From Bdellovibrio bacteriovorus (GTDB taxonomy: Bacteria; Bdellovibrionota; Bdellovibrionia; Bdellovibrionales; Bdellovibrionaceae): a DNA stretch of 64,000 bases. The stretch is taken from contig NZ_LUKE01000001.1 of the NCBI RefSeq assembly GCF_001592735.1, positions 806,001 to 870,000 on the forward strand, in the 5' to 3' direction. Both the position numbers and the translations under genes were made by a program. Shown piece by piece: positions 1-64,000 of the stretch (positions within the stretch are counted from its first letter, which is position 1; every line of letters begins with the position of its first letter). The notes beneath the pieces are model-generated. The model ran no database searches, was not told where the DNA came from, and saw nothing but the letters and a program-made list of their open reading frames with translations.

Positions 1-439
1 GAACGACTTTGGATGAATCTCCGGCAACTGCTTTACCGATCAAGTTCAAAGCTTGGAAGTTTTCTGAAGGCTTCTGGGCATTCTTTAGCTCTTCCAATGT
101 TTTGTTCATGTTCTGCATTTGCTCTAGTGATGAGAAGTTCGCCAGCTGGGCGGCCATCTCATGCGACTTTAACGGATTCGTCGGATCTTGATTTTTCATT
201 TGCGTTAGCATCAGCTTAAAGAAAGCATCTTTATCCAAACTTGGATTACCGGCCGTGCGAACTTTTTTCGACGGATCCGTCCAATTGGCATCCACGATTT
301 TATTCAACACCTCGCCGACGTTTTCGCCGCCGACTTTATCCTTGTCATGAGCACTTACATTCGACGCTCCCAAATTTTCGGGCTTTGTTTGCGTCGCTCC
401 GAAAGCGTTCACTCCAAGTTTTGCGTTTACCATCGTCAT
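1..439 (-). CDS. flgD: Flagellar hook assembly (hook-cap) protein FlgD, N-terminal part
   Basis: This is the 5' part of flgD; the rest lies beyond the left edge. FlgD forms the cap that guides hook subunit assembly outside the cell and is removed when the hook is finished. The translation has the FlgD N-terminal signature: a disordered lead, then LDKDAFFKLMLTQMKNQDP, then PLKSHEMAAQLANFSSLEQ. The ATG at 439 follows GGAG with 5 bases spacing; a second ATG six bases on (433) is the alternative. It is the last visible gene of the flagellar operon, 49 bases after fliK, which is the usual fliK-flgD order. Family identity is clear. Confidence 0.93.
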   Translation of the reverse strand, partial: MTMVNAKLGVNAFGATQTKPENLGASNVSAHDKDKVGGENVGEVLNKIVDANWTDPSKKVRTAGNPSLDKDAFFKLMLTQMKNQDPTNPLKSHEMAAQLANFSSLEQMQNMNKTLEELKNAQKPSENFQALNLIGKAVAGDSSKVV

Positions 440-488
440 TATTGCTCCAGTTCCGCGGCTCTGCCGCTACACACTGCCCTCGTGGCGG

Positions 489-2255
489 TTAAGCCACTAA
501 ATTCAAGCCACTGCCTTTGCCTTCAACTTCGCGGTTCGCCGGACGGCTTGCCGTTTCGATGGGTTGAAGTGGATCACGCTGCTTTTTTCCATACCCACGT
601 AAACCTGAAACGTCGGACCAAGATTCTCTGCGTCCGGAGTTGCCAAAGTTTTCGTTAAACTGGTTCCAGAATTGACGAGCTTGATCTCGATTCTGTCCGT
701 TCATATTGGTTTGGTTTTGAGTCGCCGTATCCGTCGATGCTGAGTTCACAACATCTACCTTAACATTTTCCATCGACAGTTTGTGAGCAGCAAGACTGGT
801 TTTCAGTTCAGCTAGACTAGACTCAATCGTCTTTTTCGCTTCTTGAGTATCCGCCGACATTTGCATGTTCACTTTACCGTCCTGAAGCATGACTTTCAGG
901 TGAATGGTTCCCATCCCCTCAGGAGTCATCTGCACTTTCATCTCGCCGCCACCTTGTTTGATAAGGTATTGAGCTTGATTCATGACTTGCTTCACGGCGG
1001 CTTCGTTTTCTGCCGGTGTTGGCGTCTGTCCTGGAGCGACAGGTGCTGCCATCGGCATGCCCATGTCTGCTTTTAAGGTTTCACCCTTAATTGGTGCTCC
1101 GTGAACCCCCTCTAAGCCCGAAAGACTTTGCTTAAAGTCCGCTTTCTTTAAAACTTCTCCCGCAGCTTCACTCGCCGCACTGACGGCTTTTTGCGCGACC
1201 TTGCTTTGAGGGTTTTGCTGCATGAATGAAGAGTCTTGTCCTGATGAATTAAACTGCTCAGCTCCCGCCTGGTTTTTTGCCTGAGTTGCAACCACCGACG
1301 CGCCCATCACGGGAGCTTCAGCTTTAGGCGCCTGCGCGGCTTGCTGGAATTCGTCGATCAAGACCGGCTCTTCACCTTGAGTGGCTTCCCCATTCTGGGC
1401 TTGGGCAGTTTCTGCGTGTTTTGCCGCTAACGCCGCTAACAAAGCAGGAGACATCGCCTCTTTCATCTGCCCACGCAAATGCGGCGGAAGTTTATCAAGC
1501 AAAGAATCTTGCGGAACTTGAGGCAAATCTTGCGGTGCCATCGCGTTCTTGGCAAACGAAGACTCGTCGACTTCGAGATTCTCCATGCCAGTTTGCATTG
1601 CCGTGTCCGTCAAGTTTTGTAGACCTGGAGTCATTGACGGATCTGCCGGAGCCACTTTAGGATTTGCCCAGAATTTAGAATTAAGCTGATCCACGGACTT
1701 CATAAGCATATCCTGGCGGCCTTGCGCCGACGCGATACGCTCTTGCATTCCCTGGTTCGTTAATCCCGCACCAACCATCATGCTAGGCTCTTTAGGAGCT
1801 TGAGGCATTTGATTGAGCTGAGCCAAAAGCGATGCGTACATCGCTTGAGCTTTCTCAGCATCTTCGGCAGGCAAATCCAATTGAGAGATTACGGCTTCGG
1901 CCGTATCCTCTGGAGCCATCTTTAGTTGGGAATCTTTCAGCTGGGCCATCGCCTCTACAAGTCGTGTAGGAGGGATTTCGAATTCACTCTCGAATGAGTC
2001 CATGAAATCTTGTATTGCCTGCTGTCTTCCCGTCGTTTTCTTGGTGGGCTTAGTTTCTGCCCTTACGACCTCTGGTTCCGGTTTTTCTTTCACCTCTTTC
2101 GGTTGTTGCTGCTTGGTCGACATCTTGTCATCCAACGCTTTTCCGAATGAGGGCTCGGATCCATTTCCTTTAAAGTCTTTATCTATCGGCTTTTTATCCA
2201 ATGGAGACTTTAAATCGGTCGCAGCCACCTTCGGGCCAACGACGCTTGCTAACAA
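489..2255 (-). CDS. fliK: Flagellar hook-length control protein FliK
   Basis: 588 aa. FliK is an exported ruler that measures the hook and switches the export gate from hook to filament substrates. The first 400 residues are low-complexity, rich in Ala, Gln, Met and Pro, as usual for FliK. The C-terminal part (about 430-510) has the FliK/Flg_hook domain, with the GGGEMKVQMTPEGMGTIHLK strand pattern, LQDGKVNMQM and a long amphipathic helix. The start is a TTG. It is supported by an AAGGAGG Shine-Dalgarno seven bases upstream, and no better ATG lies near it. The gene sits between a motE-like gene and flgD. The N-terminal part is poorly conserved between species, so assignment rests on the C-terminal domain and on context. 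Confidence 0.92.
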   Translation of the reverse strand: MLASVVGPKVAATDLKSPLDKKPIDKDFKGNGSEPSFGKALDDKMSTKQQQPKEVKEKPEPEVVRAETKPTKKTTGRQQAIQDFMDSFESEFEIPPTRLVEAMAQLKDSQLKMAPEDTAEAVISQLDLPAEDAEKAQAMYASLLAQLNQMPQAPKEPSMMVGAGLTNQGMQERIASAQGRQDMLMKSVDQLNSKFWANPKVAPADPSMTPGLQNLTDTAMQTGMENLEVDESSFAKNAMAPQDLPQVPQDSLLDKLPPHLRGQMKEAMSPALLAALAAKHAETAQAQNGEATQGEEPVLIDEFQQAAQAPKAEAPVMGASVVATQAKNQAGAEQFNSSGQDSSFMQQNPQSKVAQKAVSAASEAAGEVLKKADFKQSLSGLEGVHGAPIKGETLKADMGMPMAAPVAPGQTPTPAENEAAVKQVMNQAQYLIKQGGGEMKVQMTPEGMGTIHLKVMLQDGKVNMQMSADTQEAKKTIESSLAELKTSLAAHKLSMENVKVDVVNSASTDTATQNQTNMNGQNRDQARQFWNQFNENFGNSGRRESWSDVSGLRGYGKKQRDPLQPIETASRPANREVEGKGSGLNLVA

Positions 2256-2290
2256 ATTATTCCTCCTTCCGTGGAGTATTATTTATTCCG

Positions 2291-3136
2291 CTACTTACCA
2301 GCTTCCGTTTTCGCACTTGCAGGGGCTCGCTTATAACCAGCGAACATCTCTGAAAGAACTTGAGCTTTATCTGGTTTCAACAAATTCATAATATCAGCGG
2401 CATTCTTCTTTTTCATACGTCCAAGTATTTCAACTGCCAAATCCTCGTCCATTGTCTCAAAGACTTTGGCCGCTTGCGGGGCTTTCATATTGGAATACAT
2501 TTGGACTAAAGTATCGACTTTTTCAGAATCGACTTTAACACGTTCTTCTAAAATGCCGGAAATCTTGGTGCGCATCCCTTCCAGATCCTTAAGGCGTTTA
2601 TCAAGTTCTTCTTTTTGAACTTGCAGTTCTGCTTCCATACGATTGAGCTCTTCTTCTCGTGCATCGAGTTCTTTTTTGCGATCATTGAGCTTTTGCAAGT
2701 GATCTAAATCCGAAGCCGTTAATGCCGCCGGTGCTTCAGGCTTTGCTTCTTTAGCTTCTTCTGGTTTTGTCGTGGAGGCGGCGGGAGCTGCGGGTTTAGC
2801 CGGTTCAGCGGCATAAGCTTCACCGCCCATGGTGATTTCAATGCGCTTTACAAAGCTTTCAACATCTTCATGATAAAGAAATCCATAGATGGCCATAAGC
2901 AAGCCCATGAATGAAACACCCACGATTTTCCATGGAATGCCGGATTTTTTTCTTTTCTTGGGCTGGCTCATTTTCATACGGCGACGGATTTGCTGTTCCA
3001 GTTCTTCTGATGAAAGATCTAGATCTAATTTGGGCGCATTTGATTTTTTTTGAAAGCGTACAGCGTTAGAGCGGGAAGATGTAGGATCAGCTGCTTTGCG
3101 TGCATTTTGGAAAAATTGATCGTATCCGCTCTTCAT
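2291..3136 (-). CDS. MotE-like flagellar protein (membrane-anchored coiled coil with MgtE-N/FliG-like domain)
   Basis: 281 aa. A cytoplasmic Lys/Arg-rich N-terminus leads to one transmembrane helix at about 71-90 (IVGVSFMGLLMAIYGFLYH). An Ala/Pro/Lys linker follows, then a long coiled coil (about 145-200, KELDAREEELNRMEAELQ), then a C-terminal helical domain (about 205-270) of the MgtE_N/FliG-like type with DTLVQMYSNMKAPQAAKVFE and EILGRMKKKNAADIMNLL. This layout matches MotE/FlbB-type proteins that act as periplasmic chaperones or scaffolds for the stator or motor. Its place between fliJ and fliK supports a flagellar role. It begins 6 bases after the fliJ stop. It is not a magnesium transporter, because the channel domain is absent. 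Confidence 0.82.
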   Translation of the reverse strand: MKSGYDQFFQNARKAADPTSSRSNAVRFQKKSNAPKLDLDLSSEELEQQIRRRMKMSQPKKRKKSGIPWKIVGVSFMGLLMAIYGFLYHEDVESFVKRIEITMGGEAYAAEPAKPAAPAASTTKPEEAKEAKPEAPAALTASDLDHLQKLNDRKKELDAREEELNRMEAELQVQKEELDKRLKDLEGMRTKISGILEERVKVDSEKVDTLVQMYSNMKAPQAAKVFETMDEDLAVEILGRMKKKNAADIMNLLKPDKAQVLSEMFAGYKRAPASAKTEAGK

Positions 3137-3142
3137 GTATTT

Positions 3143-3586
3143 TTATTCCTTCGCTTTAAAGCGCAAAATACTTTGTTCATCCATTTCTTTTTGATCGTCT
3201 TGCAGGCGTTTTTGACGATATTCTTCGAATTGGTTTTCGCGCATCTTTTCTATGATTTTATATTCCTGCGCGGCTTGTTTCAAAATTTCTCGGCGCGACT
3301 CGACCAATTTTTCCGCTTCTTGGACCTTCATCTTCTGTTTTTCGATCAAGACTTCCTGACCTTTCAAGAACTCATGAACCTGGGTCAGAGCTGGACCTTG
3401 CGAACCGCCTTGTTTTACAAGCTGGCCGGCACTTTCATGGGCCATGGTCTTTTGTTGAATCATGGAATTAAGCTTAGCGTTTTCTTGGTTCAAATACATC
3501 GTGGCTTCCTGAAAATCCTTTTGCTTCAGATTTTCCGTCAACTTGCGATGTTCTAAAACTTTTTGCAGTGGAAATTTAAATTTCAT
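3143..3586 (-). CDS. fliJ: Flagellar export chaperone / ATPase stalk FliJ
   Basis: 147 aa, the usual FliJ length. FliJ is a two-helix coiled coil that sits in the FliI hexamer like a rotor stalk and helps deliver export substrates. The sequence is almost entirely charged and helical. It opens with the typical FliJ start (KFKFPLQKVLEHRKLTENLKQ) and carries two long heptad-rich stretches. It lies 20 bases after fliI. Sequence identity in this family is low, so the call depends on the N-terminal motif, length and position after fliI. Confidence 0.9.
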   Translation of the reverse strand: MKFKFPLQKVLEHRKLTENLKQKDFQEATMYLNQENAKLNSMIQQKTMAHESAGQLVKQGGSQGPALTQVHEFLKGQEVLIEKQKMKVQEAEKLVESRREILKQAAQEYKIIEKMRENQFEEYRQKRLQDDQKEMDEQSILRFKAKE

Positions 3587-3606
3587 CTAAAGACATCCTG
3601 TCTTTA

Positions 3607-4935
3607 TTAAGCATTCATCAGAATCTGTTGCATCATTCTTACGGTCTGAGTGAATGTCGTGGGATCCTCGACTCTTTGCTTTAAGAAGTCATTCACCCCG
3701 TCGATGACCTTTACGGCCTTATCAATTTTTGGGTTGGAACCCGGTTTATAAGCACCAATATTAATTAAATCTTCGGCCTCTTTATAAACCGCCAATGTTT
3801 CACGCAGCTTTTGCGCTAAACGAGCATGTTCACTCGACGTCACGGCCCTCATCACCCGACTTGCGCTTTGCATGATATCAATGGCCGGGAAGTGGCCCTT
3901 TTGCGCCAAGGCACGACTTAATACGATATGTCCATCAACGATCGAACGAACCGAGTCCCCGATGGGATCATTCATATCGTCCCCTTCAACCAGAGTCGTA
4001 TAAAATCCTGTGATACTGCCTTCACCTTCAAAAGATCCGGCGCGCTCTAAAAGTTTTGGCAAGGTCGCAAATACACTGGGCGTGTATCCTTTTTGTGAAG
4101 GAGGTTCCCCGGTGCTCAGACCGATCTCCCTTTGGGCCATGGCAAAACGAGTCACTGAATCCATCATCAATAAAACATTCTTACCTTGCGAGCTAAAGTA
4201 CTCGGCTAAAGCGGTCGCCACATAGGCGCCTCGCATTCGCAGCAAAGGACTTTGATCGGAAGTCACACACACGACCACTGAACGTTTCATACCCTCAGGC
4301 CCCAAATCGTGTTCGATAAACTCACGGACCTCACGACCACGCTCACCAATCATCGCGATCACATTAACATCGGCATTGGTGTTTCGGGCCATCATTCCCA
4401 AAAGGACCGACTTACCCACACCCGAGCCTGCCATAATTGCGACACGCTGACCTTGCCCTGCGGTTAATGCACCATTAATGGCTCTAATGCCAAGGTCTAG
4501 GGGTTCCCGAATCGGGCGACGCATGAGGGGGTTACGAACTTCGCTATAAAGAGGAATTTCGCGGAAATTTTCAACTTCGCCTTTAGCATCCAACGGACGG
4601 CCTAAGCCATCAACGACGCGACCCAAAAGCTCATCCCCCGCTCGGACTGTCGCGATTTGACGATCCAGAGTGATTTTAGAACCTAACGCAACTCCACGCA
4701 TGTCGTTCAGGGCCATCATCAAGACGTGTTTGTCTTTAAAGCCCACGACTTCGGCCAAAAAAGATTTCTCCATGCCGGAAGGGTTGATCTTAACGATGCT
4801 GCCCACACTTGCACCCGGAAGATATCCCTTAATCAACATACCGTTGACCTCCGTCACCTTGCCACTATCCTTTGTTAAATGGATAGAGTTGACGACATCG
4901 GAATACTTTTCCAAATTCAAGGAAAGATCGCTCAT
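3607..4935 (-). CDS. fliI: Flagellum-specific export ATPase FliI
   Basis: 442 aa. This is the ATPase of the flagellar type III export apparatus, related to F1-ATPase beta. It has the Walker A AGSGVGKS at about 169-176, the Walker B VLLMMDS at about 253-259, the GERGREVREF motif, and the export-ATPase segment GYTPSVFATLPKLLERAG. Length is normal. The ATG shares its A with the fliH stop (TAATG), so the two genes are translationally coupled. FliH, directly upstream, is its regulator and FliJ, downstream, is its stalk. Identity is certain at family level. Type III secretion homologues are excluded by the flagellar neighbours. Confidence 0.98.
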   Translation of the reverse strand: MSDLSLNLEKYSDVVNSIHLTKDSGKVTEVNGMLIKGYLPGASVGSIVKINPSGMEKSFLAEVVGFKDKHVLMMALNDMRGVALGSKITLDRQIATVRAGDELLGRVVDGLGRPLDAKGEVENFREIPLYSEVRNPLMRRPIREPLDLGIRAINGALTAGQGQRVAIMAGSGVGKSVLLGMMARNTNADVNVIAMIGERGREVREFIEHDLGPEGMKRSVVVCVTSDQSPLLRMRGAYVATALAEYFSSQGKNVLLMMDSVTRFAMAQREIGLSTGEPPSQKGYTPSVFATLPKLLERAGSFEGEGSITGFYTTLVEGDDMNDPIGDSVRSIVDGHIVLSRALAQKGHFPAIDIMQSASRVMRAVTSSEHARLAQKLRETLAVYKEAEDLINIGAYKPGSNPKIDKAVKVIDGVNDFLKQRVEDPTTFTQTVRMMQQILMNA

Positions 4936-5744
4936 TAGCTTGCAGCCTTGTCTTTAACTTTAGGAATATTTTCAGAAAGAACACTCCACAGCTGCTCTAC
5001 ACGTTGTTCAATACGCGCATCGACTTCGCCATAGTTTGTTTCTACGATACAGCCGCCATCACTGACCTCGGCACTTGGCTCAAAACGAATGCGCTTAATG
5101 AATTCAAACTCACGGCCGGATTCTTTTTTTAGCTCCTCGAGGAATTCAAACTGCTTTTGGGAAACTCGCACAGTGATATTTTCTTCGTCTTGCGACAAGC
5201 TCACCGCATCTTTAAGGATCTTCACCATGGCCTCATTATTGCCTTCGAGCTCCGTTTTCGCTAAGCGTGCGGCCATTTGAAAAACAAGTTTAATCAAATG
5301 CGCTTCGTTAAAGGTCGCCATTTCAGATTTAATATCTTTGATACCGTTTAGAAGAGTATCCATGCTTTGCATGCTTTCCGCGATTTGTGCCGAAACCTTG
5401 TCGAAAGCCTCTTTACGGCCTTCTTCCAGACCCAGTTTATAAGCTTCTTCATAGGCACCCTCTTGAATCTCTTTTAATTTTTCAAGAGCCGCTTCTTCGA
5501 CTTTTTCTTCTTCGGTATTTTGCTCTACTTGATCGATGCCTGTTTGCACTCGAACCGCATCATTCATGCGGAAATCAGAACCCTTGGTTTTTTCTGCTAA
5601 GTATTGCAAAGCTTGCTTAGGGGTGCCCAAGTCAAATCGAGCTGGCACAAATTCCAAAACAGTTTTATCCGCCACATCCTTAGGAAGGACGGCCTTGATT
5701 TTTGGAGATTGACCGGCAGAGCCGCCTTTATTAGACCATTGCAT
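4935..5744 (-). CDS. fliH: Flagellar export apparatus regulator FliH
   Basis: About 269 aa. FliH binds FliI, keeps the ATPase in check and docks it at the C-ring. The middle (about 85-140) is acidic and helical, with GAYEEAYKLGLEEGRKEAF, the Gly-spaced pattern typical of FliH. The C-terminal domain (about 165-255) ends in CIVETNYGEVDARIEQRVEQL, a conserved FliH/V-ATPase subunit E-like motif. The ATG at 5744 overlaps the fliG stop by 14 bases. A GTG five codons further upstream (5759) is possible but has no visible ribosome site. The stop shares a base with the fliI start. Confidence 0.93.
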   Translation of the reverse strand: MQWSNKGGSAGQSPKIKAVLPKDVADKTVLEFVPARFDLGTPKQALQYLAEKTKGSDFRMNDAVRVQTGIDQVEQNTEEEKVEEAALEKLKEIQEGAYEEAYKLGLEEGRKEAFDKVSAQIAESMQSMDTLLNGIKDIKSEMATFNEAHLIKLVFQMAARLAKTELEGNNEAMVKILKDAVSLSQDEENITVRVSQKQFEFLEELKKESGREFEFIKRIRFEPSAEVSDGGCIVETNYGEVDARIEQRVEQLWSVLSENIPKVKDKAAS

Positions 5745-6765
5745 CTTCTGAACCACCACGAGCGATTAAGATTTTTCCTTCGGCTTCTAAGCGACGAGCC
5801 ACATTGACGATCTCTTGTTGAGCTCCTTCGACGTCGGACAAACGAGAAGGTCCCATATTCGCCAAGTCTTCGCGCAACATCTCGGCCGCACGGGCGGAGA
5901 TATTTTTGAGGATCTTGTTGCGAATATCTTCGCTGGCTGTTTTGAGGGCCAAAAGAAGTTTTTCGTTCGGAACCTCTTTGAGAAGAGCTTGAATACCACG
6001 GTCGTCGATTTTCGCGATATCGTCGAAGACGAACATAAGCTTGCGGATCTCTTCGGCAAGAAGAGGATCTTTTTCTTCCAAGCGCGACATGATCGCCGTT
6101 TCCGTGTTTTTGTCCATAACGTTGAGCATTTCGGCGACAGGCTGAACCCCGCCCAGTGCTGCTTGTTCGACCGTAGCTGTATTTGATAATTGATTTTTCA
6201 AAACGCGATCGATTTCCGCGATAAGCTCTGGATCGACGTGTTCTAAGTTCGCCATACGCAGAACCACTTCGGCTTGCAAGGCTTCAGGAAGACGTTTAAG
6301 GACCTCACCTTTTTTCTCTGGCTCTAAGTGCGCCAAGATAACGGCAACGGTTTGTGGATGTTCATTCACTAAGAAGGTCGCTAACGACTTCGCATCCACC
6401 ATCTCTAAGGATTCTAACGAGCGAGATCCACCGGCATTGATATTCAAACCGCCCAGGATACCACGGGCGCGCTCTTCTCCCAGAGCATCCACGATCGTGT
6501 CCTTAGCGGAGATACTTTCAGAGAAAATATAATCTTCAGTCTCTGATATCATTTCATAGAACTCTTCTAGGACACGTTTAGTCACGTGAACCGGAACGAC
6601 ACGCAATTTGCTCATTTGGTTGATAAGTTTTCGAATGTCTGCGTCATCCATACGGCGCAATAAAACTTTCACCGCATCACGGCCAAGATAATTAATCAGG
6701 ATCGCGGCTTTATCAAAGCCCTTCAAATGTTCGTATTCGATATTATCCGATTTATGAAGTTTCAT
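5731..6765 (-). CDS. fliG: Flagellar motor switch protein FliG
   Basis: 344 aa from the ATG at 6765. FliG forms the top of the C-ring, bridging FliF to FliM and contacting the stator to make torque. The N-terminal domain starts with FDKAAILINYLGRDAVKVLL. The middle domain has the EHPQTVAVILAHL motif at about 150-165. The C-terminal domain has the charged helix FVFDDIAKIDDRGIQALLKEV with torque residues. A strong GGAAGG lies seven bases before this ATG, which overlaps the fliF stop as TAATG. An upstream ATG at 6789 would extend into fliF and is not needed. Confidence 0.97.
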   Translation of the reverse strand: MKLHKSDNIEYEHLKGFDKAAILINYLGRDAVKVLLRRMDDADIRKLINQMSKLRVVPVHVTKRVLEEFYEMISETEDYIFSESISAKDTIVDALGEERARGILGGLNINAGGSRSLESLEMVDAKSLATFLVNEHPQTVAVILAHLEPEKKGEVLKRLPEALQAEVVLRMANLEHVDPELIAEIDRVLKNQLSNTATVEQAALGGVQPVAEMLNVMDKNTETAIMSRLEEKDPLLAEEIRKLMFVFDDIAKIDDRGIQALLKEVPNEKLLLALKTASEDIRNKILKNISARAAEMLREDLANMGPSRLSDVEGAQQEIVNVARRLEAEGKILIARGGSEDAMV

Positions 6766-8414
6766 TACGTATCCTTCCTTACCAGCCACATGCCAAAGGC
6801 ATTGGCGGCCTTTTCTTCGTCACGACCCATGCTGGCCATGATACGATCTTTAAGAAGTTCGCTTTCCGCTTTTTCTGGATCAATAGATTCTTGCAATACC
6901 GGTAACGCCGTCGACATACCTGGAAGCGTGTTATCAACCGATTGCAGCTCTTCAAGTTCTTCGATAGTTCTTGGCAACATTTCCTCTACGGAATCTTGGA
7001 AGCTGTCCGTGATCCACTGCATGAAGGGACGCACGACGATGAAGAAGAACAAGGCCAAGCTGAATCCTAACAAAGCCCATTTGAATAAAGCATGGATCAG
7101 TTTTTTACGCTCTAAAGTCGTTAGGATTTTTTCAGATTCTGAAAAGTCCTCTGGTTGGAACTGAATATTTTCAATACGAACACTGTCACCACGAGCTTGG
7201 TTAAAGCCAATCGCATTTTTGATCAGGTCTTCGTATTTTTTAAGTTCTTCGGGTGAACGAGCCGTCCATTTAGTTTCAGTTGTACCGTCTTCTTTTGTAG
7301 TTGTGGCTGTAATACCGTCAACGACAACCGCCACACTTACACGCTCTAATGCTCCCGCCGCTTCACGGATATTGCGGGTCGCCTTAGAAACTTCGAAGTT
7401 AATGGTTTTAAGTTCTTTTTTGACATCTTGTTTAAATCCCACCGTGCCTTGATCTTCGGCACCTGGCAAATTCGAACGAGACCCCGGAACACCAGATGGA
7501 TTCACGCGGGAACCATCCAAAGATTCTTCTTCGGATTGTTGTGAACGAATCGCCGTTTTGTCGGGATCCACAGATTCCTCAACAGAAGAAATCACCCGGT
7601 GATTCAATGTCGCGTCTACTTTCGCGACTACTTTCGCGTGTCCTACCACTTTTGTAAGGATATCTTCAACACGGTCTTTAAGATCATTTTCAATTTTTGC
7701 TTTCAGATCTAACAATTCGTTAGATCCACCGGTCGTCCCATCAGACGTCCGAGTTAAAACTTTACCACGTTCATCCAAAACCGCGACTTTATCTGCATCT
7801 AAACCCTCAACGGCATTGGCGACAAGATAACGAATCCCGCGAATTTGTTCGGGAGCTAATTCTTTACCTTGACGAAGTTCCACGACAACCGATGCGGAAG
7901 CTTGGCTGCCTTCTTCAAGAAAAGTCTTTTTATTAGGAAGAGCTAAGATTACTTTAGATTGTTTGACGGCTGTCAGGGTGTTGATGGCTCTCATCAACTC
8001 GCCTTGAAGGGCCCGTTGATAGTTGATTTTTTGCGCGTAAGAATTCATCCCAAAATCTTGCTTATCAAAAATCTCTAGACCGATAGAGCCCATCTTTGGG
8101 GAACCGATTTCAGACATCAACGTCATTTGCGTAGAGTGTAAAAGTTCTTTTGGAATAGCGATTGTTTTACCTTCGTCACGCAATTGGAAAGGAATGTTTT
8201 TTTCATTCAACTTTGCCACCATGGACGACACTTGCTCAGATGGGATGTTAGTGAAAAGAGGAACATAGTCTTTGCCTGATGCCATGAAAAGCATCGTCAT
8301 CAACGCAAAAACCGCAATCACGGTCACTGCAATGACAGAAAGTCTTTTAGTTGGGCCTAAGTTCTTAAAGAACTCGCGAAACTGAATGACCAATCCACCA
8401 AAAATCTTGTTCAA
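6765..8414 (-). CDS. fliF: Flagellar MS-ring protein FliF
   Basis: 549 aa. FliF builds the membrane ring on which the motor and export gate assemble. There is a transmembrane helix near residues 24-46 (LSVIAVTVIAVFALMTMLFM). Periplasmic ring-building motifs follow, including LLHSTQMTLMSEIGSP, the DKQDFGMNSYAQKINYQRAL segment and RQGKELAPEQIRGIRYLVANA. A second transmembrane helix lies near 440-465, and a short acidic cytoplasmic tail binds FliG. The start is TTG, preceded by GGAGG with 5 bases spacing. Length is normal for the family. It is coupled to fliG by TAATG. Confidence 0.97.
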   Translation of the reverse strand: MNKIFGGLVIQFREFFKNLGPTKRLSVIAVTVIAVFALMTMLFMASGKDYVPLFTNIPSEQVSSMVAKLNEKNIPFQLRDEGKTIAIPKELLHSTQMTLMSEIGSPKMGSIGLEIFDKQDFGMNSYAQKINYQRALQGELMRAINTLTAVKQSKVILALPNKKTFLEEGSQASASVVVELRQGKELAPEQIRGIRYLVANAVEGLDADKVAVLDERGKVLTRTSDGTTGGSNELLDLKAKIENDLKDRVEDILTKVVGHAKVVAKVDATLNHRVISSVEESVDPDKTAIRSQQSEEESLDGSRVNPSGVPGSRSNLPGAEDQGTVGFKQDVKKELKTINFEVSKATRNIREAAGALERVSVAVVVDGITATTTKEDGTTETKWTARSPEELKKYEDLIKNAIGFNQARGDSVRIENIQFQPEDFSESEKILTTLERKKLIHALFKWALLGFSLALFFFIVVRPFMQWITDSFQDSVEEMLPRTIEELEELQSVDNTLPGMSTALPVLQESIDPEKAESELLKDRIMASMGRDEEKAANAFGMWLVRKDT

Positions 8415-8530
8415 GTATTCCTCCGTAACTCAACTCTTCTTTTTCACGCACATCCTGCGCGCTACCTAACCACTGCTCCAGCCTGCGCGCCAACGGGCGC
8501 TTCGGCTTCCAACGCCTTGGCCTATCGGCC
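8415..8530. other. GC-rich fliE-fliF spacer with small hairpins
   Basis: A 116-base spacer inside an otherwise tight operon. It contains two short inverted repeats: GCGCC-AACG-GGCGC at about 8487-8500 and GGCC-TATC-GGCC at 8519-8530, next to the fliE stop. Neither has a T-tract on the minus strand, so they do not look like a full terminator. They could slow decay or adjust the ratio of FliE to FliF. The function is not known. Confidence 0.35.
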
Positions 8531-8869
8531 TTAAACCTGCATCTTCATAACTTCTTGATATGCATCGATGATTTTATTTCTCACTTGAACCATGACTTTC
8601 AAAGCGATATCCGCTTTTTCCGCCGCGATCATAACATCTGCCACGTTATCAGTTTTACCCGTAGCAAGATCTTGCATTGCTTTGTCTGATGATTTTTGCA
8701 TTTCGTTGACGCCGCTCACCGCTTCTTTCAAAGTGTCGGCAAAACTTTTTCCTGCACCCGTTGTCGAAGTAGAGTTAGAAACTCCGCCTTCAATGGCAAG
8801 CGATTGAGAGTCTCGGGTGATACCGGTGTCAAGAAACCGATTCGAATTTGAAACTGTAAAACCTGCCAT
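8531..8869 (-). CDS. fliE: Flagellar hook-basal body protein FliE
   Basis: 112 aa, normal for FliE. FliE is the adaptor between the MS ring and the proximal rod and an early export substrate. The C-terminal half has the family pattern: SFADTLKEAVSGVNEMQ, then DVMIAAEKADIALKVMVQVR, then NKIIDAYQEVMKMQV at the end. It follows flgC by 78 bases and precedes fliF, the standard flgB-flgC-fliE-fliF order. Confidence 0.96.
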   Translation of the reverse strand: MAGFTVSNSNRFLDTGITRDSQSLAIEGGVSNSTSTTGAGKSFADTLKEAVSGVNEMQKSSDKAMQDLATGKTDNVADVMIAAEKADIALKVMVQVRNKIIDAYQEVMKMQV

Positions 8870-8947
8870 ATGCCCATCCTGTGCGTATAACTAAATTGTA
8901 ATATACCTGAGTGCGAATAGTCCTAAAAAATTGGCCTAGTCCTGGAA

Positions 8948-9391
8948 CTATCTTCCTATCTCTAAGGCAGACAGAGCCATATCTTTTGACGCTTGAAGAG
9001 CTGTCACATTGGCCTCATAGGAACGCGATGCCTGTATCATATTGGTCATCTCTTCCATCAAATTGATGTTGGGATATGCGACGTATCCTTCAGGATTTGC
9101 ATCAGGATGGTCCGGCTCATATTTAAGTAACGGCGCCTTGCGATCTGAGATAATATCCGTAACCTGGACCCGCTGAAAACTGCCCTTTGGATCTGTAGAC
9201 GTAATGATCTCGCCAAAATTCTTAGCATCTGGCATCGACTCGAAAACCACGTCCTTACGGCGATAAGGCCCCCCTTCAGGAGTCTGGGTCGTATTAATAT
9301 TGGCGATGTTACTCGCAATGGTGTTCATGCGCATTCTTTGCGCCGCCATACCACTGCTGGAAACTCTCATGCCCGTTAAAAAATCAGCCAT
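8948..9391 (-). CDS. flgC: Flagellar proximal rod protein FlgC
   Basis: 147 aa. FlgC is one of the proximal rod proteins in the periplasmic drive shaft. The N-terminus has the axial-protein motif SSGMAAQRMRMNTIASNIAN. A middle loop with GGPYRRKDVVFE follows, and the C-terminus has the matching helix NMIQASRSYEANVTALQASK. Its ATG shares a base with the flgB stop (TAATG). Length and motifs are typical. Confidence 0.97.
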   Translation of the reverse strand: MADFLTGMRVSSSGMAAQRMRMNTIASNIANINTTQTPEGGPYRRKDVVFESMPDAKNFGEIITSTDPKGSFQRVQVTDIISDRKAPLLKYEPDHPDANPEGYVAYPNINLMEEMTNMIQASRSYEANVTALQASKDMALSALEIGR

Positions 9392-9804
9392 TATCTACCT
9401 TCACTCGCTGCATACTTTAACGCTGCCATCTTTTTATTGATCAGCTGCAACGCCGCTTTGTACATGACGGCATTTTCTGACAACGCAGACATTTCTTTTT
9501 CTACATCAACGGTGTTGCCATCATTATTAACTTGGCCTTCGGGATCTTCGTAAATGTCGGGACGAGTTTTTGAGATGGACGTACCGCCTACAGCAAAATG
9601 TTCGCTGTTGCTGGTGCTTAAGCCCTTGGCGCCATCAGTATCGAGAGCTCTTTGCAAGGCCCCTTCGAAATCAAGTTTTTTTGCTTGATAGCCCGGCGTC
9701 TCGGCATTGGCAATATTTGATGAAGTCACGTTGTGACGAAGTTGGCGCATGGCCAAGGACGTCGCTAAGGCATTGGTTGTTTTGTCAAAAAGACCGCTGC
9801 TCAT
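9391..9804 (-). CDS. flgB: Flagellar proximal rod protein FlgB
   Basis: 137 aa. FlgB is a proximal rod subunit. The N-terminal motif MRQLRHNVTSSNIANAETPGYQAKKLDFE is present (residues about 18-46), and so is the closing helix NAVMYKAALQLINKKMAALK. It overlaps the upstream regulator gene by 4 bases (ATGA) and the downstream flgC by 1 base. It is therefore translated as part of the same operon, with the regulator immediately ahead of it. Confidence 0.97.
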   Translation of the reverse strand: MSSGLFDKTTNALATSLAMRQLRHNVTSSNIANAETPGYQAKKLDFEGALQRALDTDGAKGLSTSNSEHFAVGGTSISKTRPDIYEDPEGQVNNDGNTVDVEKEMSALSENAVMYKAALQLINKKMAALKYAASEGR

Positions 9805-10643
9805 AACACCCCTTCCATTCTATATTCGTTCAATTTATTTCTTAATGTTCTAATACTAATCCCTAACATCTGCGCCGCGCGAGTGCGGTTCTGCGCTGTA
9901 AGTTCCAAGGTCTGTAAAATAAGACGCTTTTCCACCTCAGAAAGGGACATCCCTGGCGCAAAATCCAGGGCTAGATCTTCATTAACAGCCTCAAACTGAA
10001 TAGCGTCGGCTTCAATGTGTGAAGATTTTGCAAGAACCACGGCTCTTTCCACCACGTTCTCAAGCTCGCGGATATTGCCAGGCCAATTCCAAGAGTTCAA
10101 ACGACCATAAGCTTCGGCCGATAAAGACATCCCATTTTTGCCGTGCATAATTTGTGATACTTCTAAAATGAAATTCACGATTTTGCCGAAATCAGTCGCG
10201 CGATCTTCCAAGCGTGGCATTTCTAAATGAACCACCGCGAGTTTATAAAACAAGTCCTGACGGAATTGCTCTTGTTTTACCAAGGCACGAATATCACGAC
10301 GTGAAGTTGAAATGAAACGCGGTCGAGTCGCATCAGTACGCTCTACCAACTTCATCAATTCCCCTTGAAGGGCTAGACTTGCACAATCAAGATCTTCGAT
10401 CAAAAGGGTGCCGCCGTCGACGCGGTTGAAATCAAATCCGCCCGAGTTTTTGCAATCCAAAACATAAAGTCTTGGCGAGCGACTTTTAGCGTAAATGTAA
10501 CGAGCCAAACTAGTTTTACCCACGCCCGCTTCACCCACCACCAATAAACTGGCTTGAGTAGCCGCAAGTTGCAAACCCAGTTGCTTCACTTCATGCATCT
10601 TTCTATCTTCAATAGTCAACGCATCGAAATCAAAGTAAGACAT
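9801..10643 (-). CDS. NtrC-like AAA+ transcription regulator lacking the GAFTGA loop
   Basis: 280 aa. An AAA+ sigma-54-activator-type domain starts at once, with no receiver domain. Walker A is GEAGVGKT at about 37-44 and Walker B is GGTLLIEDLD at about 77-86. RFISTSRRDI matches sensor I and WNWPGNIRELENVVERAVVL the sensor II region. A Fis-type helix-turn-helix lies at about 245-275 (NRTRAAQMLGISIRTLRNKL). The stretch between Walker A and B is only about 35 residues, roughly half the usual, and has no GAFTGA. The loop that contacts sigma-54 is therefore missing. It may work as a DNA-binding modulator or non-sigma-54 regulator of the flagellar genes. It sits in the flagellar operon, overlaps flgB by 4 bases and follows the TPR gene by 8. 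Confidence 0.85.
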   Translation of the reverse strand: MSYFDFDALTIEDRKMHEVKQLGLQLAATQASLLVVGEAGVGKTSLARYIYAKSRSPRLYVLDCKNSGGFDFNRVDGGTLLIEDLDCASLALQGELMKLVERTDATRPRFISTSRRDIRALVKQEQFRQDLFYKLAVVHLEMPRLEDRATDFGKIVNFILEVSQIMHGKNGMSLSAEAYGRLNSWNWPGNIRELENVVERAVVLAKSSHIEADAIQFEAVNEDLALDFAPGMSLSEVEKRLILQTLELTAQNRTRAAQMLGISIRTLRNKLNEYRMEGVL

Positions 10644-10651
10644 CCAAACTC

Positions 10652-13441
10652 CTATTTACCTTGCTCGTTCTCAGACATAGCTGGAATTCTTTTAATATAT
10701 TTCTTGTAGTCATCGCGCCAACTGGAGTTCTTAAGCTGCTCTTGAGCTAAGTTTTTCCAGAATTCGCTTTTATCACCTTTAAAATCACTCCAAGCTTCCG
10801 CGGCCTTTTTAGACTCGCCACGCTTAAAGTAAATTTGTCCTAACTTGTAACGAATCGAAGAAAGGGGACGTGTTTCTTCGTATTTTTCTAAGAGTTTTTC
10901 GAATGCCGCGATCGCTTTGTCGTCTTCACCCTTGGACAAAAGCGTTTCACCCAAAGACTCTAAGGCCTTGGCGTGAACAGCCGGAGCTACTTTACCGGAA
11001 TCTGTTTGTAACTGATCCACCATTTCCAAAGCTTGGATGGCTTCCGGAAAACGACCTTGCTTCAATTGAAGCTCTGCCAGTTTCAAATAAGGTTCCGCGA
11101 CGAGTTCCGGCTGACCCTTCCAGGTTCTTAAAAGCTCACCCAAGTAACGGATGGCAGATTCATTATCGCCGCGTTTTTCCAACAACTTCACCGCTATGTT
11201 GACACGCTCAATTTGCGCGTGATCCGGAAGCTTTTCCGGAGTTTTAATATTTTTTAAATGCTCATAAGCTTGATTGTATTTTTGTTCTTGCGTGAAGACC
11301 GCAGCCAAACGCAGATTCAACTCGTCTTCGCCGGGCGTTTGCTCTTTCACTTGAATCTCTTTTGCTTCAGGAGTTCCACGGATGGCGTAGGTGCGATTAA
11401 GAACATCTTTATAATATTTTTCGGCTTCGTTGGGGGCGCCGCCCAGTTCAAAAGAACGACCGACGTAATATTTCGTATCTAGACGTTTAGAATTTTTTAA
11501 CCAGGTATCCGCATACTGACTGTGGGTGCGTAAGCTCTGGATAAAGTTTCCTGATTCCACTTCAGATTCCAACTTATCGTTAATATTGGAAACGATACGA
11601 TTGGTCATAAGTGGTACGTCAACCGAAGTCGGATTTTCTTTATAGTACTTTGAAAGAAGGTCGATAGATTTTTGATATTCTTTACGACGAGTGTAACCGT
11701 CAGCCACCATCACCGTCGCGAATTGCTCGATATTTGGCAAATCTACTTTTTTAGCCAGTGACATGATTTCTTCAACCGCACTGCGAACTTCTTTGGGCTT
11801 CATCGCCGTCATACGCGCACTTAACAAACGCAAACGAGCAATCACCGCATTTGGACTTTCGCCATAACGGAAGTACGTTTCTAAATAAGCACCCATCACC
11901 CGCGATGTATCGGCACCGAAGATGTCTAACAATTCACCCACCCGGGTCATCGCGTAAGCGGCATTTTCATCACTCGGAAATTTTTTGATAAAGTCACGAT
12001 AGACGTCCAAGCTCTTATTGTATTTACCCATCAAAAATAAGGACTCTGCCTGGTTATAGTAAGCGTTCGGGTAAGTGCCCTGAGCTTCAGGATACTTTTT
12101 TAAAGAAGCTTCATAGCTTTCGACCGCTTTTGGATAATTCTTAGATCGGAACCACACATCCCCTTTGCGGAAGGAAGCTTCTACTTTCAAATCGCGATTG
12201 GTCGAATTCTTTTCAACATTATCAAATTGCTCGACCGCTTCGACACTGCGATTTAACTTCATGAACGCAAGACCTGAACCGATGCGCGCCATATCTTTAG
12301 AGATCGAATTGTTGTCCGGAAAGTTTTTATTTTCGATATGTTCATTAAAGGCCCGCAAAGCCCCTAAGAAGTCGCCTCTTTCTAAAGTGTAGTAACCAAT
12401 TTTAAGGGATGTACGCTCCGCAAGCGGAGACTTTGGATATTTTTCCACCGCTTCTTTATAAAGCTGCATCGCCTCTTCATAACTTGCGATGCGTTTTTCA
12501 CTTTGCCATAAAGCCAAGTGCACGTCGGCCGTCATAAAATCGATGATTTCGTTATATTCAGACTTCGGATATTTTTCTTTAAACCATTTTTGCGTTTTTA
12601 AAAAAACCGAGTAACGTTGTTTTTCAAACAGAGTTAAAAGCAAACGGGCCTGTTTGTTTTCTTCTGACGCTTGCGGGCTGATTTCATAAATGGAAGGTGT
12701 CACCTTCATTTTATCCCAATACGTCATCGGCGATTCCATCATCGGGAATGGGATATAATAATTGTCGCGCGCGCGGATCATCGCCTCTTCTTTGATTTCA
12801 TAATCTTTGATCGCGAAACGATCATAATCGGGATCGCCCCCATCAAAGATACCTGAACGAGCTGGACCATCATTCATCGCAACAGAAACACCGTTATTAG
12901 CGATCACCAAAGAATCTGCCGTGGCAGGCTTACGTCCTTTTGCAACCTTGTCAGTTTGTTCTTTTACTACTGGTTTAGATACCTTAGCTGGTAATTTTGT
13001 TGGCAGAGTTTCGCTTTTATCTTCCTTCTTCGCAACCGGAGCCGCTTTGGACGAAGGGTTCACGTAAAAATCGATAATCAATCTTGACGGTTGGTCCGTC
13101 AGATAATCGAAAGAATCAATCCCTTCATTAGCCAAGCTAAACGAAATGATATGCTTTCCATCTGGACCTTTTTGGTCAACAGAAACGCCTGTCACAAACT
13201 CACTCTTAAAAGAATTCAGCTTTTGGATAGTCGCTTCATCCATCGCAGGTACACTCATCTGAACGACAGGTTTTCCCTTACGATCCAAGCGTTTAACGTC
13301 ATAGTCCCAGCTTTGTTGACCGCTAAGTTCCATGTGAACCGTGTCGCCCTGAAATTGAATAGTACCGTTCACGCCAGCAGCGTGTACCGCTAGACCAAAG
13401 AACAGGCTTCCTGCCACGATGATTTGAATGATAGTGTTCAC
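10652..13441 (-). CDS. Large exported TPR protein, first gene of the flagellar operon
   Basis: 929 aa. A signal peptide at 1-22 (IIQIIVAGSLFFGLAVHAAG) leads to a beta-rich N-terminal domain (about 25-130, ending PSRLIIDFYV) that resembles an AMIN-type envelope-binding module. A Lys/Pro linker follows. From about 265 to 900 there are many degenerate tetratricopeptide repeats, such as AMQLYKEAVEKYPKSPLAER and ESYEASLKKYPEAQGTYPNAY. It is probably periplasmic and may scaffold the motor or a wall-linked structure; this is inferred from position and domains. The start is GTG with GAGGGG eight bases upstream. A strong sigma-54 promoter match lies just ahead of it. The regulator gene follows after 8 bases. 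Confidence 0.8.
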   Translation of the reverse strand: MNTIIQIIVAGSLFFGLAVHAAGVNGTIQFQGDTVHMELSGQQSWDYDVKRLDRKGKPVVQMSVPAMDEATIQKLNSFKSEFVTGVSVDQKGPDGKHIISFSLANEGIDSFDYLTDQPSRLIIDFYVNPSSKAAPVAKKEDKSETLPTKLPAKVSKPVVKEQTDKVAKGRKPATADSLVIANNGVSVAMNDGPARSGIFDGGDPDYDRFAIKDYEIKEEAMIRARDNYYIPFPMMESPMTYWDKMKVTPSIYEISPQASEENKQARLLLTLFEKQRYSVFLKTQKWFKEKYPKSEYNEIIDFMTADVHLALWQSEKRIASYEEAMQLYKEAVEKYPKSPLAERTSLKIGYYTLERGDFLGALRAFNEHIENKNFPDNNSISKDMARIGSGLAFMKLNRSVEAVEQFDNVEKNSTNRDLKVEASFRKGDVWFRSKNYPKAVESYEASLKKYPEAQGTYPNAYYNQAESLFLMGKYNKSLDVYRDFIKKFPSDENAAYAMTRVGELLDIFGADTSRVMGAYLETYFRYGESPNAVIARLRLLSARMTAMKPKEVRSAVEEIMSLAKKVDLPNIEQFATVMVADGYTRRKEYQKSIDLLSKYYKENPTSVDVPLMTNRIVSNINDKLESEVESGNFIQSLRTHSQYADTWLKNSKRLDTKYYVGRSFELGGAPNEAEKYYKDVLNRTYAIRGTPEAKEIQVKEQTPGEDELNLRLAAVFTQEQKYNQAYEHLKNIKTPEKLPDHAQIERVNIAVKLLEKRGDNESAIRYLGELLRTWKGQPELVAEPYLKLAELQLKQGRFPEAIQALEMVDQLQTDSGKVAPAVHAKALESLGETLLSKGEDDKAIAAFEKLLEKYEETRPLSSIRYKLGQIYFKRGESKKAAEAWSDFKGDKSEFWKNLAQEQLKNSSWRDDYKKYIKRIPAMSENEQGK

Positions 13442-13476
13442 TCCTTGAACCCCTCTGCTTACTCACATAATGCTGT

Positions 13477-13492
13477 TGCACATACGGTGCCA
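13477..13492 (-). promoter_or_regulatory. Sigma-54 (-24/-12) promoter for the flagellar operon
   Basis: On the minus strand the sequence reads TGGCAC-CGTAT-GTGCA. The consensus is TGGCAC-N5-TTGCA, so this has one mismatch, and the invariant GG and GC are exactly 10 bases apart. A start of transcription about 12 bases downstream would give a leader of roughly 25 bases before the GTG at 13441, enough to hold its GAGGGG ribosome site. Flagellar middle genes are commonly sigma-54 dependent in proteobacteria. Confidence 0.7.
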
Positions 13493-13496
13493 TGCC

Positions 13497-13516
13497 TTGC
13501 CAAGGTCCATTGGCAA
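13497..13516. promoter_or_regulatory. Inverted repeat TTGCCAA-N6-TTGGCAA next to the sigma-54 promoter
   Basis: Perfect 7-base arms separated by six bases, starting just upstream of the -24 element of the flagellar operon promoter. The size and position fit a dimeric regulator site, but no binding protein can be named from sequence. Confidence 0.4.
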
Positions 13517-13553
13517 ATAAGTTCAAGATGGGCAAAAAGTTTCATAGAATTTC

Positions 13554-13567
13554 TGTCAGGCCTGACA
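13554..13567. promoter_or_regulatory. 14-bp perfect palindrome, possible enhancer site
   Basis: TGTCAGGCCTGACA is fully palindromic. It lies roughly 90 to 100 bases upstream of the predicted flagellar operon transcription start, a usual distance for an NtrC-family enhancer site, and about 80 bases before the divergent lipoprotein gene. It could serve either gene. Assignment as an enhancer is inference. Confidence 0.45.
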
Positions 13568-13646
13568 AACTCATGACAGAGACATTGGTCGAGAATCATG
13601 AGAGCATGGTCAATAATAATGACGAAGTTTCCGATAGATAGGTGAT

Positions 13647-14135
13647 ATGAAAAACCACATCATTGTTTGCAGCATGTTTATACTTCTTGGAGGATGTGTC
13701 TCGGTTTCCCTGCCGGGAAAAAAAGTTGTTTCCGCCAAGGACGTGGCGTTTGAAGCGCCTTCCTCGCCGTTTAAAGAAATCAAAATGTCCAACGTCGATA
13801 AGGCTTGGCTGAGTGATAAAACCGCGAACACCATTTCTTATTTTTCTGAATGCGGCAATACCGCAGATCCCTCACTGGAAACTTTAGAGAGTGATGCGGT
13901 TTCAGCGATCAATGACTTAAAAGTTATTAAATCGGAGGACCTTCAGTTTAACGGTCGCGAAGCCCGTCAAACTATCGTCACCGGAAAATTAGACGGTGTG
14001 CCGGTCAAGATGTCCTTTGTTCTTCTTAAGAAAAATGGCTGCAATTACACCTTAAGTTATGGCGGAACCGCCGCGCAGTTTTCCCAAGAGGAATCTGCTT
14101 TTGAAAACTTTAAAAGGAATTTTAGAGCACCCTGA
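13647..14135 (+). CDS. Lipoprotein of unknown function, head of the Mla operon
   Basis: 162 aa. A lipoprotein signal ends in the lipobox LGGC at about 14-17, so the mature protein is membrane-anchored at Cys17. The rest is a small soluble domain with two further cysteines (SECGNTADPS and KKNGCNYTLSYG) that might form a disulfide. No family was recognised. Its TGA stop shares a base with the mlaE start (TGATG), so it is co-translated with the transporter. It may be an accessory part of the lipid-transport system, which is inference from position only. Confidence 0.8.
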   Translation: MKNHIIVCSMFILLGGCVSVSLPGKKVVSAKDVAFEAPSSPFKEIKMSNVDKAWLSDKTANTISYFSECGNTADPSLETLESDAVSAINDLKVIKSEDLQFNGREARQTIVTGKLDGVPVKMSFVLLKKNGCNYTLSYGGTAAQFSQEESAFENFKRNFRAP

Positions 14136-14917
14136 TGGATCACGTCGGTTTGAAGTTTTCCGTATTCATGATTGAAATCTTACGCTTCGTTGGGGGCGTG
14201 GGACTATTGACGCGCGATTTCTTTAAAGAGCTTAAAGGTCGCTTTTACTGGAAACTTTTATCTGAACAGATTTACCAGGTCGGCATGCGTTCGTTGCCTT
14301 TGATTGTGATCACTTCGATCAGCATTGGTATGGTGATGTCTTTACAATTCGGACTGGGCTTAGAAAAGTTTGGCGGAAAAATGTACGTCCCAAAACTTTT
14401 AGCCGTCACCATCTTGCGCGAAATGGGTCCGGTATTTACAAGCTTGATGCTTGCCGCCCGTGTCGGCGCCGGGATCGCCAGCGAAATTGGCAGTATGGTC
14501 GTCACTCAACAAATTGATGCAATTCGTGCGCTGGGAACCTCGCCGATTAAAAAAATTGTGATTCCACGCGTGTTAGCGTGTTTGATTACATTACCGATCT
14601 TGGTTTCTATCGCCAATGTTGTGGGCAATATGGGTGGGTTGATCATCGGTGCGACCGAGTTGAATCTAGATCCTAATTTTTATCTTTTAAAAGTTCTGAC
14701 CACTTCAAGCATTGGTGATTACCTTTCAGGATTTGGCAAAACGTTCTTTTTTGCCTTTTTCATCGCCATTCCTTCTTGTTATTTTGGTTTGAATGTTAAA
14801 AACGGAACGAAAGAAGTTGGTATCGCGACAACCAAAGCGGTGGTGGTTTCTTCTATTTTGATTTTGGTCGGTGACTTTTTCTTAACAAAACTTTTCTGGA
14901 TCGTGGAGAAACTATGA
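14135..14917 (+). CDS. mlaE: MlaE-family phospholipid ABC transporter permease
   Basis: 260 aa, the normal length. MlaE is the inner-membrane permease of the MCE transporter that moves phospholipids between the inner and outer membranes. It has five or six hydrophobic segments and conserved features: SLPLIVITSISIGMVMSLQF near 50-70, ILREMGPVFTSLMLAARVGAG near 92-112, and the EIGSMVVTQQIDAIRALGTSP segment that meets the ATPase. It overlaps mlaF by 4 bases (ATGA). The MCE subunit follows. Confidence 0.96.
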   Translation: MDHVGLKFSVFMIEILRFVGGVGLLTRDFFKELKGRFYWKLLSEQIYQVGMRSLPLIVITSISIGMVMSLQFGLGLEKFGGKMYVPKLLAVTILREMGPVFTSLMLAARVGAGIASEIGSMVVTQQIDAIRALGTSPIKKIVIPRVLACLITLPILVSIANVVGNMGGLIIGATELNLDPNFYLLKVLTTSSIGDYLSGFGKTFFFAFFIAIPSCYFGLNVKNGTKEVGIATTKAVVVSSILILVGDFFLTKLFWIVEKL

Positions 14918-15663
14918 GCAACGAAAAACGATCTGGCGTTATTGAAGTCGTCGACTTTCATAAGTCCTTCGGAAACAAAAAAATTCATTCTGGTGTCAAC
15001 TTCTATGTTCGCCGCGGGGAATGTCTCGGTCTGATCGGCGGATCGGGCACCGGAAAAAGTGTTCTTTTAAGAAGCCTGGTGGGATTAGAAAAACCTGACT
15101 CCGGGCAAATTCTTATCGACGGCACGGACATCTCAGGAATGAAAGAACGCGAGCTGGTTGAAATTCGTAAAAAAGTGGCTTACGTATTCCAAGGTGGCGC
15201 TTTATTTGATTCAATGACGGTATACGAAAATCTCGCCTATCCTTTGCGCGAACATTTTAAATTTACTGAAAAAGAAGTCGAGACAAAAATTCGCGAGCAG
15301 CTTGAAGAGTTTGGCCTCCCCGGCTCCGAAAATCTTTACCCCGGGAATCTTTCAGGTGGTATGCAAAAGCGCGTGGGCTTAGCACGCGCGATGATGATGC
15401 ATCCCGAAGTGGTTTTATATGACGAGCCCACGGCCGGGTTAGATCCTTACAATACCAAAAAAATCCAAGAATCTGTTTTGTCTTTAAAGGCCAAAGGAGT
15501 GACCTCGATCTTAGTCACTCACGACATGCCAACAGTTTACGCCGTGTGCGATAAAGTGGCCTTATTACTGAATGGTCGCATCGGTGAGCAATATACCATT
15601 GATAAATTAAAACAAGAGCCTGACGGACCTATGTTCCAGTTCATTAACGGAGAAAGCGCATAA
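14914..15663 (+). CDS. mlaF: MlaF-family ABC transporter ATP-binding protein
   Basis: 249 aa. This is the cytoplasmic ATPase that powers the MlaE permease. Walker A is GGSGTGKS at about 42-49. The ABC signature is LSGGMQKR at about 146-153. Walker B is VVLYDEPTAGLDP at about 166-178, and the switch histidine is in VTHDMPT. It overlaps mlaE by 4 bases and mlaD by one base (TAATG). The FQGGALFDSMTVYENLAYPL stretch is typical of the Mkl/MlaF group. Confidence 0.97.
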   Translation: MSNEKRSGVIEVVDFHKSFGNKKIHSGVNFYVRRGECLGLIGGSGTGKSVLLRSLVGLEKPDSGQILIDGTDISGMKERELVEIRKKVAYVFQGGALFDSMTVYENLAYPLREHFKFTEKEVETKIREQLEEFGLPGSENLYPGNLSGGMQKRVGLARAMMMHPEVVLYDEPTAGLDPYNTKKIQESVLSLKAKGVTSILVTHDMPTVYAVCDKVALLLNGRIGEQYTIDKLKQEPDGPMFQFINGESA

Positions 15664-16475
15664 TGGAATCGCAATCAAGTACACAAATCAAAGTGGGCAT
15701 TTTCCTTTCGGTGGGTATCATCTTTATTTTAGGCTCCATCTTTTTTTTGGGCGCCGACAAAGCTTTGTTCACGAACTACATACGCATTCATGCTCACTTC
15801 GACCAAGTTCAAGGACTCTCTGAAGGCAGTGTGGTTTCTCTCTCTGGTATCAATGTGGGTAACGTCGAAAAAATCACCTTCCTTCCGGAAGTAAATGCCT
15901 TAGATGTAAAAATGAAAGTGAATGAAAATTTTCGCGCGCGCATTCGCAAAGGATCACAAGTGGAAATCCGCACCCAAGGGGCTTTGGGGGATAAGTTTGT
16001 CTTTATCATTCCAGGTGATCCGAAAGCAGAAATGGTAGATCAAGGAGATGTCCTTGAAGTCGCGCGCGCCACGGATTTAATCGGGGTGATTTCAGAGCGC
16101 GGTGGTGAAACCGGAAAGATTTTTGATATTATCAACGACCTTCATAAGATGACCAGTGCCATGACAGCGAATAACCGCATGGAGCGTCTGATGGCAAATC
16201 TTGAAAAGGCATCAAACAGCCTTAATGCCGCAGGGACTCAGGCAGATAAGATGATCACTCAAATTAACTCCAATGGCGGTGGAGAGAAGCTCGCCAAATC
16301 TATTGATCGCATGAATTCGATCATGACGAAGATAGACAAAGGTGAGGGATCTTTAGGAGCCTTGATCAATGACCCGTCAATTCATAACCAGCTTAAAAAT
16401 ATGCTGGGTGGATCGACGCGTAAAAACAACGTCAAGTCCCTGTTACGAACCTCTATTGAGAAAGAAGAAAAGTAA
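15663..16475 (+). CDS. mlaD: MlaD-family MCE-domain substrate-binding protein
   Basis: 270 aa. A single N-terminal transmembrane helix (about 11-30, VGIFLSVGIIFILGSIFFLG) is followed by one MCE domain (about 38-120, with VQGLSEGSVVSLSGINVGNV and RIRKGSQVEIRTQGALGDKF). A helical tail comes next (about 150-265), rich in Asn, Lys and Met and ending in VKSLLRTSIEKEEK. MlaD forms the periplasmic hexamer that carries lipid above the permease. It is the last gene of the operon. No separate mlaB or mlaC is seen nearby. Confidence 0.95.
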   Translation: MESQSSTQIKVGIFLSVGIIFILGSIFFLGADKALFTNYIRIHAHFDQVQGLSEGSVVSLSGINVGNVEKITFLPEVNALDVKMKVNENFRARIRKGSQVEIRTQGALGDKFVFIIPGDPKAEMVDQGDVLEVARATDLIGVISERGGETGKIFDIINDLHKMTSAMTANNRMERLMANLEKASNSLNAAGTQADKMITQINSNGGGEKLAKSIDRMNSIMTKIDKGEGSLGALINDPSIHNQLKNMLGGSTRKNNVKSLLRTSIEKEEK

Positions 16476-16564
16476 TCCAGACCTAAGCGGGGCGCAACAT
16501 TCCGTGGCCTTTACTCTTAGGATCTGAAGGGATATCTTTGTAGCACATAAACAAAGAGGACCTA

Positions 16565-17005
16565 ATGAAAACACTTTTCTTATCTATTCTTTCTGCATCT
16601 CTATTTTTCGGTATTGCTTCTCAAGCCGCTACTCACGAAATCAAAATGTTGAATAACGGCAAAGAAGGCATCATGGTTTTTGAGCCCGCTTATCTAAAAG
16701 CCGCTAAAGGTGACACCATTAAATTCATTCCCACAGACGCGGCTCACGACGTGGCTTCAGTGACGATTCCTAAAGGGGCAAAAGCTTTTAAAGGTGAAGT
16801 CGGTAAACCAGTGACGGTAAAAGTAACCGAAGAAGGCGTTTATGTTTACGAATGCAAGTCTCACCTTCCCATGGCCATGGTGGGTGTGATTCAAGTAGGT
16901 GCAGCCACAAATTTAGCTGACGCTAAAAAAGGTGCCACTGACCTAGCGAAAGCTTTTGTGATGAACAAAGACCGTCTGGATAAATACTTGGCACAAGTGA
17001 AATAA
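16565..17005 (+). CDS. Pseudoazurin-like blue copper protein
   Basis: 146 aa with a signal peptide cut near ASQAA-TH (about residue 21). This is a cupredoxin: one type 1 copper carried between electron donors and acceptors in the periplasm. Ligands visible are His in PTDAAHDV (about 60), then Cys, His and Met in CKSHLPMAM, spaced C-x2-H-x4-M exactly as in pseudoazurins. Pseudoazurins often serve nitrite or nitrous oxide reductases or cytochrome peroxidases; no such partner is in the window. It is monocistronic, with an ATG after AAAGAGGACCTA and a hairpin terminator behind it. Confidence 0.92.
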   Translation: MKTLFLSILSASLFFGIASQAATHEIKMLNNGKEGIMVFEPAYLKAAKGDTIKFIPTDAAHDVASVTIPKGAKAFKGEVGKPVTVKVTEEGVYVYECKSHLPMAMVGVIQVGAATNLADAKKGATDLAKAFVMNKDRLDKYLAQVK

Positions 17006-17011
17006 TTCCAA

Positions 17012-17035
17012 AGCCCACGTCGCAAAACGTGGGCT
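17012..17035 (+). terminator. Hairpin after the pseudoazurin gene
   Basis: AGCCCACGT and ACGTGGGCT form a perfect 9-bp stem with a six-base loop, starting seven bases after the stop codon. The downstream T-run is delayed (GTTTTTC about 15 bases later), so termination may be partly stem-driven. Confidence 0.7.
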
Positions 17036-17077
17036 CACTTCCCCCGTCTTGTTTTTCACAGTGCCTTAAGCTACATC

Positions 17078-18229
17078 ATGGGCATGAAGAAATACGTCTT
17101 TTCCGCCACTCTTCTTTTATTTGCTATTCCGGCATTAGCCGCCACCCAAAACCGCACTGAATCTGTTCGAAACGCCAAAGTCTGGCTCGCGCCCGCTTGG
17201 ATTTCGAAAGATTTTAGCTTCTCTGCCGATCTTGATGTCTTAAAAGGCCCACCGCCAGAACCTGAAGACATGAATCTTTTAAAAAGACCGGTCACGTGTG
17301 AAGTCAACGAGCGCTCAATGGAAAAAAAGTTAGGCGGAAGAACGCGCAAATTTAATTGCGAACTGCCGCAAGAAAAAAAGTCTCTTATCAAGGTGAAGTA
17401 TCGCTTTAAAAACGGTGAAATTTCTGGTGAGCTTTTTGGTACACGCCTTTTATGGGCCTTAGGCTTTGCCGCAGATCGCATGTTCTTTATTGATAAGCTG
17501 GATTGTTTTGGGTGCACCGAAGACCCTTTTAAGGATTACCGCATTGATCCTACTTCCAAAACTAATCCCCGATCATTTGAACTTGTGGCGGTCGAAAGAA
17601 AGTTTGAAGGTAAAGAAATTAAGGTCAAAAAGCTTTTCGGCGAATACGAGGGGTGGTCGTTCGGAGAACTCATGAGGTTTTTGCCGGAAACGCCCGGTTC
17701 AAAAGCGAGAGCGCTTGTAGAGCGCGAAGCTTTGCGTTTGCTGGCGATCTTTCTTATGCATGGAGATAACAAAGACGACAATCAAAGTCTGATCTGCTTA
17801 GGTAAGACCAATGATCAAGGCGGATGCAGCGGTGAAACCGTTTTGATGATTCATGACCTTGGCGCGACATTCGGAAAAGGTTACGACCCGCAAGAGGCGA
17901 GCAAAACCAATCTTCAAGATTGGAGCAACTCCCCTATATGGGAAAATCCTAAGCGCTGTATCGCGACGATGGGCCCCAGCCACACCTCTGATCTAGAGAG
18001 AACCGTGATTAAAGAACAAGGCCGCGTGTTTCTTGCTAAGTTATTAAGAGGTTTCGTTCAAGGTGACGCTGGTAAAGAACGAGTCCGCGATCTTTTCCGC
18101 TCGGGTCGGGGAGATTTGCGATCGGCTTCAATTGAAGAATGGACCGAAGTGTTTTTAAGAAAAGTCGATGAAATCGAGTTTCCGATGGGTAAAGCCAACC
18201 GCTCATTTACCTGCCCCACACGTTTTTAA
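17078..18229 (+). CDS. Exported protein with a kinase-like catalytic signature
   Basis: 383 aa, with a signal peptide (FSATLLLFAIPALAA, cut near residue 22). It is not in a family I can name with certainty. Residues about 225-265 read LRLLAIFLMHGDNKDDNQSL and, 20 residues later, VLMIHDLGATFG. The His-x-Asp...Asp-Asn pair followed by a hydrophobic-Asp-Leu-Gly loop resembles the catalytic and metal-binding loops of HipA, FAM20 and PI3/4-kinase-like folds. A Glu/Gly-rich region before it (SGELFGTRLLWALGFAAD) could be part of the N-lobe. Several paired cysteines fit an oxidising compartment. ATG at 17078; an ATG two codons later is equally possible. Export plus kinase-like residues is notable. 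Function is inference. Confidence 0.6.
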   Translation: MGMKKYVFSATLLLFAIPALAATQNRTESVRNAKVWLAPAWISKDFSFSADLDVLKGPPPEPEDMNLLKRPVTCEVNERSMEKKLGGRTRKFNCELPQEKKSLIKVKYRFKNGEISGELFGTRLLWALGFAADRMFFIDKLDCFGCTEDPFKDYRIDPTSKTNPRSFELVAVERKFEGKEIKVKKLFGEYEGWSFGELMRFLPETPGSKARALVEREALRLLAIFLMHGDNKDDNQSLICLGKTNDQGGCSGETVLMIHDLGATFGKGYDPQEASKTNLQDWSNSPIWENPKRCIATMGPSHTSDLERTVIKEQGRVFLAKLLRGFVQGDAGKERVRDLFRSGRGDLRSASIEEWTEVFLRKVDEIEFPMGKANRSFTCPTRF

Positions 18230-18235
18230 CTTTGT

Positions 18236-18257
18236 TTCGGCGCTTTCTGGCGCCGAA
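18236..18257 (+). terminator. Hairpin after the kinase-like gene
   Basis: TTCGGCGC and GCGCCGAA pair as an 8-bp stem with a six-base loop, just after the stop codon. It is GC-rich but has no clear T-tract. Confidence 0.55.
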
Positions 18258-18347
18258 CCCGTCTTAAGTCGAGACACGACGTCGCCATTCCATAATCCTT
18301 CATATATCATAATGAAATAATATAAATGGACCTTCCTGGGGGATTGA

Positions 18348-19133
18348 ATGGTTTCATTTTGGCGAATTTCGCTAGCAAGCACCTTGGCTTTTTCTTTGTT
18401 CATGACAAGCATTCCACTTCACGCCGCGAAGGCGATGTCCACGGCGGACCAGTGGGAAGAAATCAAAGACATTTTAGATCTAGCCGTGCCCGTTCGTAAG
18501 GATGAAACTTTTGCGGAAACATACTACCGCATGGAGACACGCTTAGCTGATTCCCAAAAAAGAGAATTCGCGGAGCTCAATAAAAAATTTGATTACAAGT
18601 TAGGAAAAACCAAAGCGGTTTCCGCCAAAGTGACGGAAGACTCCGTCATTCTTAAAGATGGTCCTGAGGAGATGATCATCAAGGTTCAGAAAAGTAAAGA
18701 GGGCGAACTTTATATTTCCGTGAATGGCAAAACCATGACTGCCGACCAGGCACAATCGCCATTAAAGACCTATGAGTTTCTAAATAAGCTTTCCCCCACT
18801 GCCAAAGATAAAAAATCGGCGTGGCTATGGAATATCTTTGTTCCCGAATCCCAGGCCTTTTCATTTTCTTGGCCGATGATCATTGCGGGCACTTTGGTCG
18901 TCGGTGGTTTGGGTTATCTGGCTTACAAAAAGTTCTTTAAAAAAGAAAAAACCTGCAAAAACAAGGCGGCCGTTTGCTGTAATCAAAATGCCACCCTAGT
19001 TCAGTTGGAAAACGGGTGCTGCACAGAGTCCGGCGGCCTTGAATCGGGCTTTACCACATGTCCTACGCCGCTTTATATCGACGGCGGAACCGGTACAACC
19101 ACCAACACCGGCACCTCCACGGGAACTCAATAG
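18348..19133 (+). CDS. Exported, membrane-anchored protein with a cysteine-rich tail, function unknown
   Basis: 261 aa. A signal peptide (about 1-28, ending PLHAAKA) is followed by a charged region of about 130 residues. A hydrophobic helix lies at about 172-195 (WPMIIAGTLVVGGLGYLAYK), then a short Lys-rich stretch. The tail of about 60 residues has seven cysteines (CKNKAAVCCNQNATL, NGCCTESGG, TTC) and ends in a Gly/Thr-rich run. A GGGGGA ribosome site precedes the ATG. No family was recognised. The layout suggests an inner-membrane-anchored envelope protein with a disulfide-stabilised or metal-binding tail on one side. Confidence 0.7.
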   Translation: MVSFWRISLASTLAFSLFMTSIPLHAAKAMSTADQWEEIKDILDLAVPVRKDETFAETYYRMETRLADSQKREFAELNKKFDYKLGKTKAVSAKVTEDSVILKDGPEEMIIKVQKSKEGELYISVNGKTMTADQAQSPLKTYEFLNKLSPTAKDKKSAWLWNIFVPESQAFSFSWPMIIAGTLVVGGLGYLAYKKFFKKEKTCKNKAAVCCNQNATLVQLENGCCTESGGLESGFTTCPTPLYIDGGTGTTTNTGTSTGTQ

Positions 19134-19165
19134 TCCCTCATTTCAATGAAGTTTCATTTACCTAG

Positions 19166-19196
19166 AAGTGACTGTCCAATACCCTGACAGTCACTT
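19166..19196 (+). terminator. Long perfect hairpin between the cysteine-rich gene and the XRE pair
   Basis: AAGTGACTGTC and GACAGTCACTT form an 11-bp perfect stem with a nine-base loop. CTTGTTT follows, a weak T-tract. It is placed to end transcription of the upstream gene. It could also be an operator, since it lies within 75 bases of an XRE regulator gene. Confidence 0.6.
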
Positions 19197-19197
19197 C

Positions 19198-19212
19198 TTG
19201 TTTACAAAACAA
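19198..19212. promoter_or_regulatory. Palindrome TTGTTT-ACA-AAACAA ahead of the XRE pair
   Basis: A perfect 6-base inverted repeat with a three-base centre, 55 bases before the XRE gene start. It is the size and kind of site bound by XRE dimers, so autoregulation is plausible but unproven. Confidence 0.4.
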
Positions 19213-19267
19213 ATTTTCGATGTAGACAGTCCAACCGCCTTCTAGTTAAAAATAGGGGGAGGCTGAT

Positions 19268-19570
19268 ATGATTCATTCGATCCTGAAGGATCAAAACCCC
19301 TATTTTCGCGCGTATTTTGGTCGCTATCTTAAACAGAAGCGCCAGAGCCTGAATTTGACGGGTAAAGCTATCGCCCTTAAATGCAAAATACCGGAATCAT
19401 CTTATCGCCGGCTTGAGCAAGGGCGCGCGAAAATCAAAATTGAAAGCTTAGAAGTTCTTTTTCCGATTCTTCGCTTAGACCTGGTGGAAATTTTTGAAAT
19501 CAGCCAAATCGCAAAAGTGGCCTGCGCCAACGAAATCGCCAAAGAGCTGAGCGAGAATTATCCGATATGA
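19268..19570 (+). CDS. XRE-family helix-turn-helix regulator
   Basis: 100 aa. A helix-turn-helix fills residues about 18-70: FGRYLKQKRQSLNLTGKAIA, then CKIPESSYRRLEQGRAKIKI, which is the usual XRE pattern with a recognition helix around SSYRRLEQG. There is no extra sensor domain. The ATG follows GGGGGAGG at six bases. It overlaps the next gene by 4 bases (ATGA), so the two are a coupled pair. It probably controls its own operon through one of the palindromes upstream. Confidence 0.85.
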   Translation: MIHSILKDQNPYFRAYFGRYLKQKRQSLNLTGKAIALKCKIPESSYRRLEQGRAKIKIESLEVLFPILRLDLVEIFEISQIAKVACANEIAKELSENYPI

Positions 19571-20466
19571 GATCCTCTAAGCGTGCCTCTGACGAATCCA
19601 CTCGCTTGCGTGAACTGATTCAAGAAATCGGCCTGCCCTTACGTCGTCTGCCGGATATTATCGAAGAAAAACCCGAAGACTGCCTTTCGTGGTGGTCGCA
19701 GTTAAACAACAACATCAAAATCACCGAAAGCCATTTCGAAAGAATTGCTAAGTTTTCGGGTATTGATGAAAGAAATCTTTTTTCTAGCGACTATGATCGT
19801 GAGCTTGCTCGCCGACGCGTCCACGGGGACTATCTTTCCTTGCCAGAACGCTACGCTGAAAATCAAAACAGCTTCTTGCGCACCTCGGCCCATATCATGC
19901 GTTATGTGGTTTTAACTCGTGGTCAATGGTTTGCGGATCAGATTTTGATCAGCATGAATGTCTCTCCACTGATCTATCAAAATACCGACACGCTCATAAA
20001 TTTGACCTATTTCGCTGATCTGCTGGCCGCATTAGAAAAAAATGGATTTTCCCAACAAGAGTTAGATACCTTGGCCAGCGTGATCTTTCTGACCTTACAG
20101 GACACGGCCCTGGGTAAAAAATTTCAGTCCGCGGAATCTTTGAGCGATGTGTATTCGGTTCTGGATGAAAATTTCGGGTATTTTGATTCCAATTTTGAAT
20201 ATAAAGGCAGTTTTGTTAAGAACACGTACACGTTAACAACAATTCTTCCTTTGAATCAGCATCAGAATTTGATCCAAGGTTCTAAGAGCTTTAATTTTCT
20301 TTTTCGCTATCGCCACATTCTTTTGGCCTGGTTTCCATTCTTAGCGGGAATGCCTCCCCGCTTCCCAAGAACGGAAATCAGCAGCAAAGGTGACATTTTA
20401 AAAGTCACCTATGTGTCTGACTTAGATTCAAAACTTAAGCCGCGTCCGAAGTTGCTGGCCCTTTAA
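19567..20466 (+). CDS. Partner protein of the XRE regulator, HTH-like N-terminus and unknown C-domain
   Basis: 299 aa. The first 75 residues (RLRELIQEIGLPLRRLPDII through RIAKFSGIDERNLF) resemble a loose helix-turn-helix. The remaining 220 residues form a globular alpha/beta-looking domain with no family I recognise; there is no signal peptide or membrane helix. Coupling to the XRE gene suggests a two-part regulator in which this protein senses or modulates. Its 3' end overlaps the convergent acyltransferase-like gene by 32 bases. Function unknown. Confidence 0.75.
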   Translation: MRSSKRASDESTRLRELIQEIGLPLRRLPDIIEEKPEDCLSWWSQLNNNIKITESHFERIAKFSGIDERNLFSSDYDRELARRRVHGDYLSLPERYAENQNSFLRTSAHIMRYVVLTRGQWFADQILISMNVSPLIYQNTDTLINLTYFADLLAALEKNGFSQQELDTLASVIFLTLQDTALGKKFQSAESLSDVYSVLDENFGYFDSNFEYKGSFVKNTYTLTTILPLNQHQNLIQGSKSFNFLFRYRHILLAWFPFLAGMPPRFPRTEISSKGDILKVTYVSDLDSKLKPRPKLLAL

Positions 20467-21193
20467 GGTGTCGCGCAAACAATTCGTTCACAAAAGCCGT
20501 CAGGCTTTGTGCCGGACGACCTGACTCTGGAAATATCTCGTAGGTATCGTCCAAAAGTTCTTTGTATGTTTGATAGACCTGGTAAAAATGTTGAAGGTTG
20601 AAGTTTTCTACCATCAACATCATATGCGGCGTCTTGATCACCGGATGCTCAAAGATCAAACCCTTTTCAGAGTCCCCGAGTTTTTCTAACCATCGAGACG
20701 CATTATAGGTCTCGTTCGTGCAACCGACAATATTATCGCAACCACTTCGCAAAACATTCATACACACCATAAAGTAGCCCAGATCTGAAAGATTCAAGCC
20801 TGAGTTCTTTTTGGAATAGTTCACATCCACAAACCAGGCATTGCAATCCACAAGCTCGGTGTGTCTTTTGCGGAAACTGTTAAAGGAATTTTGCAGAGAT
20901 TCTTCCATGCGTGGTATGAGGCCTAGCAGCGGCGTATCTAAGCGGTGCTTTTCTGCGCGCGACAAAAATGTCGTTCGGATCGCAAATATCAGTTTTGGAT
21001 CCAAAAATTCGGTCGTGTCATAGATAAGGTAATGGGTCCCGATCATATCGTGCTTATCGGTGACAACGTAATTAGGCTCGGTTCTCAGGAAGTTTTTTTG
21101 CTTTGCGAAAACCGTATCGGACAATATTTTTTGAGCCACGGGTCTGTCGAGCTGTTCTTTGGGGTAATCCAAAATTACCAATCGGAATTTCAT
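20435..21193 (-). CDS. GNAT/FeeM-like acyltransferase, tentative
   Basis: 252 aa from the ATG at 21193, which has GGAG five bases upstream. A further in-frame ATG at 21214 lacks a ribosome site. The middle has a stretch reminiscent of autoinducer-synthase and FeeM-type N-acyltransferases: DKHDMIGTHYLIYD followed by IFAIRTTFLSRAEKHR. A GNAT-like core then appears with CNAWFVDVNYSKK, a helix-capping loop GLNLSDLGYFMVCMN and the last strand NIVGCTNETYNASRWLEKLG. Such enzymes transfer acyl chains from acyl-ACP to amino-containing acceptors. The match is by pattern only. It converges on the XRE pair with a 32-base overlap. Confidence 0.5.
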   Translation of the reverse strand: MKFRLVILDYPKEQLDRPVAQKILSDTVFAKQKNFLRTEPNYVVTDKHDMIGTHYLIYDTTEFLDPKLIFAIRTTFLSRAEKHRLDTPLLGLIPRMEESLQNSFNSFRKRHTELVDCNAWFVDVNYSKKNSGLNLSDLGYFMVCMNVLRSGCDNIVGCTNETYNASRWLEKLGDSEKGLIFEHPVIKTPHMMLMVENFNLQHFYQVYQTYKELLDDTYEIFPESGRPAQSLTAFVNELFARHLKGPATSDAA

Positions 21194-21323
21194 AGAATCT
21201 CCACATCTGTTCATATTTCGGCAAGATAGGAGACAAAATAAAGGCTAGTTTATTAAATTCACATTGTTTAGTTGATTACGCGATAGCGCCCAGTTCCGTT
21301 TTAAGACGTCCCCAGGGCAACAA

Positions 21324-21351
21324 TTTTCCGTTTTGGCGGGCATTGTAAAAT
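21324..21351 (+). promoter_or_regulatory. Possible promoter of the small XRE gene
   Basis: TTTTCC, 16 bases, then TAAAAT with a TG one base ahead of the -10 (extended -10). It is about 80 bases before the ATG at 21431. The -35 match is weak. Confidence 0.3.
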
Positions 21352-21430
21352 AGAGCCTTCGATACATGGCATATTGTTTACCGTCGAATTTTGCGATATG
21401 ACCAAAGCAAATCTAAGCCGAGGGACATTT

Positions 21431-21703
21431 ATGGCAAAGACAATTAGTTTCGCTCAATATTTAAAAGACAGCCGAATCGCGGCAGGTCTTTCTCAAAGGG
21501 ACGTTTCAGAGAAACTGGGGTACACAACATCTCAATTTGTTTCGAACTGGGAACGAGGCCTTTCAACTCCTCCGAACAAAGCCGTAAAAAAATTGGCAGA
21601 ACTTTACAACCTTTCTATCGAAGAATTTCTAGATCTTCTTTTGCAGGAAACCCTTCAGCAGGTGACCCTGGATTTTAAGAAAAAATTTAAAAAGATGTTG
21701 TAA
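21431..21703 (+). CDS. Small XRE-family helix-turn-helix regulator
   Basis: 90 aa. A canonical XRE domain occupies residues 6-65: FAQYLKDSRIAAGLSQRDVS, then LGYTTSQFVSNWERGLSTPP, then KLAELYNLSIEEFLDLL. It ends in a Lys-rich helix. The ATG at 21431 has GAGGG six bases upstream; earlier in-frame starts (21374, 21398) lack a ribosome site. It is monocistronic with its own strong terminator. The target is unknown. Confidence 0.88.
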   Translation: MAKTISFAQYLKDSRIAAGLSQRDVSEKLGYTTSQFVSNWERGLSTPPNKAVKKLAELYNLSIEEFLDLLLQETLQQVTLDFKKKFKKML

Positions 21704-21708
21704 GAAAG

Positions 21709-21736
21709 AGCCCTCCGTAACGAGGGCTTTTTTTTC
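21709..21736 (+). terminator. Rho-independent terminator of the small XRE gene
   Basis: AGCCCTC and GAGGGCT make a 7-bp stem with a six-base loop, followed at once by a run of eight T. This is a textbook intrinsic terminator six bases after the stop. Confidence 0.92.
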
Positions 21737-21816
21737 TCATATTGGAGCGTCCACTCACCACTCCAAAAAAAATTGCACACATTCGATGTAAGCTCAGATA
21801 TTATAAAAACGGAGGC

Positions 21817-21886
21817 ATGGCTAAAACTTAAGATGCATGGCAAACAAGCATGGATTTTAGGTGGCGGACCGTTGATTGGGCTATGA
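21817..21886 (+). other. Two mini reading frames in the hydrolase leader
   Basis: A GGAGG precedes a four-codon frame (ATG at 21817, MAKT, stop). A second 17-codon frame follows from 21833 (MHGKQAWILGGGPLIGL), and its TGA overlaps the ATG of the hydrolase. The GGGPLIG string resembles a nucleotide-binding loop start, so this could be a decayed gene end or a leader that couples translation to the hydrolase. Coding status is uncertain. Confidence 0.3.
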
Positions 21887-22701
21887 GTCTCTTTTTTATT
21901 CATGGTGGGCCGGGATTTAATTCCCAGCCTGATCGTCTTATTTTATCCGATAAACTGAAAGCTCAGGGAATACCGGCTGTATTCTGGGATGAACCTTCGG
22001 CGTTCCGGCCTGAGGGCACTCCGTTTGTTCCGGCCCAGGCCTACACCCATTGGCGGAATGACCTCCGAGCCGCCCTTGAACAAGCCAAACCCAAACTTAT
22101 TGTCGCTTCTTCATTTGGAGCTCGAGGATTGACCGACCTTCTTCGTCTCCATCCCCAGTTGCAGGTGGAGCAGATCCTTCTTTTAGGGCCCACCATGGAT
22201 CTAGGAGCCGTTTTCAAACGAATGATGGCCTTATCTGAAAAAGACCTTCAGTCCAAGGCACCGGATGTCGCACGAAGATTGCGAGAATGCCGCGAAGGCA
22301 GCCAAAACTTCTGGGACCCTTTGATGCAAGAAGGCCTGGGACTTGTGTGGCAAAACCCGCTACTTTTAACCCATTACTTCGAAAACAAAGAAACCTTAGG
22401 TGTGTGGGCCAGCGTAGGCCGAGATCCCCGCTTTGCCATCGACATGGGATCACAAGTCGCGGTCTTAAACGAAATGGCCCAAATCCATCTGCCTCAACTC
22501 TTCACGCCGTTGAATATCCCAATCACAGTCTTAAGTGGTGCTTCAGATCCTGTCTTTAACAAGCTTGAAGTTGAAAGGGAACTCAAGCCCGTCTTTAACC
22601 ACGTGAACTTTGTGGAGTGGAAAGGCTGTGGCCACTGCCCGCAAATGGAAAAGCCGACGGAGTTCATTGAATTTGTTAAGCGGTTATTAAATCTATCTTA
22701 A
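21883..22701 (+). CDS. Alpha/beta-hydrolase-fold protein
   Basis: About 272 aa from the ATG at 21883, where the fold begins (SLFFIHGGPGF). The oxyanion motif HGGPG is at about 5-9. The nucleophile elbow is probably ASSFGA near 88-93, where the first Gly of GxSxG is Ala. The acid is in GASDPVF and the catalytic His in GCGHCPQMEKP near the C-terminus. The triad therefore looks complete. The substrate cannot be told. An ATG at 21850 gives a longer form without a ribosome site. Its end overlaps the convergent E1-like gene by 9 bases. It has no signal peptide, so it is cytoplasmic. Confidence 0.75.
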   Translation: MSLFFIHGGPGFNSQPDRLILSDKLKAQGIPAVFWDEPSAFRPEGTPFVPAQAYTHWRNDLRAALEQAKPKLIVASSFGARGLTDLLRLHPQLQVEQILLLGPTMDLGAVFKRMMALSEKDLQSKAPDVARRLRECREGSQNFWDPLMQEGLGLVWQNPLLLTHYFENKETLGVWASVGRDPRFAIDMGSQVAVLNEMAQIHLPQLFTPLNIPITVLSGASDPVFNKLEVERELKPVFNHVNFVEWKGCGHCPQMEKPTEFIEFVKRLLNLS

Positions 22702-23586
22702 GCGTCGCAAGTGGGATCGCATTTTGCGACGTAAAGCAAAACTTCGCAGCCAATTCGAAAACCGCTCTTTACGCGTGTAGCGATAAGGAGCTAAATCCAA
22801 ATGCCATCCCGAAATAAGCTCCCCTGTTCCGACAAGTTTCATCAGTGCCGGTACGATGATCGCAGAAAGCGCATCAGACGTGCACCCCATCTGCGGAGCA
22901 AAATCAATCTTTTGCTCAAAAAGATCAACAAGCAAACTGACGCAATCATTGGGTATGATGTGCAATGGATAGATCGCACACAACGCCGCGATCGGATGTT
23001 TAGCCGTCAGCGCCGCATCGGCTTTTCCTTTTAAAGGTGCAATCTCTCCGCGGCGATAATCATAACTGCAACCCCATTGCAAATAACCTAGATCCAAACC
23101 ACTTAGAACGGGCTTTTTAAATTTATGACACTTTTGGTGTAATAAAACTTTGGCCTTAATACCCGATGGAGTTGTTACGTCCACCGCATCAAAAATGAAA
23201 TCCGCCCATTCCACCAAACGATCCACATTTTGCGCATTGATACCATCTTCACTGACTCCGACTTCCGTGTAGGGGTTGATACTTTTAATTTCTTTGGCAT
23301 GAAAAGCCGCCTTGTTTTCGCCCAAATTTTCTAAGCGTGCATGCTGACGATTCAAGTTATTCAATTCATAACTGCCATTATCCGCCAGGGCAAAATGCTG
23401 AACCCCCGCTCGCGCCAAAGCCTCGATACATGCTCCGCCTGTACTGCCACAACCCGCGATCAGCACGCGCACTTGAGACAATTTTTTTTGTAAATCAGAA
23501 GAGACAAAATGAAAATTACGGCAGGTCAATTCGGCATAAAAAGAAACGGGATCCGTAGGTTTCAAGGGCTGGACGGCTTGACTCAT
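22693..23586 (-). CDS. ThiF/MoeB/E1-like adenylyltransferase family protein, orphan
   Basis: 297 aa from the ATG at 23586, which has GGAG seven bases upstream. The ATP-binding Rossmann motif is VRVLIAGCGSTGGACIEALA at about 39-58. The E1 family acidic and Arg residues follow in LADNGSYELNNLNRQ (about 67-82). No CxxC zinc pair is visible, and the active-site cysteine cannot be placed surely (C in QMGCTSD is a candidate). The C-terminus is basic (RKERFSNWLRSFALRRKMR). E1-like proteins adenylate ubiquitin-like or other C-termini, or tRNA (TcdA). No ubiquitin-like, JAB or E2 gene is adjacent, so the partner is unknown. Confidence 0.78.
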   Translation of the reverse strand: MSQAVQPLKPTDPVSFYAELTCRNFHFVSSDLQKKLSQVRVLIAGCGSTGGACIEALARAGVQHFALADNGSYELNNLNRQHARLENLGENKAAFHAKEIKSINPYTEVGVSEDGINAQNVDRLVEWADFIFDAVDVTTPSGIKAKVLLHQKCHKFKKPVLSGLDLGYLQWGCSYDYRRGEIAPLKGKADAALTAKHPIAALCAIYPLHIIPNDCVSLLVDLFEQKIDFAPQMGCTSDALSAIIVPALMKLVGTGELISGWHLDLAPYRYTRKERFSNWLRSFALRRKMRSHLRRLR

Positions 23587-23629
23587 AAACATTCTCCAAT
23601 TTGTTTTAAGATAGATATCCGAGGGAAGA

Positions 23630-23758
23630 CTGACAAGGCCGGATCTCTATTACAAAGAACTCTCCAGACCTAAGGCCGCAGCACCTGAACAAATCACGGC
23701 ACGTGTTAGAAAAATTCTTCTTAAGATCGCCTACGACGGCGATGACCGTGGAATCTAA
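23630..23758 (+). pseudogene. Possible gene remnant or short frame without a normal start
   Basis: An open frame between stops encodes about 42 residues (DLYYKELSRPKAAAPEQITA and RKILLKIAYDGDDRGI), with no ATG, GTG or TTG at its beginning; only a CTG follows GAGGGA. The composition looks coding. It may be the tail of a deleted gene, or a small gene with a rare start. No family was recognised. Confidence 0.3.
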
Positions 23759-23833
23759 ATTGCTCATTTTATCTTCTGGAGCGCTAAAAAAATGAACGTC
23801 TCATAATGAGACATTCACACTGCGAGGAATCCC

Positions 23834-24793
23834 ATGAAATTTGCCAAAATATTTCTAACTACGGCCCTTCTGGCAGTTTCCTTTGCGGCGAAGGCTGAAA
23901 TCGTGGCGGCCACCCCGGCCTGGTTTTTTCAAGATGTCAAAAGAGGAGCCTCGTGGTTACCCCAGTTAATTAAAGACGTGGGTTTAAATGAAGCCGTTCA
24001 GCAACGCTTTTACCAATTGCCGTCCGATGTGCAGTTGGCTTTAGATAAAGCGCGCATTCCCGCATGGATGATTGCTTTAATTCCCATCGATCCCGCAAAG
24101 CAAACCGAAATCCACAACCAGCTTCGCCACATGTTGAATTTGGCGGGAACGCCAGCAAGCAGCGCCATCGGACAGCGTGCAGAGCAGCTTTTGATATTTG
24201 CTGGCGCGGCCCAATTGCCTACACCCGGAGAAGAAAAAACCGGACGCAGCTTGGGACCTGAAGGCTGCACCGCCGCGATGTCAAAATATATCATCGCGCA
24301 ATTAAGCGTAGAATTCCGGGAACAACTTGCAAACATGCCTTGGCGCTTGGGTGAGCTGCAGTCTTCGGTGGAAATGAAAAGCATCGCCATCAAGGCTTAT
24401 AATTCCGGTGCTGCCTGGTTGACCGTTCAAGAAGTTCCTTTCGCGAATTTACAGAACTATCATGTGCCCCCCGGGAGTATCATGATTGCGCAAAAACCAG
24501 GTGGAACCCATGTTTTTGGCTGGAGCCGAGTCCCCCGTATTTGGGGATGGAACCCGACGGATAAAATCGCCATCGGCAACACGGGTCTGCCGCAATTTGG
24601 AGATCGCATGATCTTAGCCCAAGAAATCTTGGCCGACGATCCCACGGCCGCAATTAATTACGTCCACAATCCTCACGGCCCCATCAATGGACGCCAAGTT
24701 GTTTACCAGGGAAACAAACCCGTGCTTTCCGATCCGCGAACCAATGTTTACGCGGCTCAAGGCAGTAGCTTTATCATTATAAGTTTTCGTTAA
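23834..24793 (+). CDS. Exported protein of unknown function
   Basis: 319 aa with a clear signal peptide (FLTTALLAVSFAAKAEIVAA, cut near residue 21). The first half is helical. The second half (about 195-319) has Gly/Pro-rich beta segments, including PPGSIMIAQKPGGTHVFGWS and RVPRIWGWNPTDKIAIGNTG. This is loosely like the layout of CHAP or NlpC-type domains, but a catalytic Cys-His set is not convincing (one Cys only, in GPEGCTAAM). It is probably periplasmic or secreted. The next gene, a lipoprotein protease, starts 18 bases later, so they are likely co-transcribed. Confidence 0.75.
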   Translation: MKFAKIFLTTALLAVSFAAKAEIVAATPAWFFQDVKRGASWLPQLIKDVGLNEAVQQRFYQLPSDVQLALDKARIPAWMIALIPIDPAKQTEIHNQLRHMLNLAGTPASSAIGQRAEQLLIFAGAAQLPTPGEEKTGRSLGPEGCTAAMSKYIIAQLSVEFREQLANMPWRLGELQSSVEMKSIAIKAYNSGAAWLTVQEVPFANLQNYHVPPGSIMIAQKPGGTHVFGWSRVPRIWGWNPTDKIAIGNTGLPQFGDRMILAQEILADDPTAAINYVHNPHGPINGRQVVYQGNKPVLSDPRTNVYAAQGSSFIIISFR

Positions 24794-24811
24794 TTAAGAA
24801 TGTAGGATGCG

Positions 24812-25699
24812 ATGAAAAAAATATTTTTTGCCTCACTGTTTGTTTTAGCCGCTTGCCAAGAAGCTCCGCAAAACCACGAGCTAGGTTTCATCGACCCGGC
24901 GGTTTCTGCCGACATTATTCGCGGCAATCCGGTTCCGGCTCAAGACAAACTTGCACGCACTGTTTTTATGTTGGTGTCTACCGATAGCACCGCCACCTCC
25001 GATATGGATGGAGCCTCTATTTGCACCGCCTCCGCCTTGACATCTAAGATCGCCATTACGGCCGCCCACTGCGTTCAAGGCGGCCCCGATATGACTCATC
25101 GATTGCACGTTGTAGATGAAAAGGGCGTGACCACCACGAACAAAGTTTTAAAATTCAAACAACATGAAGAGTTCATTCCCGATGTAAATGCGTATCGCGC
25201 TTCTTTACCCAAAGAGGAACAAGACCTGCGCATCGAAAATCATGACATCGCCATTTTGCTTTTAGAAAATGAATTGCCAGCTTCCACCATCTATCCTCAT
25301 TTGCCGGAATCGGACGAGTTTCTGGAGATCAACGGACCGTTCACAAAACTTTTAGCCGTGGGGTTTGGGCGCGTCACCGGAGAGGCCTTGCGTGACGGGA
25401 AGTCCGGAATTTTGCGCCAAGGTGAGGTCGAGGGAAAAGGTTATAATCCCGAGCGCATGACCTTTGAAATTGATCAGAGCGATGGCAAAAGCCAAGGCAT
25501 TTGCACCGGTGATTCGGGAGGGCCTTCATTTTTAGAAACCTCCAAGGGACTGGTTCTTGTCGGGATCGCTTACGAAGTCGCTCCATATGTCTTTCCAGGA
25601 GATGAAAATCCAGATAGATGTCTTGGGACCGGTCACTACGTGAATGTGCAAAGCCAATTGAACTGGATTCTAAACACCAGCGAAGAACTTTTAAAATAG
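24812..25699 (+). CDS. Lipoprotein serine protease, S1 (trypsin) fold
   Basis: 295 aa. The signal ends in a lipobox LAAC (Cys15), giving a membrane-anchored protease. The catalytic triad is visible: His86 in ITAAHC, Asp145 in NHDIAILL and Ser235 in TGDSGGP. The residue six before the Ser is Gly rather than Asp, so cleavage is probably not trypsin-like after Lys/Arg. There is no obvious zymogen IVGG start; RGNPVPAQDKLAR stands in its place. Predatory bacteria carry many such proteases. The gene follows the unknown exported protein by 18 bases. Confidence 0.88.
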   Translation: MKKIFFASLFVLAACQEAPQNHELGFIDPAVSADIIRGNPVPAQDKLARTVFMLVSTDSTATSDMDGASICTASALTSKIAITAAHCVQGGPDMTHRLHVVDEKGVTTTNKVLKFKQHEEFIPDVNAYRASLPKEEQDLRIENHDIAILLLENELPASTIYPHLPESDEFLEINGPFTKLLAVGFGRVTGEALRDGKSGILRQGEVEGKGYNPERMTFEIDQSDGKSQGICTGDSGGPSFLETSKGLVLVGIAYEVAPYVFPGDENPDRCLGTGHYVNVQSQLNWILNTSEELLK

Positions 25700-25702
25700 A
25701 GC

Positions 25703-26098
25703 TTAATCGTTGTCGTTTTCAGGAGCGATTTTTTGAATCATCTGACGGAATTCGTGTTGATCTGAAGTCGGAACTTCGCGGCGATCCAAGGTGAATTTGA
25801 TATATTTTACAAAGTTTTTTTCAAACTTTTGATTGATGGTATCGCGGATGTGATTGCCCATGAAACTCATCTGCTGCATCCAGGTTGAGTTTCGCACCCA
25901 CACATACAAAACACCTCTTTGAAACCCGACAGGTTCGGCATTTTTAGAGATGGTGGGACCCACAACCTCTTCCCATTTGGCCCATAATTTCCAACGCATA
26001 AATTGCTCGGACAATGGCGACTTGCCATTTTCGAAAAGACTCTGTAGTACTTCCGAACCGACTGAAAGTTTGCGTTTGGGTTTCTGGTTTGAATCCAT
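25703..26098 (-). CDS. DciA-like DUF721 protein
   Basis: 131 aa. The DUF721/DciA core is present: MRWKLWAKWEEVVGPTISKN, then GVLYVWVRNSTWMQQMSFMG, then a basic helix with KIKFTLDR-like strand (YIKFTLDRREVP). DciA loads the replicative helicase in bacteria that lack DnaC/DnaI. The length fits a short DciA. It is convergent with the protease gene, three bases apart, and divergent from trmFO. Assignment is by pattern. Confidence 0.78.
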   Translation of the reverse strand: MDSNQKPKRKLSVGSEVLQSLFENGKSPLSEQFMRWKLWAKWEEVVGPTISKNAEPVGFQRGVLYVWVRNSTWMQQMSFMGNHIRDTINQKFEKNFVKYIKFTLDRREVPTSDQHEFRQMIQKIAPENDND

Positions 26099-26130
26099 GC
26101 GCTAAGGATTATCACAAAGGTTTGAAGTTG

Positions 26131-27453
26131 ATGACTCATTTCTCTAAAAATCAAAAAATTACGGTGGTGGGCGCGGGTTTGGCCGGCTCTGAATGCGCCC
26201 TGCAGCTAGCTGATCTGGGCTATGAAGTCGTTCTTTTTGAGATGCGTGATAAAACCATGACGCCGGCCCACAAAACCGCAAAATTTGCCGAATTGGTTTG
26301 CTCTAATTCCTTTGGCAGCATGGGCGAACATTCCGCCCCAGGCCAGTTAAAATGGGAAGCACAAAAGTTGAATTCCCACATCTTGCAAGTGGCTTATGAA
26401 GCCCAAGTCCCTGCCGGTCAAGCCTTGGGTATGGACCGCGAGGTCTTTTCGGCATTAATCACCGAAAGAATTAAAAATCATCCGCGCATTGAAATCCGCA
26501 ACGATGTGGTCAGCTCTTTGGATCAAATTCCTCGCCCCGCAGTGATCGCGACAGGCCCTTTGACTCATGATTCATTAGCCGAAAGCATGCGCCAGCACTT
26601 TGGTGATGAATTCCTTTATTTCTTTGATGCGATCGCGCCGATCATTGATGCCGACACCATCAACACCGACATCGCCTGGAAAGCCGATCGTTATGACAAA
26701 GGCACCGGCGACTATTACAACTGCCCGATGAACAAAGAGCAGTACAATGCCTTTATCGAAGAGATCCAAAAAGCGCGAAAAATTGAACCAAAAGATTTTG
26801 AAACCACCGATTTCTTTGAAGGCTGTATGCCCATTGAAGTGATGGTCGAGCGAGGTCCGCAAACCTTGCGCTTTGGTCCGATGAAACCCATTGGTTTAGA
26901 TGACCCGCGCACCGGCCGTTATCCCTGGGCCGTCGTGCAATTACGCCAGGACAATAAAGAAGCCACGGCTTACAACATGGTCGGCTTTCAAACACGCATG
27001 GCTTATGGCGAACAAGTGCGCGTTTTTCGCATGATTCCGGGACTAGAAAATGCGGAGTTTCTAAAACTAGGCAGCATCCATCGCAATCTTTTTATCAATT
27101 CACCAAAACGATTGAATAAAGATCTTTCCAGCAAAAATGACCCCTGGCTTTTCTTTGCCGGCCAAATCACCGGTGTTGAAGGTTATTTTGAATCCACTTG
27201 CACAGGGCTTATGGTTTCACGTTTCTTAGATCAAAAATTAAAAGACAAGCCGTTCAGTCCTCCCCCGCGCGAAAGTGCTTTTGGTTCTCTTTTAGAGGCC
27301 ATCACCGACCCAACACGGGCCGAACACTTCCAACCGACGAATATCAACTTCGCCCTTCTGCCGCCCCTTCCTGAAAAAGAACGCGACAAAGAAGTCCGGA
27401 AGAAAAAGCAAATTACAATCGCCCGCAGCGCGCTGGAGTCATGGGTCAACTAG
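26131..27453 (+). CDS. trmFO: Methylenetetrahydrofolate-tRNA-(uracil-5-)-methyltransferase TrmFO
   Basis: 440 aa. TrmFO makes 5-methyluridine at position 54 of tRNA using methylenetetrahydrofolate and FAD. The FAD-binding motif is VVGAGLAGSECALQLADLGY at about 10-29. The family stretch AELVCSNSFGSM carries the conserved Cys, and the C-terminal motif GQITGVEGYFESTCTGLMV carries the second conserved Cys. The start at 26131 places the dinucleotide fold near the N-terminus as usual. A longer frame reaches 26014 but would overlap the divergent dciA-like gene. Length is normal. Confidence 0.96.
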   Translation: MTHFSKNQKITVVGAGLAGSECALQLADLGYEVVLFEMRDKTMTPAHKTAKFAELVCSNSFGSMGEHSAPGQLKWEAQKLNSHILQVAYEAQVPAGQALGMDREVFSALITERIKNHPRIEIRNDVVSSLDQIPRPAVIATGPLTHDSLAESMRQHFGDEFLYFFDAIAPIIDADTINTDIAWKADRYDKGTGDYYNCPMNKEQYNAFIEEIQKARKIEPKDFETTDFFEGCMPIEVMVERGPQTLRFGPMKPIGLDDPRTGRYPWAVVQLRQDNKEATAYNMVGFQTRMAYGEQVRVFRMIPGLENAEFLKLGSIHRNLFINSPKRLNKDLSSKNDPWLFFAGQITGVEGYFESTCTGLMVSRFLDQKLKDKPFSPPPRESAFGSLLEAITDPTRAEHFQPTNINFALLPPLPEKERDKEVRKKKQITIARSALESWVN

Positions 27454-27590
27454 ACCTTTGGCACCACGGTGTCGACATGCACCTGGGCTAGTTCCTTAAC
27501 TTAATGCAACCCAGTCTTTGCTCAACAACAAAAAACGTTCTGTAATTATATCTCGAACCATGAAGGACTCGTGGTCTATGAGGGGGATTT

Positions 27591-28358
27591 ATGAACGTTA
27601 TGAAGCATGCACTTGTCATCGGTCTAATGACTTTGACAGTTTCTGCATTTGCAAAATCAGGTCAGTTTGAACAAAAAATCGTCGGTGGCGTTGAGGCCTC
27701 TGTCGGTGAGTTTCCTTTTATCGTTTCATTGCAAAGTGGTTCCCACTTTTGCGGTGGCTCTTTGATTAGAAAAAATTGGGTGCTAACCGCAGCTCACTGT
27801 GTAAAGGGCGGAACTGTTCGTAAGATCTTAGTGGGTCTTCATGATCAAAAAAATTCTGCGAATGCCGAAGTCCTGACTCCGAAAACAATCATTGCGCACC
27901 CACTTTATAATACGCGCACGATGGAATACGACTATGCGTTGATCCAAACAAACGAAGACTCTTCTTATGAGCCCATCGCTTTGAACCCCACTGAAATCCA
28001 AATCGGTGCCGATGAAATCATGTCGACCGTCGCGGGCTGGGGAACATTAAAAGAAGGGGCCTACTCTTTGCCTCCAAAATTGCAAAAAGTGGACGTGCCA
28101 CTTGTGACGGCTGACGAGTGTAACAAAGGTTACAAAGGCCAAATCAAAGACACTATGCTTTGCGCGGGTTACCCGCAAGGTGGCAAAGACTCTTGCCAAG
28201 GTGATAGCGGTGGTCCCCTTGTCGCTAACGACATCAACGGTCAACGTTACTTGATCGGAGTTGTGAGCTGGGGCCAAGGTTGTGCGCGTGCCAATTATTA
28301 CGGTGTTTACGCAAAAGTAAACGCCGTTTATGACTGGATCAACACGACAGCACAGTAA
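27591..28358 (+). CDS. Secreted trypsin-like serine protease
   Basis: 255 aa. A signal peptide (about 1-22) and short pro-segment precede the mature start IVGGVEASVGEFPF at residue 30, as in chymotrypsin-family zymogens. The triad is His69 (LTAAHC), Asp114 (YDYALIQ) and Ser206 (GDSGGPL). Asp200, six before the Ser, fills the specificity pocket, so it should cut after Lys or Arg. Six cysteines match the family disulfides. An AGGGGG ribosome site precedes the ATG. It is monocistronic with a strong terminator. A role in prey or environmental protein digestion is likely by context. Confidence 0.95.
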   Translation: MNVMKHALVIGLMTLTVSAFAKSGQFEQKIVGGVEASVGEFPFIVSLQSGSHFCGGSLIRKNWVLTAAHCVKGGTVRKILVGLHDQKNSANAEVLTPKTIIAHPLYNTRTMEYDYALIQTNEDSSYEPIALNPTEIQIGADEIMSTVAGWGTLKEGAYSLPPKLQKVDVPLVTADECNKGYKGQIKDTMLCAGYPQGGKDSCQGDSGGPLVANDINGQRYLIGVVSWGQGCARANYYGVYAKVNAVYDWINTTAQ

Positions 28359-28380
28359 TTTTCATTTAAAAATGAAAGCA

Positions 28381-28406
28381 AAAAGGCGGTGTCACCACCG
28401 CCTTTT
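28381..28406. terminator. Bidirectional terminator between protease and methyltransferase
   Basis: AAAAGGCGGTG and CACCGCCTTTT pair over 11 bases with a four-base loop; T-runs lie on both strands. It ends both convergent genes. Confidence 0.9.
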
Positions 28407-29228
28407 TTATTTGCGACAAGTGATCTGGCGCAGCCCAAAAGGGAATCCGATGGTGCCGTCGCTGTCGGTCATCGCACCTAGAACATGAAGAACTCTTTCT
28501 TCTAAAATTTCTTTTCCTGATTCAGACAACATATCCACTTCGTACGTCAGCATAAAAAAATCACGAAGATCGACGGGCTTTGCCCGGAAACTTAATTCCA
28601 GCTCTTTGACCTCAACTTCGGCAAACAGAGTTTCAAAAAAAGGCTTCACCAATTCGGCCGAACGAATGCGCGTATCCCCCACACCCGTTAAACGAGGCGC
28701 GCCTTCTTCACGCATAACCTGATGTAAGATATTGGTAAAGGTCTCCATGATCGGGGATCTCATGAAGCCGCCACCGATGATGGCCGAAAAGTATCCTTGT
28801 GGTTTTAACGTGCGATAAATTTCAGCTAAGACCGTGTCCGCCTCATTCATTAACATCAAAGCCAGGTGACAAAAAATAAAATCAAATTTTTCGTTTTCGA
28901 AGGGCAACGCTTGCGCCCGTCCTTCGAAAATAGAAATGGGCAATCCGGAGAGACGTTTTTTGGCAGCCTCAAGCTCTCCTTCGCTCATATCAATTCCGGA
29001 TAGCATGAGGCCTGGAATATTTTGATTGTGCAAAATTTCAAGTAAGATGCCATCGCCACAAGCTAGATCCAAGACGGCGGCGGGTCCGGTATTTTTTAGC
29101 AAAGTTTCAGAAACACATTCATAGGAGGTGCGACCATCAGCCGCTTTTCCGTGAAGCCATGTAACCGAAGTACACCCCGGATTTTTCTTATGGAAGTTTT
29201 TTAAAAAGCTTTCCATATCTAACGCCAT
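28407..29228 (-). CDS. SAM-dependent methyltransferase, class I
   Basis: 273 aa from the ATG at 29228, which follows AAAGGAGG at seven bases. The longer frame to 29288 would run into tdk. The SAM-binding motif is VLDLACGDGILLEIL (about 71-85), with the acidic strand end GIDMSEGELEAAKKRL, and motifs near ALPFENEKFDFIFCHLALM. It is of the UbiE/Methyltransf_11 type. The substrate is unknown. It is in the same transcript as tdk, 26 bases downstream of it. Confidence 0.85.
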   Translation of the reverse strand: MALDMESFLKNFHKKNPGCTSVTWLHGKAADGRTSYECVSETLLKNTGPAAVLDLACGDGILLEILHNQNIPGLMLSGIDMSEGELEAAKKRLSGLPISIFEGRAQALPFENEKFDFIFCHLALMLMNEADTVLAEIYRTLKPQGYFSAIIGGGFMRSPIMETFTNILHQVMREEGAPRLTGVGDTRIRSAELVKPFFETLFAEVEVKELELSFRAKPVDLRDFFMLTYEVDMLSESGKEILEERVLHVLGAMTDSDGTIGFPFGLRQITCRK

Positions 29229-29254
29229 AGGTGTTCCTCCTTTATGGACACGAA

Positions 29255-29866
29255 CTAAGTAGTGGCCTCTTCGCGTTTTAGTTTCCAATCCAATGTCGGA
29301 CTGTCCACTTGCGGTTTGAAGTGATCACGGCAACGAGCTTCATACGCATCGTGAGTTCCGACGAGCACCTGCCCATCGCCGCCCGCCGTTCTTTGGGTGC
29401 GGCTGGCCGTGCCCCCACACACCACGCACACCGCGTGTTGCTTCGTCACACTTTCAGCGATCGCCATCAATGTCGGCATCGGCTCAAAAGGCTTTCCCTG
29501 CCAATCCGTATCAAGACCCGCGATGATCACACGCAGTCCACGATCGGCTAAGTCTTGAGCCACTTGCACCAGGTTTTGTTCAAAGAACTGACCTTCATCA
29601 ATACCGACGACTTTTGTGCCCGGCTTTAAATGAGTCCAAATATCTTCTGCATCATGAATAGGTAATGAATCAATGGTGGTGAGGTCGTGAGAGGTCACCG
29701 CCATGTCGTTGTAGCGCTTATCAATAATAGGTTTAAAAACTTGGATTTGCAGGCGCGCGAATTCCGCGCGGCGCAGGCGACGAATCAACTCTTCGGTTTT
29801 TCCACTAAACATAGAACCAACAACAATCTCAATCCAACCGCGAGCATGAACGTGCGCAAAATCCAC
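29255..29866 (-). CDS. tdk: Thymidine kinase
   Basis: 203 aa from a GTG at 29866 with AGAGGGG seven bases upstream; the longer frame to 29929 has no ribosome site. Thymidine kinase phosphorylates thymidine for salvage, useful to a predator that recycles prey DNA. The P-loop is VGSMFSGKTEELIRR near residues 16-30. The Walker B and active site are in VGIDEGQFF, and the lasso region carries CVVCGG. A terminal Cys (EARCRDHF) completes three of the usual four zinc ligands. It is the type II (bacterial) form. Confidence 0.94.
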   Translation of the reverse strand: MDFAHVHARGWIEIVVGSMFSGKTEELIRRLRRAEFARLQIQVFKPIIDKRYNDMAVTSHDLTTIDSLPIHDAEDIWTHLKPGTKVVGIDEGQFFEQNLVQVAQDLADRGLRVIIAGLDTDWQGKPFEPMPTLMAIAESVTKQHAVCVVCGGTASRTQRTAGGDGQVLVGTHDAYEARCRDHFKPQVDSPTLDWKLKREEATT

Positions 29867-29924
29867 TGATGAACCCCTCTTTATATTTTGAAACCTTGAG
29901 ACGATCTCGTTCCCGCGCCCCCGT

Positions 29925-29953
29925 GTCAAATGAAGGACGCCGCACCATTTGAC
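29925..29953. promoter_or_regulatory. Inverted repeat between tdk and the mltF-like gene
   Basis: GTCAAATG and CATTTGAC, perfect 8-base arms 13 bases apart, in the divergent spacer 60 bases before tdk. It may be an operator or a stem in the tdk leader. Confidence 0.35.
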
Positions 29954-30103
29954 GCCTATCTGTAACTCCCCCCAATAGCTGAACTATTTTCTATTGCGTG
30001 GTATCAATTCGAGGAAATACTACTGTTTTTTGCTCTTTTTGCTCTGAAAAAGACCGGAAATCCTTGCTAGGACGGCGTTCCATCGGATACCTAGGCCCCC
30101 TCT

Positions 30104-31489
30104 ATGAGTCGAATTTTAAAGATACGACACAGCATGAATCGCCTGTTTTTGGTATTAGGCCTGGGTTTTACCACGGTCTCCATGAACGCCTGCGATTCTA
30201 TATATTGGGATGAAAGCCACAGCGTCGCTGCGGTAAAGGCCCAGAAATCCGAGATCGTTGTGCTAACCGCACAAAGTCCTCTTATATATAGTAAGTTCAA
30301 ACGCGGGGAAGCTTCGGGGATCGACCACGACCTTATTCAAAGCTTTGCCCAGCATTATGACCTTAAGGTCCGTTTTGTTGTGCTTCCGAACGAAGAGGCC
30401 GTTATTCAAGCCCTGGCCGCGGGCAAAGGCGACGTCGCCGCCGCTCGCTTACGCACCCCCGCTAACAAGAATTTGGGCTTCCTGAAGGGGCCGGCTTACG
30501 AAGAGTCTTATTTAAGTCTTTATTGTCATAAGAAATCTCAAGTGGGGCATCTCAAAGATCTGGCTGGTAAAACTTTGGTGATTTTAAATAAAGACAACCA
30601 CTTAGATCTTTCACGGCGACTCAGTCAGCTCGCTCCGCAATTAACCATCAAGGTCGTTTCAGAAAAACGCACCCAAGACATGTTTAATCAAGTCGCTGAA
30701 CGTAAAGCCGATTGCGTGATCGCCGAAAACGTCAGTGGCGACTTTTACAATCGCTATCATGCGGATATAGAAAAAGTGACTCAAGCAACGAAAGCTTTTT
30801 CTATCAGTTGGTTGGTAGCTCCAGATCAAAATGATTTATTACGATTGATGCAAGCTTGGTTTCAAAAGGCCTCGCGGGATGATGAAATCATGCGAGTGTC
30901 GGATCGTTACAAAGCTTACCTGGACCAGTTAGATCGCCGGGATATTGCAAAATTCTTTAAAATGATTCAGACCACTTTGCCTCAATATCAAGTGGCCTTC
31001 AAAAAGGCCGCACTTGATCACAACTTGCCATGGCAGTTGATCGCGTCCGTGGCTTATCAAGAGTCGCATTGGAATCCGGATGCTCGCAGCTTTACCGGCG
31101 TGCGTGGGTTGATGCAATTAACCACTGATACTGCTTTGCACATGGGTGTCGAAGATCGCACCGATCCTCTGCAAAGTATTGCCGGTGGTTCGAAGTATTT
31201 GCGCAAACTTTATAATCGCACGCCCAAAGGCCTTAACACCAAAGATCGCTTGGCTTTAACTTTAGCGGCTTACAATGTCGGTTCGGCACACTTGTTAGAT
31301 GCCCAACGTTTGGCTGAAAAAATGGGAAAGAATCCAAACTCATGGAGACAGCTGCGTGAAGTACTTCCGTTACTGGCAGACCCTGAATACGCCGCCCAAT
31401 TGCAATACGGCCCCGCCCGGGGGCACGAAACCGTCGAGTTTGTTGAGCGCGTAAAATCGTTTTACACTTTAATGGCTTCAGCTGGCTAA
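30104..31489 (+). CDS. mltF: MltF-like membrane-bound lytic transglycosylase
   Basis: 461 aa. The signal ends at a lipobox-like SMNAC, so it is probably lipid-anchored. Residues about 45-270 form a family 3 solute-binding-like module (TAQSPLIYSKFKRGEASGID, ALAAGKGDVAAARLR), which in MltF regulates the enzyme on binding muropeptide. Residues about 300-450 are an SLT lytic transglycosylase domain, with the catalytic Glu in VAYQESHWNP and the motifs TGVRGLMQL and AYNVG. It cleaves the MurNAc-GlcNAc bond to make 1,6-anhydro ends. ATG at 30104 or at 30134. The domain order matches MltF. Confidence 0.93.
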   Translation: MSRILKIRHSMNRLFLVLGLGFTTVSMNACDSIYWDESHSVAAVKAQKSEIVVLTAQSPLIYSKFKRGEASGIDHDLIQSFAQHYDLKVRFVVLPNEEAVIQALAAGKGDVAAARLRTPANKNLGFLKGPAYEESYLSLYCHKKSQVGHLKDLAGKTLVILNKDNHLDLSRRLSQLAPQLTIKVVSEKRTQDMFNQVAERKADCVIAENVSGDFYNRYHADIEKVTQATKAFSISWLVAPDQNDLLRLMQAWFQKASRDDEIMRVSDRYKAYLDQLDRRDIAKFFKMIQTTLPQYQVAFKKAALDHNLPWQLIASVAYQESHWNPDARSFTGVRGLMQLTTDTALHMGVEDRTDPLQSIAGGSKYLRKLYNRTPKGLNTKDRLALTLAAYNVGSAHLLDAQRLAEKMGKNPNSWRQLREVLPLLADPEYAAQLQYGPARGHETVEFVERVKSFYTLMASAG

Positions 31490-31490
31490 A

Positions 31491-32843
31491 TCATCCCGCA
31501 ACTTGATTGACCGCAGAGGCTTGATCAAAGATCGCGTCGACTCTTCCCGAAAGAGTCCGCATCGCCTCGGTCACAGCATGACAATCTAATTTCATCTGCT
31601 GCATTTCCTTGTGAGTTAAATGCGTTGCCGACTGCAAAAGATTAATAAACTTTTTCATCTCATCTAAATAGTGAATAAAGGTCTGACGAATTTCATTTTC
31701 GCGCGAAGACTCTACCGCCCCCATTTGACGAATGACTTCTAAACCCGTGGTCAGCTTACGGACATCCATCACTTTTTCAACGACATTAGAAAGATGTGTT
31801 TCTAATGATGCCATTTCTTCAGACAAGACGGAGGTGCCTTTGCGGAAAATTTTTGAAAAATGCTGACGGTTTTCAAGCATATCTTCAAACGCATGTTCAG
31901 ACACATTCATCTTGGCAATAGATTCGCGAACGAAAAAATCCACCATCATCATTTGCGTATCTAAACCCACGGCACACACCGCGCTTTTTTCAACCCCCGC
32001 AGAAACAATATTTACAAAATCCAAAAGTGACGCCAAGTGACCTTGGATTTCTTCAGAGGTTTTAGAAAACTCTTTGGCCACAACGCCTAAGCTCGCTCCG
32101 GTTTCATGAAACTTCGCCGCGGAAATGGTCATATTTAACGAAATATATTTGAGCTTTTTAAAGGACTCTGACAGGTCCGTCATGGTCTTTACGAAAGACT
32201 GATTGCTTCCTTGAAAACCTTGGATTTTTTCAAAGCAGGATTTTAAGATCTCTGAAGACTGCCGACTTAAATTTGAGATATCCGCGGCAGCACCAGAAAC
32301 TTTTGCGACATGGCCTTCAGCCTTTTTTCCTTCAAGCGCATTGAGTTCTGCGAAAGCCGCTTGAATCATAAAGTCTGTATAGCTTTTAAAACCCGCCGCT
32401 AACACCTCAGCATTAAGAAGATCGAGCGATGCAGAAAGTTCCGCCTCTTTTTCAAATTCTAAAACTTTGGCGTAAATAATTTTAGCGGCATCAAAGAAAG
32501 CTGATGACGGCTTCACGCGAATCGAAAGATAACCGCCTTCCATCGGAAAAGCGAAAGCAAAGACCCAATAATAGGTTCCATCCGCCGCGAGATTTTTAAC
32601 GTAGGCCGCAATTGGATTACCGGACTGAATCATATTCCAGAAAAGCTTAAACACCGCTCGTGGCATGTCAGGATGGCGAATAATACTGTGAGGCGCCCCG
32701 ATCATGGTTTCTTTTGAATAGCCACTGACACGAACAAACACGTCATTTCCGGAAAGAATAACGCCTCTTTCATTAGTCGTACTGAAAAAGAGCTCATCGA
32801 AATTAAAAATACTTTCTTTGATGAGTGCTTGCGGTTTTTTCAT
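31491..32843 (-). CDS. Cytoplasmic Aer-type PAS protein with a degenerate chemoreceptor-like helical region
   Basis: 450 aa. The N-terminal PAS (about 15-115) has the Aer pattern: GAPHSIIRHPDMPRAVFKLF, then YVKNLAADGTYYWVFAFAFP. In Aer-family sensors this fold binds FAD to read redox or oxygen state. From about 130 to 450 it is mostly helical, like a receptor signalling domain, but the highly conserved tip motif of methyl-accepting proteins (E-I-x3-I-x2-I-A-x-Q-T-N-L-L-A-L-N-A) is not intact; LKYISLNMTISAAKF stands nearest. There is no membrane helix. The ATG at 32843 is preferred over a GTG at 32852. It may be a soluble redox sensor. Confidence 0.78.
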   Translation of the reverse strand: MKKPQALIKESIFNFDELFFSTTNERGVILSGNDVFVRVSGYSKETMIGAPHSIIRHPDMPRAVFKLFWNMIQSGNPIAAYVKNLAADGTYYWVFAFAFPMEGGYLSIRVKPSSAFFDAAKIIYAKVLEFEKEAELSASLDLLNAEVLAAGFKSYTDFMIQAAFAELNALEGKKAEGHVAKVSGAAADISNLSRQSSEILKSCFEKIQGFQGSNQSFVKTMTDLSESFKKLKYISLNMTISAAKFHETGASLGVVAKEFSKTSEEIQGHLASLLDFVNIVSAGVEKSAVCAVGLDTQMMMVDFFVRESIAKMNVSEHAFEDMLENRQHFSKIFRKGTSVLSEEMASLETHLSNVVEKVMDVRKLTTGLEVIRQMGAVESSRENEIRQTFIHYLDEMKKFINLLQSATHLTHKEMQQMKLDCHAVTEAMRTLSGRVDAIFDQASAVNQVAG

Positions 32844-32983
32844 TATCACCACCCTTCCGAATTTAGGATAGCCCGGAGGGGTGGAATTGTCGCATGATCG
32901 TCGTCATACTCGACTCGCCCTAAATGATATTTTTGTGAATCATTTTAAGAAGATACGAATGATATTCGAGTTAAAAATAAAAA

Positions 32984-33006
32984 AGCCCGCAAATCAATTA
33001 CGGGCT
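32984..33006 (-). terminator. Rho-independent terminator of glmS
   Basis: On the minus strand AGCCCG and CGGGCT pair across an eleven-base loop, followed by TTTTTTATTTTT. It lies 35 bases after the glmS stop. Confidence 0.85.
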
Positions 33007-33040
33007 CATATATTTACTTTTATTTCTTACATATCCAAGA

Positions 33041-34927
33041 CTATTCGACGGTGACCGACTTCGCTAAATTGCGGGGCTGGTCCACATCATAACCTAGATT
33101 GCTGGCTAAATGATAACTCATCAACTGCAGCGGAATCACAGTCAAGATGGCCGAGACCGTCCAATGCGCTTGAGGAATTGCTAAATAATATTCACTGATC
33201 GAACGCAGTTTTTCATTATCCCCGGTGCCAATAGAAATGACTTTTCCACCACGGGCACGAGCTTCTTCTAAATTGCTGATAGTCTTTTCGTACAAATGAT
33301 CCGTCGGCGCCACCATCACGATCGCCATGCGCTCATCAATCAACGCTAAAGGACCATGCTTCATTTCGCCGGCGGCGTAACCTTCGGCGTGCATGTAAGC
33401 AAGTTCTTTGAGCTTCAAAGCTCCTTCCATCGCGATCGGATAGCTTGTGCCTCGACCCATGTAAAGAAAACCACGGAAAAGTTTTAGCTTCGAAGCGGCT
33501 TCTTCGAAATACTTATCATAAGCAAGGACACCTTCCATCTGACTTGGTACCGCCAATAAAGAACGCACGAGATCTTTTTCATTGGCTTCATTCATCACGC
33601 CACGAGAACGCCCCATTGCGATCGCTAGGCAGTTTAAAACGGCCATCGTGCTGGTGAAGGCTTTTGTTGAAGCCACGCCAATTTCGGGACCTGAGTTCAT
33701 GTACAGGTGACCATGCGCTTCGCGATCAATCGTTGAGTTTCGCACATTACAAATACTCAAAGTGGTTGCACCCATTTCTTTCGCCATACGAATCGCCGCG
33801 AGCGTGTCCGCCGTTTCCCCAGATTGAGAAATTGTTAGAACCAAAGTTTTTGGCGGAATCACCGGATTGCGGTACCGGAACTCGCTGGCAATATCGACTT
33901 CCACCGGCACTTTTGCCAATTGTTCAATAAGGTATTTACCCACCATCCCGGCATAGTTACTAGTTCCACAAGCGATAATGAAGACACGCTCAATACCTTT
34001 AAAAACTTCTTGGGTTTTCGCCCAGTCCGTTTTGCTGTCGAGCTCTTCAAGTTTTTGAACAGGCTGTCCGCCGAAACCAATGTTTTTTAAAGCGACCGTG
34101 AAAGTTTCTGGGTTCACATGCGGTTCAATCGCAGCCGCCACGGCACGGGGCTGTTCATAGATTTCTTTCAGCATGTAATGGGCGTAGCCCTGCTTTTCCA
34201 CCATCTCTGGATTCCAGTTAAGCTCGACAATCTTTTTTTGAATCGGGAATCCATTAGCCGAAAAGAACTGAACGTCAGAACCTTTGATAGAAGCGACTTC
34301 GCGATCTTCAAGGTACACGAATTTTTTAGTGTACTGAATCAAAGCTTGCACGTCGCTAGCAACGAAAACTTCTTTTTCGCCCAATCCGACAACCAATGGA
34401 GGACCATCTTTAAATGCAACCAGACGATCGGGTTCTTGCTCCCACATCACTAAGATTGAAAAGGCACCACGCAATTTATCAAGAGTGTTTTCTACGGCCT
34501 TGAAAAGATCTTTGGTTTGATCCACTTCATTTGCGATTAAATGTGCGACCAATTCAGAATCTGTGTCCGACGTAATGTCGGCGCCTTGGGCTAAAAGCTC
34601 TTCACGGATATCAAGATAGTTTTCGATAATGCCGTTGTGAACCAAATTAATCCCGCGCACTTGATGAGGATGGGCATTACGTTCTGAAGGTTTCCCGTGT
34701 GTGGCCCAGCGCGTGTGACCAATGCCGATATGACCATCAAACTTTTCATGTTGAAGCTTGTCTTCTAAAGCTTTCAATTTACCTTGCGCACGCACCCGTT
34801 TGGTTTTGCCCTGATCTAAAATGGCCACCCCGGCACTGTCATAACCACGGTATTCTAATTTTTTTAGACCACTGACAATAATGTCTTTAGGATTTTTAGG
34901 ACCTAGGTAACCAACAATTCCACACAT
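33041..34927 (-). CDS. glmS: Glutamine-fructose-6-phosphate aminotransferase
   Basis: 628 aa, slightly above the usual 609. GlmS makes glucosamine-6-phosphate, the entry step to UDP-GlcNAc for peptidoglycan and lipopolysaccharide. The N-terminal glutaminase begins MCGIVGYLG with the catalytic Cys2, plus GHTRWATHGKPSERNAHPH. Two SIS domains follow with ACGTSNYAGMVGKY, TISQSGETADTLAA and the C-terminal LAKSVTVE. It lies 8 bases after glmU, so the two form an operon. No glmS ribozyme is visible upstream. Confidence 0.98.
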   Translation of the reverse strand: MCGIVGYLGPKNPKDIIVSGLKKLEYRGYDSAGVAILDQGKTKRVRAQGKLKALEDKLQHEKFDGHIGIGHTRWATHGKPSERNAHPHQVRGINLVHNGIIENYLDIREELLAQGADITSDTDSELVAHLIANEVDQTKDLFKAVENTLDKLRGAFSILVMWEQEPDRLVAFKDGPPLVVGLGEKEVFVASDVQALIQYTKKFVYLEDREVASIKGSDVQFFSANGFPIQKKIVELNWNPEMVEKQGYAHYMLKEIYEQPRAVAAAIEPHVNPETFTVALKNIGFGGQPVQKLEELDSKTDWAKTQEVFKGIERVFIIACGTSNYAGMVGKYLIEQLAKVPVEVDIASEFRYRNPVIPPKTLVLTISQSGETADTLAAIRMAKEMGATTLSICNVRNSTIDREAHGHLYMNSGPEIGVASTKAFTSTMAVLNCLAIAMGRSRGVMNEANEKDLVRSLLAVPSQMEGVLAYDKYFEEAASKLKLFRGFLYMGRGTSYPIAMEGALKLKELAYMHAEGYAAGEMKHGPLALIDERMAIVMVAPTDHLYEKTISNLEEARARGGKVISIGTGDNEKLRSISEYYLAIPQAHWTVSAILTVIPLQLMSYHLASNLGYDVDQPRNLAKSVTVE

Positions 34928-34935
34928 AAATTCAC

Positions 34936-36330
34936 CTATTCTTTATTTTCAGGTTCTGATGCTTTAGCAACGTAGTTCTCTTTAACGAACTGCTTGCCTC
35001 GAGCCACGGCCAATGCTTTGGCGGGCACACTCTTGGTGATCGTTGAGCCCGAGCCAATCACCGCGTCGTCGCCGACTTCGATCGGAGCCACGAACTGCGT
35101 ATCACTGCCCACAAAAACACGATTGCCAATCTTAGTTTTATATTTCTTTTTATCGGCTGCATAATTGCACGTAATAGTGCCACAACCGATGTTTACTTCT
35201 TCGCCAATTTCCGCATCACCCAAATAAGTCAAATGACCGGCTTTGGATTTTTTGCCGAATTTTACTTTCTTCATTTCCACAAAGTTACCGACATGCGCTT
35301 CTTCGCCAATCTCTGTGTCCGGGCGCAAACGCGCATAAGGACCGACCGAGGCCTTACTGTGCACGCGCGAGGACTCTAAATAACTCCCGCCACGCACTTG
35401 CACGCTGTCAGCAATCTCTGAATCAGAAATAAAAGCATTGGATTCAATCACACAGAAAGATCCAATTTTGCTGCGACCCCGAATAAAGACATTCGGGTAA
35501 ATCACCGTGCCTGCGCCGATCTCCACGGACTCTTCCACATAGGTGGTTTTAGGATCGATCATCAAAACGCCGGATTCCATCAGCTGCAAAGCCTTACGTT
35601 GAAAAATCAAACGCGTGGCTTTTGCCAACTCCATTTGATCGTTTACACCCACCGCCACTTTTGGCGTGGATTTGATTGCTTGCACTTTGCATTTGTCTTG
35701 GATGCACAAGGAAATCAAATCGGTGATATAGAATTCTTTTTTGGCGTTGTTATTTTGGATCTTTGGAAGGTATTCCGCCAAAATAGAAGCTTTCGCAATG
35801 AAAATACCAGTATTAATTTCCGCAATTTTTAAAGTTTCCGCCGAAGCATCCTTGGCTTCCACGATGGCGACGATGTCGCCATGATGGCGCACGATACGCC
35901 CTAAATCTCCAGGTCTTTTGACGACCGCCGTGACCACGGCCAGATCATATTTTTCTTCGCGGAAGACCCGTACGAATTCTTTGATTTCGTGAGCTTCAAT
36001 CAAAGGCACATCGCCATTCATGATAATAACGTCGCCTTCGATATTTTCTGGTTTAGCACACCGTACCGCGTGAGCTGTGCCGGCTTGTTCTTCTTGAACA
36101 TAGCAAGACACTCCCATCGGCTCCACAACTTGGCGAACCAGATTCTGCCCGTGCCCCACGACAACGCGGACTTCCACCGCACCGGCCTTTTTAGAGGCTT
36201 GGATGACTTTTTCGATCATGGGACGTCCCGCCACGGGATGAAGAACCTTTGGCAATGGAGATTTCATGCGAGTGCCTTTACCCGCCGCCAAAGCGATCAC
36301 CGTCAATTTTTCTGAAGCATTTGCTGCCAT
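34936..36330 (-). CDS. glmU: Bifunctional GlcNAc-1-phosphate uridyltransferase / glucosamine-1-phosphate acetyltransferase
   Basis: 464 aa. GlmU completes UDP-GlcNAc synthesis. The N-terminal pyrophosphorylase (about 1-240) has the motif LAAGKGTRMKSPLPKVLHP. The C-terminal half is a left-handed beta helix with hexapeptide repeats, including RLRPDTEIGEEAHVGNFVEM and NYAADKKKYKTKIG with the active-site residues. It is the first gene of the glmU-glmS operon. It diverges from the M14 peptidase gene with 57 bases between starts. Confidence 0.97.
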   Translation of the reverse strand: MAANASEKLTVIALAAGKGTRMKSPLPKVLHPVAGRPMIEKVIQASKKAGAVEVRVVVGHGQNLVRQVVEPMGVSCYVQEEQAGTAHAVRCAKPENIEGDVIIMNGDVPLIEAHEIKEFVRVFREEKYDLAVVTAVVKRPGDLGRIVRHHGDIVAIVEAKDASAETLKIAEINTGIFIAKASILAEYLPKIQNNNAKKEFYITDLISLCIQDKCKVQAIKSTPKVAVGVNDQMELAKATRLIFQRKALQLMESGVLMIDPKTTYVEESVEIGAGTVIYPNVFIRGRSKIGSFCVIESNAFISDSEIADSVQVRGGSYLESSRVHSKASVGPYARLRPDTEIGEEAHVGNFVEMKKVKFGKKSKAGHLTYLGDAEIGEEVNIGCGTITCNYAADKKKYKTKIGNRVFVGSDTQFVAPIEVGDDAVIGSGSTITKSVPAKALAVARGKQFVKENYVAKASEPENKE

Positions 36331-36387
36331 TTAGGATCTTCCTTTTAAAAGCTTTTCTTCTCTGAAAAAAACAGGTTCAATTGTCTC

Positions 36388-37080
36388 ATGCAAGGAAAAA
36401 TTTTTCACCAAACTTCTTGGGCTACGACGGAACGAGGCACGCCGCTGGAGCTGTATAAAAAAACACACAGTTCTGCATCACTCTCTGAGCGCCCGATTTT
36501 GTTTATTGGTGGGGTTCACGGTGATGAACCGGAAGGTGTGCGTCTAGCCGAAGAGTTGCTTGCATGGTTGCAACATGAAGAAAGTCAGAATTCTGAAAAG
36601 ATACGCCCTTGGATCCTTATTCCCTGCCTGAATCCCGACGGATATTCTAAAAATCAGCGCACCAACGCTGCTGGCGTCGATCTGAATCGCAATTTTCCCT
36701 CGAAAGATTGGAGTTCTGAAGCCAAAGCTCCACGTTATAATCCTGGCCCTTCGCCTGGAAGTGAGAAGGAAGTCCAAGCTCTAGTGAAACTCATTGAGGA
36801 CGAAAAGCCACAACTCATAGTACACTTTCACTCATGGGAGCCTTGCGTTGTATATACTGGCGCCCCTGGAAAACCGGCCGCTGAAATCTTAGCCTCGGGT
36901 ACCACCTATGAATGCCGCGAGGATATTGGATATCCGACTCCGGGGTCCTTGGGTCAATTCGGATGGATGGAGCATCAGATCCCCGTCATCTGCATTGAAG
37001 AACAAGAACACATGGCACTGGACAAAGTGTGGCCGCATTTCCAAAAAGGACTTACGACTTTGCTCATGGGAAAATCTTAA
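36388..37080 (+). CDS. M14-family zinc carboxypeptidase, MpaA-like
   Basis: 230 aa. The zinc motif HxxE is in GGVHGDEPEG (His50, Glu53), the third zinc ligand is in IVHFHSWEP, and the catalytic Glu is in ICIEEQEH near the end. LNPDGY and GVDLNRNFP match the carboxypeptidase core. Size and lack of signal peptide resemble MpaA, which removes the diaminopimelate from murein tripeptide in the cytoplasm; that would serve recycling of wall fragments. The stop shares a base with the next ATG (TAATG). Confidence 0.85.
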   Translation: MQGKIFHQTSWATTERGTPLELYKKTHSSASLSERPILFIGGVHGDEPEGVRLAEELLAWLQHEESQNSEKIRPWILIPCLNPDGYSKNQRTNAAGVDLNRNFPSKDWSSEAKAPRYNPGPSPGSEKEVQALVKLIEDEKPQLIVHFHSWEPCVVYTGAPGKPAAEILASGTTYECREDIGYPTPGSLGQFGWMEHQIPVICIEEQEHMALDKVWPHFQKGLTTLLMGKS

Positions 37081-37760
37081 TGCACGTTCGCTCTATTGCC
37101 TTTGATCTTGATGATACTTTGCTAGATACCTCGGCAATTTTAATTCCGTCGGCGGCAAAACGCGCGTGTGAGGCCATGCTCAGCGCAGGCTTGCACTGCC
37201 AATTGGGGGAATGCCTGCAAATGCGCCAAGAGCTTTCGGTTCTCAATTCCCACACCGAAATCTTTTCTAGCATCATCAAACGTTTTGGGGCCACCCATCC
37301 CGAAAAAGCCATGCAAGGGGCCATCGAAGCCTTTTATAATCCTTTCGTGCCGGCACACTTGCCTCTTTTATCCGGAGCTTTAGAAAATCTGGAGCGCTTA
37401 AAAAAGAACTATAACTTGTACCTCGTAACGATGGGATCGCTAGAAGGGCAAAAAAAGAAAATTGCCGCTTTAGATATCGAAAAGCATTTTAAAAAAATAT
37501 TTATAGTCGACAGTCTTTCGGGAAATCGCAAAGAATCGGCCTTTAAAGAAATTCTGAACGAAGAAGGCCATGCTCCCGAAGAGTTGCTGAGCGTCGGCAA
37601 CCGCCTGACCAGCGAAATTCGCGACGGCAAAAAAGTGGGCGCAAAAACTTGTTACTTTGCTTACGGGGAACACGTCGGTGAAAAAGCCCAACAACCCGAA
37701 GACCATCCTGATTACACCATCTATCACCATCGAGAGCTGATTCCTCAATGCGGACTTTAA
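37080..37760 (+). CDS. HAD-superfamily hydrolase
   Basis: 226 aa from the ATG at 37080; the longer frame to 37029 lies inside the peptidase gene. HAD motif I is AFDLDDTLLDTS near residues 6-17. Motif II is in LVTMGS, and the Lys of motif III and acidic motif IV are near KESAFKEIL and LSVGNRLTSEIRDGKK. It is a YjjG-like or phosphoglycolate-phosphatase-like phosphatase; the substrate is unknown. It overlaps the histidine kinase gene by 13 bases. Confidence 0.83.
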   Translation: MHVRSIAFDLDDTLLDTSAILIPSAAKRACEAMLSAGLHCQLGECLQMRQELSVLNSHTEIFSSIIKRFGATHPEKAMQGAIEAFYNPFVPAHLPLLSGALENLERLKKNYNLYLVTMGSLEGQKKKIAALDIEKHFKKIFIVDSLSGNRKESAFKEILNEEGHAPEELLSVGNRLTSEIRDGKKVGAKTCYFAYGEHVGEKAQQPEDHPDYTIYHHRELIPQCGL

Positions 37761-39619
37761 AAGCCAGCTTTCTATTGATTGGATCCTGGGATGCGCGCCT
37801 GCAAGAGCACGGGGCTCATATCGCCACAGATTTAAATCAGGCTTGGCATTGGATTCAAGATTCTAGTTACGATGTGATCGCTCTTTCCGTGACGTTGATT
37901 TTGGGAAAACGCTTTCATGAGTTTTATGAAGAGATCAAACGCACCTCCCCAGCCACTCAGTTCATCGCGGTGGTGCCCGAAGACTTTTCGCCGAACCAAC
38001 TGGCTTTCCTGCATCAAGATTATTCGTTCTTGCGGGTGGTCTCAAGTTTTCAAGAAAGTGATTTAGAATCTCATCTTTTTGCCGCACTAGAAGAAGCCAA
38101 TCAACGCAAACAAGATGAAAACTTGGCTCTCTTGATCCGTGAACAGACCGCCCAATTAAAGCGCTTGCAAATCGAACTTGAAGAACGGGTGCAAAAAAGA
38201 ACTCGTTTCTTAACGGAAGCTCGTCGCAAATTGTATATGACCAACTCCCGGATTGAAGGATTTAAGCGGGCGCTGATGGCCGTGCATGAAGCCAGCTCGG
38301 TGGTAGAAATTGAACAGCTTTTAAACGAAGCGATGGCCAGCTCGGTGCAAACTTCTTGGATTCGTCTGTTCTATGCTCCTCAAGATGATTTGTTCGCACA
38401 GCAGGTGGAAGAACAATTAGGTTTTACCCAATTGCAAGTTCCGCTGTTTCGCTATCATGAAAAAATCGGCTCCATCTTTTTCTTGCGACCGCCCGAACAC
38501 CCTTTCAACCGCGAAGAAAGTGATTTTTTAAATCGCGTGGCCGAAGCCGTGGCTTTAGCCCTCGACCGCATTCAAAAATTACGTGAGTCGGAATCTTTAA
38601 AAGAACAGTGGGAAGCGACATTTAATTCCATGTCCGATCCCGTGGTTTTGATTGATACAAATTATGATATCATTCAGTCCAATAAGGCCTTGCAAGAACG
38701 TTTGACCGAGCAAGGGCGCGAACAGAATTCACGCAAATGTTATCAAGTTCTTTTTAATCGTGAAGAGCCGTGCCCTGGTTGCCAACGCGGGCATAACTTC
38801 CGCACCCAATCTAAAGGCGCACGATATTTTGATGTCTTTAGCCAAAGCCTTGTCTTAGATCCCGATCAACCGCCCGTGTTCGTAAATCTTTATCACGACA
38901 TCACTCATCAGCTAAAAATGGAAAAGCAGATTCTGGAATCTGCAAAGATGGCAGAGCTGGGCACAATTGGATCCAGCATCGCCCATGAGTTGAACAATCC
39001 ATTAGGTGGTATTTTATCATTCACTCAGTTGATTAAGATGGATATGAAGCCGGATCATCCCCTTTATCCCGACGTGGTTGAAATGGAAGCCGGCGTGCAA
39101 CGCTGTAAAGAGATCGTGCAAAATCTTTTGGGGTTCACACGCTCTCCGAGTGCTGATGACAATGGTGTGGTCTCGCTAAAGGATGTCAGCTTGCGCGCCT
39201 TAAAGATTGTAGAGCTGCAAACAAAATCTCAAGGCATTGAAGTGAAACTGCACTTCCCGGCTCAAGACATCACCACGCGCGGGAACCAAAATCTTTTGGC
39301 CCAAGGACTTAAAAACGTCTTTCAAAATGCCATTGATCACTTAAGCGATCGCATTCGTCATGAAAAAGGTTTCCATGCGGTTTTAGATTTAGAAATTGCC
39401 AGCACTCCTCAAGGACCCGAAATCCGAGTCATAGATAATGGAACTTTAGAAAAAAATCCCGGCTTACCTATTGGTTTAGGTCTTTCTGTGGCCGCGCAAA
39501 TTTTCCGGGATCATGAAGCACAATTGCACATCACCACGAATTCAGAAAATAAAAACTCAGCGCGCATTACGTTTGAACAGCATGAAGCTGGTGCCGCGAA
39601 TGTCACCCAGCCGAACTAA
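37748..39619 (+). CDS. Soluble histidine kinase with receiver-like, GAF and PAS domains
   Basis: 623 aa. Residues about 5-115 look like a receiver fold without a clear phospho-Asp. A coiled coil follows (about 115-165), then a GAF-like domain (about 170-275), then a PAS domain (about 285-390) holding CYQVLFNREEPCPGCQRG, a C-x10-C-x2-C pattern that may bind metal or sense redox. The kinase core has His413 in SSIAHELNNPLGGI, an N-box NVFQNAIDHL and a short G-box (VIDNGTLEKN, GLGLSVA). There is no membrane helix. Its likely partner is the sigma-54 regulator at 40490. The 3' end overlaps the antisense methyltransferase by 63 bases. Confidence 0.88.
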   Translation: MRTLKASFLLIGSWDARLQEHGAHIATDLNQAWHWIQDSSYDVIALSVTLILGKRFHEFYEEIKRTSPATQFIAVVPEDFSPNQLAFLHQDYSFLRVVSSFQESDLESHLFAALEEANQRKQDENLALLIREQTAQLKRLQIELEERVQKRTRFLTEARRKLYMTNSRIEGFKRALMAVHEASSVVEIEQLLNEAMASSVQTSWIRLFYAPQDDLFAQQVEEQLGFTQLQVPLFRYHEKIGSIFFLRPPEHPFNREESDFLNRVAEAVALALDRIQKLRESESLKEQWEATFNSMSDPVVLIDTNYDIIQSNKALQERLTEQGREQNSRKCYQVLFNREEPCPGCQRGHNFRTQSKGARYFDVFSQSLVLDPDQPPVFVNLYHDITHQLKMEKQILESAKMAELGTIGSSIAHELNNPLGGILSFTQLIKMDMKPDHPLYPDVVEMEAGVQRCKEIVQNLLGFTRSPSADDNGVVSLKDVSLRALKIVELQTKSQGIEVKLHFPAQDITTRGNQNLLAQGLKNVFQNAIDHLSDRIRHEKGFHAVLDLEIASTPQGPEIRVIDNGTLEKNPGLPIGLGLSVAAQIFRDHEAQLHITTNSENKNSARITFEQHEAGAANVTQPN

Positions 39620-40207
39620 ACGGCCCTTATCAGCCAGAATTTTTTGGGCCTCTTCTTGCGCATCAAATCCGTGATCTTCAAGATCGCGCAATAAAAAGAA
39701 CGCTTGTCCGTGATCCATAAGCGAATCGCAGATCGACTCTAAAAGAGTTTTAAAATCTGAATCGATAAAAAATCGGCAGCGGTTTTTAAATTCCGAAGGC
39801 GACATCTTGCCTTGCCCGATACGAAAATACGGAGGATTGCTTAAAATAAGGTCATACTTAGGTTCCTGATTTTTTAAATCCGCATAACTGCCTAAGGCAA
39901 ATCGCGCGGTGACGTCTTTAAGATCCGCCCGTTTTAAATTTTCCGCGAAGTGCGGAAGATAGACATCTTGAACTTCTAAGAAATCAAAGCTTTCTATAAT
40001 TTTGATATCTTCGCTTTGGCAGTGAAAAAGAAAATCCAGTCCCACCACGCCACAGCCGGCGCATAAGTCTAAAGCTTGTTTACCGGCAAATCCTTGCTGA
40101 TGAAGGATTTCAAACGCTCGCCTAGCCAAAAAGACCGAATCATGACTGAAATGATATTCTTCAGGCTGAGAGTACTGAAAGGTGAAATGCGGATTGAGCG
40201 ATGACAT
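39557..40207 (-). CDS. TrmN6/YfiC-like N6-adenine methyltransferase
   Basis: 216 aa. A SAM-binding motif (ALDLCAGCGVVGLDFLF, about 45-61) and the catalytic NPPY in LILSNPPYFRIG (about 124) mark an N6-adenine methyltransferase. The start FQYSQPEEYHFSHDSVFLA resembles the TrmN6/YfiC family, which modifies A37 of tRNA-Val. The assignment to tRNA rather than another adenine target is by family. Its 3' end runs 63 bases into the histidine kinase gene on the other strand. Confidence 0.83.
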   Translation of the reverse strand: MSSLNPHFTFQYSQPEEYHFSHDSVFLARRAFEILHQQGFAGKQALDLCAGCGVVGLDFLFHCQSEDIKIIESFDFLEVQDVYLPHFAENLKRADLKDVTARFALGSYADLKNQEPKYDLILSNPPYFRIGQGKMSPSEFKNRCRFFIDSDFKTLLESICDSLMDHGQAFFLLRDLEDHGFDAQEEAQKILADKGRLVRLGDIRGTSFMLFKRNAR

Positions 40208-40341
40208 CGTTTAAAACCATAATATCAGCCCTCGGCGGTTGTCCAGAATTCAAGCAAAACCGATTCACCTTTTTAGAGATTTTATTCACATTCAGCCCGA
40301 CCCTAGACTGGCTAACTAGAATCTGTGGGTAAACTTTACCT

Positions 40342-40360
40342 ACTCCGGCAGCGCCGGAGT
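40342..40360 (+). terminator. GC hairpin upstream of the response regulator
   Basis: ACTCCGGC and GCCGGAGT pair as a perfect 8-bp stem with loop AGC. It lacks a T-tract, so it may be a leader structure rather than a terminator. Confidence 0.4.
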
Positions 40361-40409
40361 GAAAGACAGTCCAGTTTTGTGGTCCTGAAACCCTTTGCTG
40401 GCGCGGATT

Positions 40410-40429
40410 TTTTGACAGTCCCGTCAAAA
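40410..40429. promoter_or_regulatory. Inverted repeat TTTTGAC-N6-GTCAAAA
   Basis: Perfect 7-base arms, six bases apart, 60 bases before the response regulator start. It could be an operator for that gene. The binding protein is unknown. Confidence 0.38.
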
Positions 40430-40489
40430 TCCCTCATCCTGAATTTGTTAGTTCTGTTCACTCAAGAACCCACCATGGAAGGAAGGTTC

Positions 40490-41893
40490 ATGCGTAGCCA
40501 ACGCGTTCTTATATTAGACGACGAATCCTCATTACGAACAGCCTTGTTCAGAGTATTAGACCGAAAAGGGTTGAACGTCATTACGGCCAATAAGATCGAA
40601 GAAGCCAAAGTTTTATGCCAAGGGGATACGCAAGTAGATCTTGCGATCGTCGACTTAAATCTTCCGGACGGAGATGGCATCGAATTCATGGGCTATCTTA
40701 AAAATCTTTTTCCGGCAACCGAAGTCATTATCTTAACGGGTCACGCGACAATTGAATCAGCTATTCGGGCCACACAAAAAGGGGCCTTCCATTTTGTGAC
40801 GAAGCCCTTCAACCTCGAAGAGCTTATGAGTCTTATTGAAAAAGCTCTTACCCATAAAAAGCTCCAACAAGAAAATCAGCAGCTTCGTTCTGAACTGAAT
40901 AAGAAATATAAATTCGACCAAATCATCGGCAACAGTGAGCAGATCCAAGGCGTTTTACGTTTGATTGAACGCGTGGCCGATTCAGACTCTACGGTGTTAG
41001 TGACCGGCGAATCGGGAACTGGTAAAGAGCTTATCGCCCGCGCAATTCACTACAACTCTCCACGCGCGCAAGGTCCTTTTATTCCGATCAATTGCGGAGC
41101 GATTCCTTCAGAGCTTTTAGAAAGTGAACTTTTTGGTCACGTGAAAGGTGCCTTCACCGGCGCGATAGCCAACCGCGTGGGCCGTTTTGAAATGGCTGAC
41201 GGCGGTACTATCTTTTTGGATGAAATCGGCGACCTTGAACCGTCTTTACAGGTAAAACTTTTGCGCGCCTTGCAAGAACGCAGTTTTGAGCCCGTCGGCT
41301 CAACCAAAACTGTGACGGTGAATGCTCGAGTGATTGCAGCAACCAATCTAAATCTTGATGAAGCTGTCGAAAATGGCCGGTTTCGCGAAGATCTTTACTA
41401 TCGCTTGAACGTCATTCCAATCACGGTGCCCGCATTGCGTGAAAGAAAAGCTGACATTCCGCTTTTACTAAATCACTTCATGGATATTTTTAGTAAAAAC
41501 AAAGGGCGTGGTCTTAATGGGATCACTCCTGATGCTTTGGACTGTCTAGTCAACTATCCATGGCCAGGAAATATTCGTGAGCTTGAAAACCTAGTTGAGC
41601 GCATGACAATTTTAAAAGGTCACGGACAGATCGATAATTCAGATCTGCCTGTGAAATACAAATCCAGCAAAGCGGCTACCGCGGATGTGGGGGGCCTAGA
41701 AATCCCGGATGCGGGAATGGATTTCAATTCGGCCGTGGATGCCTATGAAAATGCTTTGATTTTGAAAGCCTTAGAAAAGACCGGCTGGAATCGTAATCAA
41801 GCCGCCGCTTTATTAAGACTGAATCGCACCACACTGGTGGAGAAGATTAAGAAAAAAGGCCTTAATCCGCCGAACGAAGTCAATCCTAGCTAA
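40490..41893 (+). CDS. NtrC-family sigma-54-dependent response regulator
   Basis: 467 aa from the ATG at 40490, which has an AAGGAAGG site directly upstream. The frame is open to 40325 but the receiver starts here. The receiver (about 1-120) has phospho-Asp55 (IVDLNLPDG), Thr (LTGHA) and Lys (TKPF). The AAA+ domain has Walker A GESGTGKE (about 173-180), an intact GAFTGA (about 220-225) and Walker B GGTIFLDEIGDL. A Fis-type helix-turn-helix ends the protein (NRNQAAALLRLNRTTLVEKI). It can therefore activate sigma-54 promoters, and its likely kinase is the GAF/PAS kinase upstream. Confidence 0.96.
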   Translation: MRSQRVLILDDESSLRTALFRVLDRKGLNVITANKIEEAKVLCQGDTQVDLAIVDLNLPDGDGIEFMGYLKNLFPATEVIILTGHATIESAIRATQKGAFHFVTKPFNLEELMSLIEKALTHKKLQQENQQLRSELNKKYKFDQIIGNSEQIQGVLRLIERVADSDSTVLVTGESGTGKELIARAIHYNSPRAQGPFIPINCGAIPSELLESELFGHVKGAFTGAIANRVGRFEMADGGTIFLDEIGDLEPSLQVKLLRALQERSFEPVGSTKTVTVNARVIAATNLNLDEAVENGRFREDLYYRLNVIPITVPALRERKADIPLLLNHFMDIFSKNKGRGLNGITPDALDCLVNYPWPGNIRELENLVERMTILKGHGQIDNSDLPVKYKSSKAATADVGGLEIPDAGMDFNSAVDAYENALILKALEKTGWNRNQAAALLRLNRTTLVEKIKKKGLNPPNEVNPS

Positions 41894-41907
41894 TTTTTAG
41901 TTCCTCC

Positions 41908-41957
41908 ACCCCACTTAAAACCGTTTCCCAAGAACGATGGCTAGTGGGGTTTTTATT
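41908..41957 (+). terminator. Terminator after the response regulator
   Basis: ACCCCACT (41908-41915) pairs with AGTGGGGT (41943-41950) over a long loop, followed by TTTTTATT. It also lies next to the convergent phosphoesterase stop. Confidence 0.75.
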
Positions 41958-42729
41958 AAGCCCAGGAGACCGCTCGAGTCGCCTGAGGGTCTTTGATGAT
42001 GAACCCTTCTTCTTCTAAAAAATAAGTTTCTACGCGAACATTGCTATCCGCGATTTCAAGAATGTGAAAGCTGTTAACCTCACCACGCAAACGATCGCTG
42101 GTCGCACTGCCGGCAGAGATGTGCAAAATTTTATGCCCCTCCGTCTCTACCAACTCAATCCAGTTTAAATGGGAATGCCCGCTGACGATAATATGAGGTT
42201 TTAGATTTAGAACTTCTTGGGCTAAATGCCGTGGCCGAATGCGACTGAGCATCTTCGGCTGAAACACCGGATGGTGACACGCAATCATGCGCAAGGCTTT
42301 AGGATCAGCCGCTTCGAAAGCTTTTTTTGCGCGAAGAATATCTTTTTCTAAGATACGCCCCTCGACGGTGCGGTATTTATGGGCGGTTCTAAAACCCACG
42401 ATCACGGTTTCAGCAGATTCAAACGTATCCACCGCCAACTCACGGATATATTTATTATAATTTTTTAATGGCCGCAGCAATCGCACCCAAAAGTTATAAA
42501 GTGGAATATCATGATTTCCAGGAATCGTAAGCAAAGGAACCGGAAGTTTCTTGATAAACTCGGCCGCTTCCTGATATTGCGATGAACGGGCTCGTTGAGT
42601 CCAATCCCCTGTCATAACGATGAGATCTAGTTTCTCTTCGTTAGCTTTAAGGAAGTTTTCCAAAGAAGCAATCGCGGGAGGATGAATGCGACCGAAGTGG
42701 AGATCTGATATGTGCAACACTCTCTTCAT
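41956..42729 (-). CDS. Calcineurin-like metallophosphoesterase
   Basis: 257 aa. All dimetal motifs are present: ISDLHFG (about 7-13), MTGDWT (about 39-44), PGNHDIP (about 69-75), ACHHPVF and SGHSHLN. The family covers phosphodiesterases and phosphatases; the substrate is not evident. It has no signal peptide. Its ATG is nine bases from the ATG of the divergent lipid kinase, so its promoter must lie inside that gene, and no Shine-Dalgarno is visible. Confidence 0.9.
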   Translation of the reverse strand: MKRVLHISDLHFGRIHPPAIASLENFLKANEEKLDLIVMTGDWTQRARSSQYQEAAEFIKKLPVPLLTIPGNHDIPLYNFWVRLLRPLKNYNKYIRELAVDTFESAETVIVGFRTAHKYRTVEGRILEKDILRAKKAFEAADPKALRMIACHHPVFQPKMLSRIRPRHLAQEVLNLKPHIIVSGHSHLNWIELVETEGHKILHISAGSATSDRLRGEVNSFHILEIADSNVRVETYFLEEEGFIIKDPQATRAVSWA

Positions 42730-42738
42730 AGAATGGTT

Positions 42739-43626
42739 ATGAAAAAAATAATAATGTTCGTCAATCCAAAGTCTCGCCAGGGCGAGGCTTTCATCGAAGA
42801 AATCAAAATCTGGCTGAATGACAACGGATTTACTTTGTTAAATCCCACATTTGATCCTCAGAAAGAAAAGATTGAAGACGTCATAAGACGTCATGCCGCC
42901 GAAAAACCCATTGTCATGGTCGGTGGCGGCGATGGCACGGTTAACGAAGCCCTGCCAGCATTATTAGAAACAAATCTGCCTTTGGCGGTGATTCCTCTGG
43001 GGACGGCCAACAACCTTGCGCGCACGCTCAACTTACCCACGGATCCCAAAGAGGCGCTGAGTATCCTGAAAGACGGCCATGAACAGCTTGTTGATGTCGG
43101 AGTTGCGAATGACATTCCCTTCATGAATGTCATCGGTTTGGGGCTTAGCACACAGATCAATAAAACAACGCCTAAAAATTTAAAAAGATGGCTGGGTGTG
43201 TTCGCTTTTATCATCACCGCGTTTAAAGTCGTTCACCGCATGACGCCGTTTAAAATCGAAGTCGCTCATGATCAAAAAACCCACAAGGCTTATACATGGC
43301 AAATCACGATTTGTAATGGTCGCAATTACGGAAATGGTTTGGTCATCCATCAAGATGCAAGTCTTAAAGACGGTCTATTGCACGGTCTAAGTACCGAAGT
43401 GAAAAAATGGTGGCACGCTTTCATCCTTATTCCCTCACTTTTAACCGGCCGTTATCGTCCGAAAGATGATGTGACAATCTTAGCTGGAAAAAAAATGGTT
43501 CTTAAAACCCGTCGCCCCATGTCCGTGGATATCGACGGTGATGTGAAAACAAAAACCCCGGTCACCGTCATAGTTCAAGAAAGAGCTTTGCGAGTGCTTG
43601 TGCCCCCAACTCCGGTCGAAGTATGA
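42739..43626 (+). CDS. Diacylglycerol kinase-family lipid kinase (first of two)
   Basis: 295 aa. The DAGK catalytic domain has FVNPKSRQGEAF at the N-terminus, GGGDGTVNEALPALL near 70-84 and PLGTANNLARTL near 96-107. The C-terminal beta domain holds GRNYGNGLVIHQDASLKDG. Such kinases phosphorylate diacylglycerol, sphingosine or related lipids. ATG at 42739; an ATG two codons upstream is possible. No Shine-Dalgarno is visible. It overlaps the second kinase gene by 4 bases. Confidence 0.92.
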   Translation: MKKIIMFVNPKSRQGEAFIEEIKIWLNDNGFTLLNPTFDPQKEKIEDVIRRHAAEKPIVMVGGGDGTVNEALPALLETNLPLAVIPLGTANNLARTLNLPTDPKEALSILKDGHEQLVDVGVANDIPFMNVIGLGLSTQINKTTPKNLKRWLGVFAFIITAFKVVHRMTPFKIEVAHDQKTHKAYTWQITICNGRNYGNGLVIHQDASLKDGLLHGLSTEVKKWWHAFILIPSLLTGRYRPKDDVTILAGKKMVLKTRRPMSVDIDGDVKTKTPVTVIVQERALRVLVPPTPVEV

Positions 43627-44534
43627 GTCTTCATTTTAATCCTATCCTGCATTTTGTTTTTAACCCTAAGTCAGGCCACGGCAAGGGTGCGGATATTTTT
43701 AAAAAAGCTCAAAGTCTTTGCGCCGAAATGGGATGGACTCTCCAATCCCACGAAATCAAAGACCCCAGTGAAATTGAAACGGTGATGAAATCCGCAGCCG
43801 ATGCCTGTTTTAAAGATCAAGGCACCCTTGCCGCCTCTGGTGGTGACGGCACCTTAAGAGCCGCCGTGCAAGCCATCGAGGGCCGAGACATCCGCTTTGC
43901 CGCCATTCCCGGAGGCACTTTTAATTTATTTGCGCGCACTCACCAAATTCCTGAAGACACGGATGACGCCTTGAAATTGATTTTCCAAGGATCTCAGCAA
44001 AGAATCCGCGTTGGAAAAATCAATGATCACGTCTTTTTGATCAACGCGAATTTAGGACTTTACGCCAAAGCCATTTACTCTCGCAAAGCCCACACACGCC
44101 GATGGGGACGGCATCGTATCGTGGCGATCTTAGCGACCGTGGGTACTTTGCTTAAAGGCCACACCAACATGCAGGTGCGGATCAAGACGGCCGATCAGCA
44201 GATGACTTTAAAAACACCCATGATTTTTATTGGCAACAACGCCCTTCAACTTGAACAAATGTCCTTGGGAGTGGCTAAAGGAATGCGTCGTGATGATTCG
44301 TTGGCATTATTTACGATGAAGCCCCATAAGGCCTGGGACATGATGCGCATCCTTTTTAGAGGCATGGCAAAGACCCTAGATCAAGATCCTTCGCTTGAAA
44401 GTTTCAATATTGATGAAGCCACCATTGAAATAAAAAAGAAAAAAGCCTTGGTTTCACTCGATGGAGAAATGTTTTTGCTGAACGCGCCCTTAGAGGTGCG
44501 CGCTAAGCCCGAACATGTGCTCCTAGTGAAATGA
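43623..44534 (+). CDS. Diacylglycerol kinase-family lipid kinase (second of two)
   Basis: 303 aa. It is a paralogue or fold relative of the gene before it: FVFNPKSGHGKGADIF, ASGGDGTLRAAVQAI and IPGGTFNLFARTHQIP match the DAGK domain, but the usual GT-x-N-D motif is changed to GGTFNLFAR. The C-terminal part retains SLDGEM. The two are likely co-translated (ATGA). Whether they act on different lipids or together is unknown. It ends one base before the convergent DUF2959 gene stop. Confidence 0.9.
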   Translation: MSLHFNPILHFVFNPKSGHGKGADIFKKAQSLCAEMGWTLQSHEIKDPSEIETVMKSAADACFKDQGTLAASGGDGTLRAAVQAIEGRDIRFAAIPGGTFNLFARTHQIPEDTDDALKLIFQGSQQRIRVGKINDHVFLINANLGLYAKAIYSRKAHTRRWGRHRIVAILATVGTLLKGHTNMQVRIKTADQQMTLKTPMIFIGNNALQLEQMSLGVAKGMRRDDSLALFTMKPHKAWDMMRILFRGMAKTLDQDPSLESFNIDEATIEIKKKKALVSLDGEMFLLNAPLEVRAKPEHVLLVK

Positions 44535-45200
44535 TCAATCAATCGTTTTAGCAAAACTTTCTGCTTGGGCGATGGAATCGTTCATATTCTTAATTAGCGC
44601 CGCAATGTCGTTCTGAATTTTATCAGATTCGACCTTCAAGCCCGCAATCGCTTTCGCGTTCAGATTGTGTTTCATATATAAAACATGATCTTTTAATTTC
44701 TGTAAAACCGGATCCATGCTTTTTTCTGATTTCTTTAAAGAAGCATGAAACTGATTGTAGTGCTGGCGTGTGGCGCGCAGGTTTTCAGAACTTTTGCGTC
44801 GCAAGTCGGCGGCGGAAATTTGCTGGATTTCACCTTCCCATTCTTTGAATAAATCTTCGGCCGTGGTTTCTAATGTTTTCACCCGCTCATGCACGGAAGC
44901 GACTTCTTTTTGAGCATCTTCATAAGAAGAGTTGAGGGATTTGTATTGGCGCTCCAAATTACCACCATCAAAAGCATAGATCTTTTGCAATTTTTCGAGA
45001 GCGTCTTTAAAGGCTTCGCTGGTGTCTTCTTGGCTGGATTGAACTTTTTTAACTTCTTTTTTAAAGAGATCTCTTTTTTCGACCCCAACCATTTCATACG
45101 CAGAGTATTTCGCCTCTTTTTTTGCTTTATCAATCATGCTCTGACAACCCATCAAAGCCAGGCTCCCTGCTGCAAAGGCACATAATGCCAACTTCTTCAT
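44535..45200 (-). CDS. DUF2959-family lipoprotein
   Basis: 221 aa. A lipobox LMGC (Cys19) follows the signal peptide. The mature part is a long helical, charged protein with a coiled-coil look (KALEKLQKIYAFDGGNLERQ-like and DAQKEVASVHERVKTLETTA). The segment QSMIDKAKKEAKYSAYEMVG-VEKRDL is typical of DUF2959. Function is not known in the family. It is monocistronic on the minus strand. Confidence 0.85.
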   Translation of the reverse strand: MKKLALCAFAAGSLALMGCQSMIDKAKKEAKYSAYEMVGVEKRDLFKKEVKKVQSSQEDTSEAFKDALEKLQKIYAFDGGNLERQYKSLNSSYEDAQKEVASVHERVKTLETTAEDLFKEWEGEIQQISAADLRRKSSENLRATRQHYNQFHASLKKSEKSMDPVLQKLKDHVLYMKHNLNAKAIAGLKVESDKIQNDIAALIKNMNDSIAQAESFAKTID

Positions 45201-45373
45201 AGAGTCCTCCTTTTAAGAACGCGTGGACAAGTGTACAACGAACTAAAGCCGAAGAACAGTCAGATCTAGATTACGTTATGGTTACAAGTGATTCATCAAA
45301 TTGATCTTCGCACAGGGCCATGATTTAACGGTCAGCGCCTAAGGTACACTAGTACGTAGAGACACGAGGGCCC

Positions 45374-46162
45374 ATGAAAACATTTTTCAGAGTGGTGCTG
45401 GGACTTGTCCCGCAGCTCTTCATAATTCAGTCTTATGCAACGGAATGCACAAAGCTTGTGGCTTACGGCAATCCTGAGTACCCACCTTACTTGTGGCGTT
45501 CTGGAAAAAATCCGGATTCATTAGTCGGTGCCAACGTTGCTTATCTCAATGAAATCGATAACGAAATTAAAACTTCCATCAAAGTGCGATACGGAGGAAC
45601 CTGGGCTCGCGTTCAAGAAGAAGCGCGTTATGGGCGTGTAGATCTGATCGCCGGTGCATTCGCCACGGAGGAACGAAAGAAGTTTCTTTATTATTTAGAA
45701 CCCGCCATCGCCAATACCCGCACCTTGATTTGGGTGGATGAAAAAGATCCTCTTCACTATACGAAGTGGTCTGACCTTCAAGGCCTGCGCGGCATCACCG
45801 TGATAAACAACAGCTTCGGGCAGAAATTCGATGCCTATGCAAAGTCGCATTTAAAAATTAGCACCGTAGCAAGCCTGCGCCAGGCCTTTGAGATGTTACG
45901 CAAAGGACGCGTGCGATTTCTTATTTACGAAGAATGGCCCGCGCGTGCCTTTGTGCAAAGGTATCGCATCACGGGGGTTAAATCTTTAGAACCCGCCATT
46001 GCCGAAGAGCCTTTGTATCTGGTGATGGCCAAGAAATCCCCTTGCGCCACAGCTGAAATGCGAGAGCGCTTAGTGAGCGCCCACCAAAAAGTCATGAAGA
46101 AAAATCCCATGCCAAATTTACTCAAAGAAAATGCGGAGCTTTGGGATCAGAACGCGAATTAA
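45374..46162 (+). CDS. Family 3 periplasmic solute-binding-like protein
   Basis: 262 aa with a signal peptide (about 1-22, ending QSYAT). Two alpha/beta lobes follow, with PEYPPYLW near the start, YGRVDLIAGAFATEERKKF (about 92-110), LQGLRGITVINNSFGQKFD and FEMLRKGRVRFLIYEEWPA. No permease or ATPase is adjacent, so it may be a sensor or an orphan binding protein. It is convergent with the agmatinase-like gene, two bases away. Confidence 0.85.
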   Translation: MKTFFRVVLGLVPQLFIIQSYATECTKLVAYGNPEYPPYLWRSGKNPDSLVGANVAYLNEIDNEIKTSIKVRYGGTWARVQEEARYGRVDLIAGAFATEERKKFLYYLEPAIANTRTLIWVDEKDPLHYTKWSDLQGLRGITVINNSFGQKFDAYAKSHLKISTVASLRQAFEMLRKGRVRFLIYEEWPARAFVQRYRITGVKSLEPAIAEEPLYLVMAKKSPCATAEMRERLVSAHQKVMKKNPMPNLLKENAELWDQNAN

Positions 46163-46164
46163 AT

Positions 46165-47097
46165 CTATTTGGTTTTAAAAAGATGCAACATCTCAAAAAG
46201 CGCATCCAAACCCGCCAGCGCTGTGATGTCACTTTGATCAAAAGGTGGCGAAATTTCCACGACGTCTCCCCCGACCAAATGAGGAATTTTGAGCGCCCGG
46301 AAAATGCGTTGCACTTCATAAGTTGTTAGTCCACCAGGTACGGGAGTTCCCGTGCCGGGGGCACAGCTGGGATCTAAATTATCGATGTCATAGCTAATGT
46401 AAGTAGGAGTTTCATCAAAAGTAGGTAGCGTCTTTAAAAAATCATTCAGCGGCACATCTCGCACGTCATCGACCGTGATCACGCGAATGCCATGCTTGCG
46501 CACGAAATCCAAATCATCGCCCCCTGCCAAAGGTCCGCGAATACCGATCTGAACCATTTTCTTTGGGTCGACCAAACCTTCTTCCACGGCATGCCTCGCA
46601 AAGGCGCCATGGTGATATTCTTGCCCCCAAGCTGCTGGATAAGTGTCTAAGTGCGCATCAAAATGAATGAACGCCAACGGCTTGCCATATTTTTTCCTTA
46701 ACGCACGCAAGACCGGAAGAGTGGTTGAATGATCCCCCCCCACGGACAGAAATCTTTTGTTATGACTTAAAACTTCGCCCACGAATTTTTCAATGCGCTC
46801 GTAAGTTTGCGCCATATCAATCGGCACTGTCGGGCAATCGCCGATATCTGCCACTTTTAATTTTTCAAAGAAATTTTCCTGACGAGTCATGTGAAAACCG
46901 CGACCTAAGCTCGACACTTCGCGCACTTTGGCCGGGGCAAAGCGAGCCCCGGGACGATAAGAAACCCCGCCGTCAAAAGGAATTCCAAAGATTCCCACCT
47001 CATAGTCTGCGTCAATCGCCACATAGGGCAATCTGAAGAAGGTTTTAATTGCAGAAAAACGGGGGAATTCGCGACCGCTCAGTGGTTTATATTCCAT
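46165..47097 (-). CDS. speB: Agmatinase/ureohydrolase-family enzyme
   Basis: 310 aa. All manganese motifs are present: LSVGGDHSTTLPVL (about 115-128), FIHFDAHLDTYP (about 141-152) and SYDIDNLDPSCAPGTGTPVP (about 231-250). The start YEVGIFGIPFDGGVSYRPGA is typical of agmatinases, which turn agmatine into putrescine and urea. Arginase or another guanidino substrate cannot be ruled out by sequence. It diverges from mutY with 39 bases between starts. Confidence 0.88.
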   Translation of the reverse strand: MEYKPLSGREFPRFSAIKTFFRLPYVAIDADYEVGIFGIPFDGGVSYRPGARFAPAKVREVSSLGRGFHMTRQENFFEKLKVADIGDCPTVPIDMAQTYERIEKFVGEVLSHNKRFLSVGGDHSTTLPVLRALRKKYGKPLAFIHFDAHLDTYPAAWGQEYHHGAFARHAVEEGLVDPKKMVQIGIRGPLAGGDDLDFVRKHGIRVITVDDVRDVPLNDFLKTLPTFDETPTYISYDIDNLDPSCAPGTGTPVPGGLTTYEVQRIFRALKIPHLVGGDVVEISPPFDQSDITALAGLDALFEMLHLFKTK

Positions 47098-47136
47098 TAT
47101 TGACTCCTGAATTATCTCAAGACTACATTACCGCGG

Positions 47137-48120
47137 ATGACAGCAAAAAACGACTATAAACTCGATCACAAAGAGCTTACGCAATGGTACAAAAAAAATC
47201 ATCGCGCCCTTCCTTGGAGAGCCAATAAAGATCCTTATCGCATCTGGCTTTCGGAAGTGATGTTGCAACAAACCACCGTGGTCGCTGTCATTCCGTATTT
47301 TGAAAAATTTCTGACAAGCTTTCCTACCGTAAAGCATTTAGCCGAAGCCGAAGAATCCAGTGTTCTAGAAAACTGGGCGGGCTTGGGTTACTATTCTCGA
47401 GCACGCAATCTGCACAAAGCGGCCAAAGCTTTGGCTTCACAAGGCTTTCCCAAAACTGCCGCCGAACTTTTAGAACTCCCAGGTTTCGGCCCCTACACTT
47501 CACGTGCGGTGGCCAGCATCGCCTTCGGCGAAAAAGTCGGTGTTTTAGATGGCAACGTCATCCGTGTTTTGTCCCGCCGCTTCGGGCTGAAGGTCGAGTG
47601 GTGGAACAACAAAGGCCGCGATCAGTTGCAAAAAATTTCAGATGAGCTGGCCTTGCAGGGTGATGCGGATGTCGTAAATCAAGCCTTGATGGAATTAGGG
47701 GCGACCGTGTGTACGCCACAAAAAGTCATGTGCATGATGTGTCCGTGGGTTTCGCGCTGTGTGGCCCGTAAAGAAAACAAGATTGATGTCTTGCCGCTAA
47801 AAAAACCTCGCAAGGAATCTGAAGTCTGGGTCTGGAAACCACAGGTGAGTTTAAAGGACGGCAAAGTGGGACTTGTGGTCAATAACTATGCGCCTTTTTT
47901 AAAAGGTCAGATGATCTTCCCCGGCGAGATTGCATTAGAAAAAAACAAGCCCAAAGCCTATGATGCCAAACACAATATTACCCATCATGATATCTTTATC
48001 CAGATTTCTAAAAAGAAATCTCTTTCCAACAAAGATGTTCAATGGGTGAATGTCACGGAGCTGAAGAAGATCAATCCCTCTTCTTTGCTCCAAAAGGTTT
48101 TGCATAAGGTAGATGTATGA
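47137..48120 (+). CDS. mutY: Adenine DNA glycosylase MutY
   Basis: 327 aa. MutY removes adenine mispaired with 8-oxoguanine. The catalytic Glu lies in LSEVMLQQTTV (about 37) and the helix-hairpin-helix and catalytic Asp in LPGFGPYTSRAVASIAFG...VLDGNVIRVLSR. The iron-sulfur ligands are C-x6-C-x2-C-x5-C in CTPQKVMCMMCPWVSRC. A NUDIX-like C-terminal domain (about 225-327) reads 8-oxoG. Slightly shorter than E. coli MutY. Overlaps the next gene by 4 bases. Confidence 0.96.
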   Translation: MTAKNDYKLDHKELTQWYKKNHRALPWRANKDPYRIWLSEVMLQQTTVVAVIPYFEKFLTSFPTVKHLAEAEESSVLENWAGLGYYSRARNLHKAAKALASQGFPKTAAELLELPGFGPYTSRAVASIAFGEKVGVLDGNVIRVLSRRFGLKVEWWNNKGRDQLQKISDELALQGDADVVNQALMELGATVCTPQKVMCMMCPWVSRCVARKENKIDVLPLKKPRKESEVWVWKPQVSLKDGKVGLVVNNYAPFLKGQMIFPGEIALEKNKPKAYDAKHNITHHDIFIQISKKKSLSNKDVQWVNVTELKKINPSSLLQKVLHKVDV

Positions 48121-49136
48121 AGCTTGGTCTTGGGACATGTTTGCTGCTGATAGGTATCCTTGCCGGATGCTCTCACAGCGCCACCAAAGATGTTCTTACT
48201 CCGGATTTTCTTTTAAACAAAGGCACACAACAAATCACTTTCATTGGTGACAATGATCATCCTCGATTTTCGGCTGACGGTACGCGCTTGATTTTTCAAA
48301 GTCGCCGCAGCACTCATCGCGGAATTCAAATTTACGAGATGGATTTAATTAAAAAGAAAGAACGTCGCGTGACGTTTTCTGACGGTGATGCTTTTGATGC
48401 CGCCTATATTAGCGATCACGAAATCATTTATGCCTCCACCACAGATGAAATCAAAGAGGGTCCTTTGGTGGATCGCAAGTTCGATAAAGAATTTCCGCCT
48501 TCGGATATTTATATGAGCGATCTTTATGGCACGGACATTCTTCGCCTGTCGCGCCAGCCGGGATATGATGCCGAGTTGTTATTCTTACCTCACCCCCAAC
48601 GCCCCTCGATTTACTTCACGTCTCGCCGTGGGGAGCTTTTGGGTATTTATCGTTTAGATCTACAAAAGCTTCCGGTCAGTTTGGTGTCCGCCGAAAAAGA
48701 TAAGTCCAAACGTTATCCTGCGTTGACCCCGGATCAACAAAGTCTGGCTTGGGTCGAAAAGGACTCCAAGACCGAAACTGAGAGCCTGATCCTTTATAAA
48801 ATCAAAAGCAAAGTCCCTTTGGTCCTAAAGTCAGGTGAAGGTCAATATCGCGATTTGTTTTTTGCCCCTCGCAATCCGCAAAGGCTTTTTTATAGCATCC
48901 TTCGTAAAGGCGAAAAAAAGAATCAGCTCGAAGTTTATAATATTGAAACCAATTGCACTCAGGTCGTTTTTAAAGGGGCTGATTCCCTCTTCTCTCCGGC
49001 CGTGAGCAATGAAGAGCCGGAAAGACTGGCCTTTTCGCGCTTATTTCAAGAAAAACGACAAATTTACAGTGCCATTTTGCCCGCTGATTTAGGCCCTTGC
49101 CTGGAAGCCCCCGCTCAAGATACGCTTAAGAAGTGA
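48117..49136 (+). CDS. TolB/WD40-like beta-propeller lipoprotein
   Basis: 339 aa. The signal ends at lipobox LAGC (Cys18). The rest has TolB-type propeller repeats: DNDHPRFSADGTRLIFQSRR, DAFDAAYISDHEIIYAS and RYPALTPDQQSLAWVEKDSK. Such proteins scaffold in the envelope. A partner is not evident. It is translationally coupled to mutY upstream (ATGA) and to a small exported protein downstream. Confidence 0.85.
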   Translation: MKLGLGTCLLLIGILAGCSHSATKDVLTPDFLLNKGTQQITFIGDNDHPRFSADGTRLIFQSRRSTHRGIQIYEMDLIKKKERRVTFSDGDAFDAAYISDHEIIYASTTDEIKEGPLVDRKFDKEFPPSDIYMSDLYGTDILRLSRQPGYDAELLFLPHPQRPSIYFTSRRGELLGIYRLDLQKLPVSLVSAEKDKSKRYPALTPDQQSLAWVEKDSKTETESLILYKIKSKVPLVLKSGEGQYRDLFFAPRNPQRLFYSILRKGEKKNQLEVYNIETNCTQVVFKGADSLFSPAVSNEEPERLAFSRLFQEKRQIYSAILPADLGPCLEAPAQDTLKK

Positions 49137-49657
49137 AGAGTTTCGTATTTTTACTCATTCTCCTTCCCAGCCTGTCGCTAGCGGCTCCGCATCCGGCGAC
49201 CAGTTCTTCGGCGCTCACTGCGCCGGAAAAAGGCCTTTATTTTCAACACAAAGGTTTCAATCTGAAAACGGAAGGTACGGATTGGCTGCCGGTCGCGACC
49301 GAATCTGTTTTAGACACCGTGCGATTTTCATCTAAAGAAAAAACCGCCAATGGCTCATTGAGCATTCGCACCGACACTGTCGCCAAAAATGCTTCCTTAG
49401 AACTTTATGCGCGCAAGTGGATGAGAGATTATCCCAGCTATGGCTTTGAAGTTCTTTCCGCAAAAAATTTCACCTTAAACGGTCAACCGGCTTTGGTTGT
49501 CGACATGCTTTCAAGATCTAAAAACAAACAGATCCGCCAAGTGATCTTAAAAAAAGACGCCCGTGTCGCGGTGATGACTTGTCTTGATGACAAGGCGAAT
49601 TTCAACAAGTCTTTGCAAAGCTGCAATCGCATTATTCAATCGTTTAATTGGAAATAA
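49133..49657 (+). CDS. Small exported protein of unknown function
   Basis: 174 aa starting at a GTG that overlaps the previous stop (GTGA). A signal peptide (FVFLLILLPSLSLAA, cut near residue 18) is followed by a compact domain with NASLELYARKWMRDYPSYGF and two cysteines near the C-terminus (MTCLDDK, LQSCNRI) that could pair. The layout recalls DcrB/PsbP-like lipid-attached or periplasmic domains, but no firm family was recognised. It is co-transcribed with the propeller lipoprotein and mutY. Confidence 0.72.
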   Translation: MKSFVFLLILLPSLSLAAPHPATSSSALTAPEKGLYFQHKGFNLKTEGTDWLPVATESVLDTVRFSSKEKTANGSLSIRTDTVAKNASLELYARKWMRDYPSYGFEVLSAKNFTLNGQPALVVDMLSRSKNKQIRQVILKKDARVAVMTCLDDKANFNKSLQSCNRIIQSFNWK

Positions 49658-49658
49658 A

Positions 49659-50792
49659 TTACACCAAACCCAATTCATTACAAAACTTCAGAAACGGCAT
49701 GACCCGAACACCTTTTTCCGAAAGAAAGTCTTTGGTGCCTAAATGAACCTGATAAAATACAGGTATATTCGTTCGCTCTTTGAAATAAGAAATGGCGGGA
49801 GAAAGTTGTCGTTCTCCTGTTTTGCATTCAACGGCAAAAAGAGGTTTTTTGTTTTTTAAAACGACGAAGTCGACCTCCCGGCGATTATGATCGCGCAAGA
49901 ATCGCAACTCCATCACATCTCCTTCGGTGTCTTCGATAAAGTGACAGTACTTTAACAAATGACTGGCGACCATATTTTCAAAACGAATTCCGTCGTTTTC
50001 TAAAACACTCCAGTCCCAAAGATAAAGTTTTTTTTCTTTTTTCACCGCCCGGATCTTGGGGGAGCCAAAGGGCATGATACGATAGCAATAATAGACTTTT
50101 TCTAAGATTTCCACCCAATGAGCCACAGTTTTTTGACTGACACTTAAGTCTTCGGCCAAAGCTTGCAAAGACAACGGAGAGCCCACCCTCTCTGGCAAAG
50201 AATCTGCCAAAGTTTCGATGGAGGAATATTCACGAAGATTTTCCAAATCTGCAATGTCATCATTGACGATGCGGTACAGGCGCTCACGAGTCCAAAGCTT
50301 CAGTTCTTTTTCTGATTGCGCCAAGTAAGGCTCTGGAAATCCACCGAACTTTATGAGCGCCTGCAAATCGGCTGTACTAGAAATGCCTAATTCATTCACA
50401 GAAAAAGGATGAAGACGGACATAGCGATACCGCCCCAACAAAGAGTCTCCCCCTCGTCTATAGTGATCCAGGCGAGCAGAGCCCGTCACAAGATAATTTT
50501 GTTCTCCCTTGTTTTTGTCATAGAAGCCTTTGATAAGACCTCTCCATAGTTTATATTTATGAACCTCATCCAAAACCACAAGAGGTGCCGCAGGCAGTTC
50601 CCCATTTCGGATGAGTTTTCGGCTGTGAATATCGTCCCAATTTAAATAGGCTGGATTCTTGACGGAAGAAGGTTTCAAAAAGTCCAAACAAAGGGTGGTC
50701 TTTCCAACTTGCCGAGGGCCCCCTACAAAGACCATCTTTTTATTTAAGAAATCCTCAATAGTATCATGCATATATCGGTTTTTCGAGGCCAC
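49659..50792 (-). CDS. DUF4143 AAA ATPase
   Basis: 377 aa. The N-terminal AAA domain has Walker A GGPRQVGKTTL (about 24-34) and Walker B LVVLDEVHKYKLW (about 70-82), with sensor region NYLVTGSARLD. The C-terminal DUF4143 domain carries a nuclease-like strand pair (NRREVDFVVLKNKKPLFAVE, ECKTGER) like PD-(D/E)xK folds. The start is a GTG with GGAGGG three bases upstream. Such ATPases occur sporadically and behave like mobile or defence-linked genes. The leader holds unusual repeats. Role is unknown. Confidence 0.9.
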   Translation of the reverse strand: MASKNRYMHDTIEDFLNKKMVFVGGPRQVGKTTLCLDFLKPSSVKNPAYLNWDDIHSRKLIRNGELPAAPLVVLDEVHKYKLWRGLIKGFYDKNKGEQNYLVTGSARLDHYRRGGDSLLGRYRYVRLHPFSVNELGISSTADLQALIKFGGFPEPYLAQSEKELKLWTRERLYRIVNDDIADLENLREYSSIETLADSLPERVGSPLSLQALAEDLSVSQKTVAHWVEILEKVYYCYRIMPFGSPKIRAVKKEKKLYLWDWSVLENDGIRFENMVASHLLKYCHFIEDTEGDVMELRFLRDHNRREVDFVVLKNKKPLFAVECKTGERQLSPAISYFKERTNIPVFYQVHLGTKDFLSEKGVRVMPFLKFCNELGLV

Positions 50793-50803
50793 AAACCCTC
50801 CGA

Positions 50804-50857
50804 GAGTGTTTTGGAGTCAACTCCATTTTACTCCGGAGTGTTTTGGAGTCAACTCCA
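50804..50857. repeat. 22-bp direct repeat, two copies, in the ATPase leader
   Basis: GAGTGTTTTGGAGTCAACTC-CA occurs at 50804-50825 and again at 50836-50857, exactly repeated, 10 bases apart. Each copy carries the inner GGAGT-CA-ACTCC inverted repeat. Confidence 0.92.
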
Positions 50858-50865
50858 AAACACTC
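50836..50865. promoter_or_regulatory. 30-bp near-perfect palindrome in the ATPase leader
   Basis: GAGTGTTTTGGAGT and ACTCCAAAACACTC are perfect 14-base arms around CA. It lies between the NamZ-like gene stop and the DUF4143 start, both on the minus strand. It may be the ATPase's own operator, a terminator-like stem, or a recognition site. Confidence 0.7.
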
Positions 50866-50871
50866 TCGCGG

Positions 50872-52068
50872 CTATTTGTACAGCAAATACTTTTTTCTTT
50901 CTTTCGCCCACGATTTTTCGTCCACGCCCATGGCCTTGTCTAACATCGCTGGCGTGGCTTTCGCGTCTTCAATCCAATTGCGCAACGCCGGTCCGCCATT
51001 GATCACGTCAAAAGCCAAGCGGTCTTTGACATACTCATAAGCAAAATCGCGATAGAGCGGATAATCCGGATGCATTTCGCGGATCACTTTTAACATCAAC
51101 GCCACGATACGAAACGGTTTGAACTGCTCGTGCTTGTAAGAAGCCGCATCCGTGTGAAATTGAAATCCGTGGCAAAGTTTTCCTACATGCTTGTGGAAGG
51201 TCGGCTCAAAGAAACATTCACGCAACGTCACGCCCTTTAACCACTGAGGCGCTTTCTTTTTCATGCGCTTTAAAACTTCGGCAAAGTCGATATCCGATGC
51301 GCCGATGATTTCTAACGCGCGTGTGGTTCCACGGCCTTCAGATAATGTCGTGCCTTCAATCAAAACCGTGCCTCCGTAGGCACGAGCCATATTTAGCGAG
51401 GCTGCGTTCGGTGAGGGATTTACCCACGGACGCTTCATGTCCCAACCAAATCCCGGGGCTTTGTTCGGCGCATAGCCTTTCATCTTTACGATCTCTAAAT
51501 CTAAATCCAATTTATAAAAGTCTTTGAAATATAAAGCGAGCTCACCCACCGTCAGACCATGGCGCATCGGGATGGGTGCGGCACCCACAAAAGATTCCCA
51601 CCCCTGCAACATGCGATAGCCTTCAATCGGTCGACCTGCAGGATTCGGACGATCTAAGACGATCATGGTTTTTCCTAAGCGCGCGCACTCTTCCATCGAA
51701 TAAAGAAGCGTCGTGATAAACGTGTAAATACGGCAGCCTAAATCTTGCAAATCAAACAGCATCACATCGAAATGATTCATCATGTGATTGGTAGGGCGAC
51801 GAACTTCACCATACAGACTAAAGACGGGGATCTTGTGCACGGGATCAGCAAAGTCGGGGCTTTCAATCATGTTGTCTTGCTTGTCCCCACGCACGCCATG
51901 CTGCGGACCAAAGGCGCATGAGAGCTTCATTTTTTTTGATAAGAGGTCCAAGCTATGCTCAAGATTTTCGTTCACACTGGCCGGGTGGCAGACAAGACCA
52001 ACGCGTTTGTTTTTTAATTTTTTCAATAGTTTGGTTTCAGAAAGAAGAACTTCCACGCCGAGCTTCAT
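50872..52068 (-). CDS. NamZ-like (DUF1343) exo-beta-N-acetylmuramidase
   Basis: 398 aa from the ATG at 52068, which has AAGGA seven bases upstream; a longer frame to 52101 has none. DUF1343 motifs are KLKNKRVGLVCHPASVN, CAFGPQHGVRGDKQDNM, MLFDLQDLGCRIYTFI, IVLDRPNPAGRP and WVNPSPNAASLNMARAYGGT. Characterised NamZ enzymes release N-acetylmuramic acid from muropeptide ends. There is no signal peptide, so it probably works in the cytoplasm on recovered wall fragments. It lies upstream of the DUF4143 gene with the palindrome between. Confidence 0.88.
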   Translation of the reverse strand: MKLGVEVLLSETKLLKKLKNKRVGLVCHPASVNENLEHSLDLLSKKMKLSCAFGPQHGVRGDKQDNMIESPDFADPVHKIPVFSLYGEVRRPTNHMMNHFDVMLFDLQDLGCRIYTFITTLLYSMEECARLGKTMIVLDRPNPAGRPIEGYRMLQGWESFVGAAPIPMRHGLTVGELALYFKDFYKLDLDLEIVKMKGYAPNKAPGFGWDMKRPWVNPSPNAASLNMARAYGGTVLIEGTTLSEGRGTTRALEIIGASDIDFAEVLKRMKKKAPQWLKGVTLRECFFEPTFHKHVGKLCHGFQFHTDAASYKHEQFKPFRIVALMLKVIREMHPDYPLYRDFAYEYVKDRLAFDVINGGPALRNWIEDAKATPAMLDKAMGVDEKSWAKERKKYLLYK

Positions 52069-52200
52069 TTGATCATCCTTGGTGAAGCCCCACTTTAGCA
52101 CTTCAGATTCTGCATTACAAATGGAAGCCCTCTACCATGGTCGGATCAAGATGGGACACCCACACACCGATACCCTCTTGTCACATCAACGGGGAATATT

Positions 52201-52572
52201 ATGTATAAGTCCATGGACAATGAATTTCTAAATTCACTGGTTCTTTTAAATCAAGAATCCAATGGAGCTCTTTTAGGAGCCATGATCCGCACCTATTGCT
52301 CGGTGTGGCCCGATTACATTCAACGTCTTCGTCATAGTTTTCACGAACAAGACGCCCCTAGCTTAAGTGCCAACGCGGCTTCTTTTCGCACTTTGGTGGG
52401 AAGTTTTGGTGCCACAAAACTGATGGCGATTTTAACGCAAATTGAAAATGCCGCCACCACGCAGGATTGGCACCTAACTAACAAACACATGCAAAATATG
52501 AAACGGGAACTTTGCCAATTCCAAGAAGATATTGAAAGCATGCGCTATCTTTATTTTTTAAAGGCGGCGTAA
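52201..52572 (+). CDS. Hpt-like domain protein lacking the phospho-accepting histidine
   Basis: 123 aa. The four-helix Hpt pattern is visible: a first helix, then a motif aligned as NAASFRTLVGSFGATKLMAI where the consensus is A-H-x-L-K-G-x4-F-G-A. The His position is Ala (or Ser), so normal phosphotransfer is impossible. The rest of the fold, SFGA and the following helix QIENAATTQD, is kept. It sits 4 bases before a response regulator gene, so it may regulate that protein without passing phosphate, or act as a scaffold. The family call is moderate. Confidence 0.6.
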   Translation: MYKSMDNEFLNSLVLLNQESNGALLGAMIRTYCSVWPDYIQRLRHSFHEQDAPSLSANAASFRTLVGSFGATKLMAILTQIENAATTQDWHLTNKHMQNMKRELCQFQEDIESMRYLYFLKAA

Positions 52573-52576
52573 GCTC

Positions 52577-53257
52577 ATGGCTAAAATCCTGGTCGTGGAT
52601 GATGATGTCATCACCTTACAAATTGTCTCTTCGTTATTACACAAAGAAGGACATGCCGTGCAGACGGCCACGGATGCTCTCACCGCCTTGGATTATTTGG
52701 ATCAAGAAGGCTTTAATCTTTTGATCACCGATGCCAACATGCCAAAAATTTCTGGTTACAACTTGGTCACAACATTAAGAAAAAGCTTAAAACATCGAAA
52801 CCTACCAATCATTTTTATGACGGCTCGTCGTTCTAAACCTGACGTGATGCGCGCTTTAGACTCAGGTGTAGACGACTATGTTATCAAACCGATTGAAGTC
52901 GCCATCCTGTCTGAAAAAATTAAATCCCTTCTTGAGGCCAAAGGCACAAGTGCCGAGCACGAAAAAGTAGAGTTATCTGCTCCGGCTGTGTTTTTGCTGA
53001 ATTTGCAAGTTTGCGAAGTGAATCCACTGGGTTTACTTCTAGACAGTGCGGACAGTTTGCCACTGGATTACAAGTTTAAAATTGCATCAGATATTTTTAG
53101 CGAAATTAATATCAAGGCCCCTCTTTTACGGGTCGTCGGTTGTGCGCAAAATAAAAATGAACACGGACGTATTCTCATCCGCACCCACTTCATCGGTCTG
53201 TCGGACGAAGACAAAAAAGCGTTGAACGCTTGGATTAAAACTCAAAAAGCGGCTTAA
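52577..53257 (+). CDS. Response regulator with an unrecognised C-terminal domain
   Basis: 226 aa. The receiver (about 1-120) is complete: acidic pair DDD (8-10), phospho-Asp52 (ITDANMP), Thr (FMTARR) and Lys (VIKPI). The C-terminal 100 residues (LLNLQVCEVNPLGLLLDSAD through FIGLSDEDKKALNAWI) have a beta-rich character like PilZ or other effector folds, but without the PilZ RxxxR and DxSxxG motifs. So a c-di-GMP role is not supported. It follows the degenerate Hpt gene by 4 bases. Confidence 0.82.
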   Translation: MAKILVVDDDVITLQIVSSLLHKEGHAVQTATDALTALDYLDQEGFNLLITDANMPKISGYNLVTTLRKSLKHRNLPIIFMTARRSKPDVMRALDSGVDDYVIKPIEVAILSEKIKSLLEAKGTSAEHEKVELSAPAVFLLNLQVCEVNPLGLLLDSADSLPLDYKFKIASDIFSEINIKAPLLRVVGCAQNKNEHGRILIRTHFIGLSDEDKKALNAWIKTQKAA

Positions 53258-53266
53258 GCCATACAA

Positions 53267-54253
53267 CTATTTCTGGTTATTTCTTAACCACTCGGCCATT
53301 TGCAAAGCAAAATACGTAAAGATGATATCCGCGCCCGCGCGACGAATCGAATACAAGGTTTCCACCATCGCCCGCGTTTCATCAATGATACCTGCTTTGG
53401 CACCGGCTTTGATCAAACCATATTCACCACTCACGTTGTAAGCCGCCACCGGCAAGTTGGTGTGCGATTTTACTAAGCTGATAATATCTAGATAACTTAA
53501 TGCTGGTTTCACCATCACCATGTCGGCTCCTTCAAGCTCATCCAGCTCAATTTCGCGAAGAGCTTCACGGGCATTACGGAAATCCATTTGATAGGTTTTT
53601 TTATCGCCAAATTTCGGGGCCGAATCCAAAGCCTCACGGAAAGGCCCGTAAAAACTCGAAGCATATTTTGCGGAATAAGAAAGAATCCCGGTATTTTCAA
53701 AACCGGATTGATCTAAGGCTTCACGAATCGCCCCTACTCGTCCGTCCATCATGTCAGAGGGTGATACGATATCCGCCCCCGCCTCGGCATGGACCACCGA
53801 CATTTTCGCAAGAATTTCCACGGTTTCGTCATTGATGATTTTGCCATCACGCACAACACCGTCATGACCATCTGACGAGTACGGATCCAAGGCGACATCA
53901 GAGATCAATGTCACATCCGGAAACTTATCGCGAATCATTCTCAATGTGGTGGGCAAGAGTCCTTGAGGATTTAACGACTCCTTGCCAAATTGGTCTTTCA
54001 TGGCCTCCGGCAAAGCCGGAAAAAGGTCGAAGGTTTTAACTCCCAAAGAGACGGCTTTTGCGACCTCTTCCAGAATCAAATCGGGACTTAAACGATAAAT
54101 ACCCGGCATGGAAGAGATGCCCTGGCGCTCATTTTTACCTGAGACCAAAAATAACGGCAGTACAAGTTGAGACACTCTCAAATCCGTCTCGGCCACCATT
54201 TCACGAAGGGCCGCCGTCGCTCTATTTCTTCTTGGTCTTTGTGTGATTCTCAT
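53267..54253 (-). CDS. hemB: Delta-aminolevulinic acid dehydratase (porphobilinogen synthase)
   Basis: 328 aa. HemB joins two aminolevulinates into porphobilinogen. The Schiff-base lysines lie in LSYSAKYASSFYGPF and DMVMVKPALSYLDI. The metal-site stretch reads ISDVALDPYSSDGHDGVV, without the cysteines of zinc enzymes, so it is the magnesium-type or zinc-free class. A GGGAGGG ribosome site precedes the ATG. It diverges from the haem operon starting with hemA. Confidence 0.97.
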   Translation of the reverse strand: MRITQRPRRNRATAALREMVAETDLRVSQLVLPLFLVSGKNERQGISSMPGIYRLSPDLILEEVAKAVSLGVKTFDLFPALPEAMKDQFGKESLNPQGLLPTTLRMIRDKFPDVTLISDVALDPYSSDGHDGVVRDGKIINDETVEILAKMSVVHAEAGADIVSPSDMMDGRVGAIREALDQSGFENTGILSYSAKYASSFYGPFREALDSAPKFGDKKTYQMDFRNAREALREIELDELEGADMVMVKPALSYLDIISLVKSHTNLPVAAYNVSGEYGLIKAGAKAGIIDETRAMVETLYSIRRAGADIIFTYFALQMAEWLRNNQK

Positions 54254-54275
54254 CTCAACCCTCCCGTTCTATTTT

Positions 54276-54298
54276 TAGGCGCCGCATTTTGTGGCGCC
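54276..54298. promoter_or_regulatory. Hairpin in the hemB leader
   Basis: AGGCGCC and GGCGCCT pair as a 7-bp GC stem with a nine-base loop, 22 bases upstream of the hemB start in the hemB-hemA divergent spacer. It might regulate hemB translation or decay, or be a protein site for both genes. No riboswitch class was recognised. Confidence 0.4.
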
Positions 54299-54332
54299 TT
54301 GCCGCAGCGTGCTTTCTTCGTCAAGTATGACA

Positions 54333-54361
54333 TTTCGATGACAAATTAATGAAAGTATAGT
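54333..54361 (+). promoter_or_regulatory. Possible promoter of the haem operon
   Basis: TATAGT (54356-54361) matches a -10 box, with a weak TTTCGA 17 bases upstream. The predicted start is about 10 bases before the hemA ATG, leaving almost no leader. Confidence 0.35.
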
Positions 54362-54378
54362 GATAAACCTATTAACAC

Positions 54379-55302
54379 ATGGAAGACATACTTCTCGTTC
54401 ACAGAAAATCCAATCTAAATTTTGGGGATGGTTTAGCCCCCGAGTTTTCGGCCTCATTGCAAGATGCGGCGATTTGGAAGACCTGTCTTCGTAAGATTCT
54501 ATTCTGTACCGAAACAGAATTAAACAACTATAGCGATATCATCCAAAAAGAAGACCACATTCTTCGCGGTGAGGCGGCGTTGTCTCTGCTTTTGGAAATC
54601 CTGTGTGGTTTGCACTCACCCATCGTGGGTGAAACCGAAGTCTTCGGCCAATTCAAAAACTTTATCGAAAGCCGCAAACAAATGGGCGATACGCTTTTTG
54701 CGGATCACCAAAAATGGTTGCAGTTTATTTTAGCCGAAGTCAAAAAAACGCGCGCCGAACACCTTGTGGGTATCGGTTCGCAAAGCTACGGCAGTCTTTT
54801 ACGCCGTTACGCCAAAGACGTGGAAGAAATCACGATCTGCGGTTCTGGTCATCTTGCTCAAGAAATTCTGCCATGGCTGGCGCACAAAAAATCAATGCAA
54901 GTTCTTTGTCGTGAAGTTTCAAAGATGGAAGCTTTCGCGGCGAAATACGAAAACTTGCAAGTAAACACCTATAACGACTCTTATGTCCATGGTGAAGCCA
55001 TGGTGATTGCGGCCCCTCTGACAGACACACGTATTCTGGAACTGATGAGCAGACAAGACACACGTCCGAAATATGTTTTCGATCTTCGCGGAGAAGAAAA
55101 CAGTTTAGCGACTTTGATTGCCGAAAAGTTTCCCCACGTGACCTTGATGGGTCTTCACCAATTTTTCGCTGAAATTGAGGAAAACAAAAAGGAAACGGAT
55201 CACAAGATTCTGGCCTTAAAACAAAGCCTTTTAGATAAGGCCCTCGCCTTCATGCAAAGAACGGAGCTTCGCCCACTTGGTTGGGACGATCTATGCGCCT
55301 AA
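54379..55302 (+). CDS. hemA: Glutamyl-tRNA reductase, short divergent form
   Basis: 307 aa against about 420 in typical HemA. HemA reduces glutamyl-tRNA to glutamate semialdehyde, the first committed step of haem. The catalytic-Cys region is ILFCTETELNNY (usual form TCNRxExY). The tRNA/substrate motif is CGLHSPIVGETEVFGQFKNF, and the NADPH-binding Rossmann loop ICGSGHLAQEI is near 152-162. The C-terminal dimerisation domain is largely missing. No ribosome site is visible before the ATG. It overlaps the next gene by 10 bases. The identity is supported by the downstream hem genes. Confidence 0.9.
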   Translation: MEDILLVHRKSNLNFGDGLAPEFSASLQDAAIWKTCLRKILFCTETELNNYSDIIQKEDHILRGEAALSLLLEILCGLHSPIVGETEVFGQFKNFIESRKQMGDTLFADHQKWLQFILAEVKKTRAEHLVGIGSQSYGSLLRRYAKDVEEITICGSGHLAQEILPWLAHKKSMQVLCREVSKMEAFAAKYENLQVNTYNDSYVHGEAMVIAAPLTDTRILELMSRQDTRPKYVFDLRGEENSLATLIAEKFPHVTLMGLHQFFAEIEENKKETDHKILALKQSLLDKALAFMQRTELRPLGWDDLCA

Positions 55303-56801
55303 AAATCTCAGCTCGAAAGAGTGATCTTGCCCGTCTTCAAGCCTATATGGTCGGAGACGCTCTGAAAGACGCTCATCCTGGTTTAGAAATCGAATACAAA
55401 TTCAAAGAATCTTTAGGAGATAAAAACCTGACAGATCCTTTATGGAAAATTCCGGAAAAAGGTGTTTTCACCGAAGACTTTTATGGCGAGCTGATCCGGG
55501 GTGAAACTGATCTTGTCGTGCATTCTTGGAAAGATCTTCCGACAGAAGTAAAAACGGACACCGCCATCGTGGCGACGATGCCACGTGCGGATCAACGCGA
55601 TCTTTTGCTTGTTAAAAAATCTCACTTCGAAAAAATTCGTGCAGCAAAAGCCCTCCGCGTGTTTAGTTCTTCCCCTCGTCGCGAATACAATCTGACGCCG
55701 TTTTTTAAAACTCACCTGCCATTTGGTTTGGAATCCGTCAGTTTTGAAAGTGTGCGCGGGAACATCCCGACACGCATTCGCAAGCTTTTAGAAAGTGATG
55801 AGGTGAATGGACTGATCGTGGCAAAGGCTGCTTTAGACCGTTTGCTTTCGGCACCAGCCGAAGAGTTCCGCGAAGTACAAGCCTTGCTAAAATCTTATTT
55901 GGATCAGCTTCAATGGGCCGTGTTGCCTTTAAATATCAATCCCAATGCAGCAGCTCAAGGCGCTTTGGCCGTAGAAATCTTAGCGACACGTTCCGATCTG
56001 CGCGAATTGCTAACACCTATTCATGATCAAGAGACTTACGAGTGTGCGATCAAAGAACGCGCCCTGCTGGCCAGCTTTGGTGGGGGATGCCATCAAAAAA
56101 TTGGGGTCGCTGTTTTAGCAAGACCTTATGGCGAGCTGACGGTGCTGCGCGGACTGACCGATGACGGTCGAGTTTTAGAAACTCGTCGCCTGGATTTGAA
56201 AAACGAACCGCCGAAATTTCCCGAGGCCGCTTTGTGGTCGGGTGAAATGAAAGCAGAACGCACTCGCCATTCAATCGTGACGGTCGACGCGTCTTTAAAT
56301 GCTTTTTACGTCGCGCGTGCCGAAGCGTGGACCGATGGCATCGAAGAAACGGGATATGTGTGGACGGCGGGCACAAAAACCTGGAAGAACTTGGCTCAAG
56401 ATGGCATCTGGGTTCATGGATGCTCTGAAAGCTTGGGCGAGCAAGAAAATCCCCGGATTGATATCTTGGCCGGAAAACCATTGAAGTGGGCCAAGCTTTC
56501 TCATGATGACGGTTTTGATAACAAAGACTCCGCTTTCGATCTTGTTTCGACCTATTCTTTAAAAGTTCTTTCGGGCGACCCAAATTTCGCCGGGAAAGAA
56601 TGCTTCTTCTGGAATAGCGGCACCCAATTCTTACATGCCGTCAAAGAAGACGCTTCGATTTTAACAAAACATCACGCGTGTGGCCCGGGGAATACCTCGA
56701 AAGTCATTCGCGCTTATCTAGAAAAAAATAACGCCTTTGACCCGAACCGTTTGCATGTGTTTTTGGATCAAGAGGACTGGAGACATCAATGCACAATCTA
56801 A
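55293..56801 (+). CDS. hemC: Fusion of porphobilinogen deaminase (HemC) and a divergent uroporphyrinogen III synthase-like domain (HemD)
   Basis: 502 aa. HemC fills about residues 1-300: [17 protein letters not shown] at the start, [12 protein letters not shown], the [13 protein letters not shown] loop, and [13 protein letters not shown] with the Cys that holds the dipyrromethane cofactor. The last 200 residues match HemD only weakly: a first Rossmann-like half and then [40 protein letters not shown], which resembles the C-terminal HemD lobe. No other hemD lies in the cluster, so this half probably closes the ring to uroporphyrinogen III. ATG at 55293; overlaps hemL by 13 bases. Confidence 0.88.
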
Positions 56802-58066
56802 GTTCTGATGAACTGTTTAAACGCGCTTTAAAAATCACTCCGGGCGGAGTTCACTCTCCCGTTCGTTCGTTTAAGGGTCTAGATCGTGCACCTGTTTTCT
56901 TTAAAAAAGCCGAAGGGGCTTATTTGACTTCCGTGGAAGACAAAAAGTACATCGATTTTTGCCAAAGCTTTGGCCCGTTGATTTTGGGTCACTTGGATGC
57001 CGACGTGAAAGAAGAAGTTCATCGCATGATCGACACCGCGTGGACTTTTGGGGCGACCGAAATTTATTCTTTAGAACTAGCTGAATGGATCACCAGCACT
57101 TTGCCCTTCATGGAAAAGCTGCGCTTTGTTTCTTCAGGTACCGAAGCCGTGATGAGTGCATTGCGTGTGGCCCGCGCGGCTACCGGTCGCAATAAAATTT
57201 TGAAATTTGAAGGCTGTTATCACGGTCACGTCGACAACTTGCTAGTAAAAGCCGGCAGCGGCCTTGCGGGGGCGGCGGCCTCTTCTTCGGCAGGAATTTC
57301 TGAAGAAACGGCTCGCCAAACAGTCGTAGCACCTTTAGATGATGAAGCCGCTTTGGAACAAGTCTTCCAAGCTCAAGGTAAAGATATCGCCGCTGTTATT
57401 ATTGAACCACTTCCAGCCAATTACGGTCTATTAGTTCAGCGCCCAGAATTTTTAAAAAAGGTTGCAGATCTTTGCAAAAAGAATGGCAGCTTGTTGATCT
57501 TTGACGAAGTTATTTCTGGTTTCCGTGTGGGCCTTAAGGGCATGGTCGAAGTGACCGGCATTACTCCGGATCTTGTGACTTACGGAAAAATCATTGGGGG
57601 CGGCTTCCCCGTCGGTTGTTACGGCGGCAAAGCTGATCTTATGAACTTGGTCGCACCAAGTGGTGATGTTTATCAAGCCGGGACCTTAAGCGCCAATCCT
57701 GTCGGGATGCGGGCGGGTCTTGTGACGTTAAAGAAAATGCAACGCCTGGATGGTTGGAATGTTTTAGAGCAAAGAACAAACAAATTCGTACACGCTTTGC
57801 GCGAGGGATTTGCGAAAAAAGGTTCGGACCTGCAAGTCAGTGCGCAAGCTTCTTTGTTCTGGATTCATGGCAAGACCTCTTCGCCAATCCGTTCGATTGA
57901 TCATATTCCTAAAACTCAAAGCGGGGATTTCAAAGGTTTGTTCTTGCGTTCATTGGATAAAGGCGTTTACCTAGCCCCCAATGCTTATGAGGTGGGTTTT
58001 GTTTCTATGGCCCATACAGATGAAATCTTAAATCAAGCCGCCAGCTTGATTGTGGAATCTCTTTAA
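56789..58066 (+). CDS. hemL: Glutamate-1-semialdehyde 2,1-aminomutase
   Basis: 425 aa, normal length. HemL turns glutamate semialdehyde into aminolevulinate with PLP. Motifs are [14 protein letters not shown] at the start, [39 protein letters not shown], the PLP-Asp stretch [12 protein letters not shown] and the PLP Lys in [13 protein letters not shown]. It overlaps hemCD by 13 bases and is followed after 12 bases by the histidine kinase. Confidence 0.98.
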
Positions 58067-58078
58067 AGGCAGGTACCT

Positions 58079-58939
58079 ATGAAGGCACAAGTTAAGACGG
58101 CATTAGCGATCGTATGGTTCGTTTTTACGTTTTCGCTTGTGGCTTGGTGGTGGGTTTTCTTTTTAATTAAACTCAATCCCGATCAAGGCGTGACTTTAGA
58201 ACAACTGCAAAAATCCCATCGCATGTTTGCCTGGGAAGGCTCTATTTTATTGGCCGCCATTCTTTTAGGTGGCGTGGCTTTAGTTGTTTTCACTTACCGC
58301 GATCAAAAACGCCATGAGCGTTTGAGCTTCTTTTTTGCAACTTTCAGTCACGATATTAAAACCTCCATTGCCCGCCTGCGCTTGCAAGCCGAAGTCTTAG
58401 AAGAAGACCAAGCCGGTAAACACCCGGTGATGAAGCGCTTGATTCAAGATATCCAACGCCTGGATCTGCAATTAGAAAATTCTCTTTTGCTGTCAAGCTT
58501 AGAATCCGGGACCTTGTTAAGCGAAGACATCTCTTTGCGTGATATCTTTAGTTCTTTGCGCATTGAGTTTCCAGAGCTTTCGGTGGAGCTAGAAAAAGAT
58601 GCTTTGGTGCGCGGTGATCGTCGCGCGCTGGTCAGTGTTTTTAAAAATCTTTTACAGAATTCTGTTCTGCATGGACAAGCAAGTAGCGTAAAAATCAAAG
58701 TTAAAGCCGCGGGCTCTTCTCGTTTAGAACTCAGCGTAGAAGATGATGGTTTGGGCTTTAAGGGTGAGGATAAAAAACTAGGATCAGAGCTTTTAAAATC
58801 CCAAGATTCACGCAGCAATGGTATTGGTCTTTATATTACCAAGCGACTTGTTACCAAGATGAACGGCAGAATTGCTTTTGATTCCCGTGGAAACGAAGGC
58901 TTCAAAGTTCACATTAATATCGGAGGGAAACTGAAATGA
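58079..58939 (+). CDS. Membrane histidine kinase inside the haem operon
   Basis: 286 aa. Two transmembrane helices (about 9-30 and 54-73) enclose a short periplasmic loop of about 22 residues. The dimerisation helix has His91 in TFSHDIKTSIARLRL. The catalytic domain has an N-box (NLLQNSVLHG), a G1-box (VEDDGLGF) and GIGLYITKRLV. The periplasmic loop is too small to bind a large ligand, so it may sense through the membrane or helices. It overlaps its response regulator by 4 bases. Position implies control by, or of, haem synthesis. Confidence 0.92.
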   Translation: MKAQVKTALAIVWFVFTFSLVAWWWVFFLIKLNPDQGVTLEQLQKSHRMFAWEGSILLAAILLGGVALVVFTYRDQKRHERLSFFFATFSHDIKTSIARLRLQAEVLEEDQAGKHPVMKRLIQDIQRLDLQLENSLLLSSLESGTLLSEDISLRDIFSSLRIEFPELSVELEKDALVRGDRRALVSVFKNLLQNSVLHGQASSVKIKVKAAGSSRLELSVEDDGLGFKGEDKKLGSELLKSQDSRSNGIGLYITKRLVTKMNGRIAFDSRGNEGFKVHINIGGKLK

Positions 58940-59610
58940 GAAAACTCCTTTTAGTCGAAGACGATGTTTCCCTAGGAACCACTCTTTTAGAACGTCTGCA
59001 AAAAGACTATGAAGTAGCTTGGGCAAAAACTTTGGCGGAAGCCTGGAGCACGTTCACCAAAACCCGCGATTTTGATTTGATCGTCTTAGACGTGGGCTTG
59101 CCCGACGGAAATGGCTTTGAACTGGCAGAAAAAATTAAAAAGATCTCTCCGGCTTTATTTGTCTTCCTGACTGCGCAAGCCGATGCAGAATCTCGCTTGC
59201 GTGGCTTTGAATTAGGCGCGGAAGAATACATTCCAAAACCTTTCCACTTAAAAGAACTTTTGATTCGCGTAAAACACGTCTTAGAGGCGCATGCGCCTGC
59301 TAAAGAGTTGGTATTAGAATCCTGCACCGTGAACTTTGCTACCATGTCGGTGCAAAGAAAATCCGGACAAATAGAATACCCACCGGTCACCGATATTAAG
59401 ATTTTACAAATGCTTGTGGAAAAATCTCCGCGAGTGCTAAGCCGCGATGACATCATGAATGAAATCTGGGGGGTCGATAAGAACCCAAGTCATCGCACCA
59501 TCGACAACATCATCGTCCGCCTTCGTCATCTCTTGGGTGATGAGGGGGAAAAACACATCCGCTCGGTGCGTGGTGTGGGCTATCAATGGGCCACGGAGGA
59601 AACCACATGA
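58936..59610 (+). CDS. OmpR-family response regulator inside the haem operon
   Basis: 224 aa. The receiver (about 1-115) has phospho-Asp52 (IVLDVGLPDGN), a Thr switch in FLTAQAD and Lys in PKPF. The winged-helix DNA-binding domain (about 130-222) ends RTIDNIIVRLRHLLGDEGEK and RSVRGVGYQW, typical of OmpR/PhoB. It is coupled to the kinase and to hemE by 4-base overlaps. It is likely to regulate the haem operon or related genes. The DNA site is unknown. Confidence 0.95.
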   Translation: MRKLLLVEDDVSLGTTLLERLQKDYEVAWAKTLAEAWSTFTKTRDFDLIVLDVGLPDGNGFELAEKIKKISPALFVFLTAQADAESRLRGFELGAEEYIPKPFHLKELLIRVKHVLEAHAPAKELVLESCTVNFATMSVQRKSGQIEYPPVTDIKILQMLVEKSPRVLSRDDIMNEIWGVDKNPSHRTIDNIIVRLRHLLGDEGEKHIRSVRGVGYQWATEETT

Positions 59611-60629
59611 ATACCCTTTTCCAAAACGCTTTAAAAAGAACACCCCAAGCCGTGCCTCCGATTTGGTTTATGCGCCAAGCAGGTCGTTACCACAAACATT
59701 ATCAAGCCTTGCGCGCGCAGAATTCTTTTGAAGACTTGTGTAAAAAACCGGAACTTGCGGCGCAAGTAGCCTTGGGTCCGGTGGAAGAATTTGATTTTGA
59801 CGTTTCTATCTTGTTCAGTGACATCCTTTTTCCTTTAGAGGCCCTGGGCATGGGCTTGCAATACACAGATCACGGGCCGCAACTGGGTTTCCGTTTGGAT
59901 TCCCAAAGCGCTTCTCGTCTGGGGGATGTGGATAAAGCTGTGAAGTTCATGCACTTCCAAAAAGAAGCCGTCCTAGCCACGCGCGCGGTGTTGCCTTCAA
60001 ACAAAAGTTTGATCGGCTTTGTCGGCGGTCTTTGGACGCTGTTCGTTTACGCTGTTGAAGGATCCCACGCCGGATCTTTGATTCAATCTAAAGCGCAGAT
60101 TCACTTGTTTAAAACTTTCTTAGAAAAAATGTATCCTTTGATCAAAGAAAACATCCGCCTGCAGCTGGAAGGTGGAGTAGAAATCGTGATGATCTTTGAT
60201 ACGGCGGCCGGCGAGGTTTCGCCCGCCTTCTTCCAAGAGTGGATCCAACCGGTGATTGCGCGATTGGCACAAGAATACCCAGGTAAAATTGGTTACTATT
60301 CAAAAGGAACACAGCCTGTGTTTTTTAATAAAGAATTCACCAGCCTTCCATGGGCGGGGCAAGGTTTTGATCACCGCTGCTTCTTGCCAGAATGTTTCAC
60401 CGTGCAAAACAAAGGTTTTGTGCAAGGAAACTTCGATCAGGGGCTTTTATTTATGGAAGAATCTGATTTCAAAAAAGCGCTGCAAACTTTCATCGCACCC
60501 TTTAAAGACATGTCTTTAGAACAACGTGCGGGCTGGGTTTGCGGCTTAGGTCATGGCGTTTTACCTAAGACACCTGAAAAACATGTGAAGATGTTTGTGG
60601 ATACCGTGCGAAAGGAGCTTTCACGATGA
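59607..60629 (+). CDS. hemE: Uroporphyrinogen decarboxylase
   Basis: 340 aa from the ATG at 59607, preceded by GGAGG seven bases upstream and overlapping the response regulator stop (ATGA). HemE removes four carboxyls from uroporphyrinogen III. The signature PIWFMRQAGRYHKHYQALR is at about 16-34, and ILFSDILFPLEALGMGLQY carries the catalytic Asp. The C-terminal CGLGHGVLPKTPEKHVKMFV is typical. It overlaps hemN by 4 bases. Confidence 0.98.
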   Translation: MNTLFQNALKRTPQAVPPIWFMRQAGRYHKHYQALRAQNSFEDLCKKPELAAQVALGPVEEFDFDVSILFSDILFPLEALGMGLQYTDHGPQLGFRLDSQSASRLGDVDKAVKFMHFQKEAVLATRAVLPSNKSLIGFVGGLWTLFVYAVEGSHAGSLIQSKAQIHLFKTFLEKMYPLIKENIRLQLEGGVEIVMIFDTAAGEVSPAFFQEWIQPVIARLAQEYPGKIGYYSKGTQPVFFNKEFTSLPWAGQGFDHRCFLPECFTVQNKGFVQGNFDQGLLFMEESDFKKALQTFIAPFKDMSLEQRAGWVCGLGHGVLPKTPEKHVKMFVDTVRKELSR

Positions 60630-61972
60630 AAGAACTTTTAGCAAAGTATGACGTACCAGCCCCGCGCTATACGTCCTACCCCACCGTTCCCTATTGGGAA
60701 ACCAATCCCACGTCAGATCAATGGGTGGATCATTTAAGAGCCACTTTAAAAGAACAATCTGGCAGCTGGAGTTTGTACCTGCATATTCCTTACTGCGAAA
60801 GTCTTTGTACTTTTTGTGGTTGCAACACGATCATCACGAAGGATCATAAAAAAGAAAATCCTTATGTTGCATTGATTTTAAAGGAATGGGAGCTGTACGT
60901 AAAAAATGTGCCCGAGCTTTTAACCAAGCCCTTAAAGCACATCCACTTAGGTGGTGGTACTCCGACATTCTTGTCAGCAGAAAACCTTGTAGCTTTAATT
61001 AAGCCTATTTTATCCCAAGTCAAAATCGACAAACACGATTTTGAAGGCTCGATCGAGGTCGATCCCCGCCGTACCAACGCGGATCAACTAAAAGCTTTAA
61101 GAGACCTTGGCTTTAACCGGGTCAGCATGGGCGTGCAAGATTTCAATCCGGAAGTACAACGCCTCGTAAATCGCATTCAGCCTTTTGAAATCACCGCGGA
61201 CCTTACAAAATCGGCACGCGACATGGGATATACATCTGTGAACTTTGACCTGATCTATGGATTAGCCAAACAAACCGCAGAATCCATTCGTGAAACAGCT
61301 GAAAAAACGGTGCAACTGCGCCCGGACCGTATCGCTCTTTACAGCTTTGCCTTGGTCCCTTGGATTAAACCGGCGCAAAGACTTTTTAAAGACGAAGATT
61401 TGCCAAAATCTGCGGAAAAACGTGAACTGTACGAAATCGCTCGTGGGGTTTTACTGAAAGCTGGTTATGTGGAAGTCGGTATGGACCATTTTGCTCTTCC
61501 GACGGATGGACTTAGTACTGCGATGAAAGAACATCGTTTGCACCGCAACTTTATGGGTTACACCGATCAACGCACCGATGTGCTTTTAGGTTTGGGCGTG
61601 TCTTCAATTTCCGAAACACCTTTCAGCTTTCATCAAAATGAAAAAGTGTTGCCGCTGTACGAAGCTTGCCTTAACGAAGGTCGATTACCGACACTTCGCG
61701 GTCATGTTCTGACCCAAGAAGATCGGACTCGCCGCGAGCAAATCCTGACTTTAATGACAGAGTTTGAAGTGAAGTTCATTGATGACGCCCAAGAAGCCGG
61801 GGCCAAAGAATTCTTGCATGAAATGATTCGCGATTCGCTCGTGGAAATCAAAGATCACAAACTGATCGTGAAAGAAGCAGGGCGCCCGTTCTTACGCAAT
61901 GCTTGCGTGTACTTTGATGAACGTTTGAAGTCAAAACAACCTCAAACCAAGATCTTTTCACAGTCGATATGA
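60626..61972 (+). CDS. hemN: Oxygen-independent coproporphyrinogen III dehydrogenase
   Basis: 448 aa. A radical-SAM enzyme: CESLCTFCGC holds the 4Fe-4S cysteines (about 56-65), preceded by PRYTSYPTVPYW, which marks true HemN rather than HemW. GGGTPTFLS and EVDPRRTN follow. It turns coproporphyrinogen III into protoporphyrinogen IX without oxygen. No oxygen-dependent hemF is in the window. It overlaps its neighbours by 4 bases. Confidence 0.97.
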   Translation: MKELLAKYDVPAPRYTSYPTVPYWETNPTSDQWVDHLRATLKEQSGSWSLYLHIPYCESLCTFCGCNTIITKDHKKENPYVALILKEWELYVKNVPELLTKPLKHIHLGGGTPTFLSAENLVALIKPILSQVKIDKHDFEGSIEVDPRRTNADQLKALRDLGFNRVSMGVQDFNPEVQRLVNRIQPFEITADLTKSARDMGYTSVNFDLIYGLAKQTAESIRETAEKTVQLRPDRIALYSFALVPWIKPAQRLFKDEDLPKSAEKRELYEIARGVLLKAGYVEVGMDHFALPTDGLSTAMKEHRLHRNFMGYTDQRTDVLLGLGVSSISETPFSFHQNEKVLPLYEACLNEGRLPTLRGHVLTQEDRTRREQILTLMTEFEVKFIDDAQEAGAKEFLHEMIRDSLVEIKDHKLIVKEAGRPFLRNACVYFDERLKSKQPQTKIFSQSI

Positions 61973-63183
61973 GCAAGCACGTGCACGTGATCGGGGCGGG
62001 CTTTGCCGGCCTCACCGTTTCCTTAAGATTGGCGCAAAAAGGTTTCACGGTCGACCTTTACGAAAGTTCATCGCGCGTCGGTGGACTTTTAGGAACTGAA
62101 AACACCGAGCACGGCTTAGCCGAAAGAGCGGCCAACGCCCTCATCCGCACTTATAAAGCTGAAGAACTTTTCAATGAGCTTGGATTAACTTCCGTTGTGC
62201 CTTTAGAAGATTCCAAAAGAAGATTTATCTTTCGCGATAAACCAAAGCGCTGGCCTTTAACAATCCTTGAAACCTTCGCCACGGCTTTTCGTTTTTTACC
62301 TTCATTTATTTTTAATAAACCCTCGGTCTTTCCACGCGCCAATGAAACTTTGCATAATTGGGGTGAAAGACATTTGGGCCCTGCGGCCGCTAGATATCTT
62401 TTAGGCCCTGCCATGCAAGGCATTTACGCCACGGGGGCAGAACACTTAAGTTCAGAACTTATTTTAGGTCCGTCTTTTCGTCGCAAAACAAAAAGCGGAG
62501 CTTTCCGAGGTCTTTTGACGGGCACCAATGGCATGCAAGGCCTGGTGGATGCGCTTGAGGAAAAACTAAAGAGCTTGGGCGTAAAAATTCATTTAAACAC
62601 TCAAGTGAATGTCAGCGAGCTTCAAGGCCCGGTCGTGATCGCGACGTCTAGCACCGCGGCGGCAAAAATTTTAGAAACTGCCGAGCCTCACACCGCAAAG
62701 CTTTTAAATCGTATCAATACCGCAAGCCTTTTAAGTGTGAAGCTGTTTTTTAAAACCCGCCAGACGAAATACAAAGGTTTTGGCTGCTTGGTTCCGCAAC
62801 TTTACGGGATGAAGACTTTAGGGGTTTTGATGAATACCTATATCTTCCCGGATCGCGATAAAACTTATAACGAAACGTGGATCTTAGGTGGCAACAATGC
62901 CGGTGATATCTTAGATGCCGCCGACAGTGAAATTTTGAAACAAATTGCCGAAGAACGATTCAAAATCTTAGGCATCAAGGACGCGCTTTTAGATTATCGT
63001 TTGCATCGCTGGAAAAAGGCCTTACCACTTTATGATTTGGAACTTGAAAAAGTTCTGCACGAGCTTAAATCCCAACCCCAGGGTCGCGTTTTTTTACATG
63101 GGAATTATCTGGGCGGCATTGGCTTAAGCAAAATCTTAGATCGCAGCGATGAATTGGCAGAGGAGATTGCAAACCGTGGCTAA
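61969..63183 (+). CDS. hemG: Protoporphyrinogen oxidase, HemY/HemG-type flavoprotein
   Basis: 404 aa. The FAD dinucleotide motif is VIGAGFAGLTVSLRLAQKG at about 7-25, with VGGLLGTE just after it. The middle holds ARYLLGPAMQGIYATGAEHL, like the PPO substrate region, and the C-terminus ends FLHGNYLGGIGLSKIL, the second FAD contact. It oxidises protoporphyrinogen IX to protoporphyrin IX. It is shorter than many HemY enzymes (about 460). It overlaps hemH by 8 bases. Confidence 0.92.
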   Translation: MSKHVHVIGAGFAGLTVSLRLAQKGFTVDLYESSSRVGGLLGTENTEHGLAERAANALIRTYKAEELFNELGLTSVVPLEDSKRRFIFRDKPKRWPLTILETFATAFRFLPSFIFNKPSVFPRANETLHNWGERHLGPAAARYLLGPAMQGIYATGAEHLSSELILGPSFRRKTKSGAFRGLLTGTNGMQGLVDALEEKLKSLGVKIHLNTQVNVSELQGPVVIATSSTAAAKILETAEPHTAKLLNRINTASLLSVKLFFKTRQTKYKGFGCLVPQLYGMKTLGVLMNTYIFPDRDKTYNETWILGGNNAGDILDAADSEILKQIAEERFKILGIKDALLDYRLHRWKKALPLYDLELEKVLHELKSQPQGRVFLHGNYLGGIGLSKILDRSDELAEEIANRG

Positions 63184-64000
63184 AAAAGGTGTTTTATTAC
63201 TTAATATCGGCAGCCCAGAATCTTACCAAGTTCAGGATGTGAAAACGTATTTGCTGAACTTCCTGATGGATCGTGACGTGATTGATTTACCATGGATTGT
63301 TCGTTACCCCTTGGTGAATTGGATCATCGTCCCCAAACGCGCGCCTTTTTCTGCCGCCAACTACAAGAAAGTCTGGATGGAAGGCGAAGGCTCTCCGTTA
63401 ACTGTTTTTAGTGATCGTTTTGCCAAAAAACTTCAAACCGCTCTGGGTTCTGAATATTCCGTCAAAGTGGGTATGCGCTATGCTGAGCCCACCATTGATC
63501 GCGCGTTGGCTGAATTTTCCTCTGAAGGCCTGAAGGACTTACTTATCGTTCCGATGTTCCCTCAATATGCCGAGGCGACAACAGGCTCTTCAGTGAAATA
63601 TACGTTAAATCAAATTCAAAAAAGGGGAGGCCACTTAAACACCCAAGTTCTGCCGGCATTTTTTGATGAGGAATGCTTTATCAATCCGTCCGCCGATCTG
63701 GCACGACAAACTGTTTCCGGTAAAGAGGTCGATCATTTTCTATTTTCATTTCACGGGCTCCCTGAAAGTCACGTCAAAAAAATCGAAGGCTGCCTGATCA
63801 CGCCGGACTGCTGTTTGCAAAAAAATGCGTGCGCTAAAAACTGTTATCGGGCGCAATGTTTTGCCTCTGCCCAGGCCATCGCGAACCGCTTGGGATTGCA
63901 AAAAAATCAATGGAGCGTTTCATTTCAGTCCCGTCTCGGTCGCGCCGAATGGTTAAAACCTTCCACGGAGCATTCCATCCAGGAATTGGCAAAAAGAGGG
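63176..64000 (+). CDS. hemH: Ferrochelatase with a cysteine-rich insertion, cut by the window end
   Basis: 275 residues are visible; the C-terminus is beyond the edge. HemH inserts iron into protoporphyrin IX. The start is GTG with GAGGAG ten bases upstream. The motifs are LLLNIGSPES at the start, VPMFPQYAEATTG, and the catalytic His193 in FSFHGLPESH. Right after it the Cys 206, 212, 213, 219, 223 and 228 crowd CLITPDCCLQKNACAKNC. Such internal cysteines mark the iron-sulfur class known in some bacterial ferrochelatases. Confidence 0.95.
   Translation, partial: MAKKGVLLLNIGSPESYQVQDVKTYLLNFLMDRDVIDLPWIVRYPLVNWIIVPKRAPFSAANYKKVWMEGEGSPLTVFSDRFAKKLQTALGSEYSVKVGMRYAEPTIDRALAEFSSEGLKDLLIVPMFPQYAEATTGSSVKYTLNQIQKRGGHLNTQVLPAFFDEECFINPSADLARQTVSGKEVDHFLFSFHGLPESHVKKIEGCLITPDCCLQKNACAKNCYRAQCFASAQAIANRLGLQKNQWSVSFQSRLGRAEWLKPSTEHSIQELAKRG

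Follow-up and report, generated by a model that had tools for sequence, protein, structure and literature searches.

The window analysed here, a stretch of 64,000 nucleotides from Bdellovibrio bacteriovorus (contig NZ_LUKE01000001.1), carries near its left end a series of flagellar genes that are all read on the minus strand (Table 1). The first gene of the series encodes a large TPR-repeat protein, matched in 115 of the 127 genomes of the order, and it is followed by a gene for an enhancer-binding protein (EBP) and by further flagellar genes, among them those for the rod, the MS ring and hook length. Beyond the window, the series continues after fliK with flgD, a PF12611 gene and flgE (L241), which brings it to about 15 genes. 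Because these genes share a strand and are separated by short gaps, we infer that they form a single transcript. On the opposite strand, a divergent group of genes at 13647-16475 comprises a putative lipoprotein and, as read by eye from the translations, transport genes that look like those of the MlaE/MlaF/MlaD type. The intergenic region shared by both groups holds the sequence features with which this work is mainly concerned.

Table 1. Genes and sequence features of the flagellar operon and its control region (positions are those of the window).
Feature	Position	Strand	Basis
TPR-repeat protein, 929 aa, operon gene 1	10652-13441	minus	Pfam TPR families
Enhancer-binding protein (EBP), 280 aa, operon gene 2	9801-10643	minus	AAA+, Fis-type helix-turn-helix; no receiver, no GAFTGA
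flgB (rod)	9391-9804	minus	Pfam Flg_bb_rod; position before flgC
flgC (rod)	8948-9391	minus	Pfam
fliE	8531-8869	minus	Pfam FliE
fliF (MS ring)	6765-8414	minus	Pfam YscJ_FliF
fliG	5731-6789	minus	Pfam FliG
fliH	4935-5759	minus	Pfam FliH
fliI-like ATPase	3607-4935	minus	Translation by eye; position
fliJ	3143-3586	minus	Pfam FliJ
MgtE_N/coiled-coil protein	2291-3136	minus	Pfam
fliK (hook length)	489-2255	minus	Pfam Flg_hook
Predicted sigma-54 -24/-12 core, TGGCACCGTATGTGCA	13477-13492	minus	Upstream of the TPR gene in 23/23 congeneric loci and in 77/80 others
Predicted transcription start	13466	minus	Inferred from consensus, 12 bases after the -12 GC
Upstream element TGTCA-N4-TTTGTC-N6-GACA, core = 14-bp palindrome	13550-13578	minus	Position matrix, 85/98 loci
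7-6-7 inverted repeat TTGCCAA-N6-TTGGCAA	13497-13516 (arms 13497-13503 and 13510-13516)	minus	Present; only the promoter-distal arm is conserved
Near-invariant block, TTTGCC at 13536-13531 and 13517-13512	13511-13548	minus	Alignment of 23 congeners; direct repeat
GACC-AN-GTC dyad	13581-13590	minus	Mostly conserved within the genus (alignment)
Inverted repeat GTTC-AAGGAGT-GAAC, covering the ribosome-binding region and GTG start	13436-13450	minus	Most congeners; L044, L056, L059

The core promoter and its base at -15

The candidate sigma-54 promoter reads, on the minus strand, TGGCAC (13492-13487) followed by GTGCA (13481-13477), so that the GG (13491-13490) and the GC (13479-13478) are separated by exactly 10 bases in a TGGCAY/TGCW context. 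With respect to the consensus TGGCAC-N5-TTGCA there is a single mismatch, a G replacing the first T, at position -15. An earlier note on this DNA had described the site as TGGCAC-N5-GTGCA, with one mismatch and a 10-base GG-GC gap, and on re-reading the sequence all its base-level statements proved correct. The leader of about 25 bases that it gave to the TPR gene also agrees with a predicted start near 13466 and the GTG at 13441.

A bare match of this kind says little. Genome-wide, the pattern TGGCAYN5KTGCA has 5 matches versus 4 for the reversed control, and the looser TGGCAYN6TGCW 39 versus 22, frequencies so close to chance that the match was rejected as stand-alone evidence and the weight of the argument falls on conservation. 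In this regard, an alignment of the sequences upstream of the TPR gene revealed that TGGCA and TGTGCA are invariant in all 23 congeners, within flanks that diverge over much of their length. In the other genera of the order Bdellovibrionales, TGGCAYN6TGCW was found before the orthologous TPR gene in 77 of 80 loci; by chance, a region of a few hundred bases would be expected to contain it roughly once per several hundred to a thousand cases. Among the three misses, one locus lies at a contig edge (L135), another has a protein match that starts at residue 105 (L172) and only the third is genuine (L160). Moreover, rpoN is present in the window genome and was detected in 120 of the 127 genomes of the order, including every examined genome without the operon EBP. 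The scan of relatives that the earlier note had called for confirms, as far as comparative sequence data go, the predicted sigma-54 promoter before the TPR gene as real and conserved across Bdellovibrionales.

The mismatch at -15 deserves separate attention. Among 100 loci this position is occupied by G (57), A (22) or C (21) and never by T, and the tree of the loci outside the genus requires 22 or more changes at this position, all of these statistics being only roughly corrected for relatedness. If T is given one third of the chance at every change and mutation bias is ignored, the probability of its never arising is in the order of 1 in 7,500. The consensus T is avoided at the promoter of the TPR operon, and its exclusion is specific to this promoter, since T occupies -15 in 8 of 14 other intergenic matches in the same genome, including one before fliL-fliM. 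In sigma-54 promoters T is the preferred base at -15 rather than an obligatory one, and pyrimidine changes around -17 to -15 of the nifH promoter alter the affinity of the holoenzyme. The avoided T opens the question of why the promoter stays below consensus.

Outside the window, a canonical sigma-54-like site, TGGCATTGCTGTTGCT (L089, G000:C1:747405-747420), precedes by about 66 bases two successive genes, the first FliL-like and the second FliM-like, and possibly represents a second sigma-54 flagellar promoter.

The upstream element and the neighbouring sequence blocks

The 14-bp palindrome TGTCAGGCCTGACA (13554-13567) precedes the predicted start by about 94 bases. The earlier note had placed it about 90 bases upstream and likened it to an enhancer site, a view that is strengthened by the finding that the palindrome forms the conserved core of a wider element, kept in the relatives at a nearly fixed and helix-phased distance from the promoter. 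When scored with a position matrix built from the loci of modal spacing, which are part of those scored and whose class is thus favoured, the element was significant (p<=0.02) in 85 of 98 loci: all 23 congeners, 30 of 32 loci with an EBP lacking GAFTGA, 28 of 37 with an intact EBP and 4 of 6 without the EBP gene. TTTGTC and TGGCA are mostly 76-78 bases apart, and other loci have distances near 64-69, 87-93 and 99-103. Given the origin of the matrix, the independent part of this evidence is found in the off-class distances, which, up to 115 bases, recur at intervals of about 11-12 bp and keep the phase of the main class (p ~3e-4, uncorrected for relatedness).

The element has also changed and disappeared in places. 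Its two arms show a coordinated change to TTGGC...GCCAA in five loci (L060, L063, L064, L066 and L071), the palindrome is degraded in four congeners (L009-L012), and about a quarter of the intact-EBP loci have no recognisable element. Four loci hinted at a strict co-loss of the EBP gene and the dyad, an idea that was rejected because L133 and L168, both without an EBP gene beside the TPR gene, keep the element; for the same reason the operon EBP may not be the reader of the element, or not its only one. A search of public genomes for the exact core TGTCAN4TTTGTCAGNNCTGACA gave 5 matches, four of them followed by this promoter, and the genomes that combine the element with the promoter are named Bdellovibrio or Bdellovibrionaceae. 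Within the genus, the arrangement of TTTGTC with a -24/-12 site recurs across genomes only at this operon, among the matches listed. These observations support the putative role of the conserved, helix-phased dyad as an element that behaves like an enhancer site.

Closer to the promoter, the 7-6-7 inverted repeat reported in the earlier note is indeed present where it was described, and its reading as a control site did not survive comparison: in the alignment of congeners only the promoter-distal arm (TTTGCCAA) is conserved, the proximal one being replaced in relatives, and the repeat was rejected as an operator. The distal arm belongs to a near-invariant block in which the two copies of TTTGCC are 19 bases apart. 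Located between the element and the promoter, this block is better conserved in the genus than the palindrome. A 12-codon reading frame within it (ATGAAACTTTTTGCC...) was discarded as not coding, given that the substitutions, inspected by eye, ignore codons and that several of them alter residues. The inverted repeat that spans the start of the TPR gene is possibly a translational or an operator element.

The enhancer-binding protein of the operon

The product of the second gene is composed of an AAA+ domain, a lid and a Fis-type helix-turn-helix (PF02954, 7e-14), and no Response_reg match, that is, no receiver domain, was detected with Pfam in its 280 residues. Its best NCBIfam model is FlbD, with 189.9 bits, far under the 750-bit equivalog cut-off. 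The alignment with orthologs from other families revealed that the GAFTGA stretch is missing from the window EBP, and the deletion of the predicted contact loop is plain from that alignment. Regarding the nucleotide-binding motifs, Walker A is present (GEAGVGKT) and Walker B reads LLIEDL instead of LFLDEI. The opening of sigma-54 promoters requires a GAFTGA-bearing EBP (PMC3162934, PMC12316311), and EBPs without this motif do not activate sigma-54 (PMC3162934).

The loss is not peculiar to the window genome. GAFTGA is missing in all congeners and in all other Bdellovibrionaceae examined that have the EBP gene, and present in most EBPs of the other families of the order. In a FastTree phylogeny of the TPR protein, which includes some long branches, absence of the loop or of the gene is compatible with a single loss basal to the main family clade (35 rows, support 100), with further losses outside this clade in L079 and L159 and in L164; the EBP gene itself has been lost several times. 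Comparison of the sequences shows that in Bdellovibrionaceae the EBP of the second gene either lacks the GAFTGA loop or is absent altogether, and yet the predicted promoter persists.

Despite its missing loop, the protein does not look abandoned. The pN/pS ratio of the EBP is 0.17 overall and 0.09 in its helix-turn-helix, compared with 0.24 for the TPR gene, which indicates purifying selection on the EBP, and its frame is intact in all congeners examined and in most of Bdellovibrionaceae. In the genus g16 (L060-L066, L136-L139, L153 and L161) the EBPs are about 240-257 aa long, with an eroded AAA+ domain and an intact helix-turn-helix.

Regulatory scheme, alternative readings and known systems

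The scheme that we regard as probable combines a sigma-54 promoter, its activation by another EBP, regulation of the operon by its own loop-less EBP and a weak base at -15. The promoter and the upstream protein-binding element would together drive the flgB-fliF-fliK-flgE operon. Compared with the earlier note, which saw a full sigma-54 control region for about twelve flagellar genes, the promoter and the upstream element are retained, the 7-6-7 repeat drops out and the operon becomes longer, reaching flgE. Since the operon EBP of Bdellovibrionaceae is without GAFTGA or missing, another, intact EBP most likely acts there and would supply the ATPase that opens the promoter; this protein may share the upstream element, as the element survives in two genomes that have no EBP gene there. 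The loop-less EBP would bind the dyad element and tune its own operon without contacting sigma-54. We read it as a DNA-bound, non-catalytic regulator because its helix-turn-helix is nearly frozen, and its most likely action would be that of a feedback repressor, as with FlbD at fliF in Caulobacter. Finally, the avoided T at -15 would keep polymerase binding weak and so make transcription strictly dependent on a DNA-bound activator. More tentative, and held by us with somewhat less than even confidence, is the joint proposal that loop-less variants originated repeatedly within the order and that the sigma-54-blind EBP owes its retention to a dedicated, non-catalytic regulatory role, in which it would bind the enhancer of its operon and either recruit or exclude the intact EBP while the sub-consensus -15 enforces dependence.

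As to the activator, the window genome encodes 12 intact EBPs, eleven of which match the GAFTGA pattern used, and in an analysis of their presence and absence no candidate followed flagella. The protein L111 was promising in the aflagellate congener G009, but 4 of 6 aflagellate genomes carry it; L110 offered a better fit (4/4 versus 1/6), which fails after allowing for 12 candidates. The genome G009, a Bdellovibrio congener with 95% completeness, has no match to FliF or to the full TPR protein and is for that reason probably aflagellate. Within the window, a histidine kinase gene (37748-39619, plus strand) and a gene for an intact EBP with GAFTGA, receiver and helix-turn-helix (40325-41893, plus strand) likely form a two-component pair; the ortholog of the latter is missing in G009 and present in 4 of 6 aflagellate genomes.

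An alternative that we consider unlikely would make the loop-less EBP the DNA-binding subunit of a hetero-oligomer, to which an intact EBP would give the GAFTGA loops and ATP hydrolysis, both proteins jointly activating the promoter. The nearly frozen helix-turn-helix and the Walker A kept in the window EBP would suit such a role, potential partners abound among the 12 intact EBPs, the most similar helix-turn-helix being that of L117, and the control of flagellar genes by two EBPs is known in Rhodobacter sphaeroides, according to the title of a reference in PMC3162934. The presence and absence of the intact EBPs, however, picks out no partner, as it does not follow flagella, and the AAA+ domain is so eroded in L060-L066 that it would fit poorly in a mixed hexamer. 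It is quite improbable, in turn, that the loop-less EBP is a remnant decaying without a role, with the element read only by an unrelated intact EBP. Repeated loss of the gene, survival of the element without it in L133 and L168 and partial erosion of the AAA+ domain are what such decay would produce, but the strong purifying selection described above, with values for the whole protein and for its helix-turn-helix below that of the TPR gene, and the frames that remain intact in all congeners examined and most of the family argue against it.

Two further readings concern the DNA sites. The palindrome might serve the lipoprotein and transporter genes that begin at 13647 instead of the flagellar promoter, given its location between the two gene groups, some 80 bases from the divergent ATG, but this is very improbable, because its distance to TGGCA stays at 76-78 bases or about one turn off though the sequence farther upstream differs among genera. 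Hardly credible is a repressor operator in which TGGCAY-N6-TGCW mimics a sigma-54 site and GCAC-N5-GTGC forms a small dyad. In its favour, the pattern is close to its chance frequency in the genome and -15 is off consensus in every locus. Against it, TGGCAT in many loci breaks the dyad and suits sigma-54, 12 consensus positions at fixed spacing (TGGCA, Y, TGC, W) hold across the order, the start codon is at a distance appropriate for a promoter and rpoN is nearly always present.

Returning to the preferred scheme, of a sigma-54 promoter opened by another EBP and regulated by a loop-less one, part of it is of an already known kind, namely the combination of an upstream site with a flagellar promoter of the sigma-54 type. 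What is new is a predicted sigma-54 promoter kept beside an EBP that is, by its sequence, blind to sigma-54. The conserved control region of an operon for the MS ring, rod and hook makes its predicted start and operator accessible to direct testing, and the repeated loss of the loop with retention of the promoter constitutes a natural experiment in the importance of the different parts of an EBP.

Flagellar gene control in Bdellovibrio has been treated in the searchable literature mainly around FliA. The attack-phase regulon of this sigma-28 factor in B. bacteriovorus belongs to the same genus and the same field of control, and the FliA motif TTAAG-N16-CCGATA was reported in 92 of 140 attack-phase promoters, with no strong motif in the other third (PMC3627812). 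In that searchable literature, which leaves most subscription papers out of reach, we found no sigma-54 promoter or tier described for Bdellovibrio. The polar-flagellate programs of FlrC, FleR and FlgR (PMC7064773) resemble the present case in that sigma-54 promoters, together with an EBP, serve the rod and hook genes, and FlrC is among the closest solved structures to the operon EBP. Those proteins, however, are complete response regulators, each with its cognate kinase (PMC7064773), whereas the EBP of the second gene is devoid of receiver and loop, and the promoter here would also cover the MS-ring genes.

In Caulobacter, FlbD represses fliF at an upstream ftr site (PMC3930126), which likewise links a sigma-54 EBP of the FlbD kind to the fliF genes and to a site upstream of the operon. 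The Caulobacter protein differs in having a receiver and GAFTGA and in repressing fliF at an early promoter that is not of the sigma-54 type, while in our case the predicted promoter of the operon is of that type and the EBP, without receiver or GAFTGA, reaches 190 of the 750 bits required by the model. With respect to the missing loop, the closest parallels are TyrR, DhaR, HupR, VpsR and YplP (PMC3162934), proteins of the EBP family that lack the sigma-54 contact motif. Of these, TyrR, DhaR and HupR reportedly work with sigma-70 (PMC3162934); unlike in those systems, the promoter beside the loop-less EBP appears to remain of the sigma-54 type throughout Bdellovibrionaceae.
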